A stretch of 43,337 bases of DNA from positions 6,735-50,071 of the forward strand of contig JABSRB010000040.1 of NCBI GenBank assembly GCA_013215375.1. Direction: 5' to 3'. Below are positions 1-43,337 of the stretch, one piece after another. Within the stretch, counting starts at the first letter, position 1, and every line of letters starts with the position of its first letter. The notes beneath the pieces are model-generated. The model was not told where the DNA came from and did no database searches. It was given only the letters and a program-made list of their open reading frames with translations. The stretch is from Oceanospirillaceae bacterium. GTDB lineage: Bacteria > Pseudomonadota > Gammaproteobacteria > Pseudomonadales > Balneatricaceae. Position numbers and translations under genes: made by a program.

Positions 1-167
1 TGGATGCCTAATGCATCTTTGTCAATACTATTAACCTATAGAGAGAGACCCACTTTTTACCTCTCCATCATAGAGATCCCCAATGGATTCAATAGATCAA
101 ACATAACGTAGCTAGGTTTTTTCTTTTTAAAGCGTAAAAAACACTCTATCAACAGGAAAACTAACAA

Positions 168-470
168 TCAAGCAATTGCTTTTAAACCATTTTTTTCTGC
201 TAGCACTAATAGCTTAGCAGTTGCGCCTGCAGGCTTACTAGTGCCAAGTTCCCATTTTTGTACCGCTTTTGGGGTAACACATAAATAGGCTGCCAAGACA
301 CTTTGGCTGATTCGAAAGTTCTTGCGGATTTGTTTAATTCGCTCCGGGGTGTATTTGGGCACAGTAGAAAGGCACATTACATCAAAATTTCGCATCGTCA
401 CCTCACTAACTGCGTCTATCTCATGTAGCGCCTGTATATCGTCGTGGATTGATTTGAGAATATTACTCAT
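168..470 (-). CDS. HigA-like HTH antitoxin
   Basis: This is probably the antitoxin and autorepressor of a type II toxin-antitoxin pair. The C-terminal two thirds is an Xre/Cro-type helix-turn-helix: the stretch RKNFRISQSVLAAYLCVTPK followed by AVQKWELG and KPAGATAKLL is the classic HigA pattern. I start it at the ATG at 470 rather than the GTG at 476 because AGGAG lies 7 bases ahead of the ATG. It overlaps the end of the upstream toxin gene by 8 bases, so the two are translationally coupled, and toxin-first order is normal for HigBA-type pairs. Family is clear; the exact subfamily is inferred. Confidence 0.82.
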   Translation of the reverse strand: MSNILKSIHDDIQALHEIDAVSEVTMRNFDVMCLSTVPKYTPERIKQIRKNFRISQSVLAAYLCVTPKAVQKWELGTSKPAGATAKLLVLAEKNGLKAIA

Positions 471-786
471 TTTCACTCTCCTTAAAGTCTACAATTTCTC
501 TTAATGCACCGCTATTGCATGCTTTGATTAGCATTTTTTCATCCAGAGAAAAATATATTTTTGACTGCTCAATAAAAGCAGCTTTTTCGCTTTTACTAAT
601 ATTTGATTGATTACTTTTAGAGAAGACATAAACAAAGAAGGCACGATCCCCTTGCTTAAAACCCAGAATTGTTCTCACTCCCGAGCTCTTACCCCGCCCT
701 CTAACAGCAATTCTCTTTTTAAATAAAGCTCCACCCAAATTTGCATCAACAATCCCGTCGTCCATCTCATCAATGGCGACAATCAA
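463..786 (-). CDS. RelE/HigB-family toxin, start uncertain
   Basis: This is the partner toxin of the downstream HTH antitoxin, presumably an mRNA interferase of the RelE/HigB superfamily. The body matches the family pattern I know: EMDDGIVDANLGG, then KKRIA, then GRGKSSGVRT, then GDRAFFVYVFSKS. The TTG start at 786 removes about 25 residues expected at the N-terminus. The reading frame stays open upstream and encodes a family-like FLSKSFNKLAKACELTDEQL, but that part has no ATG, GTG or TTG. An ATG at 854-852 is in the neighbouring frame and would need one inserted base to join. The gene may therefore be frameshifted near its start, or use a rare start codon. Confidence 0.65.
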   Translation of the reverse strand: MIVAIDEMDDGIVDANLGGALFKKRIAVRGRGKSSGVRTILGFKQGDRAFFVYVFSKSNQSNISKSEKAAFIEQSKIYFSLDEKMLIKACNSGALREIVDFKESENE

Positions 787-944
787 TTGCTCATCTGTCA
801 GCTCACAAGCTTTCGCAAGTTTATTAAAGCTCTTTGATAAAAATATGGTGTCATAGGTAACTACATCTTTAAATATTACACCTCAAAGTATACTACTTGT
901 TACCATAGTTTCAAGTTATGACGTGCCATTATTTATCTAGATAT

Positions 945-994
945 AAAAAACCAGCACCCGTTTAGCGCTAGCTCAGCGCTCCTCTCGCCGCTGG
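945..994 (-). terminator. Possible terminator ahead of higBA-like pair
   Basis: On the minus strand an outer CCAGC/GCTGG stem encloses a self-complementary AGCGCT pair and is followed by TTTTTT. It stands between the two divergent toxin-antitoxin modules and could stop antisense transcription running into the first. The stem is interrupted, so this is tentative. Confidence 0.35.
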
Positions 995-1105
995 CAAAAA
1001 ACACTCCGTAATACTTAAATATTTAACGCCTAAAAAACAACCTTTCATTTTTCCAAATTAAGATCTCAAATAAGCACTTAATTTAACACTTAATTGGTGG
1101 CATCT

Positions 1106-1357
1106 ATGCGACAAATATTAGCAGAGTGCTCTGCCAGTATCTCTGAACTTAAAAAGAATCCTACGGCATTATTAATTGAAGCCGATGGTGCTGCTATCGC
1201 AATATTGAACCATAACAAACCCACCGCCTATTTAGTCCCCGCAGAAACTTACGAGTGGATGATGGAACTCGTTGATGACTATGAACTGGGGAAAATCATA
1301 GAAAGTCGACACCAAGATTTATCCCAGGCTATCGAAGTTAATATAGATGACTTATAA
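1106..1357 (+). CDS. Phd/YefM-family antitoxin
   Basis: This is the antitoxin of a second type II module. The 83-residue product has the Phd/YefM layout: a short N-terminal DNA-binding part with SASISELKKNP, then AAIAILNHNKPTAYLVPAE, then an acidic C-terminal tail that would wrap the toxin. I start at the ATG at 1106, which has GGTGG 6 bases upstream; the in-frame TTG at 1094 is less likely. Its stop overlaps the toxin start by 11 bases, showing a coupled antitoxin-toxin operon. Confidence 0.85.
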   Translation: MRQILAECSASISELKKNPTALLIEADGAAIAILNHNKPTAYLVPAETYEWMMELVDDYELGKIIESRHQDLSQAIEVNIDDL

Positions 1358-1643
1358 ATTAAAGTTCTTACCCGCTGCGAAAAAAGAATGGGATAAATTA
1401 GCTGGTCCTCTCAAAAAACAATTCAAGAAAAAACTCGTAGAACGACTACAAAACCCGCATGTTCCCTCAGCTAGGCATAGAGGCTATGAGTCTGTCTACA
1501 AGATAAAACTACGCACAGCAAGCTATAGATTGGCCTACGAGGTTATAGATGACGAGATTGTCATTTATGTTTTAGTAGTAGGTAAGCGAGATAAAAATGC
1601 CATCTATAAAAAACTAGCTTCTCGTAGCTTTAAACATCGATAG
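1347..1643 (+). CDS. RelE/ParE-family toxin
   Basis: This 98-residue basic protein is the toxin partner of the Phd/YefM-like protein just upstream. It opens with YKLKFLPAAKKEWDKL and later has YESVYKIKLRTASYRLAYEV and VVGKRDKNAIYK, the usual RelE order of strands and basic residues. In the RelE family these residues cut mRNA on the ribosome; ParE-type members poison gyrase instead, and the sequence alone does not settle which applies, though the RelE pattern is favoured. The gene overlaps the antitoxin and completes an intact module. Confidence 0.85.
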   Translation: MTYKLKFLPAAKKEWDKLAGPLKKQFKKKLVERLQNPHVPSARHRGYESVYKIKLRTASYRLAYEVIDDEIVIYVLVVGKRDKNAIYKKLASRSFKHR

Positions 1644-1882
1644 AGACGCAGTGAATTGATATTCATTGGGTAACTTCGCTATTCATGCAATCCTTCAGAC
1701 CGTCCCTCGCGGTTAAACTCTTGCCATTCGACAGTAGTTAACGTCTAATAACAGCCCGTTATATTTACGGTGGTTTTCCTACACAGCACTTGCATCTCAG
1801 TTGCGCATGCAGGGGTATACAAAATAGTCATAGCGTGAACCTCCGCTAGCTCAAAGTTCCAGTGTTTTTTGGATAATAGACT

Positions 1883-2392
1883 ATGTCATCAATCCCCAAG
1901 AATAAAGAAGAATTGGCCGACGCTATACAATCAGCTTTTGCTAAGCTTGTTGATGACTATCTAGCAATTCCAGAAGAACATTCACGAAAAATAGCGATTC
2001 AAGGCAATGTTAAAAACACTGAGATAAGTGTTTGCGATACGCTTGCCTATTTGATCGGCTGGGGGGAACTCGTGTTGAAATGGTATAGCCTGAAATCGAA
2101 AAATATTAAAGTAGATTTCCCCGAAACAGGTTACCAATGGAATGAACTAGGCCAATTGGCGAGGCATTTCCATTTACTGTACCAAGACTGCTCTTATGAA
2201 AAGTTACTGTTTGAGTTTCAAACAACGACGACACAAATATTGCAGCTCATCGACTCGCTGAGCAATGATGAACTATACGGCCAGCACTGGTATGAAAAAT
2301 ATACATTGGGAAGAATGATCCAGTTTAATACTTCATCACCGATGAAGAATATCCGCACAAAAATAAGAAAGTTTAAAAAGCAGATAGATTAA
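1883..2392 (+). CDS. ClbS/DfsB-family four-helix protein
   Basis: This 169-residue protein looks like the ClbS/DfsB family (formerly DUF1706), a DinB-like four-helix bundle. The typical features are NKEELADAIQSAFAKL at the start, CDTLAYLIGWGELVLKWY in the middle and the C-terminal GRMIQFNTSSPMKNIRTKIRKFKK. ClbS hydrolyses the cyclopropane warhead of colibactin and so protects its host; most chromosomal relatives have no known substrate, and no colibactin-like cluster is visible here. It sits 22 bases ahead of cdd and may share its transcript. Confidence 0.75.
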   Translation: MSSIPKNKEELADAIQSAFAKLVDDYLAIPEEHSRKIAIQGNVKNTEISVCDTLAYLIGWGELVLKWYSLKSKNIKVDFPETGYQWNELGQLARHFHLLYQDCSYEKLLFEFQTTTTQILQLIDSLSNDELYGQHWYEKYTLGRMIQFNTSSPMKNIRTKIRKFKKQID

Positions 2393-2414
2393 TCACCCTA
2401 AAAAGAATTCAAAA

Positions 2415-3362
2415 ATGACGACACCTATAAAAAACACATTTGAAGATGAAATTTCAAAATTTCCAACAAAGACTCAAGCAGACCTTCGCCAAGCACTTGC
2501 AAAAAGAGGCGTTATTCCCGCTGAGCTGGTAGCGGCTTGTCTTGATGAATTGCAGGTTGATATTGGCACTTTCATGATTCAGCTGTTGCCAATCGCCGCA
2601 ACCTACGCGCGCGTGCCCATCTCTGGTTTCCATGTTGGTGCGGTCGCCTTAGGAATGCCCCCAGCATCTCATATAGCCGGCCCAGGTAGTCTCTATCTTG
2701 GTGCTAATATGGAGTTCCCTGCAGAGGCACTCAGCTTTTCGGTGCACGGCGAACAGTCAGCCACTAATAATGCCTGGTTAAGCGGAGAAGTCGGCCTGCA
2801 ATCTATTGCTATCAATGCTGCTCCTTGCGGTTATTGCAGGCAATTTCTCTATGAACTGACCACGGCAACCAAGGGATTTAATATCCTTCTCAAAGTAAAT
2901 GAAGACCCCAATGATTGCTCATACACTATCCAGCCGCTGACTTATTATTTACCCGATGCCTTTGGCCCCCAAAACCTTGGTGTGAAAGAGAGGCTAATGG
3001 CCCCAGAAGCTCATGACCTGAAGATATCCGCTACAGACGCCACTGCTCAAGAGGCACTTGCTAGCGCCAATGCCAGTTATTCGCCGTACACAAAAAACTA
3101 CAGCGGTGTTGCACTTAAAGATGCGGATGGTCTGATATTCACTGGTCGTTATGCCGAGAATGCAGCCTATAACCCCAGCATGTCACCGCTTGGATCAGCA
3201 TTGGCCTTTATGAATATGAGTTTGCCAGCGCAAGCTGAGCTAGCCATCACGGACGCTGTGCTTGTTGAAGGGCGCAGCGATATTAGCCAAAAGAAGGTCA
3301 CTGAAGTGGTTCTCTCCTCCATTTCACCCGATGTTTCCCTTCAGTACTATCAAGCCAGTTAA
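2415..3362 (+). CDS. cdd: Cytidine deaminase
   Basis: The enzyme deaminates cytidine and deoxycytidine to uridine and deoxyuridine in pyrimidine salvage. At 315 residues it is the long E. coli type, in which an inactive C-terminal copy of the fold is fused to the catalytic one and the protein works as a dimer. The zinc site is complete: H111 and catalytic E113 in VHGEQSATNNAWLSGE, and C138 and C141 in PCGYCRQFLYEL. The usual HAE is HGE here, a mild change. A nucleoside hydrolase lies nearby at 4957 on the other strand, so two nucleoside salvage genes are close together. Confidence 0.93.
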   Translation: MTTPIKNTFEDEISKFPTKTQADLRQALAKRGVIPAELVAACLDELQVDIGTFMIQLLPIAATYARVPISGFHVGAVALGMPPASHIAGPGSLYLGANMEFPAEALSFSVHGEQSATNNAWLSGEVGLQSIAINAAPCGYCRQFLYELTTATKGFNILLKVNEDPNDCSYTIQPLTYYLPDAFGPQNLGVKERLMAPEAHDLKISATDATAQEALASANASYSPYTKNYSGVALKDADGLIFTGRYAENAAYNPSMSPLGSALAFMNMSLPAQAELAITDAVLVEGRSDISQKKVTEVVLSSISPDVSLQYYQAS

Positions 3363-3619
3363 TTTCGGGCTGTCTGTTTTCTATGACTAATAAGAGCTTA
3401 CAAGGGACTGGCGCTTTTTATTTTTTTTGTTATTAAAGTGTCCATCGCCATGTTTAGACAACGCGCTAGGTGTGATAGAACAAGTTGTTCCATGTATAAA
3501 TTCGGCTGGTATAATGTTGGATTAATACCTGTATTTAACAAAAATAACGTTGTCAGCGAACGATGTAAGTTAAGTACGGCATTGTTAATGTAAAATTTCA
3601 GAATACTAAGGTTAAGAAA

Positions 3620-4150
3620 ATGAATGATATCGAACAAAATTTGAAATTAATTCCAGAATTGGCAGACCAGATAGATCTGTTTCGAGCGAGTGCGTTCGAA
3701 GAAGATTGGCTTGCACAAGAGCATAGGGAAATCGTTGCTTGGGCAACGGCAACGGCCTGTCAGAACATTAAAATCATAAACTACGTAAAAGAGCAGCTGG
3801 GACCACTTAGCCCGGCACAAAAGAAGATAATTTTGACTGCCAGTAGCAGAATGGCTATTACCAATCCTTATTTTATGAGCCGTAATATATATCCGTTACA
3901 GGCAGGGGGATCTCTAAAAGATTTAGCTATGCGACCTTTCCATGAGCTGAACATCAAAGACTCTATAGCTTATCACTATGCCTGTATTGCTATCTCACTC
4001 ATCAACAATGGGTTCATGTGTTTTAATAGCCATTTATCCAGTTTGAAATCTGAAGAACAATCAGACAAAGCGATAGATCAAGCTTTGAGACTTGTATCAG
4101 CGGTAGCGAGTATGAAACAAAATATATTTAACGAGCAGGCCTTTAATTAG
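3620..4150 (+). CDS. AhpD-like protein lacking one redox cysteine
   Basis: I relate this 176-residue protein to the AhpD/carboxymuconolactone decarboxylase fold. The order matches AhpD: SPAQKKIILTASSRMAITNPYF, then a segment rich in helix-forming residues, then AYHYACIAISLINNGFMCFNSH. In AhpD that last region is NGCxxCxxxH, where the two cysteines and the histidine form the peroxidase site. Here the second cysteine (C134) and the histidine (H138) remain but the first cysteine position is glycine 131. The normal disulfide chemistry should be impossible unless another cysteine such as C121 takes over. It stands alone, with about 260 bases of upstream spacer. Confidence 0.55.
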   Translation: MNDIEQNLKLIPELADQIDLFRASAFEEDWLAQEHREIVAWATATACQNIKIINYVKEQLGPLSPAQKKIILTASSRMAITNPYFMSRNIYPLQAGGSLKDLAMRPFHELNIKDSIAYHYACIAISLINNGFMCFNSHLSSLKSEEQSDKAIDQALRLVSAVASMKQNIFNEQAFN

Positions 4151-4214
4151 ATACAGTTGTGCAAACCACTTTGAAAGGCACTGGGGTAGTTACTCAGAAC
4201 CAATGACGTTCTCG

Positions 4215-4230
4215 GTGGCATGGATGCCAC
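4215..4230. repeat. Short palindrome, CCATGGA-like family
   Basis: GTGGCA and TGCCAC flank TGGA to make a small perfect hairpin. It resembles two other short palindromes in the window near 15649 and 15756 that are centred on CCATGGA or its close relatives. It lies in the 185-base gap between the AhpD-like gene and the converging gene at 4336. Confidence 0.4.
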
Positions 4231-4335
4231 TTACGCTTACCGTACTTCCTTTACATAAAAAACAAATCAGTTACAGCCTTTTAAATATTTTGGTAATCAA
4301 TAGAAAAAATAACCAATGCCATTCGGCGTCAGCTA

Positions 4336-4758
4336 TTAACCCACTCGTCGCAAATCACAACTCGTTTTTTCACTGGCCGTCACCCCCTGCCCCCAGCAAT
4401 GACGATAAATAAAGCCTTCGCGGTTAAATTCAAAGAACAACTCACTATCGTACTGTTCCAACACTCCCTCACCCTCATAACCAAAGCGATAAACATCCGC
4501 GCTGTCGCGAAGTAAAACATGTTGCGTCAGTGAGGCCAGCTGAGTCATATATACGCTGATTACTGTGGAGCTAAACTCATCTTGGCTAATAATGCCCGCT
4601 TCCTGATGCAGCGTCTCATGGCTATTTTGGTCGATCGCAGTGTAGTTGTAGCTATAGCTGCCACTTTCTCCTATAGCTTCAACCTTAAAGGTGCCAATAA
4701 ACTTTTCGCCGAGGTGATTAACGCCTTCGCCACGATACAAGGTAGATTTAAAATTCAT
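4336..4758 (-). CDS. Hypothetical protein, likely beta-rich
   Basis: I do not recognise this 140-residue protein. It has no signal peptide or membrane segment, and alternating polar and hydrophobic residues (FIGTFKVEAIGESGSYSYNY, then VYRFGYEGEGVLEQYDSELF) suggest a small beta-barrel. The C-terminus holds HCWGQGV and ends DLRRVG. I start at the ATG at 4758 because GGAG lies 9 bases upstream; the frame continues to 4809 but without a comparable ribosome site. It converges on the AhpD-like gene and is monocistronic. Confidence 0.55.
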   Translation of the reverse strand: MNFKSTLYRGEGVNHLGEKFIGTFKVEAIGESGSYSYNYTAIDQNSHETLHQEAGIISQDEFSSTVISVYMTQLASLTQHVLLRDSADVYRFGYEGEGVLEQYDSELFFEFNREGFIYRHCWGQGVTASEKTSCDLRRVG

Positions 4759-4956
4759 AGTTGATACTCCATCACATTCATATTTTTCTTCTAGGCCTAA
4801 GGCCAACACACTGTAAAACTAATCTGTTGAGACCTCAGATAACTACTGCACTCGATAATGCGGCGTTCTCGTGCGCGCCACTTTACACATAATCGTCAAA
4901 ATGTGTAAGGTTTTAAGTGTCCAACATGCTCCTTATTCACAGTAAGAATATTGTGT

Positions 4957-5907
4957 TCAATGATCCCCGTAGACAGCCAGTCGTTCGGTGAGTAAAGTAA
5001 AAAAACCTTCGACATCCACAGTATGTGCCCACTGAATATTGGGCTCCTTTCCTGTTACTTGCCAAAAATCGACCGCGGTGTGCCCAAGCGTCAGCTCACT
5101 GTTAGTTTCTATCTGACAAGCGCAAGCTTTTAACTCAAATAATTCAGGTTGCAGTAAAAAGGCGATAGTACAAGGATCGTGTAATGGCGCACCTTCAGTG
5201 CCATATTTTTGCGAATCATAGCGGTCAAAATATTCGAGTAAATCCGCAGCGGTTTTGGCCACCGGGTTATCCAAATTGCGGATGGCGGCGATTCGATCTG
5301 GTGAACTTAATACTTGGTGGGTGACATCCAAACCAAAGGCAAATATGGGCCTGCCTGCCTTAAGTACGATGTCGAATGCATGAGGGTCAACATAGGCATT
5401 AAACTCCGCTGAGGGGGTGATGTTGCCGCCCTCAAACATCGCCCCACCCATAATGATGAACTGTTTAATCTTGTCAGTAATTTGCGGCGCTTTAAGGATA
5501 GCGGCCGCAATGTTGGTGAGGGGACCGGTCGCCACAATCGTTATCTGTTGTGTGGCATTTAGCAGCGTCTCTACGATAAAATCCACACCATGCTGAGTTT
5601 GCAGCTGCACTTGGGGCTCGTAGAGTTCGATGCCATCTATGCCAGTTTTTCCATGCACGTTTTCTGCGGTAACTAGCGGCTGAATCAATGGTTTGTCACA
5701 ACCGGCGAACAGCGGCACATCTGTTCGCTGGCAAATATCGGCCAAAATTCTAATGTTTAATGCAGTGGCCGCCAAAGGTACATTCCCCGCCACCGCCACT
5801 ATACCTAGCACTTCTAATTCAGGAGCCTTTAATGCCATAAATAACATTAAGGCATCGTCTTGGCCTGGATCACAATCTATAATTATCGGTAGGGCTGAAT
5901 GGGTCAT
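4957..5907 (-). CDS. Inosine-uridine type nucleoside hydrolase
   Basis: This enzyme cuts the N-glycosidic bond of ribonucleosides to give ribose and a free base. The calcium-binding N-terminal signature is present as IIDCDPGQDDA near residue 10 (family form DTDPGxDDA), with VAVAGNVPL, IVATGPLTNIA and GGAMFEGGNITPSAEFNAYVDP following in family order, and HDPCTIAFL near the C-terminus. The 316-residue length is normal. I use the ATG at 5907, which has GGAG 6 bases upstream, instead of an in-frame start at 5934. The member (RihA, RihB or RihC type) cannot be fixed by eye. Confidence 0.9.
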   Translation of the reverse strand: MTHSALPIIIDCDPGQDDALMLFMALKAPELEVLGIVAVAGNVPLAATALNIRILADICQRTDVPLFAGCDKPLIQPLVTAENVHGKTGIDGIELYEPQVQLQTQHGVDFIVETLLNATQQITIVATGPLTNIAAAILKAPQITDKIKQFIIMGGAMFEGGNITPSAEFNAYVDPHAFDIVLKAGRPIFAFGLDVTHQVLSSPDRIAAIRNLDNPVAKTAADLLEYFDRYDSQKYGTEGAPLHDPCTIAFLLQPELFELKACACQIETNSELTLGHTAVDFWQVTGKEPNIQWAHTVDVEGFFTLLTERLAVYGDH

Positions 5908-6092
5908 GCACGCTCCGCTGGTCGTTAATATCATTTATTGATAGAGAGTTCAGCATAACGTCATGTACGATGCTAAGACAAGGCAATAATCAGCGCAACA
6001 ACTCACCTCGTGTTGGCCATTTGCATTGTAAATACGACGACGCACCTACAGCACTATCACTCTCCGTTATAGTAAATATTTTGGATCAATAA

Positions 6093-6989
6093 ATGGCAAT
6101 TTCCACGCAACCTTCCAAGCTGAGCTTACCGCAGACCAACCCAGGTGTTGCCACTATCCTCGAGTATCTGATCATCAAGTTCCCCTTAATTGATGCCCAG
6201 GTTTGGCGCCAACGCATGCTTGATGGCAAAGTGCATTACCACGATGGCTCGCTGATCACTGAGCATTCGCTTTTTCAAGCGCAGCAAAGAGTTTATTATT
6301 ATCGGGAAGTTGAAAACGAACCTAGTATCCCCTTTCAGGAGGATATTTTATTTCAGGATCAACACATTTTAGTCGCTTATAAACCGCACTTCCTGCCAGT
6401 AACGCCCGGTGGTGTTTTTGTTAATGAGTGCCTGCAAACCCGCTTGCGAGCGAGCACGGGTATCAAGGAGTTACAAACTTTGCACCGCTTAGATAGAGTG
6501 ACGGCAGGATTGGTCATTTTCTCTGTGAACCCCGATACTCGCCACCAGTACCATGAATTATTTAAGACCCGCCAAATACAAAAAACCTATCAGGCGATTG
6601 CAAAAATGACTAAAGGTGATGAATTGATAGGCAAACAATGGGAAGTGAAAAATCACATAGTTCAAGGTGAGCCGCGCTTTCGGATGTATATTAGTGGAGG
6701 AGAAGGTACAGCTAATAGTCATTCAAGCATTATATGTATCGCGCAAAATGAACATCATGCGATGTTTGAATTAAGCCCCATCACTGGCAGAACTCATCAA
6801 TTGCGGGTACACATGCAATCTCTGGGGATGCCTATTCTCAACGATAAATACTACCCAGAACTGCAAGAGCTATCGGCGGATAACTATGCTGCACCTTTAC
6901 AGCTACTGGCCAAACAACTGAAGTTTATTGACCCCATCACTGCGCAATCAAGATGCTTTAATTATGAAGGCAATTTATCGCTACCCTAA
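6093..6989 (+). CDS. RluA-family pseudouridine synthase
   Basis: The protein should isomerise uridine to pseudouridine in rRNA or tRNA. Residues 20-75 resemble an S4 RNA-binding domain (VWRQRMLDGKVHYHDG), followed by the catalytic domain. The RluA motif II is present as LHRLDRVTAGLVIF, where the second aspartate of the signature is the nucleophile, and the C-terminal part has ITGRTHQLRVHMQSLGMPIL. The 298-residue length fits. It is divergent from the nucleoside hydrolase across a 185-base spacer. The target RNA is unknown. Confidence 0.9.
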   Translation: MAISTQPSKLSLPQTNPGVATILEYLIIKFPLIDAQVWRQRMLDGKVHYHDGSLITEHSLFQAQQRVYYYREVENEPSIPFQEDILFQDQHILVAYKPHFLPVTPGGVFVNECLQTRLRASTGIKELQTLHRLDRVTAGLVIFSVNPDTRHQYHELFKTRQIQKTYQAIAKMTKGDELIGKQWEVKNHIVQGEPRFRMYISGGEGTANSHSSIICIAQNEHHAMFELSPITGRTHQLRVHMQSLGMPILNDKYYPELQELSADNYAAPLQLLAKQLKFIDPITAQSRCFNYEGNLSLP

Positions 6990-7107
6990 ACATGGGCTGG
7001 CCGCTTTTATAGCTACTCTTTATAGCGGTAATTTAGAGCTTATGCGGTTACTATCAGGCAATGAGAATGAATGATTCATTATCTGGTCACAGCAAAGGAT
7101 ATCTAAA

Positions 7108-7920
7108 ATGGTCAACGGATTTCGTCAATTACATCTCTCAGGGAAGCCATTTGTATTGGCTAATGCCTGGGATATTGGCTCTGCCAGAATGTATGCAGCC
7201 CTTGGGGCTAAAGCGATAGGCACTTCTTCAGCAGCCTATGCTTTTACGCTGGGTCGTGCGGATATGGGCAACGTCACTCTCGATGAGATGTTAGCTCACG
7301 CCGAGGATATGGTTAGCGCTACAAAACTGCCGGTTTCAGGGGACTTTGAAAATGGCTTTGCTGATGACCCAGATACCGTTGCACAAACGGTTAAGCTGGC
7401 AGCAGAGGTGGGCCTTGCCGGTATTTCAATCGAAGATACGCAACTGCCAAGCGCCAACTCCTATAGCTTTGAGTTGGCCGTAGAGCGAATAAAAGCAGCA
7501 GCGGCAACAGCCAGATCGCTATCAACAGATTTTATATTAGTCGCCCGCGCAGATGGGCTAATGAACAATAAATACGATTTGCTTGATGCCATAAAGCGCA
7601 TTCAAGCTTTTGAAAGCGTCGGTGCGGACTGCGTCTACATCCCTTGCCTTCCGAGTTTGGAAGCCGTTAAAACGGTGTGCCAAGCCGTTTCTATCCCGGT
7701 CAATGTATTGGCTGTGGGCGCGATAACCAAACTTAGTACTCAGCAGTTAGCGGCGGCGGGCGTGGCGAGAATATCCCTTGGCTCAGCGAATGTAAGCGAA
7801 GTTCACAAGGTCATGCATGACACGATGATGGCCATCCTCAACCAGGGTGATTTCTCAAGATTGGGCAATGGATTACCCTCTGATTATATGGAGGAATTAC
7901 TGGAGAAGGGCAAACAATAA
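7108..7920 (+). CDS. PEP mutase/isocitrate lyase-family enzyme
   Basis: This 270-residue protein belongs to the phosphoenolpyruvate mutase/isocitrate lyase superfamily, TIM barrels that make or break C-C or P-C bonds next to a carboxylate. Family landmarks are LANAWDIGSARMYAALGAKA, GTSSAAYAFTLG, PVSGDFENGFADDP (metal-binding acids), GISIEDTQ and VLVARADG-like ILVARADGLM. The lyase cysteine motif KKCGH is not present, which argues against a true isocitrate or methylisocitrate lyase and for the less characterised branch. It ends at a strong hairpin shared with the converging aldolase gene. Confidence 0.85.
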   Translation: MVNGFRQLHLSGKPFVLANAWDIGSARMYAALGAKAIGTSSAAYAFTLGRADMGNVTLDEMLAHAEDMVSATKLPVSGDFENGFADDPDTVAQTVKLAAEVGLAGISIEDTQLPSANSYSFELAVERIKAAAATARSLSTDFILVARADGLMNNKYDLLDAIKRIQAFESVGADCVYIPCLPSLEAVKTVCQAVSIPVNVLAVGAITKLSTQQLAAAGVARISLGSANVSEVHKVMHDTMMAILNQGDFSRLGNGLPSDYMEELLEKGKQ

Positions 7921-7926
7921 TATCAT

Positions 7927-7968
7927 TCAAGCATTAGAATAAAGCGCAATATTCATTCTAATGCTTGA
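7927..7968. terminator. Bidirectional terminator hairpin
   Basis: TCAAGCATTAGAAT (7927-7940) and its exact reverse complement (7955-7968) form a 14 bp stem with a 14-base loop. It fills the 59-base gap between two convergent genes. There is no long T run, but the position and perfect stem support a shared terminator. Confidence 0.75.
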
Positions 7969-7979
7969 TTATCTATCGA

Positions 7980-9026
7980 TTAAATATCAGCATACGACGG
8001 GCAAAAACCTTGATCCACAGTCGTTGAGTCCGCCGCTATTTCTCCACTGGCACACTCATACCAAGGGGTGGCGCATTCATCGGTCAACTGATTAAGTGTA
8101 TCAATGTAATCCAGAGCCTCAACCTGCAAGCTATCCGTCATTGCCTGCCAATCGGGGTAGAGCGACAAAGTGTTTAACCAGTAGGCGCGACCCGCTAAAT
8201 ACCCCGAGCAACCCGCGCGATAGGCATGCGTCATCATCGTTTGGAATTGCTCCATATCAGCTCCCATCGACAACATAATCCAAGGGCGCTGCGCCAGCGT
8301 TGTTATCTGATCAAACAATGACTGCACCTCTTCCCAACCGGACTTGCCGACCCCAGGAAGATCAGCAGCTGCAACGGGGCTTTCCAGCATAAAAACATCC
8401 ACTTGATACTCAGCCTTGGCGAACTCCGTAAGGGCCAACAGCACAGAATCCGCTTTATTTTGAGCTTTAAGCGCTGGCGTAGCAAAACTTTGTCTACTTG
8501 GATAAGCCAGCAGTTCTAGTACAAAGGGAATATCGTATTTTACACACTGCGCACCTATCTCTCGCACTAGCTGTTGCTGGTGTGAGTTAACGGCGCGATC
8601 ACCTTCTGGCCTGTACCAAATCAACAGTTTGAGGGCATCACCACCGATACGTTTGATTTTACCGACACTCCAGCCGTTAATAACGGAGGTAAGCGTCGCT
8701 CCCTGCTCCGTTTTAGTACTGTACGGATCTTCTAACGAGAGGAACAAACCTTTGTCGGTATCTAAGGCATTAAGACAGCCAGGCACGGCAAAGGAAGGGT
8801 CGAGCAACATTGCAGAAGCGCGCGATTGGAATGTCTCAATCAATAAGCGCTTAAACGTCACAATATCGGCATTGAGTTTATCGGTAGTGAGTAAATTAGC
8901 CTGTGTCAGCGAAGCTTTAATGGGGTCTTCAATGGGCGGGCGCTGATCCAATGACGACATTTTAAAAAATCCGTTGCTATCAGCCATTCTACGCAGTGAC
9001 CACTGTTTACCTAGTGCTAAGCTCAT
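7980..9026 (-). CDS. LacD-like class I aldolase
   Basis: This 348-residue protein resembles tagatose 1,6-diphosphate aldolase (LacD), a class I aldolase using a Schiff-base lysine. Landmarks are SRASAMLLDPSFAVP, LFLSLEDPYSTK, KRIGGDALKLLIWYRPEG (carrying the probable lysine), FVLELLAYPSRQ and VDVFMLESPVAAADLPG. I start at the ATG at 9026, preceded by GAGG at 8 bases, rather than the GTG at 9038. No tagatose or galactose genes are adjacent, so the true substrate may be another ketose phosphate. Confidence 0.8.
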   Translation of the reverse strand: MSLALGKQWSLRRMADSNGFFKMSSLDQRPPIEDPIKASLTQANLLTTDKLNADIVTFKRLLIETFQSRASAMLLDPSFAVPGCLNALDTDKGLFLSLEDPYSTKTEQGATLTSVINGWSVGKIKRIGGDALKLLIWYRPEGDRAVNSHQQQLVREIGAQCVKYDIPFVLELLAYPSRQSFATPALKAQNKADSVLLALTEFAKAEYQVDVFMLESPVAAADLPGVGKSGWEEVQSLFDQITTLAQRPWIMLSMGADMEQFQTMMTHAYRAGCSGYLAGRAYWLNTLSLYPDWQAMTDSLQVEALDYIDTLNQLTDECATPWYECASGEIAADSTTVDQGFCPSYADI

Positions 9027-9451
9027 ATTTTTCCTCACCTATGCAAAACATCATCTGAACACAGCGCCCAGAAACTTAATTTAGCCTCAGATACTACCCT
9101 AAAAGATAGCAACTCACAGAGAACATATGACCAGGAACGAGAAATAGTATGACTCTACAAGTATTAGAGTTCATAAATGGAGAAACAGAGCTTAGCGCCC
9201 TAGCCACCCGCCATTAGTTCGGAAAAATCCAGCGGTATTCACTATCGTTTACGAGCAGTCTGCACAATCACTTTAACACCCGCTTTAGCCATACCTACTG
9301 AGCTATATACGGCTGTATGATGATCAGTAGTAAGTGGCTGTGTTTATTTGTTTTTTCTTTGTAGGTTTCCGTTATTTAGATGTTTTACAATATACAAGGA
9401 GAGCGAGAGCGTCTGTAATCGCCAATAAAACACAATACTAGCTGTCTATTG
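9027..9451. other. Gene-free stretch of about 425 bases
   Basis: This lies between the aldolase gene and the end of the TOTE-type gene, at the edge of the defence island. I see only a weak ACTCT/AGAGT hairpin near 9152-9170. No convincing ORF, tRNA or transposon end could be found. Confidence 0.5.
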
Positions 9452-11824
9452 TTATTTTAATGAAAGCGGCGCCTGCACCAGTCTTTCAGTTTCATCAGTA
9501 ATGGTATATCCAAGAGCACAATACCCATTTTTTCGTCGCTTAAACATTCTTTGAAGAGTCGGTAATGCGCTATCCACATAATCATAGATAACAACTTTTA
9601 CCTTTCCTTCTGCTTGCCGGTGAATACGCCCGGCGTACTGAGTCAACGAGCCTTGCCAAGATATCGGTAGCGCAAGAAACAAGGTATCCAATTTAGGCAG
9701 GTCAAAACCCTCACCAATATATTTTCCTGTCGCTATCAATACTTGAGTGTTATCAAGAGTATCCATAGCGGCTTGACGCTCTTTAGCTTTCATTCCTCCA
9801 CGAAGTACTGCGCAGCTGATATTTTGACTCGCTAGTAGCTCTCCTAGTAACACAGCATGCTCTCGTCTTTGTGTCAGCACTATTGGATTTCGCTGCTCTT
9901 GTACAACCTTCACAATATCTTCAATAATCTGCTGATTGCGTGCAGTATGGGTCATTAACCAATGATATACATCAGCGATATGCACTCTAGTTTCCGACTG
10001 TGTTAATGCCAAAGGCGGAGAATGGCATAGGACTTTGGCGATCACGCGTTGCTCAAATTCTGGCTGCCCCGCCGATGTGACGGTATGTCTAATCGGCCCT
10101 AATTGCATAAAGATAATCGGCTGATGCCCATCTTGCCTATAAGGGGTCGCTGTAACACCCAGCATATAGCGCGCATGAACTTCGTTCAGAAGCCGCTCAT
10201 AATTTGGCGCAGAAACATGGTGGCATTCATCAATAATAATTTGTCCATATTCAAACACTATTGGATCTACGGTATTATCCTTGCGGTTAATCAGACTTTG
10301 ATAAGTCGCAATATCTATCTGCCCACTTATTTTTTTCTTACCTCCTCCTATCACACCAATATCAGCGCCGTCTAAAAACATGCTTAAGCGCTCTTTCCAT
10401 TGATCCAACAATTGGCGAGTATGTACTAACACCAAAGTATTCACTTTACGTTTATAGATTAAACCAATCGCCGCAACGGTTTTACCAAAAGCAGTCGGGG
10501 CATGAAGCACACCCACATCGTGTTTGTTGAGTGCTTTTACCGCTAATTTTTGGTCCTTCCTCAACTCACCCTTAAAAACCAAATTTTTAAGTGGTTTACC
10601 AAGTCTACGTTTATCGTCAAGAACGACTTTAATAGATTGCCGCTCTAATAATGCCATCACCTCATCGACACAACCTCTGGGGAGTGACAGATAGCCTTTT
10701 TCAATATTGGCCAAACAAATAAAACGGGGAATGCCATTGGTTGAGAAACGTAGTGCTTGGGTTTTAAAAAACACTGGATTAGAAAAACTTGCTAACCGCT
10801 TTAACCTAGCGATTAGCACTTGTGGTAATTCAGCTACCGGCAGGTATATTTTATTTGCTAATACTAAGCTCAATTGTGCTGGACAACCGCTTAACAAATC
10901 TGTCTTGGCTGGAAGACTCTTTTCCCATGGCTTTAGCTCTGAATCGTCTATATTTTTATCTTCCTGTTTCTCTAGAAAATCATATAGCTGCTTACTGTCT
11001 AGCTTAGTCATCAAAGAAAGCGCCTCCCACTGATTAGAGAAAGGTCTAAATTCCTCATCGACGAACACTGAATGGCCCGCTTGTCTTGGACCATGCTGAA
11101 GAGGAAGTGCTATTAAATTACCAAAGCCACCTTCAGGCATCGTATCTTGATTGGGAAACAGCCGGTCATAAGAATCAAACGAAAGATAAGCATGTTGCTC
11201 CATCGTTTTATCGAGCAACGCAAAACCTAGCTTCCTAGCATCGCGAGCGAGAATTAACTCGTTAAAAAAGATCCAAAGATGTGCACCATTACCAGAGCGT
11301 GAAATTTCCACTGCACAGGGAATTGAGTAATCTCTACAGACTTTACGCAGAGCAATCACCGATAATTTCCAGTCAGATTTGTCAAAATCTACAGCAAGCA
11401 ACCAACATTTGTCGTTTGGTAACAAAGGATAAAGACCCACTGTGTGCTTACCAGCGAGATGATCAAAAAATATGCCTTCGTTGAGTGCTCGTAAAGAACG
11501 ATGTGCGCAATCGCCACATTTGATACGAGGTTTATTACAGATACCTGCCTGCCATTCATTGGCGCAAGCCACAGTATATCCACTGCGCCCCTGCTGGTTT
11601 TCCCAACGTAAAGCGAAAACATCTTCTCGCCCTTTAAAAAGACTGGAAAATAACTCAATTTTTTGCCGAGGGGATAATGGCACCGATGTGTAGCTAACAG
11701 AATGCACGACGATATTTCTAGTATCGAGCAGTAATTGTTTACGCGCTAATAGTTCGCTCTTTTTTTGCGCAAGGGCATGCAGTTGTTCCTGGATCGCTAT
11801 CAGTTCTTGATCTGGGGTATTCAC
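9452..11824 (-). CDS. TOTE-type primase-helicase
   Basis: The 790-residue protein combines an N-terminal coiled coil (about 5-32), an archaeo-eukaryotic primase domain (about 50-275) and a superfamily 2 helicase (about 415-760), the layout of TOTE conflict-system proteins. The primase carries a zinc-like CNKPRIKCGDC cluster, catalytic VDFD (145-148) and SGNGAHLW (177-184). The helicase has Walker A PTAFGKTV (443-450), DECH (532-535) and motif VI YAGRIHRQ. TOTE systems are thought to act on invading nucleic acid; no separate TOTE nuclease is seen next to it here, so its role is inferred. The start appears to be GTG. It lies 100 bases after the retron operon in the same direction. Confidence 0.85.
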   Translation of the reverse strand: MNTPDQELIAIQEQLHALAQKKSELLARKQLLLDTRNIVVHSVSYTSVPLSPRQKIELFSSLFKGREDVFALRWENQQGRSGYTVACANEWQAGICNKPRIKCGDCAHRSLRALNEGIFFDHLAGKHTVGLYPLLPNDKCWLLAVDFDKSDWKLSVIALRKVCRDYSIPCAVEISRSGNGAHLWIFFNELILARDARKLGFALLDKTMEQHAYLSFDSYDRLFPNQDTMPEGGFGNLIALPLQHGPRQAGHSVFVDEEFRPFSNQWEALSLMTKLDSKQLYDFLEKQEDKNIDDSELKPWEKSLPAKTDLLSGCPAQLSLVLANKIYLPVAELPQVLIARLKRLASFSNPVFFKTQALRFSTNGIPRFICLANIEKGYLSLPRGCVDEVMALLERQSIKVVLDDKRRLGKPLKNLVFKGELRKDQKLAVKALNKHDVGVLHAPTAFGKTVAAIGLIYKRKVNTLVLVHTRQLLDQWKERLSMFLDGADIGVIGGGKKKISGQIDIATYQSLINRKDNTVDPIVFEYGQIIIDECHHVSAPNYERLLNEVHARYMLGVTATPYRQDGHQPIIFMQLGPIRHTVTSAGQPEFEQRVIAKVLCHSPPLALTQSETRVHIADVYHWLMTHTARNQQIIEDIVKVVQEQRNPIVLTQRREHAVLLGELLASQNISCAVLRGGMKAKERQAAMDTLDNTQVLIATGKYIGEGFDLPKLDTLFLALPISWQGSLTQYAGRIHRQAEGKVKVVIYDYVDSALPTLQRMFKRRKNGYCALGYTITDETERLVQAPLSLK

Positions 11825-11924
11825 AATAAAGACCTGTGATAGTAGATCATACTAGATATGACTCTCTAGAATAAAGTATAAAAAACAACCTACTAAATTT
11901 TTATATTTCTATTTGATTGATCGA

Positions 11925-12596
11925 TTAAAAATATTCGTTATATTTCCATAAATGCTCTAATGCGGTTGAGTGTGCCAAGTCTTTTATTCTAATTAGTGCA
12001 TCGGATAGTGTCGTTTCTAAAAGTTCGGCTATTTCATTCGCGTCTTCATCAGCTAACAATTCCCAATACTCATCGGCGAATCGCTTCTCTCCAGCAATAG
12101 CAGTTCTTCGAGAGTTCTCCAACGTACTATCGCCGTCTAAATTAAAGATCGTTATCGTATTATTTGCGATTTCACTATCTTGTACCGTTAACTTTGTTAT
12201 CGCCCTAACTTTTCCTGAATTAAGAAATATTAAAAAATCTCCCGAGTTCTGTACATCAGGTTTACACACTTTATTCAAATCTATTTTTTTAGCTGCTAGT
12301 GAATCATCCTTATGGTTCCCGCAACGATTAGGGTTATTACAGGAGCCAAAAATATTAGCCCAAGTAAATGTCAGCGTAGGGTCTTTTGACCTTTGAATAA
12401 AATGCTCAATATGTCTTTTTTTGTTATCTTCAGGTATTACACACTCGCAATATGCACAATAACCGCGTTGCATATCATTTAATTTTACCCAAATATCATT
12501 TGTTAGATTATTTATAGCAATTACAGACCAATTATCTTGCCCATGCTTAAAGCGAGTCAAACACGCAGGGGCATTACCTCTAAGTAACTTCCGCAT
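11925..12596 (-). CDS. ptuB: PtuB-like HNH nuclease of retron
   Basis: The 223-residue protein is an HNH nuclease, the effector of a Septu-type module. It has Cys pairs in GYCAYCECV (C47, C50), the HIEHF core (62-66), and the second zinc pair in GSCNNPNRCGNHKDD with the N of ANIFGS between. It starts 5 bases after the ATPase stop, so it is the last gene of the RT-ATPase-HNH operon. In retron Eco7 (Ec78), PtuA and PtuB are kept inactive by the retron RT-msDNA and are released when phage disturbs it; in Eco7 the pair acts on tRNA-Tyr as I recall. Target here is unknown. Confidence 0.85.
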   Translation of the reverse strand: MRKLLRGNAPACLTRFKHGQDNWSVIAINNLTNDIWVKLNDMQRGYCAYCECVIPEDNKKRHIEHFIQRSKDPTLTFTWANIFGSCNNPNRCGNHKDDSLAAKKIDLNKVCKPDVQNSGDFLIFLNSGKVRAITKLTVQDSEIANNTITIFNLDGDSTLENSRRTAIAGEKRFADEYWELLADEDANEIAELLETTLSDALIRIKDLAHSTALEHLWKYNEYF

Positions 12597-12601
12597 GTGA
12601 A

Positions 12602-14239
12602 TTATGAACCTCTGAGCCTTCTTACCTTTTGTTTGAATTCCTGAACTCTAATATCACCACGGATCTTGATGATTTCGGGATGGCCTTCGCCGAAGTGCTG
12701 AATAAGCTTATCAAACAGTGATACTCCTCCTCTGGTATTCCATTTGTTTTCAGCTACTAAGACTGAGTAATCTGCAAGCCAACCTGCCTCATCAACCAAG
12801 GGAACAGAAAATGTACCCATGATTTGCTCTAAAACGTCAGAACTACTTACTCCTTTGGTTTGATGCTGGGGTACATCAATAGAAACAAGTCCACTATCAT
12901 CAAACCGGAGAATTCGAATACACTCTTTATCAACGGTAGATAATACTTGAGGGCTATGAGTTGTAACGATGAATTGAAGGTTAGGGAACGTAGTTTGTAG
13001 CCTTATTAGAATTCCTTGTTGCCATTTGGGATGGAGGTGTAACTCTATCTCATCAATAATAATTATCCCATGTCCATGCAAAGGATTATCAGCATCAGGA
13101 TTTAAAGTAACTAACCCTCTAGCTAAATCTCCCGTCAAAGCGACTAACGTCTTTTGACCTAGTGATAGCTGAGATATATTTACTTTGTTGCCAAAATTTT
13201 CCACTAGTAACCGGGGGTTCCCTGAACTACGATCAACTTCTAAATTTTTTATATTAGGTACTACTGCTTCAATCGCACTTTTCACAAAGCTAAGATGGCG
13301 TTGGTACTTCGTCGAGGACATTGTCTTTATTAAGCTAGCCAATTCTTCTTTTTTTACATTTAATTTAGCTGTAAACGGATCATTTTCAGGCAGTTCTTTA
13401 CCTTCATACACATCTTCAATCATTTGCTGTGCAATAGATATTTGCTCTTTAAGCCCCCTTACTTCTTTCGTATTTTCACCTTCAGCCCGATTCACCAACT
13501 GTATGTGAAGCTCTGAAAAGTCATCAAGAGTAGAGTTACCTTTTACAGCTCCCTTTAAAGTAGCAAAACGGTTACCAGTCGAGTCATCTGAAGCCTTTTC
13601 CGGAACAGCAGTAGGTAACTTAATATTAGACCGCTCAGCTGGGTAAAAGGCTAGTAAAGGTATTACCATTGACGAATTCTTAGCTGTTAGCCGGTACATA
13701 GACGCAAATTGCTTGATGGCTTTAACCTCACCAGACTGACTACCTTCATAGCCCTCAACAGCTTGCGCAAGTGAGGCCTCAAATCGGTTTGCTTTATCAA
13801 GCTGGAACTTACCTGTTATTTCAGCATAGTCATCTGAATTAACGTTGATATCAGTAAGTGTTAAAAAATTACCATTTACGTCAGCCCTTACAAGGTTATG
13901 ATTAAACCATGAAAAAACTTTGGCTATTGCCTCTGCAATACTCGTTTTTCCTGCACCATTATCGCCTATAATGACAGTGATACTATCTGAGAAATCAATA
14001 TTAAGCTTTTTAAAACGCCTAAACTCAGTGAGTTCAAAAGACTTCAGTCGAATTTTTTTGCCAATAAGATTTTTTTCAAGCTGCTGGTAATACTTTTGAG
14101 ACAGCTCTTCATTTTTATCAACATACTTTCCTTCAGCATAATACTCATGTAATTGAAGCTGGGAGCGTAATATACCTTTTTCGGCATTTTGAATTAATGG
14201 CTTAATTTTTTTAGTATGATTTTGAGATGACTTAGTCAT
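12602..14239 (-). CDS. ptuA: PtuA-like ATPase of retron
   Basis: The 545-residue ATPase partners the HNH protein. After a helical N-terminus with a Sel1-like stretch (LQLHEYYAEGKYVDKN), the ABC/SMC-like core starts at about residue 62. Walker A is GDNGAGKT (92-99), the signature is SLGQKT, Walker B is IIIIDEIELHLHP and the H-loop is VTTHSPQVL, all intact. A helical insertion rich in charged residues lies between about 235 and 320. It overlaps the reverse transcriptase gene by 8 bases, giving a coupled operon in the RT-ATPase-HNH order of Septu-associated retrons. Confidence 0.88.
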   Translation of the reverse strand: MTKSSQNHTKKIKPLIQNAEKGILRSQLQLHEYYAEGKYVDKNEELSQKYYQQLEKNLIGKKIRLKSFELTEFRRFKKLNIDFSDSITVIIGDNGAGKTSIAEAIAKVFSWFNHNLVRADVNGNFLTLTDINVNSDDYAEITGKFQLDKANRFEASLAQAVEGYEGSQSGEVKAIKQFASMYRLTAKNSSMVIPLLAFYPAERSNIKLPTAVPEKASDDSTGNRFATLKGAVKGNSTLDDFSELHIQLVNRAEGENTKEVRGLKEQISIAQQMIEDVYEGKELPENDPFTAKLNVKKEELASLIKTMSSTKYQRHLSFVKSAIEAVVPNIKNLEVDRSSGNPRLLVENFGNKVNISQLSLGQKTLVALTGDLARGLVTLNPDADNPLHGHGIIIIDEIELHLHPKWQQGILIRLQTTFPNLQFIVTTHSPQVLSTVDKECIRILRFDDSGLVSIDVPQHQTKGVSSSDVLEQIMGTFSVPLVDEAGWLADYSVLVAENKWNTRGGVSLFDKLIQHFGEGHPEIIKIRGDIRVQEFKQKVRRLRGS

Positions 14240-15164
14240 TTGGCTCCTCTACTATTTTAAGTATTAACTCAGCTGAATACTTTTTTATCAGTGATTGCAT
14301 AAATAGTGGCTCAATATGTTTAGCAAAAGCTAATAAACCTCTAAGATGAAGTCTATCTTCTTTATCGGACTTCTTAAGTTTAACTTGGTGAACTAAGTGC
14401 TTGATATACCTTTTTCGTTCTCGTCCCAGCGATAGCTTACCATTATTATTTATAGTGATACCTGTTACATGCCTATTATGTGCCTTGGATGAGAATCTTG
14501 TTTTTTTTCTGTTGATTCTTATGGTGCCGCCAAATAAAGTAACTAGCTGCTCTTTGACTAGTAATGGTAGGTCGAAGAGAATATCTTTATGATTCGTTGA
14601 AAAGGTTAAATCGTCAGCATATCTTGTATATACGATCTCTTTTTCTAGGCATATTTGGCTAAGATGGCAATCAAAATGATACATGAAAAAGTTGGAGACC
14701 AGAGGAGAGCTCGGCGCGCCAATGCTTAAAACAAGGGGGCCTCCTGATTTTTTGCTCGGGCACCAAAAGAGTAACTTTTCTAGAGTTTGCCTGTCCAGTT
14801 CAGAAGGTAGTGGATGTATCGATTCCCATACTTTCCAAAAAACATGACTAGAAATCGAATTGAAAAAATTTTCAAAATCCAATTTCAATAAATACCTGCT
14901 TTTTTGGTGAGCAGCTGCATTTTCTTTAATACTAATGCCTTGACGATATGCCATTGCAGAGTGATGAATAGGTAGCTTTTGTATTTCTAGATATTGACGC
15001 TGATATCTTTTCAGCTCTTTAGAAGGCTGGGCAATGACTCTATGTCCAGATGTGCGCTTAGGTATAGTATAAACTTTATATTTTTTGGGGGCATTAAGCA
15101 GAAAACGAGATACCTCCTCTTCACTCCGGTTAAGTCCTAATGATAATTGCTTAACTAAACTCAT
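14232..15164 (-). CDS. Retron reverse transcriptase
   Basis: The 310-residue enzyme reverse-transcribes part of the ncRNA encoded just upstream to make msDNA. Retron hallmarks are present: NAAAH (82-86, the NAxxH motif), LDFENFF (95-101), GAPSSPLVSN (149-158), the catalytic YADD (182-185), and HVTG (232-235) of the retron region Y. Length is typical. It is the first protein gene of the operon with the PtuA- and PtuB-like genes, and GGGGATAGGG precedes the ATG. The motifs plus the matching msr-msd structure make this call strong. Confidence 0.93.
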   Translation of the reverse strand: MSLVKQLSLGLNRSEEEVSRFLLNAPKKYKVYTIPKRTSGHRVIAQPSKELKRYQRQYLEIQKLPIHHSAMAYRQGISIKENAAAHQKSRYLLKLDFENFFNSISSHVFWKVWESIHPLPSELDRQTLEKLLFWCPSKKSGGPLVLSIGAPSSPLVSNFFMYHFDCHLSQICLEKEIVYTRYADDLTFSTNHKDILFDLPLLVKEQLVTLFGGTIRINRKKTRFSSKAHNRHVTGITINNNGKLSLGRERKRYIKHLVHQVKLKKSDKEDRLHLRGLLAFAKHIEPLFMQSLIKKYSAELILKIVEEPND

Positions 15165-15177
15165 TCCCTATCCCCAT

Positions 15178-15207
15178 AAAAAAGCCCAAGAACACTGCTC
15201 TCGGGCT
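15178..15207 (-). terminator. Terminator between retron ncRNA and RT
   Basis: On the minus strand AGCCC and GGGCT, extended by GAGA/TCTT, form a 9 bp stem followed directly by TTTTTT. It sits after a2 and 14 bases ahead of the RT start. It would yield abundant short ncRNA with partial read-through into the operon. Confidence 0.75.
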
Positions 15208-15355
15208 GAACCCTTTACTAAGAGGAAGCGATAAGATCGCAACCTGATTGAGGTACGAGATCAGGTTGCGATCTTATCGCAACCATAAAGCCGTTCAATA
15301 AATTAGAGTCTGGCTAAACACCCGACTAGACGAATTCGTCCTAAGCTAAAGAGTT
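15208..15355 (-). ncRNA. Retron msr-msd RNA
   Basis: The element reads leftward. The a1 arm AACTCTTTA (15355-15347) pairs with a2 TAAAGGGTT (15217-15209), 9 bp with one G-T. Directly after a1 comes GC, so the G at 15346 in TTTAGC is the likely branching guanosine. A palindromic GACGAATTCGTC and an AGTC/GACT stem-loop follow, as expected for msr. The msd part is a perfect 21 bp stem (15280-15260 with 15248-15228) and an 11-base loop. The order a1, msr, msd, a2, RT is the canonical retron arrangement. Exact ends are inferred. Confidence 0.85.
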
Positions 15356-15582
15356 TTATCAGTATATAGTAAGCCGTGGACCTTATTCAATGCATTGTTA
15401 CTAGCCTACGCTAACAAAATATATTTAATGATACAGCCCTGAATGTTCCTCATAACTAAAGCCTGATTTTCAGACTAGTAAACCTGCAACCTACTAGTTG
15501 CTTTCTTAAGACAATCCTACTTTCTAAGTAAAAAAAACAGCACATTACTAGGGTGTACCTACGGAGACATCAAACCCCTTGG

Positions 15583-15717
15583 TATTGTCGCCGGAGTAAT
15601 CTTCTAAATTGGCGAAGCGTAGCGACAGGATGTCGCGAAGAGGGAAGTTGGGCCATGGACGGCCCATCTGAGCGGCCGTCAATTTAGAAGATTACGGAGG
15701 AGTCTTTCGACAATATT
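15583..15717. repeat. Long imperfect palindrome, MITE-like
   Basis: The left arm TATTGTCGccggaGTAATCTTCTAAATTG pattern at 15583-15611 recurs inverted at 15680-15717, with a 16-base perfect core. Between them lies a smaller palindrome GGGCCATGGACGGCCC near 15650-15665. It sits between the retron promoter region and the old glmS terminator. I see no ORF in it; a non-autonomous mobile or structured repeat is the likely nature. Confidence 0.55.
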
Positions 15718-15753
15718 GGGCGTGTTTTATGTACAGGATGTACGGTATTTGGC

Positions 15754-15841
15754 GGTGCCATGGATGGCAATGAGCCACTTTGGTTACTTTCTTTTCACGT
15801 CCAAAGAAAGTCACTCGTCAAAGACGAAACTACTCGTATAA
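15754..15841 (+). other. Structured repeat-like segment with 25-codon ORF
   Basis: A CCATGGATGGCA palindrome-like start is followed by a possible 25-codon ORF beginning MAMSHFGYFLFTSKESHSS. Within it ACTTTCTTT and AAAGAAAGT make a 9 bp hairpin (15786-15811). Similar short peptides appear as repeated sequence in many Pseudomonadota, so I take it for repeat DNA and not a gene. The rest of the 15356-15940 interval shows nothing else I can support. Confidence 0.4.
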
Positions 15842-15940
15842 AACGCTATAGGTTTACTCCTGAACAATGTCATTCTAGTATCAAACCTAGACCCTAAATA
15901 AAAGAAAAATTAGTTAAATCTCATCTTTTAATATACGACA

Positions 15941-15962
15941 AAAAAGGATGCCATCAGCATCC
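15941..15962 (-). terminator. Original glmS terminator, displaced
   Basis: On the minus strand GGATGC and GCATCC flank a 5-base loop and are followed by a T run. If the transposon and one copy of TGTAT are removed, this hairpin falls about 27 bases after the glmS stop codon, the expected place for the glmS terminator. The insertion has moved it 13.4 kb from glmS. Confidence 0.85.
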
Positions 15963-15963
15963 T

Positions 15964-15968
15964 TGTAT
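15964..15968. repeat. Target site duplication, left copy
   Basis: TGTAT directly precedes the transposon terminus TGTAGTCGAG. The identical five bases follow the right terminus at 29378-29382. Five bases is the Tn7 duplication length. Confidence 0.92.
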
Positions 15969-16114
15969 TGTAGTCGAGTAATAAAGTATCATACTAAATG
16001 AGTCTGCAACGCCCATGCTATCGTTTCAAAAACAGCCTATAAATTAATAAAGTATCATACTATAATATTACAATGACTAAATCCGCATACTTTTAAGTAA
16101 TAAAGTATCATACT
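15969..16114 (+). repeat. Left end with three TnsB-type sites
   Basis: Three 20-base sites, all ending TAATAAAGTATCATACT, lie at 15976-15995, 16042-16061 and 16095-16114 in the same orientation, separated by 46 and 33 bases. Three spaced sites over about 150 bases is the organisation of the Tn7 left end. Confidence 0.92.
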
Positions 16115-16285
16115 AAAATCGATAATTCTCAATCAAGATCATCATGATTAGTTAAAAAAAGCAGTCAATGAAAAGCTGTATGACATTAAGATTCTTCTAA
16201 AGCTTTAAAATGTGGAGACAGGGCTCCTCACGAGCTAGCTAGTGTTCTTATTTATGGCGCGAACCCTATTAAGCTCTGACGATAA

Positions 16286-16381
16286 TATAGACACATCAAA
16301 AAGACTCAACTTGCTGAATTAGCGGAAGTAAAAACATCAGATATATCAAAAATGGTGAGCATCATTCATTGGGCATCCTAG
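16286..16381 (+). pseudogene. Remnant of an HTH protein
   Basis: An open frame without a start codon encodes KTQLAELAEVKTSDISKMVS, which reads like the helix-turn-helix of an Xre/Cro repressor. It begins after a stop at 16283 and ends at TAG 16379. It lies in the 424 bases between the left-end sites and the methyltransferase gene and may be the decayed controller of that block. No other gene is visible in this spacer. Confidence 0.45.
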
Positions 16382-16538
16382 ATAGAATTCTAGGACTCTT
16401 GAAATAGACGATCCGAACTAAACCAAAAAAGTAGCCTTTTCGTACGTGTTACAGGGCTTTATAGAATAAAAATGTGTTTAAATATACAATATATTGATAA
16501 TTAACTAATACTGTACAGATAGTGGCGAGCATCTTTAA

Positions 16539-17819
16539 ATGGGAACAAATAAAATTACGTTTAATTCGTTTTTTGCAGGTATAGGAGGGTTTGATTTAGG
16601 GTTTGAAAATTCAGGTTTAACTCCATTGCTTCAATGTGAAATAAATCCTTTTTGTCAAGATGTGCTTAAAAAGCACTGGCCTAAAGTACAATTATTTGAT
16701 GACATAACTACAATAAAGCCTAATGAAATACCTCTAGCAAATATTTGGTGTGGCGGGTTTCCATGCCAGGATGTATCTGTAGCAAGAGGATCTAAAGGTA
16801 GACAAGGATTAAAGGGGAAAAATTCTGGATTATTTTTCCCCTTTTTTCAGCTGATAACAGAACACCAGCCGGAAATTGTATTACTTGAAAATGTAATGGG
16901 GCTGTTGAGTTCTCATAATGGACAAGACTTCAGGACAATCTTAGAATCTTTTAACAATCAAGGTTACTCAGTAGCTTGGAGAGTAATGAATAGTCGTTTC
17001 TTTGGTGCTCCTCAGTCTAGGACAAGAGTTTTTATTTGTGCGAGTAAAAATCAACCTCTTTTGGCGATGAAAACTTTATTTGAAACTGAAGGTGGGCCTA
17101 AATTAAAAAATCTACGCAAAGCATTTCTTGACGTAAGTGAATGTAGTAAATCGGGGGCTAAGGTGGCACAGATAGCATACTGCTTGGCAGCTACTTCTGG
17201 TCGGCACACTGGTACAGACTGGAGTAGAACTTACGTATCTTATCAATCAAAAGTCAGAAGACTGATCCCTCTAGAATGCGAAGGAATACAAGGATTTCCT
17301 AAACATTGGACTGATCTTGACCCAAATACCACTTCAGATATAGACAGTGACAGATACCATGCATTGGGAAATGCAGTTTCAGTTCCAGTTACCCAATGGA
17401 TAGCGAAGAGGCTAAAAAAGCATTTTACTAATGCCAGTGATATTGAACCTTTACCTAGTGACTTTACAAACTATATAATAAACAATTTTGGAGATGCAGC
17501 CAATTCACCCAGGGTACAAAATTTAGATGAGCTTCACTTTGATGTTACTGATAAAGCAAACAAACTAAAATGGCTTAATGGTGGCTTTATACATAACGGA
17601 ATCTGTATAGATTTCAAAGCATCTGACGCTCCGATGAAAGTGGTCTCTAAAAAGTTAATTGATGTTATTTACCCAGAGAAAGTAGATAGTAAATATTATT
17701 TAAGTTCAAATGCTGCTAAGGGTATTCTTCGTCGTGTATACAGCCAAAATAGGAAACTATTTGCTCCGATGCACGATGCGTTAGTTCAATTATCATCGAC
17801 AACAGACAACGTCACATAG
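16539..17819 (+). CDS. C5 cytosine DNA methyltransferase
   Basis: The enzyme should methylate cytosine at C5 in a specific site. Motif I FAGIGGFDLGF (12-22), the catalytic PCQ with C76, ENV (117-119), QSRTRVF (159-165) and motif X GNAVSVPV (274-281) are all intact. The recognition region between about 170 and 235 is short. After residue 300 there is an unusual 120-residue extension, with GGFIHNGICIDFKASDAP and YYLSSNAAKGILRRVYSQNR, that standard Dcm-type enzymes lack. It is the first of four rightward cargo genes; the next starts 16 bases later. AT-rich coding suggests transfer. Confidence 0.9.
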   Translation: MGTNKITFNSFFAGIGGFDLGFENSGLTPLLQCEINPFCQDVLKKHWPKVQLFDDITTIKPNEIPLANIWCGGFPCQDVSVARGSKGRQGLKGKNSGLFFPFFQLITEHQPEIVLLENVMGLLSSHNGQDFRTILESFNNQGYSVAWRVMNSRFFGAPQSRTRVFICASKNQPLLAMKTLFETEGGPKLKNLRKAFLDVSECSKSGAKVAQIAYCLAATSGRHTGTDWSRTYVSYQSKVRRLIPLECEGIQGFPKHWTDLDPNTTSDIDSDRYHALGNAVSVPVTQWIAKRLKKHFTNASDIEPLPSDFTNYIINNFGDAANSPRVQNLDELHFDVTDKANKLKWLNGGFIHNGICIDFKASDAPMKVVSKKLIDVIYPEKVDSKYYLSSNAAKGILRRVYSQNRKLFAPMHDALVQLSSTTDNVT

Positions 17820-17835
17820 CAACTAGGTAATTAAA

Positions 17836-19494
17836 ATGAAATTTGTTGTCATCCGGTTGGGAAAAGATAGCGTTCCAGATATTGTGAAAATTGACTCCTA
17901 CAGGCATGGGTTAGAAAACCCTTACCTCTTCGATTTTACTTGCAAACAAGTAGAAGAAAGCATTGTTACTGATTTAGAGGTAGAGGATGTATTCGCATTT
18001 ATTTATCTTGGTTCCGATAATAATAAAGGTATACCAACGGTCTGGAAAAAAGGCTTAAGAGCCCTTGGTGTAATTCAAAAAATTACTGGAAGATTTTCAT
18101 TTCAATCAACGTGTGTCATCTCAATTAACGTACTAAGCATTTTTCCTTCTAGTTACAGCTCAATAACATTTTTAGAAAACACATCAGAATTATATAAAGG
18201 TTTTAGCAATTATCCTGTTATTGGTTTGCAAAGTTCAAGAAATAATGCGATCCAAAAAGTAAATGAATCAGAGAGGCAAGATACTAAAAGTCTAATTAAT
18301 GCGATCTCTATCATTACCCCAACATTTAGGTTTGACGTATCTAGATTTATTCCTCAATTAATTCCTCTGTTAGATAACGAGGATATTGAACTTGAAGGCT
18401 ATGAGACAGAAAGTGAAGAACTTGGTGAACTATTCGGATGGGGTAGTGAGTATCCGCTAAATACTGTTTTGATTCGTACAGAGCAAAGAACTGTAAACAA
18501 TGTTGTAGATAGAATAATGCGACAAAGATTTAAATTAACGCCTGATTTTCAAAGAGATTTTGTCTGGAATATTACTAAACAATCTAAATTGATAGAATCG
18601 TGTTTGATGAGAATCCCTCTACCTGTTTTTTATGTAGCAGAAGATCAAGAAGGTAAGATTGTTGTTGTTGACGGCTTACAGCGACTTACCACCTTTGTAC
18701 GATATCTGAATGGCGAATTTGCTTTAAAAGGAATAGGCGAATCAAATTTAAGCGGCTTGAAATTTAAAGATTTACCATTGAAATTACAAGAAAGAATCGA
18801 AGATACTCAGCTAATCTTATATATATTAGACGAGAAGGCGCCAGAGAGGGCAAAGTTAGATATATTTGATAGGGTAAACGGCGGGACACCCCTAACACGA
18901 CAGCAAATGCGGAATTCTCTTTACAGCGGTGCAGGTACTAAACTGCTTAAAGATATGTCGAAAAAGAATATATTTTTACGATGTACAGGTAAAAGTCTTG
19001 ATACAAAATCTATGAGGGATAGAGAAGTAATTAATAGGTTCTTCGCATTCTACTTACTCAGTTACCAAAGTTATAAAGGTGATATGGATGAATTTTTAGC
19101 TAGATCTCTTAAAGTAATAAATAAGATGACTAGTCAAGAAGTAGAATCATTGGAAAATATTTTTGAGAACACTATATCTAATAACTTTAAAATTTTTGGC
19201 CCTCACGCCTTTAGAAAATCACTATTTTCTAAAGGAAACAATATACAAAGATCAGTGATTAATGTTGCATTATTTGACGTGTTTTCCATAGTCTTTTCTG
19301 ATATAACATTGAATGACTCGCCCGAGACTAAATTAGAGATAAAAGAATTAATTCGAGAACTCTACAACGATCCAGAATTTTATGATGCTATTACGATAGG
19401 TACGAACAGTACCAAGAAAGTTAACTATAGATTTTCAAAATTAATAAAATCACTCAGTGAGTATGATAATGTTACAAATTTTAAAAGTCAGTAA
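17836..19494 (+). CDS. DUF262 protein with extra N-terminal domain
   Basis: Residues about 205-420 are a DUF262 domain, the ParB-like nuclease family found in GmrSD type IV restriction: PDFQRDFVWN (236-245) and the hallmark VVVDGLQRLTT (277-287, usual form DGQQR, glutamine changed to leucine). A helical C-terminal part follows. The first 190 residues form another domain: VFAFIYLGSDNNKGIPTVWK followed by KGLRALGVIQKITG has the look of a PUA/EVE-like base-reader fold, but that is a guess. Sitting between a methyltransferase and an ATPase, it is the likely nuclease of the cargo. The DUF3696 gene start overlaps its end by 26 bases. Confidence 0.8.
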   Translation: MKFVVIRLGKDSVPDIVKIDSYRHGLENPYLFDFTCKQVEESIVTDLEVEDVFAFIYLGSDNNKGIPTVWKKGLRALGVIQKITGRFSFQSTCVISINVLSIFPSSYSSITFLENTSELYKGFSNYPVIGLQSSRNNAIQKVNESERQDTKSLINAISIITPTFRFDVSRFIPQLIPLLDNEDIELEGYETESEELGELFGWGSEYPLNTVLIRTEQRTVNNVVDRIMRQRFKLTPDFQRDFVWNITKQSKLIESCLMRIPLPVFYVAEDQEGKIVVVDGLQRLTTFVRYLNGEFALKGIGESNLSGLKFKDLPLKLQERIEDTQLILYILDEKAPERAKLDIFDRVNGGTPLTRQQMRNSLYSGAGTKLLKDMSKKNIFLRCTGKSLDTKSMRDREVINRFFAFYLLSYQSYKGDMDEFLARSLKVINKMTSQEVESLENIFENTISNNFKIFGPHAFRKSLFSKGNNIQRSVINVALFDVFSIVFSDITLNDSPETKLEIKELIRELYNDPEFYDAITIGTNSTKKVNYRFSKLIKSLSEYDNVTNFKSQ

Positions 19495-20632
19495 TTTTAA
19501 ATGCTTTGAAAATTTAGAATTACCAATTACTGCTTTAACATTACTATCTGGTTTTAATGCCACAGGTAAAACATCTTCTATACAACCATTACTTTTATTA
19601 GCTCAAAGTATAAAAAGTACGGGTTCAATAAATAAATTATCACTAAACGGTAATTTAATAAAACTAGGTACACCTGGAGAGGTTTTATATGAAAACTCTA
19701 AATCTAAATCTATTATATTAGGAGTAAAAACAGCGGAAGCTGAGATTTCTTTTGAGTTAAACTTAGAAAAACGTAACCCAAATAGATCTTGTGACATTGA
19801 CAGTATTAATTTTTTAGATGTTGAAACCAACTCCCTTCTTAAATTAAATAATGTAAATGAATTGCTCTCCGTGGAAGAAAAATCCGCTTCTTCTCTGATC
19901 AGAAAATTGAAAAATATTATTTATTTAGGAATTTCTCGTTTCGATTATGAAGAACTATACCCATCGCCAAATGAACTTGATCTAGTCAATGCAGATGTCG
20001 GAACAAAAGGACAATATGCTCCATGGCACTTTAGTGAATTCGGCGATCAAGACATCCCTATCTCGAGACACCATAAAGACGAAAGTGCTCCAACTCTCAG
20101 AAAGCAGTTGATCGCTTGGTTTGATTATATATTTCCAGGTTCAGAAGCAAATTCATACCATGTGGATGGTACTCCTCTAGTAAAACTAGAACTCCGTAAT
20201 TCTAGTACAGGTGAATGGAGACGACCATCCAATATAGGATATGGATTATCTTATATTTTTCCTATTTTAGTTGCCTGCCTGTTAGCAGAAAAAGATCAAA
20301 TAATTATTTTAGATAGCCCCGAGGCACATATTCACCCAGAAGGGCAATCAAAAATGGCACAGTTTCTCTCTATGATAGCTGCGTCAGGTGTTCAATTAAT
20401 AATTGAAACACACAGTGATCATATCTTGAATGGGGTTAGGCTAGCGGCCATGAAAGAAACGATAAAGCCTAAAGATATCACTATCCATTTTTTCAATAAA
20501 ATCCCGCGTAGTGAACAAGACGTTGCACAAATCACATCCCCCTCAATTGACCACCAAGGCAATATAAGTGATTGGCCTGATGGTTTTTTCGACCAAACAG
20601 AAAAAGATTTATCTTTGCTATCAGGATGGTAA
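19469..20632 (+). CDS. DUF3696 AAA/ABC-type ATPase
   Basis: This 387-residue protein is an OLD/SMC-like ATPase of the DUF3696 group. It opens LKVSNFKCFENLELPI, with Walker A GFNATGKT (28-35). A GYGLSYIFPI segment stands where the ABC signature is expected, then come Walker B IIILDSPEAHIHPEGQ and H-loop ETHSDHIL, and the final SDWPDGFFDQTEKDL is typical of DUF3696. I start at the ATG at 19469, the third of three in-frame options; the gene overlaps the DUF262 gene. DUF3696 ATPases are common partners of DUF262 nucleases in defence islands. Confidence 0.85.
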   Translation: MLQILKVSNFKCFENLELPITALTLLSGFNATGKTSSIQPLLLLAQSIKSTGSINKLSLNGNLIKLGTPGEVLYENSKSKSIILGVKTAEAEISFELNLEKRNPNRSCDIDSINFLDVETNSLLKLNNVNELLSVEEKSASSLIRKLKNIIYLGISRFDYEELYPSPNELDLVNADVGTKGQYAPWHFSEFGDQDIPISRHHKDESAPTLRKQLIAWFDYIFPGSEANSYHVDGTPLVKLELRNSSTGEWRRPSNIGYGLSYIFPILVACLLAEKDQIIILDSPEAHIHPEGQSKMAQFLSMIAASGVQLIIETHSDHILNGVRLAAMKETIKPKDITIHFFNKIPRSEQDVAQITSPSIDHQGNISDWPDGFFDQTEKDLSLLSGW

Positions 20633-20639
20633 TGTAAAT

Positions 20640-21596
20640 ATGAACTGGTTTATTAACGATCTTTCCTTCAGTGGGCAATATTCAACTAATGATGAGTTCA
20701 TTGATTTTTTACAGAAGTTATTAAAACTTAGAAACGACAATGCTGTGATCAAATCAAATTTATATTGCTCAAGAATTCTTCCACAGCTTAAAGTTGTTCG
20801 AAACAATACACTACGTGATGTTGTTAACGCGTCCAAAAACAAATTAATTAAAGGTCAACTTCTCGAATGGCTAAATAAAAAAGGCCCTTTTTGGGATGAT
20901 GACCGGCAAACTATATCAGATGATGACTTTGAGCTGTTTGATACTGTCATTACAGATCAAGGAGCGGCTGAAGCCGCAAGACAAACCATATTAGGAAAAA
21001 ATGCTTCCCTATTCAGCTTAGAGAACGCTTCTCCTTGTTGTTCTCATACCCCATTAAAAATAATGCAAATTCTAGATGATCTTAGCCAAGTACCTCATGA
21101 CATAACAAATCACTGGAAACTCAGCCAACTAATTGAACATTCAGACACTTTAAACATTGAGGCCGTAAATTGGCCACAACTTATAGAACAAGTAGCAGAA
21201 CAATATTCACATTTAATTATTAGTGATACGATATTAAAAAGCCTACTTTCCCAGCCATTTTCTCCTATTATATCTCGAAGAGTTTCCGTATTGCTCTCGA
21301 TATTGAACCAGTTAATCGGTAGTAGAAATGAGAATGGCGAGTATACCCCAGCAACTCATGCCATTTTTGAAAAGCACTTCGCTGGCGATAGGCCTCTATT
21401 CACTGATGAGTCAGTCTCTAATAAAAGAACATTTAAAAAACAATTAACTTTTTCTGACTCGCATAATCAAAATATTTTTTGCTCTTGGCATGGAAAGATA
21501 AGTCACAGATCTTTCAGACTCCATTTTGAATTCCCTTTACCTGCTACTAAAAAAAGAATGGAAATTTCATATATTGGGTGCAAACTTACCAAATAA
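20640..21596 (+). CDS. Unrecognised cargo protein
   Basis: I cannot assign a domain to this 318-residue protein. It starts 7 bases after the ATPase stop, so it belongs to the same transcript; an in-frame start at 20568 would overlap the ATPase and is less likely. Visible motifs are WFINDLSFSGQY near the start, LLEWLNKKGPFWDDDRQ around residues 76-92, VITDQGAAEAAR, and a basic C-terminus with IFCSWHGKISHRSFRLHFEF. I have seen similar N-termini encoded beside DUF3696 ATPases, so it is probably an obligate partner. It converges on tnsE with only 3 bases between the stop codons. Confidence 0.7.
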   Translation: MNWFINDLSFSGQYSTNDEFIDFLQKLLKLRNDNAVIKSNLYCSRILPQLKVVRNNTLRDVVNASKNKLIKGQLLEWLNKKGPFWDDDRQTISDDDFELFDTVITDQGAAEAARQTILGKNASLFSLENASPCCSHTPLKIMQILDDLSQVPHDITNHWKLSQLIEHSDTLNIEAVNWPQLIEQVAEQYSHLIISDTILKSLLSQPFSPIISRRVSVLLSILNQLIGSRNENGEYTPATHAIFEKHFAGDRPLFTDESVSNKRTFKKQLTFSDSHNQNIFCSWHGKISHRSFRLHFEFPLPATKKRMEISYIGCKLTK

Positions 21597-21599
21597 ATA

Positions 21600-23210
21600 T
21601 TAAAAATTCAAAATTTCCAACCGCCTCAAAAGACGATCAGACCATCCATTGATATCAGCAGGGTCAATCACACCTCGCGTTTTTGATTGAGGGTGAGGTA
21701 TATTCTGATGATTTTCAGTACCACACAATCTATCAAAGATTTTATTGGGCCAGCGTAACGAGCCTCGAAGTAATTGTTCTTCAATATTTTCTAGTGAAAA
21801 ATCAAGCGCCTCATCCTGTTTAAGCTTGATTAACTTTGTTGATAGAGGCTTCTCTGCATCGGAAGTGTCTACCTCCAAAAGATGATAAATATTACTATCT
21901 ATCATTAGCTTCACGACTGCCAAGCACCTAGGATTACCATCCGTCGACAATACGTGCTTTTTGCATTTACTAATTTTAGGTAGTTTTCGCAAAGGGTATC
22001 TCTCAACACGACAACCATGCCGTTCATGCAGCGCGTTTAGCATCTCAAAAAAGCTGTCAAACTTATTAAGATATAAATGCACATCATCTGTCTGATCATC
22101 CAAGGTATCCCACTGTGCACTTGGTAGAACTCCGGAAATGTCTGACTCATCAGCACTCACATCGATTGAGGCTTCACCTTCAACACTCTCATCAGCTACG
22201 CCAGCACTAACCAACTGCTGCTTTTCTGTTACTCGATTTGTTTTAAAAGCATTAGCAAAACCAACTTCTACCGCTATTGCTTCTATTGCCACTCCAGGCT
22301 TCTCAAAATCTGTTGCTTCATCATTATGTAAGTTATGTTCATTTGGACGTTCAGCACCTGCTATAGAGCCTCCTGACCCGCTTCCACTAACAGACTGTTT
22401 GAACTTAGGATGATAGAAACTAATTTCAGAGGGAATATCTGCCGGTATATCCGTGATGGCATGGATTTCATATACAAACATTGATTTCGTTTCAGTATCT
22501 TTCCAACCATTAACAACCAAGCGAGTATTTTGAAGGGGTGGAGGATTAAATGAAAAATCCCAGAACCTGTAGTTACTCCCTTTTGGCTCATACCCTTCTA
22601 ATAGCTCTCTTTGGCTTATGCTTTCAAAAGATCGCCGAGCCGCTTCATCTAGCAGTACCCAACTTAAGAATCTGCGACTTGCGCTCTCGTTAAAATACGA
22701 TAAATGATAATTACCTGAAGCTAGTACATTAATCTGTATTTGGCCATCTATCCATTGGACGTCAAATTCTTCTGCCAAGCAGCCGTTAACCAACGATGCC
22801 CTTGAGAGATAAGCATCGTGAAAAAACAATGCCCTCGCTAATTCAAACTGAGGTAAATATATTTTCCATCCATTATCAATCGTAAAACAGAAGCAAAACT
22901 GCTCTTTGTCACTCACATGTTTTTTATCTTGGTATCCAGGGAAGTTAGCTATTTTTTCCACTGCCCAATTTTTGGTATTACCAATTCTAAACGCTTGTTG
23001 TAAGCCTGCTCGCTCATAGTTCTCTGTTGGTTTAATAATTCGTTGTCTTGCCAAGATCGGAGCATTAGATAAGCGCAGAGAGCTTTTGTCTTGCTTAGGA
23101 GCAAAGACTAAATTTATTGACCAGGCACTGCCATCTATTCGCCGATATAGTGACTTAATACCTTGTATCTTTAAATTGTCAGGCAAGTGAGAAAATCTAA
23201 AATTATCCAT
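21600..23210 (-). CDS. tnsE: Transposition protein TnsE
   Basis: In Tn7, TnsE directs insertion to conjugating plasmids and discontinuous replication by binding 3' recessed ends and the sliding clamp. The 536-residue length matches Tn7 TnsE (538). The conserved C-terminal domain is seen in RCLAVVKLMIDSNIYHLLEV and SLRWPNKIFDRLCG. A Ser/Asp/Glu-rich low-complexity stretch (about residues 270-370) separates it from the N-terminal part. It is the last gene of the operon and overlaps tnsD by 8 bases. Its presence suggests the element can also move through plasmids. Confidence 0.92.
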   Translation of the reverse strand: MDNFRFSHLPDNLKIQGIKSLYRRIDGSAWSINLVFAPKQDKSSLRLSNAPILARQRIIKPTENYERAGLQQAFRIGNTKNWAVEKIANFPGYQDKKHVSDKEQFCFCFTIDNGWKIYLPQFELARALFFHDAYLSRASLVNGCLAEEFDVQWIDGQIQINVLASGNYHLSYFNESASRRFLSWVLLDEAARRSFESISQRELLEGYEPKGSNYRFWDFSFNPPPLQNTRLVVNGWKDTETKSMFVYEIHAITDIPADIPSEISFYHPKFKQSVSGSGSGGSIAGAERPNEHNLHNDEATDFEKPGVAIEAIAVEVGFANAFKTNRVTEKQQLVSAGVADESVEGEASIDVSADESDISGVLPSAQWDTLDDQTDDVHLYLNKFDSFFEMLNALHERHGCRVERYPLRKLPKISKCKKHVLSTDGNPRCLAVVKLMIDSNIYHLLEVDTSDAEKPLSTKLIKLKQDEALDFSLENIEEQLLRGSLRWPNKIFDRLCGTENHQNIPHPQSKTRGVIDPADINGWSDRLLRRLEILNF

Positions 23211-24711
23211 ATTTTTCCATCACATAGTTAAAAACACTATTAGTTACTGGCCTTAAACGCTCTTCACTTAAACCTGATTGGCGAAGTACTTTCCACTTTA
23301 CTATCGGCTCTGATAAACGTGTGAGTCTTATAATCGTTCTAGTCAATCTTCTTGTTTGATATTCACTAACACCTTCTGAGTACTTGTTGAAAAACTGATT
23401 ACATAGTGGCAGCTTATGCATATTTTTTTCAACACTAGCAGGGTTGCTGATTTGAGATAGGTACCAGTTCTTGGTTAATCTAGGAGCACTCAAATTTTCG
23501 CAAATCTCATTTTTAATTCCTAACATGGCCTTGGCTATCACTCGGTCACGCTTCGGCCAATCCACTCTTTTATTAATAATCCTTCTATCTCTTTTATATT
23601 TATTGTTAATGGCTAACAACCAATCATGATCATGCCTATAAAGCCAAGCATATAGTGCTTTTTGTCTCTGTCGCGCTTGCTTTGGACCTATTTTTCGGAC
23701 ACTTTGGAACCAAAGATTTCGCTGGGCTGAGCTTGCATTATTTTCTGACTTTTTTTCCCTATTTACGAAAACGTTCCTCTCTTTAGGATAGTGAGCTACT
23801 TGTTCAAGCACCTGATTTATTGACCAATTGTTATCCAACAGACTATTAAGTAAAACAATGTGCTCTAGGTAACAGAATGATTTTCTATGTTTTCGGCATA
23901 TAGCCCGTAGCCAGCAAGACTGCTCGTCATGTACTCTAAATCCATGCGTATCTAGCCAAATTTTGCCCCATGTAGACAATACCTGCTCTTTTATTGCCGG
24001 ATAGCAAATATTTTCACCATTATTAAAACCACATTGGCGTATCAGCGTCTTATAATATTGCGTCCATTGATTGAGTGTGGGGGAAACTTGTGCCCTACGA
24101 GACAAGAGTTCTATTACTTGATGCGCAATTAACAAGGTGTTTAAGGTTGGTGTTTTTTGATGAACTAGAGCACATATCTTGGGTGTTGCTGGCAGATATT
24201 CATGTCGATGAAACGAATGTCTTGGTATTTGCGTTGAAATGGCTTGTCCGTGAAGCAAGCAACACTCAACCCCAAAGACTTGCCATGACCTCTGCCAATA
24301 GCACTCGCCGAGCTTATCCAATTGAAGCTGCACACATTGAGGGCAATATCTCAATGTATCAAATTGCGGAAGCTTGGAAGCCGCTGCGCCAAGGGATAAA
24401 TAAACAGATCCCTTAGAGCTGCTTCTTAACCATTCCATACATTGTTGTCGCCGTTTTTCGGGTATAAACGGCGCATAGAGAGGGAAAAGAGTGTGACGAT
24501 AAATCAGTTTCTCTACTGAGATATTCCTGGCAATGTAGTGCTGTGCTATTTTTTGTAAGTGGCTAGGGAAGTCAATCGTTGCCACCACTTTTCTATCATT
24601 ATAGACCTCATCTAATAGCTCTTTTGGCGACTGAATACAAAAATGAACTCTCGCTCTCGCAATAGTGCTATAAACCAATTCTTCTTCGTAGGGCAAAGGA
24701 AAACCCAGCAT
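23203..24711 (-). CDS. tnsD: Target selector TnsD (TniQ family)
   Basis: TnsD binds the 3' end of glmS and brings in TnsC, fixing insertion just downstream of the gene. The N-terminal TniQ domain is clear: FPLPYEEELVYSTIARARVH, DEVYNDRKVVATIDFPSHL, YRHTLFPLYAPFIP. A zinc site follows in RYCPQCVQLQLDKLGE and the nearby CCLLHG. I start at the ATG at 24711, whose next residues LGFPLPYEEEL align with the start of Tn7 TnsD and which overlaps the tnsC stop as TAATG; an in-frame start lies at 24729. The element's position exactly at attTn7 confirms its role. Confidence 0.94.
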   Translation of the reverse strand: MLGFPLPYEEELVYSTIARARVHFCIQSPKELLDEVYNDRKVVATIDFPSHLQKIAQHYIARNISVEKLIYRHTLFPLYAPFIPEKRRQQCMEWLRSSSKGSVYLSLGAAASKLPQFDTLRYCPQCVQLQLDKLGECYWQRSWQVFGVECCLLHGQAISTQIPRHSFHRHEYLPATPKICALVHQKTPTLNTLLIAHQVIELLSRRAQVSPTLNQWTQYYKTLIRQCGFNNGENICYPAIKEQVLSTWGKIWLDTHGFRVHDEQSCWLRAICRKHRKSFCYLEHIVLLNSLLDNNWSINQVLEQVAHYPKERNVFVNREKKSENNASSAQRNLWFQSVRKIGPKQARQRQKALYAWLYRHDHDWLLAINNKYKRDRRIINKRVDWPKRDRVIAKAMLGIKNEICENLSAPRLTKNWYLSQISNPASVEKNMHKLPLCNQFFNKYSEGVSEYQTRRLTRTIIRLTRLSEPIVKWKVLRQSGLSEERLRPVTNSVFNYVMEKYG

Positions 24712-26360
24712 TAGAAATTTTGTACCCAATCATGCAAATCAAACAGTGCTTCGCGTTCTGCTAAATCTTTGTGGATAGATTCGTCTTTAGACTGAGAAAA
24801 TACAAACCTTAAATCATCCGATGCAAGTGTGTGCCAATTTTCTTGTTTTATTTTTACCTGCTTAGGTGCTTTAATCTTAATCGGATGACACCCACTTTCT
24901 TCATACCATTCAATAATCACTTTATTCATTTGAGGCATACTTAGGTTGGGCATTTCTCTAAATATTTTTTCAATGATAGGCACTAACAGCTCAGACTGAT
25001 ATCCCATGCCAACCAACAAGTTATACATTTTTTTAGCTTGAGCATTACCACCAAATTTATCTAATTCTGACTCTTGGTGAAGATGCTCTTCTATTATGGA
25101 CCGTTTGAGATCTAATAATCGCTTGTCGATATCAGGTATGTGCAAATCAGAATATTTAGCGATGAGCTCCACATCATTAGACCTTAAAGCTTCTAGCATA
25201 GGGTGCACTGGCTTAAGTTCATCTTTATATACTTGCCTCAATAAGCTGGCAGAAAGCCTTTCCACGCCACTAGCTATGGCTCGCAATTGTGCTAAAACAA
25301 ACAGCTTAACAACAATATCTAGCACCCCTTGCGATAACTCAAACCAACAACTTCTGATTTCTTCACTGATATCTTCATCTCTATTTTTAAGCCATTGATA
25401 TTTCCAGAGCTTATCAGTGAATGCTATCCACTCATTTCTTGATTTTTGCGTATCCGGCAGCTCCCTCATTGGCTCCCAAAACATCGATCCAAATCCTACA
25501 CTGCGTCTAGCCGATTGCAATTCCAGTTCAAAAATAGGTCTAGCTTTAGGTGTACCAACCAGTATGACAGGCACACCCACCGTATTTACTAATTCGACAA
25601 AGAATTCCAGCATGTTTTCTTGCCCGCCGGAATGCTTCCTACTTAAGCGCTGAATTTCATCAATAACGAGAATACCGATAGCCCGATGTGTTGCAACTTG
25701 GCTCATTAACGCTAACAACGTCGGCTCGCCATGCCTCTTGCGGCTGTATTGTCGCTCATATTCAGTATTTAAAACTCGATCAACTTCTCTAAAAAAATTG
25801 ATACACAAACTCTTTAGGGAGCCATTATGGGGGCATTCTATTTTGAGGTAAGTCAGCTGAATGAAATTACGTTCTTCATGAAAAACTACTTGAGGGTAGC
25901 ATGCTAAAATTCGATTTACTGTTGATGTTTTACCGCTGCCAGAACAACCGATAAGCGCTAAGCTTCTTGCTGTAGATCTTGTCTGCTTAAATCTGAAGCT
26001 TTCTAAATCACCACTCATTAACCTTTCATAGCCATTTTGCATATGATAATTTAAAGAGCCATCGCTTAAACTTCGTCCGACGTAACCTTGGCGAATCATT
26101 ATTGATATTTTCGCTTCTAACTGGATATGGTTAGAAATTGGCTGAAAAAAATCATCCAGCAGCCCTGCGACAAGGTGCGCCCGTAGCCGCCCTTCTGTAT
26201 AAACATCCTGGTAAGAAAAACTGACCTTGCCCTGCAAACCTTTTTTTATCTGCTGTATTCCTAATACCGGAGGGAGTGCCTCGATAAACGGGTTATCTCT
26301 GTATTCATCAGTACCTGGATCCTGATATACAGCTCTCACAAAATATTCAGGTAATGCCAT
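24711..26360 (-). CDS. tnsC: AAA+ regulator TnsC
   Basis: TnsC links target-bound TnsD or TnsE to the TnsAB transposase and enforces target immunity through ATP hydrolysis. Walker A is GCSGSGKT (138-145) and Walker B is LVIDEIQR with VIDE at 232-235; GVPVILVGTPKARP is the sensor 1 region. The 549-residue length matches Tn7 TnsC (555). The protein overlaps tnsB by one base and tnsD by one base. Nothing key is missing, so the complex should be functional. Confidence 0.94.
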   Translation of the reverse strand: MALPEYFVRAVYQDPGTDEYRDNPFIEALPPVLGIQQIKKGLQGKVSFSYQDVYTEGRLRAHLVAGLLDDFFQPISNHIQLEAKISIMIRQGYVGRSLSDGSLNYHMQNGYERLMSGDLESFRFKQTRSTARSLALIGCSGSGKTSTVNRILACYPQVVFHEERNFIQLTYLKIECPHNGSLKSLCINFFREVDRVLNTEYERQYSRKRHGEPTLLALMSQVATHRAIGILVIDEIQRLSRKHSGGQENMLEFFVELVNTVGVPVILVGTPKARPIFELELQSARRSVGFGSMFWEPMRELPDTQKSRNEWIAFTDKLWKYQWLKNRDEDISEEIRSCWFELSQGVLDIVVKLFVLAQLRAIASGVERLSASLLRQVYKDELKPVHPMLEALRSNDVELIAKYSDLHIPDIDKRLLDLKRSIIEEHLHQESELDKFGGNAQAKKMYNLLVGMGYQSELLVPIIEKIFREMPNLSMPQMNKVIIEWYEESGCHPIKIKAPKQVKIKQENWHTLASDDLRFVFSQSKDESIHKDLAEREALFDLHDWVQNF

Positions 26361-28447
26361 TAATCATCATCCTCATCAAACAACTCTTCAATTAGGTCTG
26401 GATAGCTAAAATCCTCTTTCTTCACGTCAAATAATTTAACAATTTCGGCAGAAGTTTTCTTTTTATCCTTTGGAGGATAATAACCACTATCTTTGCGCTC
26501 TAGATCTTTTTCCGCCTGTTTATTTTGTGTGATTTGGTTAATTTTTTCTGCGTTGCTCAAACCATTATTTGCTGTGTCTGATTTCACTGCTTCTTGGATT
26601 GTTTGTTTAATGAATCTCTCAAGGCTTCTCTTCTGCTCTTGGCTAGTTTGTTCTGCTTTCGACATCGTATCTTTTTGCTCTCCCTTAATTTTCCAAACAT
26701 CCCAGAATGAACAATGCACGAACTCTCTGGATCTATCTGCTAGCTTACATACCCAATATTCGGTGCTGTTTTTATTGGGAAAGAGATAGATATGGTCTGC
26801 AACTGCAGGATCGTATGCAGCTTCTAAAAACTTGGGCCTGCTCGTTTCACTGGAGCGGTGCAGCCAACCTAATTTGAGTATTTCAGTCGAGGTAAAATAT
26901 ACTCCGAAAAGTTTAATACCTAAATCTGAAATAGTAGCCTTAGCTCTTGGCAATAAACACACTTTTAAAACATCTGCATTAACACTTCTTAACCGGCCTG
27001 TTCTATTTTTAATCCCCCAATTCCACAGTTGCAGAGGTACACAAGCAAGGTCTGAAGGCATATCTTCATACCTATCATATTTGTGTAATACAGAGAATTG
27101 GTTATGGTAGAGAACTGATCCCAAAACAATTTTCTTAAACTCAGTGACATTCAACTTTGCATCTAATCTGTAATCATTCCCACCACGTTTTTTTACTTTA
27201 GTCCCTGTGACAAAGCCTGGAGCGAAAGGTGAGAAATCTGCTTGGACTGTTCTGAAGGTTCTTTCGATAATACCTTTTGCATCGCCTCTATAGGGCGGTG
27301 TATTTTCTATTCTTACAGAAAAACTATTTTCTAAACTTTCTATTTGATAGCCTAAAAGCTCACCTCTATCAGCTAGTAAAGCATCACATAAGCCAATTAC
27401 AGGCCATTGCTCCTCTTCAATTGAATACTCTAACTGTTTACAAAACTCTACTTTATCAGTCATAGACATAACTAAAGCTTGTAGAGCAGCGACATAAGAG
27501 GGGTTTTCAAAGCCCACATAAAAACCCGCTATCATTCGACTAAATACGTCTTTGACAAAGTAGACAACAGGTCGCCCGACAATACGGTTGCGATCAGCAT
27601 CAGAAACAAGGTAGACATCAGCAATCGTAGCATCTATTTCAAAGCGTGAACCTGGCCCTAATACCTGTGTGTTTGCTGTACTTTGTAAGGGCTTAACATC
27701 TTTATTAAACTCAATTTTATTAACTCGTTTACTAACCCTTTCTGCTTGAGAGTATTCTCGTTTATAGAAGTGATGCATTTGCCAATGTGTCGGCATTTCT
27801 TCTTCTGATGTGTCAGGGAAGTAAGTCTCGTAAATATCTTTAAACCTTCTGTGGGCATAAGGGAAACTGTAACCCTTATCTGTGAGAAGATATTTGTCGA
27901 TAGCTATTCTAAACAGCCTTTTTATAGACTCATCAACATTAACGCCGGTACCAGGCATATACTTCCTAGGCCTACCTAGCTTTTTTTCTTTAGCCGTACG
28001 AACTTTTCCTTTAGCACCAGAATTTTTATAATCAGGCAGCAATGCATTAACTATTTGTCCCCTTTGCCAATATCTCCTGGCAAGACCGTACAGTGTTTGC
28101 TTTGTTGAGCCTTGCTCCGAAATAATATAATTTATGATTGCGGATCTTACTTTCGGCAAATAATACTCATCTGATTCAAGTAATGGTTTAATTAATTGAT
28201 AATTTTTATCTCGCTTTTCTTTAGCTACAGAGCCTTCTTCAGGCATTTCTAACGCCAGATGCGCATAAGGGTCTAAAACACGGCTGATGCTTTCTTGAGC
28301 TATTTCTTCTTTTAAGTCATCAATTAAGATCAGTGAGGGGAATGCTTTTGCATCCTCTACTGCAATCCAAACCACATGCGGCGGTAGTAAAGCTAAAATA
28401 CGATAACTCTCACCCTTAAATAACAGCACTTCATTGATTTGAAACAT
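26360..28447 (-). CDS. tnsB: DDE transposase TnsB
   Basis: TnsB binds the end repeats and cuts and joins the 3' ends of the transposon. The retroviral-integrase-like core holds D272 (RFEIDATIADVYL), D360 (ALLADRGELLGYQ) and E395 (GDAKGIIERTF), almost the Tn7 numbering. The 695-residue length matches Tn7 TnsB (702). The charged C-terminal tail after residue 600, ending DLIEELFDEDDD, corresponds to the TnsC-contacting tail. It overlaps tnsA by 17 bases. Its binding sites are the AATAAAGTATCATAC repeats at both ends. Confidence 0.95.
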   Translation of the reverse strand: MFQINEVLLFKGESYRILALLPPHVVWIAVEDAKAFPSLILIDDLKEEIAQESISRVLDPYAHLALEMPEEGSVAKEKRDKNYQLIKPLLESDEYYLPKVRSAIINYIISEQGSTKQTLYGLARRYWQRGQIVNALLPDYKNSGAKGKVRTAKEKKLGRPRKYMPGTGVNVDESIKRLFRIAIDKYLLTDKGYSFPYAHRRFKDIYETYFPDTSEEEMPTHWQMHHFYKREYSQAERVSKRVNKIEFNKDVKPLQSTANTQVLGPGSRFEIDATIADVYLVSDADRNRIVGRPVVYFVKDVFSRMIAGFYVGFENPSYVAALQALVMSMTDKVEFCKQLEYSIEEEQWPVIGLCDALLADRGELLGYQIESLENSFSVRIENTPPYRGDAKGIIERTFRTVQADFSPFAPGFVTGTKVKKRGGNDYRLDAKLNVTEFKKIVLGSVLYHNQFSVLHKYDRYEDMPSDLACVPLQLWNWGIKNRTGRLRSVNADVLKVCLLPRAKATISDLGIKLFGVYFTSTEILKLGWLHRSSETSRPKFLEAAYDPAVADHIYLFPNKNSTEYWVCKLADRSREFVHCSFWDVWKIKGEQKDTMSKAEQTSQEQKRSLERFIKQTIQEAVKSDTANNGLSNAEKINQITQNKQAEKDLERKDSGYYPPKDKKKTSAEIVKLFDVKKEDFSYPDLIEELFDEDDD

Positions 28448-29258
28448 AAAGTGCCTCCGTTAATAATCCAACATCTGCTTTTTTGAACTGATTTGCCTGT
28501 AGTTTATGAATTTCAATGCAACAATTGAATTTGAAACACCTGTGTGCCAGTAACTGGCGAAGCTCCTTTATTGACTGACCAATTGGCAAGGTATAAGCCA
28601 TATCAAGATCTTTACAAATATCAATGACGCCGCGATTTGGAGCTTCTGAGAAATGATAGGAGAAGTAATTAGTCTTTTCGATCAATTCAGACAATGCTAT
28701 TTCATCCCTTTGCATAGGGTATATCCAAGATATATTTTGTATGACGTTAACTGGAATTTCTTTCTCTGTTACTACATACCAAGGAATACCCTTTTCAAGC
28801 CAATAACGGCGCTCTAGCTCCAGTTTCTCAATAACTCGCTTGTCTTGTAACTTGCCAGAGGGCTTCACTTGTAAGGCAAATTTAGGCTGATTGATATCTT
28901 TAGTATCAACTAAAAAATCTGATGACATGTATTGCATCACACCAGAGACGGCAGGATGTGCGATACCCGCTTCTTTTGCTATTCTAAGAGTGGCTTCACG
29001 CTCTAAAGGAAATTGCTCCCTAATTTCAACCACATCCCAATGCCACTCCATAAGTAAAAAAACAGCAAGTTCAATATCCGAGAGCATGTGATGTGTTCTT
29101 TGACACTTATGACCAAACACCCTGTGTGATCGCCCTTCAGAGGGCACGTCTCGAACAGTAATCCAAGGCGTATAATCAGCCAGCCTTCCTGATCCTCGCC
29201 CTTCTTTTATCCAACGATTGAATTGATCTTCAGTTGAACTGTATCTTTTTTTAGGCAT
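28431..29258 (-). CDS. tnsA: Endonuclease TnsA
   Basis: TnsA cuts the 5' strands at the transposon ends, giving true cut-and-paste movement with TnsB. All three catalytic residues fall at the Tn7 positions: E63 in LSDIELAVF, D114 in SSDFLVD and K132 in LQVKPSG. The 275-residue length and the SEGRSHRVFGHK and LERRYWLEKGIPWYVVT stretches match Tn7 TnsA closely. It is the first gene of tnsABCDE. The start codon lies immediately after a TTTTTTT tract of a terminator-like hairpin and no clear ribosome site is visible, which is odd. Confidence 0.95.
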   Translation of the reverse strand: MPKKRYSSTEDQFNRWIKEGRGSGRLADYTPWITVRDVPSEGRSHRVFGHKCQRTHHMLSDIELAVFLLMEWHWDVVEIREQFPLEREATLRIAKEAGIAHPAVSGVMQYMSSDFLVDTKDINQPKFALQVKPSGKLQDKRVIEKLELERRYWLEKGIPWYVVTEKEIPVNVIQNISWIYPMQRDEIALSELIEKTNYFSYHFSEAPNRGVIDICKDLDMAYTLPIGQSIKELRQLLAHRCFKFNCCIEIHKLQANQFKKADVGLLTEALYVSNQ

Positions 29259-29310
29259 AAAAAAACCGTTAGTCGTTAACTCATTACTTGAGAATAACGT
29301 TAACGGTTTT
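29259..29310 (-). terminator. Hairpin with T tract abutting tnsA start
   Basis: On the minus strand AAAACCGTTA (29310-29301) pairs with TAACGGTTTT (29271-29262), with an inner GTTA/TAAC and CTCA/TGAG stem, and is followed by TTTTTTT up to the tnsA ATG. A possible promoter, TTGCAT (29319-29314), 17-base spacer and TATTCT (29296-29291), would start transcription inside the hairpin. This arrangement would stop read-through from glmS but not transcripts from the element's own promoter. The promoter is weak and inferred. Confidence 0.6.
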
Positions 29311-29377
29311 AGTATGCAACTTTATTACTTAGTATGATACTTTATTACTAGGTATGATACTTTATTACTCAACTACA
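29311..29377 (-). repeat. Right end with three abutting TnsB-type sites
   Basis: Three 20-base sites abut one another at 29351-29370, 29331-29350 and 29311-29330; the innermost is diverged (TTGCATAC in place of TATCATAC). The terminus is TGTAGTTGAG read inward from 29377. Densely packed sites are the Tn7 right-end organisation, and in Tn7 TnsB binding here represses the tns promoter. Confidence 0.92.
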
Positions 29378-29382
29378 TGTAT
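29378..29382. repeat. Target site duplication, right copy
   Basis: TGTAT follows the right terminus and matches 15964-15968 exactly. It covers positions 21 to 25 after the glmS stop codon, the standard Tn7 insertion point. Confidence 0.92.
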
Positions 29383-29402
29383 ATTCAGAAAGTATAGATC
29401 CG

Positions 29403-29440
29403 CTATTCCACTGTCACCGATTTCGCCAAGTTCCTCGGCT
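29403..29440 (-). other. attTn7 TnsD recognition region in glmS
   Basis: The last dozen codons of glmS, encoding the conserved PRNLAKSVTVE end, are where Tn7 TnsD binds. The insertion 21-25 bases beyond the stop shows that the site was used here. The site itself is unchanged, so glmS is intact. Confidence 0.8.
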
Positions 29441-31226
29441 GATCCACATCCGTCCCCTTCAGCACTGCCACATGGTAAGAGAACAACTGCATCGGAATGG
29501 TGTACACAATCGCCTCTAATATCTCAGGCATCTCTGGCATACGTAATACGTGATAGCCGTTGTCTGAGGCTATCGCATCAGAACCGCAGAAGATAAACAA
29601 CTCGCCACCGCGGGCGCGTACTTCCTGTAGATTAGCTTTTAGTTTCTCTAACATGTCGTTGTCGGGAGCAACGGTGACGACTGGCATGTCTTTATCAACT
29701 AACGCCAACGGGCCGTGCTTTAGTTCCCCTGCCGGGTATGCTTCTGCGTGTATGTAGGAGATTTCTTTGAGTTTGAGCGCGCCTTCCATCGCGATAGGAT
29801 AGAGCTCGCCGCGGCCCAGAAACAGTGCGTGATTTTTTTCGGCAAAACTGGCTGACATCGCTTCAATGTCACTGTCCATTAACAACGCTTTAGCGACTAT
29901 TTCGGGAAGTTGCTGTAAATCAGCCACTAATTGACGCTCTGTATCTTGCTGCAAGGTAAACCTGCGCCCTATTACTAGCGTGGTTAATAACAGCGATACT
30001 AGCTGGGTGGTAAATGCCTTAGTAGAAGCTACGCCAATTTCAGGGCCCGCGTTGGTCATGAGATGTAAATCAGATTCGCGTATTAATGAGCTACCTGGTA
30101 CGTTGCAAATGGTTAAGCTGGCCAGTATTTGATCTTTTACATCGCGCAGTGCCGCTAGTGTATCGGCGGTTTCACCGGATTGTGAAATGGAGATAAACAA
30201 GGTGCCTTCACTGATCACTGCTTTGCGATAGCGATACTCGCTGGCCACTTCTACCTGGGTTGGGATACCCGCGATTGATTCCATCCAGTATTTGGCAACT
30301 AAACCTGCATGAAAGCTGGTACCACAGGCGATGATCTGTACTTGTTTCACTTGATCAAAAATAGCTGCGGCCGCAGTGCCGAAACAGTTTTCATCAACCA
30401 GGCCCTCGCTAATTCGGCCATTAAAAGCCGCCTTAGTCACAGTGGGCTGCTCGTGAATTTCTTTGAGCATATAGTGCTTGTAGCCCCCTTTATCGGCGGC
30501 ATTAACACTGTGCTCGTAGGTGCTAATTTCGCGCTCTACAATCTCCCCGGCGGCATCCACGATGCTAATGCTGTCACGATCAATCAGAGCGATATCGCCC
30601 TCTTCTAAAAACATGAAGCGGTCGGTCACTGGTAATAATGCCAGCTGATCTGAGGCGATAAAATTCTCGCCAAGACCGACACCAATCACTAGCGGGCTAC
30701 CTTTACGGGCGGCAATAATTTGCGAAGGGTTATCTTTATGCATGATGCCTAAGGCAAAAGCGCCCTTTAACAATACCGTACATTCTTGCACCGCATTTAA
30801 TAAGCTATTGCCCGCCTGTACTGACCTGTCTAATAAGTGAGCAATTACTTCAGTATCTGTTTCAGACTCAAAAACATAACCATCTGAGCGCAAATCTTTA
30901 CGCAGCGCCTCAAAATTTTCGATGATACCGTTGTGCACCACGGCTATGCGTTGGTTTGACATATGCGGGTGCGCATTATGCTCTGCCGGGACGCCATGCG
31001 TTGCCCAACGAGTATGAGCGATACCACAACTGCCCGTTAGTGGTGTCTGTTGCTGCGCATCGGCGAGCATTTGTACTTTACCTTCACGACGCAAGCGCTG
31101 CAGCTGCTTGCCGTCCCAAATCGCCATGCCCGCTGAGTCATAACCACGGTATTCTAAACGGCGCAATCCCTCGATTAATATCTGTGCTACTGAGCGCTGC
31201 GTTGTCGCCCCTACGATTCCACACAT
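29403..31226 (-). CDS. glmS: Glucosamine-fructose-6-phosphate aminotransferase
   Basis: GlmS makes glucosamine 6-phosphate from fructose 6-phosphate and glutamine, the first step to UDP-GlcNAc for wall and LPS. The N-terminal glutaminase begins MCGIVGATTQ, with Cys2 as nucleophile and THGVPAEHNAHPH behind it. Two SIS domains follow, with CGTSFHAGLVAKYWME and SQSGETADTLAALR. It ends PRNLAKSVTVE, and its 607 residues are standard. The gene lies 47 bases after glmU in the same direction. Its coding sequence is untouched by the transposon but its terminator has been separated from it. Confidence 0.97.
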   Translation of the reverse strand: MCGIVGATTQRSVAQILIEGLRRLEYRGYDSAGMAIWDGKQLQRLRREGKVQMLADAQQQTPLTGSCGIAHTRWATHGVPAEHNAHPHMSNQRIAVVHNGIIENFEALRKDLRSDGYVFESETDTEVIAHLLDRSVQAGNSLLNAVQECTVLLKGAFALGIMHKDNPSQIIAARKGSPLVIGVGLGENFIASDQLALLPVTDRFMFLEEGDIALIDRDSISIVDAAGEIVEREISTYEHSVNAADKGGYKHYMLKEIHEQPTVTKAAFNGRISEGLVDENCFGTAAAAIFDQVKQVQIIACGTSFHAGLVAKYWMESIAGIPTQVEVASEYRYRKAVISEGTLFISISQSGETADTLAALRDVKDQILASLTICNVPGSSLIRESDLHLMTNAGPEIGVASTKAFTTQLVSLLLTTLVIGRRFTLQQDTERQLVADLQQLPEIVAKALLMDSDIEAMSASFAEKNHALFLGRGELYPIAMEGALKLKEISYIHAEAYPAGELKHGPLALVDKDMPVVTVAPDNDMLEKLKANLQEVRARGGELFIFCGSDAIASDNGYHVLRMPEMPEILEAIVYTIPMQLFSYHVAVLKGTDVDQPRNLAKSVTVE

Positions 31227-31273
31227 AATGTTTCCTTTTTTACAGCGACAGCCATCATAGGCTGTCCTTATGA

Positions 31274-32644
31274 TTATTTTTTAACTGGTCGCTGCCAATT
31301 TTTGATATTTACTTGCTTACCGCGTGCAACACTGAGCTGTTTGTCTGCTACGTCTTTACTAATAGTGGAACCTGCGCCGATTGTTGCGCCCGCGCCGATA
31401 TTAACTGGGGCTACTAGCGAGGAGTTTGAGCCAATAAACGCGCCGTCACCAATCTGCGTGGTAAATTTGTTAACGCCATCGTAATTACAAGTGATGGTGC
31501 CCGCACCAATGTTAACCTCGCGGCCTATTTGCGCATCGCCTAAGTAGGTTAAATGGCTGACTTTAGAGCCCTCGCCTATCAGCGCTTTTTTGGTTTCGAC
31601 AAAGTTGCCAATTTTGGCTTTAGTCGCTAACTGAGTACCTGGTCGCAGGCGCGCATAGGGCCCCACTTCACACAACTCACCGACACTACTGTGCTCTATC
31701 ATAGTATTGGCTTTAATAATCGCATTGGCACCAATGCGTGCATCTTTGATCACGCAGTTAGCGGCAATACTCACGCCTTCACCTAACACCACATCGCCTT
31801 CAAAGATCACGTTAACATCAATAAAAACTTCACCCTCAAGCGTTACTTTACCGCGTACATCAATGCGCGCTGGATCAGCAAGAGTGGCACCCTTTAACAT
31901 AAGTTGGCGCGCCTGTTGTTGCTGATAAAAACGCTCTAACTGGGCAAGCTGTACTTTGTCGTTAACCCCTTGTACTTCTTGCTCTGCACCAGGAGATCTG
32001 GTGATGATAGCGACGTTATCTGCAGCGGCCATGGCAATAATATCGGTTAAGTAATATTCGCCCTGAGCGTTGTTATTACCTAACTGTGAAATCCATTTGC
32101 GTAAAAACTTGTTGGGAACCGCCATGATGCCGGTGTTTATTTCAGCAATTTTTAGCTGTTCTGCGCTGGCATCTTTTTGCTCGACAATCGCCGCAACTTG
32201 CTGGTGTTCATCACGCACAATGCGCCCGTATCCCATGGGGTTAGCTAGAGTCACCGTCAACAAACCCAATTGGTCAAGCTTGGCAATATCCACCAGTTCT
32301 TGCATGGTGCTGCTCTGTGTTAGGGGAACATCGCCGTATAAAATCAAACTGACGCCCGTATCACTGAGATTATTCAACACTTGCGCCACTGCGTGCCCAG
32401 TACCCAATTGCTCGCTCTGCAGAGCGAACGCAATGATTTGCCCCGCCAAAACTTCCTGTACCAACTCTGACTTGTGGCCCACAATCACATGCGTATTTAT
32501 TTGATTGGCCGCGGCGATTGCGCTGGCATTATCAATGACATGTTGCAGCATGCTTTTGCCGCCAATCTTGTGCAATACTTTTGGCAGTTTAGAGCGCATT
32601 CTAGAGCCCTGTCCCGCTGCCAAAATAATAATATCTGTATTCAT
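31274..32644 (-). CDS. glmU: Bifunctional GlmU
   Basis: GlmU acetylates glucosamine 1-phosphate and then attaches UMP to give UDP-GlcNAc. The N-terminal pyrophosphorylase domain has LAAGQGSRMRSKLPKVLHKI, LYGDVPL and GYGRIVRD. From about residue 250 come left-handed beta-helix repeats with the acetyltransferase site in RLRPGTQL, NFVETKKA and TITCNYDG. The 456-residue length is typical. It forms a transcription unit with glmS and is divergent from the TrmB-type regulator across 188 bases. Confidence 0.97.
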   Translation of the reverse strand: MNTDIIILAAGQGSRMRSKLPKVLHKIGGKSMLQHVIDNASAIAAANQINTHVIVGHKSELVQEVLAGQIIAFALQSEQLGTGHAVAQVLNNLSDTGVSLILYGDVPLTQSSTMQELVDIAKLDQLGLLTVTLANPMGYGRIVRDEHQQVAAIVEQKDASAEQLKIAEINTGIMAVPNKFLRKWISQLGNNNAQGEYYLTDIIAMAAADNVAIITRSPGAEQEVQGVNDKVQLAQLERFYQQQQARQLMLKGATLADPARIDVRGKVTLEGEVFIDVNVIFEGDVVLGEGVSIAANCVIKDARIGANAIIKANTMIEHSSVGELCEVGPYARLRPGTQLATKAKIGNFVETKKALIGEGSKVSHLTYLGDAQIGREVNIGAGTITCNYDGVNKFTTQIGDGAFIGSNSSLVAPVNIGAGATIGAGSTISKDVADKQLSVARGKQVNIKNWQRPVKK

Positions 32645-32707
32645 TTAACTCTCTATCCTTAAATAAATTTTCCAATCACAATTAAAAACACTTTGTATAG
32701 AGATGAA

Positions 32708-32722
32708 TTAGGCACAGCCTAA
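32708..32722. promoter_or_regulatory. Candidate operator palindrome
   Basis: TTAGGC-ACA-GCCTAA is a perfect palindrome in the divergent spacer between glmU and the TrmB-type gene. A second inverted pair, TTGTCA/TGACAA, lies at 32811-32831 just before the regulator's start. Either could be the regulator's binding site; there is no direct evidence. Confidence 0.4.
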
Positions 32723-32832
32723 ATCATCAAAAATTTTATTCCCCGCAGCTTACTACAGGGTAGTTGATTGTTAGCTAATTTAAAGCAATAATAAAATTTA
32801 ACAATACCACTTGTCAGGAATAAATTGACAAT

Positions 32833-33573
32833 ATGCATAATAAAACCCTAGAGAAATTAGGCCTGAGCACTAAAGAGGCGATTATTTATCAATCTTTACT
32901 GTCATTAGGTCCAAGTCCTATTCGCACCATTGCGGAAAAATCAGAAATTAACCGAGGCACTACCCACGAGTGCCTGAAAAGCTTGTTACTCAAAGGGGTA
33001 GTCAACTACTTGCCACGAGGCAAGAGAAAGCTATTTGCCCCAAGAGATCCCGAAGTATTATTACAACTCGCTGAAAAACAACAAAACGATCTTGATAGCG
33101 CCATCGCCCAGCTAAAAACCACTGTCATCCCCGACTTGCAGCACTTAAAACCAGACTTCGCTGCCAGCCAAGTGCAATTTTATGAAGGAGATGAGGGCAT
33201 TGAGTTTGTATTGCGCGATATTTTAAGCACTGTACAATCCTCTGAGCAAAAAGATTATGCGGTATTTTCCTCCAAACCTATTCGCTCCCACCTCTACCGC
33301 CCTTTTCCTAACTACACTAACTTGCGCATTAAAAAGGGCATAGAAGTTCGAGTAATCGCCATTGGGGACGGTGGAGAAGATGCTGAGCTATCCCAGCGAA
33401 AGTGGCTTAAAACTGAGGGCAAGGTAGACGCTGCCTATATTGCGATCTACCCGCCCAAAGTGGCCATCATCTCACTCGCTTCCAACAACTATCCCACAGC
33501 GGTGGTCATTGAAGCCAAGGAAGTCGCAGCGGCGCAGCAAATCATTTTCAATACTTTGTGGGGTTTGCTTTAA
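32833..33573 (+). CDS. TrmB-family transcriptional regulator
   Basis: This 246-residue protein starts with a TrmB-type winged helix: LGLSTKEAIIYQSLLSLGPS, then IAEKSEINRGTTHECLKSLLLKGVV and LPRGKRKLFAPRDPEVLL. A coiled linker (residues 75-95) leads to a C-terminal sensor domain with QVQFYEGDEGIEFVLRDIL, seen in this family. TrmB proteins usually bind sugars. Being divergent from glmU-glmS, it may control amino sugar synthesis, in the place that DeoR-type GlmR takes in pseudomonads; this is inference. Confidence 0.82.
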   Translation: MHNKTLEKLGLSTKEAIIYQSLLSLGPSPIRTIAEKSEINRGTTHECLKSLLLKGVVNYLPRGKRKLFAPRDPEVLLQLAEKQQNDLDSAIAQLKTTVIPDLQHLKPDFAASQVQFYEGDEGIEFVLRDILSTVQSSEQKDYAVFSSKPIRSHLYRPFPNYTNLRIKKGIEVRVIAIGDGGEDAELSQRKWLKTEGKVDAAYIAIYPPKVAIISLASNNYPTAVVIEAKEVAAAQQIIFNTLWGLL

Positions 33574-33747
33574 TCCCTCGAGGCATAAATAGCCGATACA
33601 AAATGTCGAATCCCCTCAAAAACCACTAGTAAACAGATGCTTATATTAATAATTCACAAGAAATGATGTTTTTTAGTGCCTAATTTGTGATCTAATAGGT
33701 TTTCTTTTTAAAACAAAGACTTCGCTAGTAAGGAGGGTTATTAAGCA

Positions 33748-36075
33748 ATGATTGATATCAATAAAAACAAAAAAAAAGCCCGATTACTTGGCTATTCACT
33801 AAGCATTGCCGGACTCATCATCCTCCTATCGCTAAGCTACCTCTCCTGGCTGCAGATAAATAGCGCGATTGTTGAAAAACAAAGAATAATGTCAAAGCTT
33901 TCAGCTAACTCCGCCGATATGGTCATCCATAAGTACGAGTCAGTGCTCAATACTTTAGGCACACACTTTGTCACCGAACACAGTCACTTAAATACCCAGC
34001 ATATCCGCGAAAACATGGATCAAGCTTTAGCCTTAAATCCTAGTATCGCAGCGATCAGCCTACACAAACTCAGTGGCCTAGAAATTATTTCCAGCAGTAA
34101 TTTTGATTTATGCAAAAGCTGTGAGAAATTTCAAATACCCACGCAAAGTATCAATGGCTTGTCTCATGAGAAAACGGCTCTTTTATTAGGCAGGGTATAT
34201 TTTGACTTGCATCTAAAACAGTTGGTCATCCCTTTTAGCACTTATATTCGCAACCGATCTGGCGAGCCCATCTTTATTATTAATGCATTAATTAAAGAGA
34301 ACGTAGGCTTCAGCTTTATCCATGAGTTAAGTGCGACAGATGATTCTATGTTGGTATGGCTGTTTCGCCCATCAGACAGCTATGCTCAATTAATACCGCT
34401 GTCCGCCACTAAAGATGCAAAGCTGTACCAACGTAAAGTCCCAAAGAGTAATATTGATGAAATACAGTCCATTTTGGAGAAAAAGTACGCACAAAACTTT
34501 GAGCAATTGACCCGCGGTGACCAAGTCTATAACTATATAAACATCAGATATTTAGATAATAAAAAAGTCATCGCTTCTATCCAATATTTACCGCGCTATA
34601 ATTTATGGCTTGTCACTCAAACCCTTTTCCAAGTAGCCTTAGATAAATTTGCATTCAGCTTTATTGGGTTATTAGCGCTGTATTTATTTTTTGTGGCGGG
34701 AGTATTCGCTCTGTATCGATGCATTATCAATATAGATAATAGAAATCAAAAAAAATTTAGAGATACCATCAACTCAGACCCACTCACTAAGTTACATAAC
34801 AAATACTACTTGATTGAAAATGAAGAGCGGATTTTAAGCCATCCGGGTGACAACTTGCATTATCTTTTATTAGACTTTGCCAATTTCAAAGCGATCAATG
34901 AAAGTTACAGCTACAAAATAGGCGATGATACCTTAATAGAAATAGCCAATAGGCTGCAGTTTCTCTGCCTCAATGAAGACGATGTCATCATTCATTACAG
35001 CGGCAGCGAATTTATCATTATCTGTCGTCTTTCGGACAACACCGACATCCAGAGCTACACAAAAAATCTTATCGATTGGTTATGCAAAACTTATAAAATC
35101 CAGAACCAGCATCTTATATTGGACTTAAACATAGGTATTGCCCAATACCCGAAAGACGCCAAGAACTTACATAATTTGCGAAGTTGCGCCAGATTTGCAC
35201 TCAGTAGTGCAAAGGAAAACCGTAATAGCTATCGACTTTTTTGCGCCGACGCAATGAGCATTCAACAGCGCGATTTTCAGATCCGCCAAGCGTTAAAAAC
35301 TGCGCTTCAATTCCATGAAATCAGCGTTGTTTATCAACCGCAATCCGATAACACCGGCAAAATATCGGGGGTAGAAGCCCTGGCACGCTGGCACAACGCG
35401 AAACTGGGGAATATTGCTCCACTGAATTTTATTCAGATTGCCGAGCAAACTGGTTATATGTATGAAATAGGACAATTTGTATTGAGCCAAAGCATAGAGG
35501 ACCTTAAGAAGCTTCAGGATAAGTTTCAACAGCCACTGCGTTTAGCGGTGAATATATCCTTAAAGCAAATGTCTCACCCCAATTTTTACCAGGATATTAC
35601 ATCTCTGCTAGATAAATTTAGCTACACACCGAGTTTACTGACGTTAGAGATCACTGAAAATATTTTTAAAACTGATATGTCAGGTTTGCAACAAAACATT
35701 AAAGAGCTCAAAAGTTACGGTATAAAAATATCTCTAGACAATTTTGATATTAGTTACGCATCCCTTTCAGCGCTAAGAGAGCTGTCGATAGATGAAATAA
35801 AATTAAACAAGAATATTGTCCAGCAAACCTCTGCCGATCATCCATTAAACGATTTGCTGGACAATGTAATTAGTATTGCCCAAGACATGGCCTGTGTTGT
35901 CGTAGGCCAAGGCGTAGAAACCTTACAACAACACAAGCAGCTGATTAATAACGGTTGTAACATTTTACAGGGCTATTTTATCGCGAGGACTTTAACGAAG
36001 ATCCAACTGGCGGAGCTTGTACGCGAGCGCAAGCCTCTCATTAGCACTGCTGATTTAGTTGAGATGAATAGATAA
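33748..36075 (+). CDS. Membrane GGDEF-EAL protein, degenerate
   Basis: The 775-residue protein has a membrane helix at 13-35, a periplasmic sensor region (36-300), a second helix at 301-326, a GGDEF domain (about 340-500) and an EAL domain (about 515-765). The GGDEF motif is SGSEF (418-422) with both catalytic glycines affected, so cyclase activity is unlikely. In the EAL domain EALARW, NIS, LEITEN, LQGY remain, but DDFGTGYSSL has become DNFDISYASL, losing one metal-binding aspartate. It may be a c-di-GMP receptor or a purely protein-binding sensor. GGAGG precedes the start. Confidence 0.9.
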   Translation: MIDINKNKKKARLLGYSLSIAGLIILLSLSYLSWLQINSAIVEKQRIMSKLSANSADMVIHKYESVLNTLGTHFVTEHSHLNTQHIRENMDQALALNPSIAAISLHKLSGLEIISSSNFDLCKSCEKFQIPTQSINGLSHEKTALLLGRVYFDLHLKQLVIPFSTYIRNRSGEPIFIINALIKENVGFSFIHELSATDDSMLVWLFRPSDSYAQLIPLSATKDAKLYQRKVPKSNIDEIQSILEKKYAQNFEQLTRGDQVYNYINIRYLDNKKVIASIQYLPRYNLWLVTQTLFQVALDKFAFSFIGLLALYLFFVAGVFALYRCIINIDNRNQKKFRDTINSDPLTKLHNKYYLIENEERILSHPGDNLHYLLLDFANFKAINESYSYKIGDDTLIEIANRLQFLCLNEDDVIIHYSGSEFIIICRLSDNTDIQSYTKNLIDWLCKTYKIQNQHLILDLNIGIAQYPKDAKNLHNLRSCARFALSSAKENRNSYRLFCADAMSIQQRDFQIRQALKTALQFHEISVVYQPQSDNTGKISGVEALARWHNAKLGNIAPLNFIQIAEQTGYMYEIGQFVLSQSIEDLKKLQDKFQQPLRLAVNISLKQMSHPNFYQDITSLLDKFSYTPSLLTLEITENIFKTDMSGLQQNIKELKSYGIKISLDNFDISYASLSALRELSIDEIKLNKNIVQQTSADHPLNDLLDNVISIAQDMACVVVGQGVETLQQHKQLINNGCNILQGYFIARTLTKIQLAELVRERKPLISTADLVEMNR

Positions 36076-36106
36076 CAAGAGGCCTCAACAACTAACTCAT
36101 ATTAAC

Positions 36107-36269
36107 TAGTTCTCGTCCAGAAACAGGGTCGTAGCGAGGGCGACTCAGTGGTTCAAGATGTGTGCTGCTAGATATGGGCGTTTAGTTATTCTAAATAACT
36201 ATATCTAGTGGTGCGCAGATTGAGCTAGTGAGACGTTCGCAGTAGACTTCTGTTTCTGGATGGGAACTA
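36107..36269. repeat. 163-base near-palindrome, MITE-like
   Basis: TAGTTCTCGTCCAGAAACAG at 36107-36126 recurs inverted at 36250-36269 with 18 of 20 matches. The interior is also roughly symmetric and centres on TAGTTATT-CT-AAATAACTA near 36183-36201 flanked by CTAGATAT/ATATCTAG. It occupies nearly all the spacer between two convergent genes and ends one base before the TauE-like stop. It could be a miniature mobile element or a large terminator. Confidence 0.7.
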
Positions 36270-36270
36270 A

Positions 36271-37023
36271 CTATATATAGACAGCGACACAGGCGACAAG
36301 GGTAAGTCCAAACATAGCGCGGCGCATGGTTTTTGCCGACGCTTTAATCGCCAACTTAACGCCAATCAGCGCACCGCCAATAAAACCTACTGATAATATA
36401 ATGCCGTAGTACCAATTCACTAAGTCATGGGCAATAAATACCAATAGCGCCACCAGCGTGAAACCTATGGTACAAAGTAACTTGAGGGCATTGGCGCGCA
36501 CTAAATCGTAACGCAAACCACCAGCCAACACTGCTAATAAGACAAAACCTACACCAGCTTGGACAAAGCCACCGTAAATGCCAGCCACTAATAGTCCCCA
36601 AAATCCCCAGCGACTTTTACTGACTTTAAGCGCTCCCGAGTTGTCATCGGGGATCATATTTGGCCAAATCAACATGCCACCAGCCACACAGAGCATCGTA
36701 CCTAACAACATTGGTTTGAGTAACCACAGCGGTGCCCATGAGGCGGCAATGGCTCCGATTAAACCACCGATCAAGCTGGGAATTAAAATCGCTTTCAAAT
36801 CATCTTTGGGTAATAGGTCCTTTTGATTGAATTTAACGGTTCCCGTCAGTGCCTGTAAAAAGACTCCCAGCCTGTTAGTCGCGTTGGCCACATCTGCTGG
36901 CAGGCCCATTACCATTAACGCGGGCATGGTGAGGTTAGAACCTCCACCAGCTAAAGTATTGATAATGCCACCGAGTAAGCCTGCTACCAGCAGCAGTAGG
37001 GCTTCTAAAATTGTTATTTCCAT
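36271..37023 (-). CDS. TauE/SafE (TSUP) family permease
   Basis: This 250-residue membrane protein has the TSUP form of two four-helix halves. The signature LLGGIINTLAGGGSNLTMPALMV-like start (GGIINTLAGGGS, LGLPADVANATNR) and the second-half GIYGGFVQAGVGFVLL with LRYDLVRANALK are family hallmarks. Members export sulfite, sulfoacetate or similar anions; no taurine or sulfur genes are close, so the substrate is open. It stands alone, 139 bases from the EamA gene that reads in the same direction. Confidence 0.87.
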   Translation of the reverse strand: MEITILEALLLLVAGLLGGIINTLAGGGSNLTMPALMVMGLPADVANATNRLGVFLQALTGTVKFNQKDLLPKDDLKAILIPSLIGGLIGAIAASWAPLWLLKPMLLGTMLCVAGGMLIWPNMIPDDNSGALKVSKSRWGFWGLLVAGIYGGFVQAGVGFVLLAVLAGGLRYDLVRANALKLLCTIGFTLVALLVFIAHDLVNWYYGIILSVGFIGGALIGVKLAIKASAKTMRRAMFGLTLVACVAVYI

Positions 37024-37162
37024 TGTATTTATTACCTAGAAGCTTGACCTAGAAAGGGATTTTAAAAAGCGAGCCTGCATCATAAATCAAAAAATGTCTT
37101 CCCGCGCTCAAAATTACAACTATTCCCGCTAATATGCTTTGTAGTCCTAAACAGTCACTTCG

Positions 37163-38062
37163 TTAAGATTTATTCGCCCGTGCCGCCCGTGTCTCGCGAT
37201 ACACCACAAACAGTGCGCAGCCAATAATAATTCCCGCACCTAAAATCACATGTTGGTTGGGCACATCGGCCCAAATCAAATAACCCCACAGCACCGCCCA
37301 TATTAATGCGGTGTATTCCAACGGCGCAATGACAGCAGCATCGGACAAGCTAAAGGCGTGCGTAATGAAGAAGTGTCCGACTAGCGCCAGCGCTGAAAAC
37401 GCAATAATTGGCCAAAAATCGGCAAAGGGAATACTCTGATACACCCAGGGGGTAAATGCAGTGGCCACAACGGTGAGACAGAGATTAAAACCAAATACTA
37501 ATGAGTCAACTGACTCAGTACGCGATAACCAGCGCCCGGAGATAAACAGTATCGAGTAGGATAAACTACCGAGCAAACAGTATATATAGCTCATTGAGTC
37601 CCCTCCTCCCTCTGGGCTCATGGCGATTAAAACACCGATAAACCCTACCACTACCGCAGACCACCTATGCAAGCCGACCTTTTCTTTGAGCACTAGAGCT
37701 GAAAGTGCAGTGATCATAAATGTTGAGCTAAAAAAGATCACAGTAGCATCAGCCAGCGGCAATGTTTGCAGCGACTTAAAAAAGAAATAGGGCGCCAAAA
37801 AACCTACGACACCACGCGCCAACTGTGGGATAGGTTTAGTAGGTTTTAGCTTATAAAGTCGCTTGCGGCTACTATAATAGACCAACATCAACATCATAAT
37901 GATCCAGCCGCGCATCGCCAGTATCTGCACAGGATCATAGCGGCCATCCACTAAATATTTAGCCACTGCATCCATGGTTGCCAGTGCAAAAATAGCCACT
38001 AACATATAGACAACCCCTTGTAGGTGGCTGTTACTACGTAACTTACTAACAATTATTTGCAC
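37163..38062 (-). CDS. EamA-family DMT transporter
   Basis: This 299-residue protein has about ten hydrophobic helices in two EamA repeats, as in the drug/metabolite transporter superfamily. First-repeat features are LVAIFALATMDAVAKYLVDG and LADATVIFFSSTFMITALSA with VLKEKVG; the second includes AVIAPLEYTALIWAVLWGYL. The substrate is not predictable. It follows the nitrilase-family gene by 19 bases in the same direction, so the two are probably cotranscribed. Confidence 0.87.
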   Translation of the reverse strand: MQIIVSKLRSNSHLQGVVYMLVAIFALATMDAVAKYLVDGRYDPVQILAMRGWIIMMLMLVYYSSRKRLYKLKPTKPIPQLARGVVGFLAPYFFFKSLQTLPLADATVIFFSSTFMITALSALVLKEKVGLHRWSAVVVGFIGVLIAMSPEGGGDSMSYIYCLLGSLSYSILFISGRWLSRTESVDSLVFGFNLCLTVVATAFTPWVYQSIPFADFWPIIAFSALALVGHFFITHAFSLSDAAVIAPLEYTALIWAVLWGYLIWADVPNQHVILGAGIIIGCALFVVYRETRAARANKS

Positions 38063-38081
38063 TGTTTTTCCCTGTTACTAT

Positions 38082-38876
38082 TTAAACAATATTGATCAGT
38101 TGTTTTTTTATATTTTTAATTTCGTCATTTAAATTCACACCTATCACTTTCTTTACGCCAGATAGTTTAGAAATATTAATAGTTTGGACATTTTCAACTG
38201 AATTTAGCTTTAATATATGCTCGCCGTTGGGATTACAAACTTGACTACTACCGCAATAGGTTGCAACGAAATCTTTACCCACTTCCTGTCCTACTCTATT
38301 GCAAGTGGCAATGTAAATATTGTTTTCAATGGCACAGGCAGTGGATATTTGTAAACTTTGCTCGCCACCAAAATTGGCAGGATGAAGCAATACATCCACA
38401 CCATCATTTATGTAATGACGGATAATTTCAGGAAACCAAATATCAAAACAAATCGCCACTGCGAAAGTAAAACCTTTATGTTCGAAGGTGATAGGATAGT
38501 TGCCGCGACTAAAATATTGTCTATCGACGTTCGTTTGACTAATTTTACGATATTTACAGATAAGACCACTGCCACTGACGACAGCAACTGTATTAAAAAA
38601 CTCGTTACCATCTTGCTCAGCTATACCGGCAACCATGACAGTATTGTACTGCTGTGCTAATAAAGAGAGTTTATCAATGCTAGGGCTGCGATTATAATTT
38701 TCACTCAAAGCGTGTATTTCATCAGCTGTATCAAAAATATAACCCGTAGCAAACAGCTCAGGCAACAACACTATATCGCCCACTTCCTCCACTTCTGATA
38801 GTGTTTCAGACAATTTATCAAAGTTAGCTGACCTGTTTTTATGTATTACATCAGATTGAATAATGGTTATCTTCAT
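38082..38876 (-). CDS. Carbon-nitrogen hydrolase (nitrilase family)
   Basis: A 264-residue amidase or nitrilase-like enzyme. The Glu-Lys-Cys triad is complete: E40 in VLLPELFATGY, K111 in CKYRKISQTN and C143 in VAICFDIWFPE. The frame opens further upstream to 38972, but MKITIIQSD at 38876 is the normal family start, and the extra 32 residues look non-coding. Family members hydrolyse amides such as omega-amides of glutamine analogues. It is the first gene of a probable two-gene unit with the EamA transporter. Confidence 0.87.
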   Translation of the reverse strand: MKITIIQSDVIHKNRSANFDKLSETLSEVEEVGDIVLLPELFATGYIFDTADEIHALSENYNRSPSIDKLSLLAQQYNTVMVAGIAEQDGNEFFNTVAVVSGSGLICKYRKISQTNVDRQYFSRGNYPITFEHKGFTFAVAICFDIWFPEIIRHYINDGVDVLLHPANFGGEQSLQISTACAIENNIYIATCNRVGQEVGKDFVATYCGSSQVCNPNGEHILKLNSVENVQTINISKLSGVKKVIGVNLNDEIKNIKKQLINIV

Positions 38877-39165
38877 AGTGTTAGGAATACCTTGTAATAA
38901 CAATAATGAGGAGAATTGACCGCCACCACTATAGCTAACAGCCAGTGTGTCGCTCTTAGCGAACCAATCCAAAGCGCTTCTGATCTATAGAGAATTCAAT
39001 ATATAGCAGTTAGTGTCATTGTAAAACTCAAACAGTTTACGAAATATCTGCATATTTCATATAATTCTCTACCCTCTTTTTTTATTAATCACACAGCCAT
39101 AGTATGCCGGTGGTTCCATTGACTTTGCATTTCACAAAATTACTTAGACCATATATCAGGAGGTG

Positions 39166-39228
39166 ATGGCTAACGATATGAAAAGTGAGAATTACTTGAA
39201 TAGTGGGTTAAAGAAACTGCGCTCATAG
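39166..39228 (+). other. 20-codon ORF behind a strong ribosome site
   Basis: AGGAGGTG sits right before an ATG that opens MANDMKSENYLNSGLKKLRS. The ORF runs into the end of the NIPSNAP gene on the other strand. It may be the surviving start of a lost gene or a very small protein. The remaining bases of the 38877-39191 spacer hold a GAAATAT/ATATTTC palindrome at 39041-39058 but no other gene. Confidence 0.3.
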
Positions 39229-39497
39229 CTAAGAATACAACGCGTCTGCTGAGCATACTCAAAGGCGGCAATACAATCAGCATCTTTTAAAGAATCTGTG
39301 CGGTACTGCTCGTACAGAGCCAAACTTGGAAAGGTAAAAAGCGCCAAGGCGATATTATTAGCGCCTTCTGAGGGTAAAAAATAACCGTGATGCTGCCCAC
39401 CAAATTTGTTCACCAGTGGTATCCAAAGTTTTGCGTAATGCTCAAATTCTGGTGCTTTAAAGGGATCAATCACGTATTTCAAATAGCAGGTAATCAT
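39192..39497 (-). CDS. NIPSNAP-family protein
   Basis: The 101-residue protein is a single ferredoxin-like alpha-beta NIPSNAP domain: CYLKYVIDPFKAPEFEHYAK, then WIPLVNKFGGQHHGYFLPSEG and ALFTFPSLALYEQYR. Bacterial members are small dimeric proteins of mostly unknown role, some acting near electron or peptide metabolism. It reads in the same direction as the MOSC gene 61 bases upstream. Confidence 0.85.
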   Translation of the reverse strand: MITCYLKYVIDPFKAPEFEHYAKLWIPLVNKFGGQHHGYFLPSEGANNIALALFTFPSLALYEQYRTDSLKDADCIAAFEYAQQTRCILSYERSFFNPLFK

Positions 39498-39558
39498 TAT
39501 TTACTTCTCTTTTAAATAAATACAATTTGGTATTGATCTGTGGGCGTTAATGACGCTA

Positions 39559-40104
39559 TTACCAAATATATTCCAAGGGCTTATGTCCAGAGACAGGCAA
39601 CTCTATTCTAATTTTATCTGTCGGTTTCACAGTGCCGCCGACCAATACAATCCCCATCACTCCGGCTTTGCGAACAACCTTGCCCTCTGGATCTTTTGTG
39701 GCCATTTCTTTGAGTAGGCCTTTTTGAAAGTGATTAATCTGTGGGCAGGGGTTGCGTAACGCTGTGACTTGCACCACTGCCTGTTCGCCTATGTGCAATT
39801 TAGTAGCCACAGGCAGCTTAATGAGATCAATGCCCCGCGTGGTAATATTCTCGCCAAGCTGGCCTGGGTTAACCAAAAAACCTTTCTTGGCCACCTCGGC
39901 CAGTAACTCCATAGGTATCAGATGTATCTGGCGAATGTTGGGCCGCGATGGATCTTTTTTTGCCAGATAGATATGTTTTATTTTTTCTCCAGCATGAGCA
40001 TCACCCTCAACCCCAAAGTTTTCAATAAGTTTAATGCTCACTGCATTATCTTTGCAAAAACCGTGCTTCGCACTGACACTCACGGCAACGACTTGGTAAC
40101 TCAT
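39559..40104 (-). CDS. MOSC-domain protein
   Basis: The 181-residue protein is a stand-alone MOSC domain, the fold found at the C-terminus of molybdenum cofactor sulfurases. Typical parts are GVEGDAHAGEKIKHIYL, IHLIPMELLAEVAKKGF, PGQLGENITTRGIDLIKLP, and ALRNPCPQINHFQKGL holding the conserved cysteine. Members bind Mo-cofactor or handle N-hydroxylated substrates. It lies between the GFA-family gene and the NIPSNAP gene, all reading left. Confidence 0.88.
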   Translation of the reverse strand: MSYQVVAVSVSAKHGFCKDNAVSIKLIENFGVEGDAHAGEKIKHIYLAKKDPSRPNIRQIHLIPMELLAEVAKKGFLVNPGQLGENITTRGIDLIKLPVATKLHIGEQAVVQVTALRNPCPQINHFQKGLLKEMATKDPEGKVVRKAGVMGIVLVGGTVKPTDKIRIELPVSGHKPLEYIW

Positions 40105-40134
40105 TTGTTGTATTTCACTCTATTTAGCGCAAGG

Positions 40135-40542
40135 CTATTTACGACTGGGTTCAAAAGCGTCATATCTGGGTAACTTCGCATCTAAATCTTCCCAGTTGGC
40201 TTTAGAAGAAACAAAGTTATGCGAGATAGGTCGCTCTGCTATTTCAGATTCAAGGATCCCTAACCTAATTCTATAGCGGCTGGGATCTTGCTCGTTAGAG
40301 CTATATACCGGTGAGCCACAACTGCTGCAAAAATGGCGATTTCTACCGGGCTTAAAGGAGAATGTACTCAGATTATCTGTGCCGGATGTGATATTAAAAT
40401 CACTGGCGTTAATAAAACCGTTGGTGGCAAAAGCAGTACCGCTATTTTTCCTGCATAGAGAGCAGTGACAGTGAATAATATCTGTTATCTCACCTGTTAT
40501 TTGCAGTGTTACTACACCACACAAACACTTTCCTAAATACAT
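40135..40542 (-). CDS. GFA-family zinc protein
   Basis: The 135-residue protein belongs to the GFA (glutathione-dependent formaldehyde-activating enzyme, CENP-V) family. Zinc ligands are C6 and C8 (KCLCGV), C25, C27 and C30 (HCHCSLC) and C72 and C75 (CSSCGSP). True formaldehyde-glutathione activity has been questioned for the family, so the name describes the fold only. It precedes the MOSC gene by 30 bases. Confidence 0.9.
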   Translation of the reverse strand: MYLGKCLCGVVTLQITGEITDIIHCHCSLCRKNSGTAFATNGFINASDFNITSGTDNLSTFSFKPGRNRHFCSSCGSPVYSSNEQDPSRYRIRLGILESEIAERPISHNFVSSKANWEDLDAKLPRYDAFEPSRK

Positions 40543-40903
40543 AATTTCAAAAGCTCATCTGCTAATTAACTGTATGATTAAATATAGTTTTCACTCTAGC
40601 ATGTTGCATTAATCAGAGCCATGTTTGCTTTTTTTGGCCATCCAATCGATAGGAAGCAATATAGGTCCTCGGTACGCTTCGCTAGCCTTCACAGCCTGAA
40701 GCGGGGTTTTCCTAGTGACTCTTGGCTCTTACAAGTTCACGCCCTCAGGGGCAGGGAATTAAACCCCTTGGTGATTTAGGCCCCGCCTAATTCATCTCGG
40801 TTAAATTGACTGGAATTTAAGCCATTAATACACATAAATATATTTTCTGCTAAGCTAATGATACTTTTATGCGTCAACTTGTCGCCGACAACAGGTATCA
40901 ATA
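40543..40903. other. 361-base spacer
   Basis: This lies between two divergent genes. It holds GC-rich stretches around 40690-40800, including GGGGTTTT and AAACCCC and a GGGGCAGGG/CCCCGCC mix that could fold, but no known riboswitch or tRNA pattern. I see no further gene. Confidence 0.4.
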
Positions 40904-41632
40904 ATGGTTAAATTAAAGACCGCCGCTGTGAGCCTTATTCTTGTCCTGCTGCCAATATTCTCATGCTCAATAATGGCTGCCTCCCTAGAAGACATTCAAA
41001 TAATGACCGAGGAGTATCCGCCCTATAACTACCGTGGGGATGATGGTGTGGTCACAGGTATTGCTGTCGACCGATTAATTGCCGCCTATAAAAAAGCGGG
41101 CATCACGCTGAACATTAATGAAGTTAAAATGCAGCCTTGGCCAAGGGCCTACCGTAAACTGCAAGTCAGTGACAAGCACATGTTATTCTCCATGACTCGC
41201 ACTGCTTCGCGTGAAAAATTATTCAAATGGGTAGGCCCCATCAGCAAAACAAAAATAACCCTTATTGCCAAAAAAGATCGTAATATCAGTATATTATCAG
41301 CAGAAGACCTTAAACAATTTGTAATAGGTGGCATCCTCGATGATATTGGCGTGCAATTGGTCAGAGATTTAATAGGCTTTGATGCCAATATACTCACCAC
41401 CCCTCACGCAAAATCTCTCGCGCGCATGCTTGAATTGAACCGCATTGATCTTTGGGCCTACGAAGAAAATACCGCTAAATATTTTTTTAAACGCAATAAT
41501 TTAAATCAAGCTAACTATGAATCGGTTTATACCTTAAGTGAAGCTGAGCTATATTTTGCCTTCGGTATCAAGACGGATACAAAAATCATTGAACGCTTAC
41601 AAAAGGCTTTGGATGAGGTAAGGGGTCAATAG
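40904..41632 (+). CDS. Periplasmic solute-binding protein, family 3
   Basis: The 242-residue protein has a signal peptide (about residues 1-26, hydrophobic core LILVLLPIFSCSIM) and an SBP family 3 domain, the polar amino acid type. Landmarks are MTEEYPPYNYRGDDGVVTGI and FSMTRTASREKLFKWVGP. No transporter permease or ATPase genes are adjacent, which is common for isolated family 3 proteins that may act as sensors. Heptamer repeats begin immediately after the stop. Confidence 0.87.
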   Translation: MVKLKTAAVSLILVLLPIFSCSIMAASLEDIQIMTEEYPPYNYRGDDGVVTGIAVDRLIAAYKKAGITLNINEVKMQPWPRAYRKLQVSDKHMLFSMTRTASREKLFKWVGPISKTKITLIAKKDRNISILSAEDLKQFVIGGILDDIGVQLVRDLIGFDANILTTPHAKSLARMLELNRIDLWAYEENTAKYFFKRNNLNQANYESVYTLSEAELYFAFGIKTDTKIIERLQKALDEVRGQ

Positions 41633-41633
41633 A

Positions 41634-41706
41634 GTCGTTAGTCGTTAGTCGTTAGTCGTTAGTCGTTAGTCGTTAGTCGTTAGTCGTTAGTCGTTAGTCG
41701 TTAGTC
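41634..41706. repeat. Heptamer tandem repeat, 10 copies
   Basis: GTCGTTA is repeated ten times without variation from 41634 to 41703 and ends in GTC. It begins one base after the solute-binding protein stop. Perfect copies mean recent or active slippage. Confidence 0.97.
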
Positions 41707-41858
41707 AGTTCAAGCTAAGCTAATCGATTATACAAACTGTTTATGAAGTATTAATTTTATCGACTCTTTTCTATTTACCTACAAGCAAGCACTTGAAAGC
41801 TGTTTGGTTTTCTCTGTGTAGCGCAGCGACTCTGTGCTCTCTGTGGTGATAAATATCT

Positions 41859-41890
41859 GGTCTTTAGTCTTTTACTTACGACTAAAGACC
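41859..41890. terminator. 11 bp hairpin between convergent genes
   Basis: GGTCTTTAGTC and GACTAAAGACC are exact inverses with a 10-base loop. The hairpin lies between the convergent solute-binding and ArsR genes and could serve as their terminator. Confidence 0.6.
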
Positions 41891-41912
41891 AATGACACAA
41901 GACTTCTCTCTT

Positions 41913-42209
41913 CTAACTCCCCTCATCAACACAGCATTCTAATTGTAAGAAGCTAATCAGCGCATCTAGCTCTGCATACTGCGGGATACAGTAGAGGGTT
42001 CGCCCCTCTCTGCGCTGGATTACCAATCCGACAGATATCAAACGGGTTATGTGGTGAGACAATGTCGATCCTGGGATATCCAAGGCCTGTTGAATTTCTC
42101 CGACAGGTACACCACCGTGCCCACCTTTTACTAATAAACGAAATATCTCCAAGCGGCTTTTATGCCCTAACTCTGCAAGCTTAGCGGCGGCTATTTCTAT
42201 GTGCATCAT
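41913..42209 (-). CDS. ArsR-family repressor
   Basis: This 98-residue winged-helix protein is an ArsR/SmtB repressor: KLAELGHKSRLEIFRLLVKGG, then VGEIQQALDIPGSTLSHHI as the recognition helix region and VIQRREGRTLYCI as the wing. The C-terminal LECCVDE carries two adjacent cysteines, which could bind arsenite or another thiophilic metal, as seen in some ArsR subfamilies. It is divergent from a permease gene and a palindrome lies between them, so it probably controls both. Confidence 0.9.
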   Translation of the reverse strand: MMHIEIAAAKLAELGHKSRLEIFRLLVKGGHGGVPVGEIQQALDIPGSTLSHHITRLISVGLVIQRREGRTLYCIPQYAELDALISFLQLECCVDEGS

Positions 42210-42251
42210 ACACCTCTATTTAATCAATAATTCCATCATACTCGAAATATA

Positions 42252-42302
42252 TTGACAGTCAAAAATAAAACTGTAATTATATTTCTATTATTCTAGAAAT
42301 AT
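42252..42302 (+). promoter_or_regulatory. Permease promoter with ArsR-type operator
   Basis: TTGACA (42252-42257) and a TAATTA-like -10 about 16 bases on make a plausible promoter. ATATTTCTA (42279-42287) and TAGAAATAT (42294-42302) form a 9 bp inverted repeat overlapping the start region. Position fits an ArsR operator. Confidence 0.6.
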
Positions 42303-42317
42303 AAAACAGAGGCTAAT

Positions 42318-43253
42318 ATGCTTGATGCACTGATACAGTATTTAACACGCCAATCTACCCGGGATATGCTAGCTAATAGCGCTGATATGTTTGTCACATT
42401 ATTTGTTGAGTTAAGCGTACTTTTTTTAGCTATTAGCTTTCTGGTCGCTTTAATTAATCAGCGACTACCTGCAAAGAAAATTCAGCGTTTACTCGGCGGA
42501 AAAAATGGCAGAGGGTACTTAACCGCGGCGGCTCTGGGTGCCATAACGCCCTTTTGTAGCTGCTCGACCATTCCCATGTTAATAGGCTTATTAAAAGCCC
42601 GGGCAGGCTTTGGCCCAACCATGACATTTTTGTTTACTTCACCTTTACTCAATCCAATCGTAATAGCGCTGTTTATTCCTGTATTGGGTATTAAAGTCAC
42701 CATAGCTTATGCGCTGCTAGCGCTGAGTGTCGCTATTATTGCCGGCATTGTGCTATCTAGTTTAGGCTTTGAGCGGTTTATTAAACAGGAGATGTTGGCG
42801 GTAAAGAAACAGGGGTGTACAACTAATCCGCCAGCTGTTATCAATATTTGGCATACCGCTTGGCATGAGAGCTGGACACTGTTTAGGTCAATGTTCCCCT
42901 ATATGTTAATCGCCATGTGCATTGGTGCTTTTGTACATGGTTTTGTCCCCACAGAGTTTTTTGCCTCAGTAGCCAGTGCCGATAATCCTTTAGCTGTACC
43001 TAGTGCGGCGCTGATAGGTATTCCGTTATATATCCGTGTGACAGCACTATTGCCGCTGATTAGCGCATTTGTTGCAAAAGGAGTGAGTATCGGTGCGGTT
43101 ATCGCCCTAATCATCGGTAGTGGCGGGGCAAGCTTGCCTGAGCTTATTTTATTGAAGAGGTTGTTTTATTGGCCATTATTAATCGCGTTTTTAATTGTTA
43201 TTTTTAGCATGGCGGTTATCGGTGGGTATAGCTTTAATTATTTTATAGCTTAA
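42318..43253 (+). CDS. Permease, YraQ/ArsP-like family
   Basis: This 311-residue membrane protein belongs to the UPF0718 (YraQ, DUF318) permease family, which also holds the methylarsenite exporter ArsP. The family signature GAITPFCSCSTIPMLIGLLK, followed by FLFTSPLLNPIVI, is present, and a second GGASLPELILLKRLF motif lies near the C-terminus. A divergent ArsR with a C-terminal Cys pair supports export of an arsenical or related thiol-reactive compound. AGAGG precedes the start. Confidence 0.85.
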   Translation: MLDALIQYLTRQSTRDMLANSADMFVTLFVELSVLFLAISFLVALINQRLPAKKIQRLLGGKNGRGYLTAAALGAITPFCSCSTIPMLIGLLKARAGFGPTMTFLFTSPLLNPIVIALFIPVLGIKVTIAYALLALSVAIIAGIVLSSLGFERFIKQEMLAVKKQGCTTNPPAVINIWHTAWHESWTLFRSMFPYMLIAMCIGAFVHGFVPTEFFASVASADNPLAVPSAALIGIPLYIRVTALLPLISAFVAKGVSIGAVIALIIGSGGASLPELILLKRLFYWPLLIAFLIVIFSMAVIGGYSFNYFIA

Positions 43254-43260
43254 GAGGATA

Positions 43261-43337
43261 TGAGCTGTGAGCTGTGAGCTGTGAGCTGTGAGCTGTGAGC
43301 TGTGAGCTGTGAGCTGTGAGCTGTGAGCTGTGAGCTG
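43261..43337. repeat. Heptamer tandem repeat, at least 11 copies
   Basis: TGAGCTG repeats eleven times without change and runs off the window edge. It begins 8 bases after the permease stop. Unit length equals that of the other array at 41634, but the sequence is different. Confidence 0.97.

Follow-up and report, generated by a model that had tools for sequence, protein, structure and literature searches.

The operon and the Tn7-like transposon that carries it

The window (the whole stretch of 43,337 nucleotides that was analysed) contains a Tn7-like transposon (15969-29377), which lies 25 bp from glmS (minus strand, 29403-31226, the ORF ending at 29403; TIGR01135, E 1.3e-252) and has the traits of the Tn7 family: terminal inverted repeats with internal repeats, a 5-bp target duplication and an attTn7 site beside glmS. 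The duplication reads TGTAT on the left (15964-15968) and on the right (29378-29382). The left end (plus strand, 15969-16117) consists of the terminus TGTAGTCGAG and three spaced repeats of 22 bp (15977, 16043, 16096), presumably TnsB sites as in Tn7, and it forms inverted pairs with the right end (minus strand, 29300-29377), which combines three tandem 20-bp repeats (29309-29368) with the terminus ...CTCAACTACA. Since the repeats at 15977-16117 match the other transposon end, we rejected a CRISPR-like array or operators as their explanation; a retron and a primase-helicase were likewise rejected as further cargo, since both precede the left duplication and the transposon end beside it. On the minus strand lie TnsE (21600-23210; PF18623 TnsE_C, E 1.4e-41) and, across 23203-29258, the putative tnsD (23203-24729), tnsC (24711-26360), tnsB (26360-28447) and tnsA (28431-29258), which we assign from gene order and size; these four ORFs had no match in NCBIfam.

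Between the last left-end repeat, which stops at 16117, and tnsE (from 21600), the cargo is wholly occupied by four rightward ORFs (16539-17819, 17836-19494, 19457-20632 and 20568-21596 in the ORF list of the window). Genes 1 and 2 are 16 bases apart. Gene 3 overlaps gene 2 and probably begins with the ATG at 19469, rather than with the mechanical GTG at 19457; gene 4 probably begins with the ATG at 20640, 7 bases past the end of gene 3. An earlier sequence-only reading of this DNA had proposed four rightward genes with these spacings that fill the cargo of a transposon, and the ORF coordinates and transposon boundaries confirm this.

Gene 1 (plus strand, 16539-17819) encodes a C5-cytosine DNA methyltransferase of 426 aa (PF00145, E 2.4e-59), in which P75-C76-Q77, E117-N118-V119 and Q159/R161/R163 are invariant in a four-sequence alignment and a C-terminal extension (about residues 300-426) is conserved in an alignment of relatives. 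Genes 2-4 are contiguous on the same strand and match NsnA, NsnB and NsnC in order (PADLOC models, E 1e-102 to 1e-119); judged by these matches, the operon core is therefore Menshen and a wholly new defence system is rejected. That reading's claim of a new system was thus too strong for genes 2-4, while its hunch of Menshen, its calls of a methyltransferase, DUF262 and DUF3696, and its view of the methyltransferase as additional all stand. Two things are added to the Menshen core, namely the methyltransferase and an N-terminal domain of NsnA on which the earlier reading was silent.

NsnA (plus strand, 17836-19494, 552 aa) matches PDLC03877 (E 2.3e-119) such that model positions 21-381 of 385 align with residues 152-542; PF03235 (DUF262/GmrSD_N, E 3.3e-21) is its sole Pfam match, and a DGLQR motif lies at residues 279-283. 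With no DUF1524 match, a nucleotide switch is a likelier role for the DUF262 part than that of the nuclease. The N-terminal ~185 residues (plus strand, 17836-18390) form the added domain, supported by an alignment of 12 relatives and bearing the motifs RLGKxS and LGSDNxKG. We term this the putative reader domain. None of the 12 members matches Pfam at E 10; two PHROGs families were hit, each in one of the 12 members (best E 0.04); by sequence, no solved structure in the Protein Data Bank was matched, and searches of plasmid and phage collections gave no lead.

NsnB (plus strand, 19457-20632; PDLC03878, E 6.8e-104) is an ABC/SMC-type ATPase with AAA_15/AAA_21 matches (PF13175, PF13304), the Walker A motif GFNATGKT and a C-terminal DUF3696 (PF12476, E 2.1e-15); no TOPRIM match was found in it. 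Gene 4 (plus strand, 20568-21596), previously listed as an unnamed protein, belongs to a named family: residues 25-342 align with positions 1-318 of the 319 in PDLC03896 (NsnC, E 1.4e-102). This presumed effector had no match in Pfam, and neither a sequence search of the Protein Data Bank nor one of viral contigs gave a lead. A related NsnC, from the Mucilaginibacter locus L066, aligns with the window type over its N-terminal part alone (L066 residues 1-155; hhalign probability 87.6), and its C-terminal end is a YoeB toxin (PF06769, 41.5 bits against a cut-off of 27). NsnC thus seems to be an effector whose C-terminal part can be exchanged. The NsnC C-terminal motif, HxK...RxHF...YIGxK, looks RelE-like by eye.

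Pairing of the methyltransferase with the reader

In all 13 reader loci found, which span four phyla, a methyltransferase lies directly upstream of the reader on the same strand; 12 of these loci (the window included) were reached by NsnA or reader queries and not by the methyltransferase. Three further locus records (L045, L046, L068) come from the L003 contig, which was counted once. Menshen partners the pair in five loci and McrB-type ATPases with nucleases in eight. Apart from the window, the methyltransferase, a long NsnA, NsnB and NsnC occur together in a phage contig (L003/L068) that also encodes terminase, portal and endolysin, in two Vibrio species and in one Bacteroidete; L059 lies near a tail gene, L060 beside an integrase and L066 in Mucilaginibacter. 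Co-occurrence of all four genes, which the earlier reading had proposed to check by HMM search, was thus found in five loci.

While the methyltransferase is present in 5/5 reader-bearing Menshen loci, it is present in 0/19 readerless ones, a hand-picked and partly related set made up of 14 of 24 annotated loci plus L088-L092. With these figures (13/13 against 0/19) we reject a chance neighbour. The other ten annotated loci (L071, L073, L074, L078, L079, L081, L082, L085, L086, L087) have a DUF262 match without NsnB and were left out; L078 among them shows a weak methyltransferase match of 28% identity. In L011, the annotation of the record places a different, site-specific DNA-methyltransferase at the outer edge of the locus, ~7 kb downstream of Menshen. 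As for sampling, NsnA matched 59 genomes including the window's own, from which the regions of 19 others (G698 among them) were taken; NsnC matched four other genomes, two of which were opened; and NsnA matched 183 plasmid records, eight of which were opened, three of them also found by NsnC.

The methyltransferases beside a reader belong to one subfamily: 11 intact ones adjoining a reader, four of which had built the profile, score 577-810 bits, and nine viral methyltransferases without a reader score at most 267. Searching a plasmid collection with the methyltransferase at E 1e-30 gave no lead, and none of the 74 matching records in a phage collection covered over 80% of its length. Across 369, 398 and 116 sampled genomes, the reader profile returned one further, false-looking match (L058 in genome G301, E 4.4e-4), which was dropped from the 13 as an ORF without reader motifs by eye; the methyltransferase-reader unit is therefore rare.

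On the McrB side, AAA_5 is above the Pfam cut-off in L047 and L061, L061 also matches RE_LlaJI, and L062 and L063 have DUF2357+PDDEXK_7 nucleases. The reader of L067 is a separate ORF that precedes McrB, and the methyltransferase of that locus carries a helix-turn-helix (HTH) domain (PF13443, E 2.1e-17), as do self-regulating restriction-modification methylases. The methyltransferase of L062 is split into two ORFs, which would be costly for a strictly protective enzyme unless it is an assembly error. Taken together, methyltransferase and reader behave, as far as gene neighbourhoods tell, as a portable cassette that has been joined to effector engines of two unrelated kinds, the McrBC/LlaJI-type ATPase-nucleases on the one hand and Menshen on the other.

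How often the cassette met Menshen was addressed with trees, from which L076, a near-copy of L072 (NsnA tree), and the split L062 and cut L063 (methyltransferase tree) were omitted. A single clade for reader-bearing NsnA is rejected (p-AU 5.4e-8), also after removal of four long-branch rows (p-AU 1.7e-5), and the NsnB tree rejects one clade for reader-bearing Menshen (p-AU 3.5e-10). It is therefore probable that the cassette and Menshen came together on two or more occasions, with four of the five cassette-bearing Menshen loci in one clade and the second joining represented by L066 alone. The reader and methyltransferase branches of L066 are long, and p-AU is weaker there (0.006 and 0.029). 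Alternatively, there may have been one gain and then several losses.

A proposed protective methyltransferase and its alternatives

We lean towards reading the cargo as a modification-protected Menshen, in which the reader senses unmethylated sites and a toxin-like effector answers. The C5-methyltransferase would methylate a specific site across the host genome, and the N-terminal reader of NsnA would bind the same site when unmethylated, for instance on incoming phage DNA. Binding would put the DUF262 nucleotide switch into another state, NsnB would relay the signal as an ABC-type ATPase, and NsnC, via its exchangeable toxin-like part, would halt the infected cell or destroy nucleic acid. DNA-site recognition, and with it DNA binding by the reader, the need for absent methylation, the order of signals and the toxic output are the parts of this scheme that we infer. 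LlaJI, with its 5mC methylases and McrBC-like R1/R2 subunits, restricts DNA that is unmethylated and takes its specificity from R1 alone (PMC1459862, in the part consulted). Because the cassette is shared with McrBC/LlaJI-type loci and LlaJI acts in this way, protection by modification is by analogy likelier than modification dependence, and the modification-dependent restriction proposed earlier probably has the wrong sign. LlaJI.R1 is said to bind via a B3 domain (PMC7680126, as excerpted), to which the reader shows no kinship by sequence.

Among the alternatives, a type IV-like Menshen survives best, though we regard it as unlikely: the reader would recognise modified cytosine on phage DNA, whether methylated or altered in some other way, and the methyltransferase would serve a different purpose, for instance to mark incoming DNA or to counteract other restriction by the host. 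It draws on the DUF262 proteins GmrSD and BrxU, which act on modified cytosine (PMC10952713, in the passages available), and on other McrB proteins whose N-terminal domains read methylated bases (PMC7680126, likewise); a modified-base-reading fold of the reader would fit it. However, next to a 5mC methyltransferase, a 5mC-dependent system would turn on its own host if both used the same sites, and the strict pairing of methyltransferase and reader (13/13 loci, against 0/19 readerless Menshen loci examined with a methyltransferase) speaks against this alternative.

Less probable still is a regulatory or addiction pair of methyltransferase and NsnA, where the reader would sense the methylation state of DNA, loss of the element would kill the cell and phage defence would be secondary. 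The HTH fusion in L067 fits such a pair, as do the positions of the window, L003, L059 and L060 in or beside mobile elements and of L043 beside a transposase gene. Against it, Menshen is described as an anti-phage system that no longer confers resistance once its DUF262 gene is lost (PMC10952713, from the text available); addiction and defence can coexist. An ordinary Menshen with an independent orphan methyltransferase, assembled by the transposon, is very improbable, for although the defence systems carried by Tn7-like transposons are highly diverse (PMC8649781, in part), the gene set recurs outside Tn7 (L003/L068, L059, L060, L066) and the methyltransferase accompanies the reader domain, not Menshen.

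Going beyond the modification-protected Menshen of this locus, one may tentatively envisage a form of restriction-modification without an endonuclease: a portable cassette of C5-methyltransferase and unnamed site-reading domain would sit on a toxin-delivering NTPase complex (Menshen), an unmethylated site would lead to abortive infection and the cassette would be exchanged with McrBC/LlaJI engines. If true, the self/non-self logic of restriction-modification unplugs from one killing machine and plugs into another, the reader domain becomes a handle for finding such systems, and the trigger of Menshen is opened to tests by DNA methylation. What Menshen senses is not answered in those portions of the Menshen literature that we draw on; in reader-bearing Menshen, the sensor could be named as a short NsnA-fused domain travelling with one methyltransferase subfamily. 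It may be that Li et al. 2025 have already reported the reader or the methyltransferase.

Comparison with known systems

The transposon shares with Tn7 its TnsE_C domain, repeats at both ends, 5-bp duplication and insertion adjacent to glmS (25 bp), and differs in cargo and end sequences. Methylation-associated defence (MADS) also places a methyltransferase beside an AAA ATPase, but the genes differ and NsnB matches MAD3 weakly, with 41.7 bits where the cut-off is 420. With the type IV enzymes GmrSD and BrxU the operon has the DUF262 domain in common; it differs from them in that its NsnA has no DUF1524 match and a cytosine methyltransferase is present, and membership in GmrSD type IV is rejected as the DUF1524 nuclease part was not found. 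Also comparable are the McrBC-like restriction-modification systems of the LlaJI/LlaI/BsuMI type, where a 5mC methyltransferase adjoins a multi-subunit, NTP-linked restriction arm with specificity in one subunit (PMC1459862, same part); in L061 the cassette itself is found with RE_LlaJI. LlaJI itself has two methyltransferases, and the window has NsnA-NsnB-NsnC in place of McrB-type ATPase and nuclease: its four genes show no Pfam match to AAA_5, RE_LlaJI or PDDEXK (such matches occur in L047 and L061-L063), and LlaJI membership is rejected with neither an AAA_5 McrB-type subunit nor a LlaJI/McrC-type nuclease found. Menshen itself is matched in content and order (DUF262 protein, ATPase with DUF3696, NsnC); what sets the window apart from the 19 comparison loci, which have neither methyltransferase nor reader, is the cassette, and its NsnA has 552 residues where the PADLOC model has 385 positions.

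Menshen core genes in a Tn7-like transposon

The core of the four-gene operon, genes 2 to 4, is Menshen and thus already known. As the sequence-only reading had it, and as the ORF coordinates confirm, all four genes run rightward: a C5 DNA methylase gene (16539-17819; Pfam E 2.4e-59) is followed after 16 bases by NsnA with its GmrSD_N/DUF262 domain (17836-19494; Pfam E 3.3e-21, PADLOC E 2.3e-119), which overlaps NsnB (19457-20632; AAA_15/AAA_21 plus DUF3696, Pfam DUF3696 E 2.1e-15, PADLOC E 6.8e-104), and NsnC (20568-21596; PADLOC E 1.4e-102, zero matches in the Pfam scan of the window's proteins) comes 7 bases later if it starts at the ATG at 20640. The likeness to Menshen suspected in that reading is borne out by PADLOC, which names genes 2-4 NsnA, NsnB and NsnC in the same order; of the four genes that its refuting condition asks to match a named system, three match Menshen and the methyltransferase lies outside it. 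A review (PMC10952713) mentions a TOPRIM domain for one Menshen component; the Pfam scan found no TOPRIM match among the window's proteins.

The suggestion of carriage by a transposon also proved right, as judged from end repeats, target duplication, the glmS neighbour and a TnsE match. The left end (TGTAGTCGAGTAATAAAGTATCATAC, at 15969; three spaced 22-bp repeats) is an inverted copy of the right end (GTATGATACTTTATTACTCAACTACA, ending at 29377; three tandem 20-bp repeats), the 5-bp duplication TGTAT (15964-15968 and 29378-29382) flanks this Tn7-like element, and the end of glmS (TIGR01135 E 1.3e-252) is 25 bases away. TnsE is supported by a Pfam match; for tnsD, tnsC, tnsB and tnsA the names follow from gene order and size. 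Since the four genes are the only long coding-strand ORFs from the left end to tnsE, the cargo is the operon. Tn7-like transposons are described as carriers of many defence systems (PMC8649781). By eye, the stretch between the left end and the methyltransferase gene (~16290-16380) resembles the remnant of an HTH regulator.

Immediately left of the transposon, and outside it, lies a minus-strand retron of the I-A/Ec78 kind (11925-15164; RT_I-A in PADLOC, E 2e-144; NCBIfam PtuA 637.6 bits, cut-off 500, and PtuB 205.5, cut-off 150). Upstream of its RT, 15228-15280 holds a perfect 21-bp inverted repeat (loop of 11 bases) that may belong to the gene for the retron's RNA. A TOTE-type primase-helicase (9452-11824, minus strand; AEP-TOTE E 5.3e-96, ResIII, Helicase_C) adjoins the retron.

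The methyltransferase-reader cassette

The PADLOC NsnA model begins to match at residue 152 of the window's NsnA, and the N-terminal part (residues 1 to ~185) forms a domain of its own, which we name the reader. None of 12 relatives gave any Pfam family match at E 10, and no credible sequence match was seen in the Protein Data Bank; their alignment (A6) contains two strong motifs, RLGKxS and LGSDNxKG..TxWxxGxxA. Four reader sequences (A4), run against one genome per species (84,980 species), produced 69 pattern matches, nine of them encoding a relative. Together with the window, the phage contig L003 and L016/L043 (both reached via NsnA) and L047 (via the methyltransferase), this makes 13 distinct loci, whose named hosts belong to Pseudomonadota, Bacteroidota, Bacillota and Actinomycetota. 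The unit is rare: among the 369 class, 398 phylum and 116 family genomes sampled, the reader profile matched the window's copy plus one weak match, which was rejected.

Each of the 13 loci has a methyltransferase of one subfamily immediately upstream and in the same orientation. With a profile (A5) made from the window's copy and those of L003, L016 and L047, the 11 intact methyltransferases next to a reader scored 577 to 810 bits, the L063 copy cut by a contig end 271 bits, and the two pieces in L062 341 and 249 bits; in L062 the gene forms two ORFs (6710-7935) before an open reader-ATPase gene, be it through assembly error or a real break. The profile gave at most 267 bits on nine other viral methyltransferases (L048-L056, of which L052 and L053 are alike), all without a reader, and 52 bits on L002, a further methyltransferase from the genome to which the window belongs. 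In L067 (6312-7925) the cassette methyltransferase carries an N-terminal Cro/CI-type HTH fusion (PF13443 E 2.1e-17).

As a control we took 19 Menshen loci (NsnA + NsnB) whose NsnA has no reader, a non-random set of eight plasmid records, one viral contig and ten loci from genome samples around the window, some closely related (L072, L075, L076). No reader occurred in any of them, and none matched the methyltransferase profile at E 1e-3 within flanks of 337 to 6994 bases per side (556 bases upstream in L044), as against five of five reader-bearing Menshen loci with both. That the methyltransferase-reader form is a conserved unit is well supported.

Two partner machines and the origin of the variant

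In five loci (the window, L003, L059 of Vibrio lentus, L060 of Vibrio bivalvicida and L066 of Mucilaginibacter galii) reader and NsnA are one fused protein, with NsnB and NsnC following, so that the four genes do co-occur elsewhere. Some of these are near mobile-element genes: terminase, portal and endolysin genes are on the L003/L068 phage contig, a tail gene lies 2.8 kb upstream of the cassette in L059, and in L060 the cassette is followed directly by an integrase gene. The other eight have an McrB-type partner, fused to the reader in seven and next to a stand-alone reader ORF in L067. AAA_5 is above the Pfam cut-off in L047 and L061, where RE_LlaJI (E 8.8e-38) follows in the latter, and slightly under it in L062 and L063, where DUF2357+PDDEXK_7 proteins come next; L043, L064, L065 and L067 were assigned by blastp, for which L043, chosen by its GAPGTGKS ATPase sequence, was itself one reference. 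The McrB-type L047 protein (4656-7748; 1030 residues) has ~500 unassigned residues between reader and AAA_5. With either Menshen or McrB-type partners at its side, the cassette therefore serves two unrelated effector machines.

Reader-bearing rows are not one clade in the NsnA core tree (23 rows); forcing them together is 99 log units worse (p-AU 5.4e-8; p 1.7e-5 without four long-branch rows), and the same test on NsnB gave p 3.5e-10 (24 rows, long branches included). L066 groups with readerless Menshen of a different branch. In the reader and methyltransferase trees the McrB-type L043 adjoins the window's group and L066 falls outside both, a weaker placement (p-AU 0.006 and 0.029) with a long L066 branch. 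Two separate joinings of the cassette to Menshen, the second read from L066 alone, are the simplest account, though it may have joined once and then been lost several times.

Proposed mechanism and known systems

NsnC is modular. In hhalign, a profile made from 11 NsnC proteins of the window type aligned with the NsnC of L066 and L070 over residues 1-155 and 3-158 (probability 87.6 and 96.3), with L072, L075 and L077 over 66-325, 125-326 and 160-324 (90.2, 86.6 and 65.0) and with L092 over 196-272 (77.1); L069, L080 and L088-L091 gave no credible alignment. L066 NsnC carries at its C-terminal end a toxin of the YoeB type (41.5 bits, cut-off 27; residues 203-282), and none of 16 other third genes scanned passed a Pfam cut-off. 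We infer that NsnC serves as the effector, with a C-terminal part that is exchanged. The third gene of the readerless L080 (3542-4423) has a sub-threshold C-terminal match to the 'Cytotoxic' family (E 0.1).

Nucleotide hydrolysis is a property of DUF262 proteins, and in SspE the NTPase is switched on by recognition and in turn activates the nuclease domain (PMC10952713); McrB relatives vary in their N-terminal domains and read different targets (PMC7680126). NsnA retains the DGLQR motif and has no DUF1524 match in Pfam. On these grounds and by analogy with LlaJI, the methyltransferase would protect self DNA, reader-NsnA would detect unprotected sites, presumably the methyltransferase's own site when unmethylated, NsnB would pass the signal on and NsnC would arrest or kill the cell. 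Such a modification-protected mechanism is likely, at slightly tempered odds, because one gain followed by losses is possible and the reader's kinship to a DNA-binding domain is presumed.

The part of the Menshen phage literature covered holds no mention of a methyltransferase-linked Menshen, and we do not claim that it is unpublished; as far as can be seen, the methyltransferase-reader form is a new variant. LlaJI, from which the analogy is drawn, combines two 5mC methyltransferases with McrBC-like R1 and R2, has its specificity determined by R1 alone and restricts unmethylated DNA (PMC1459862).
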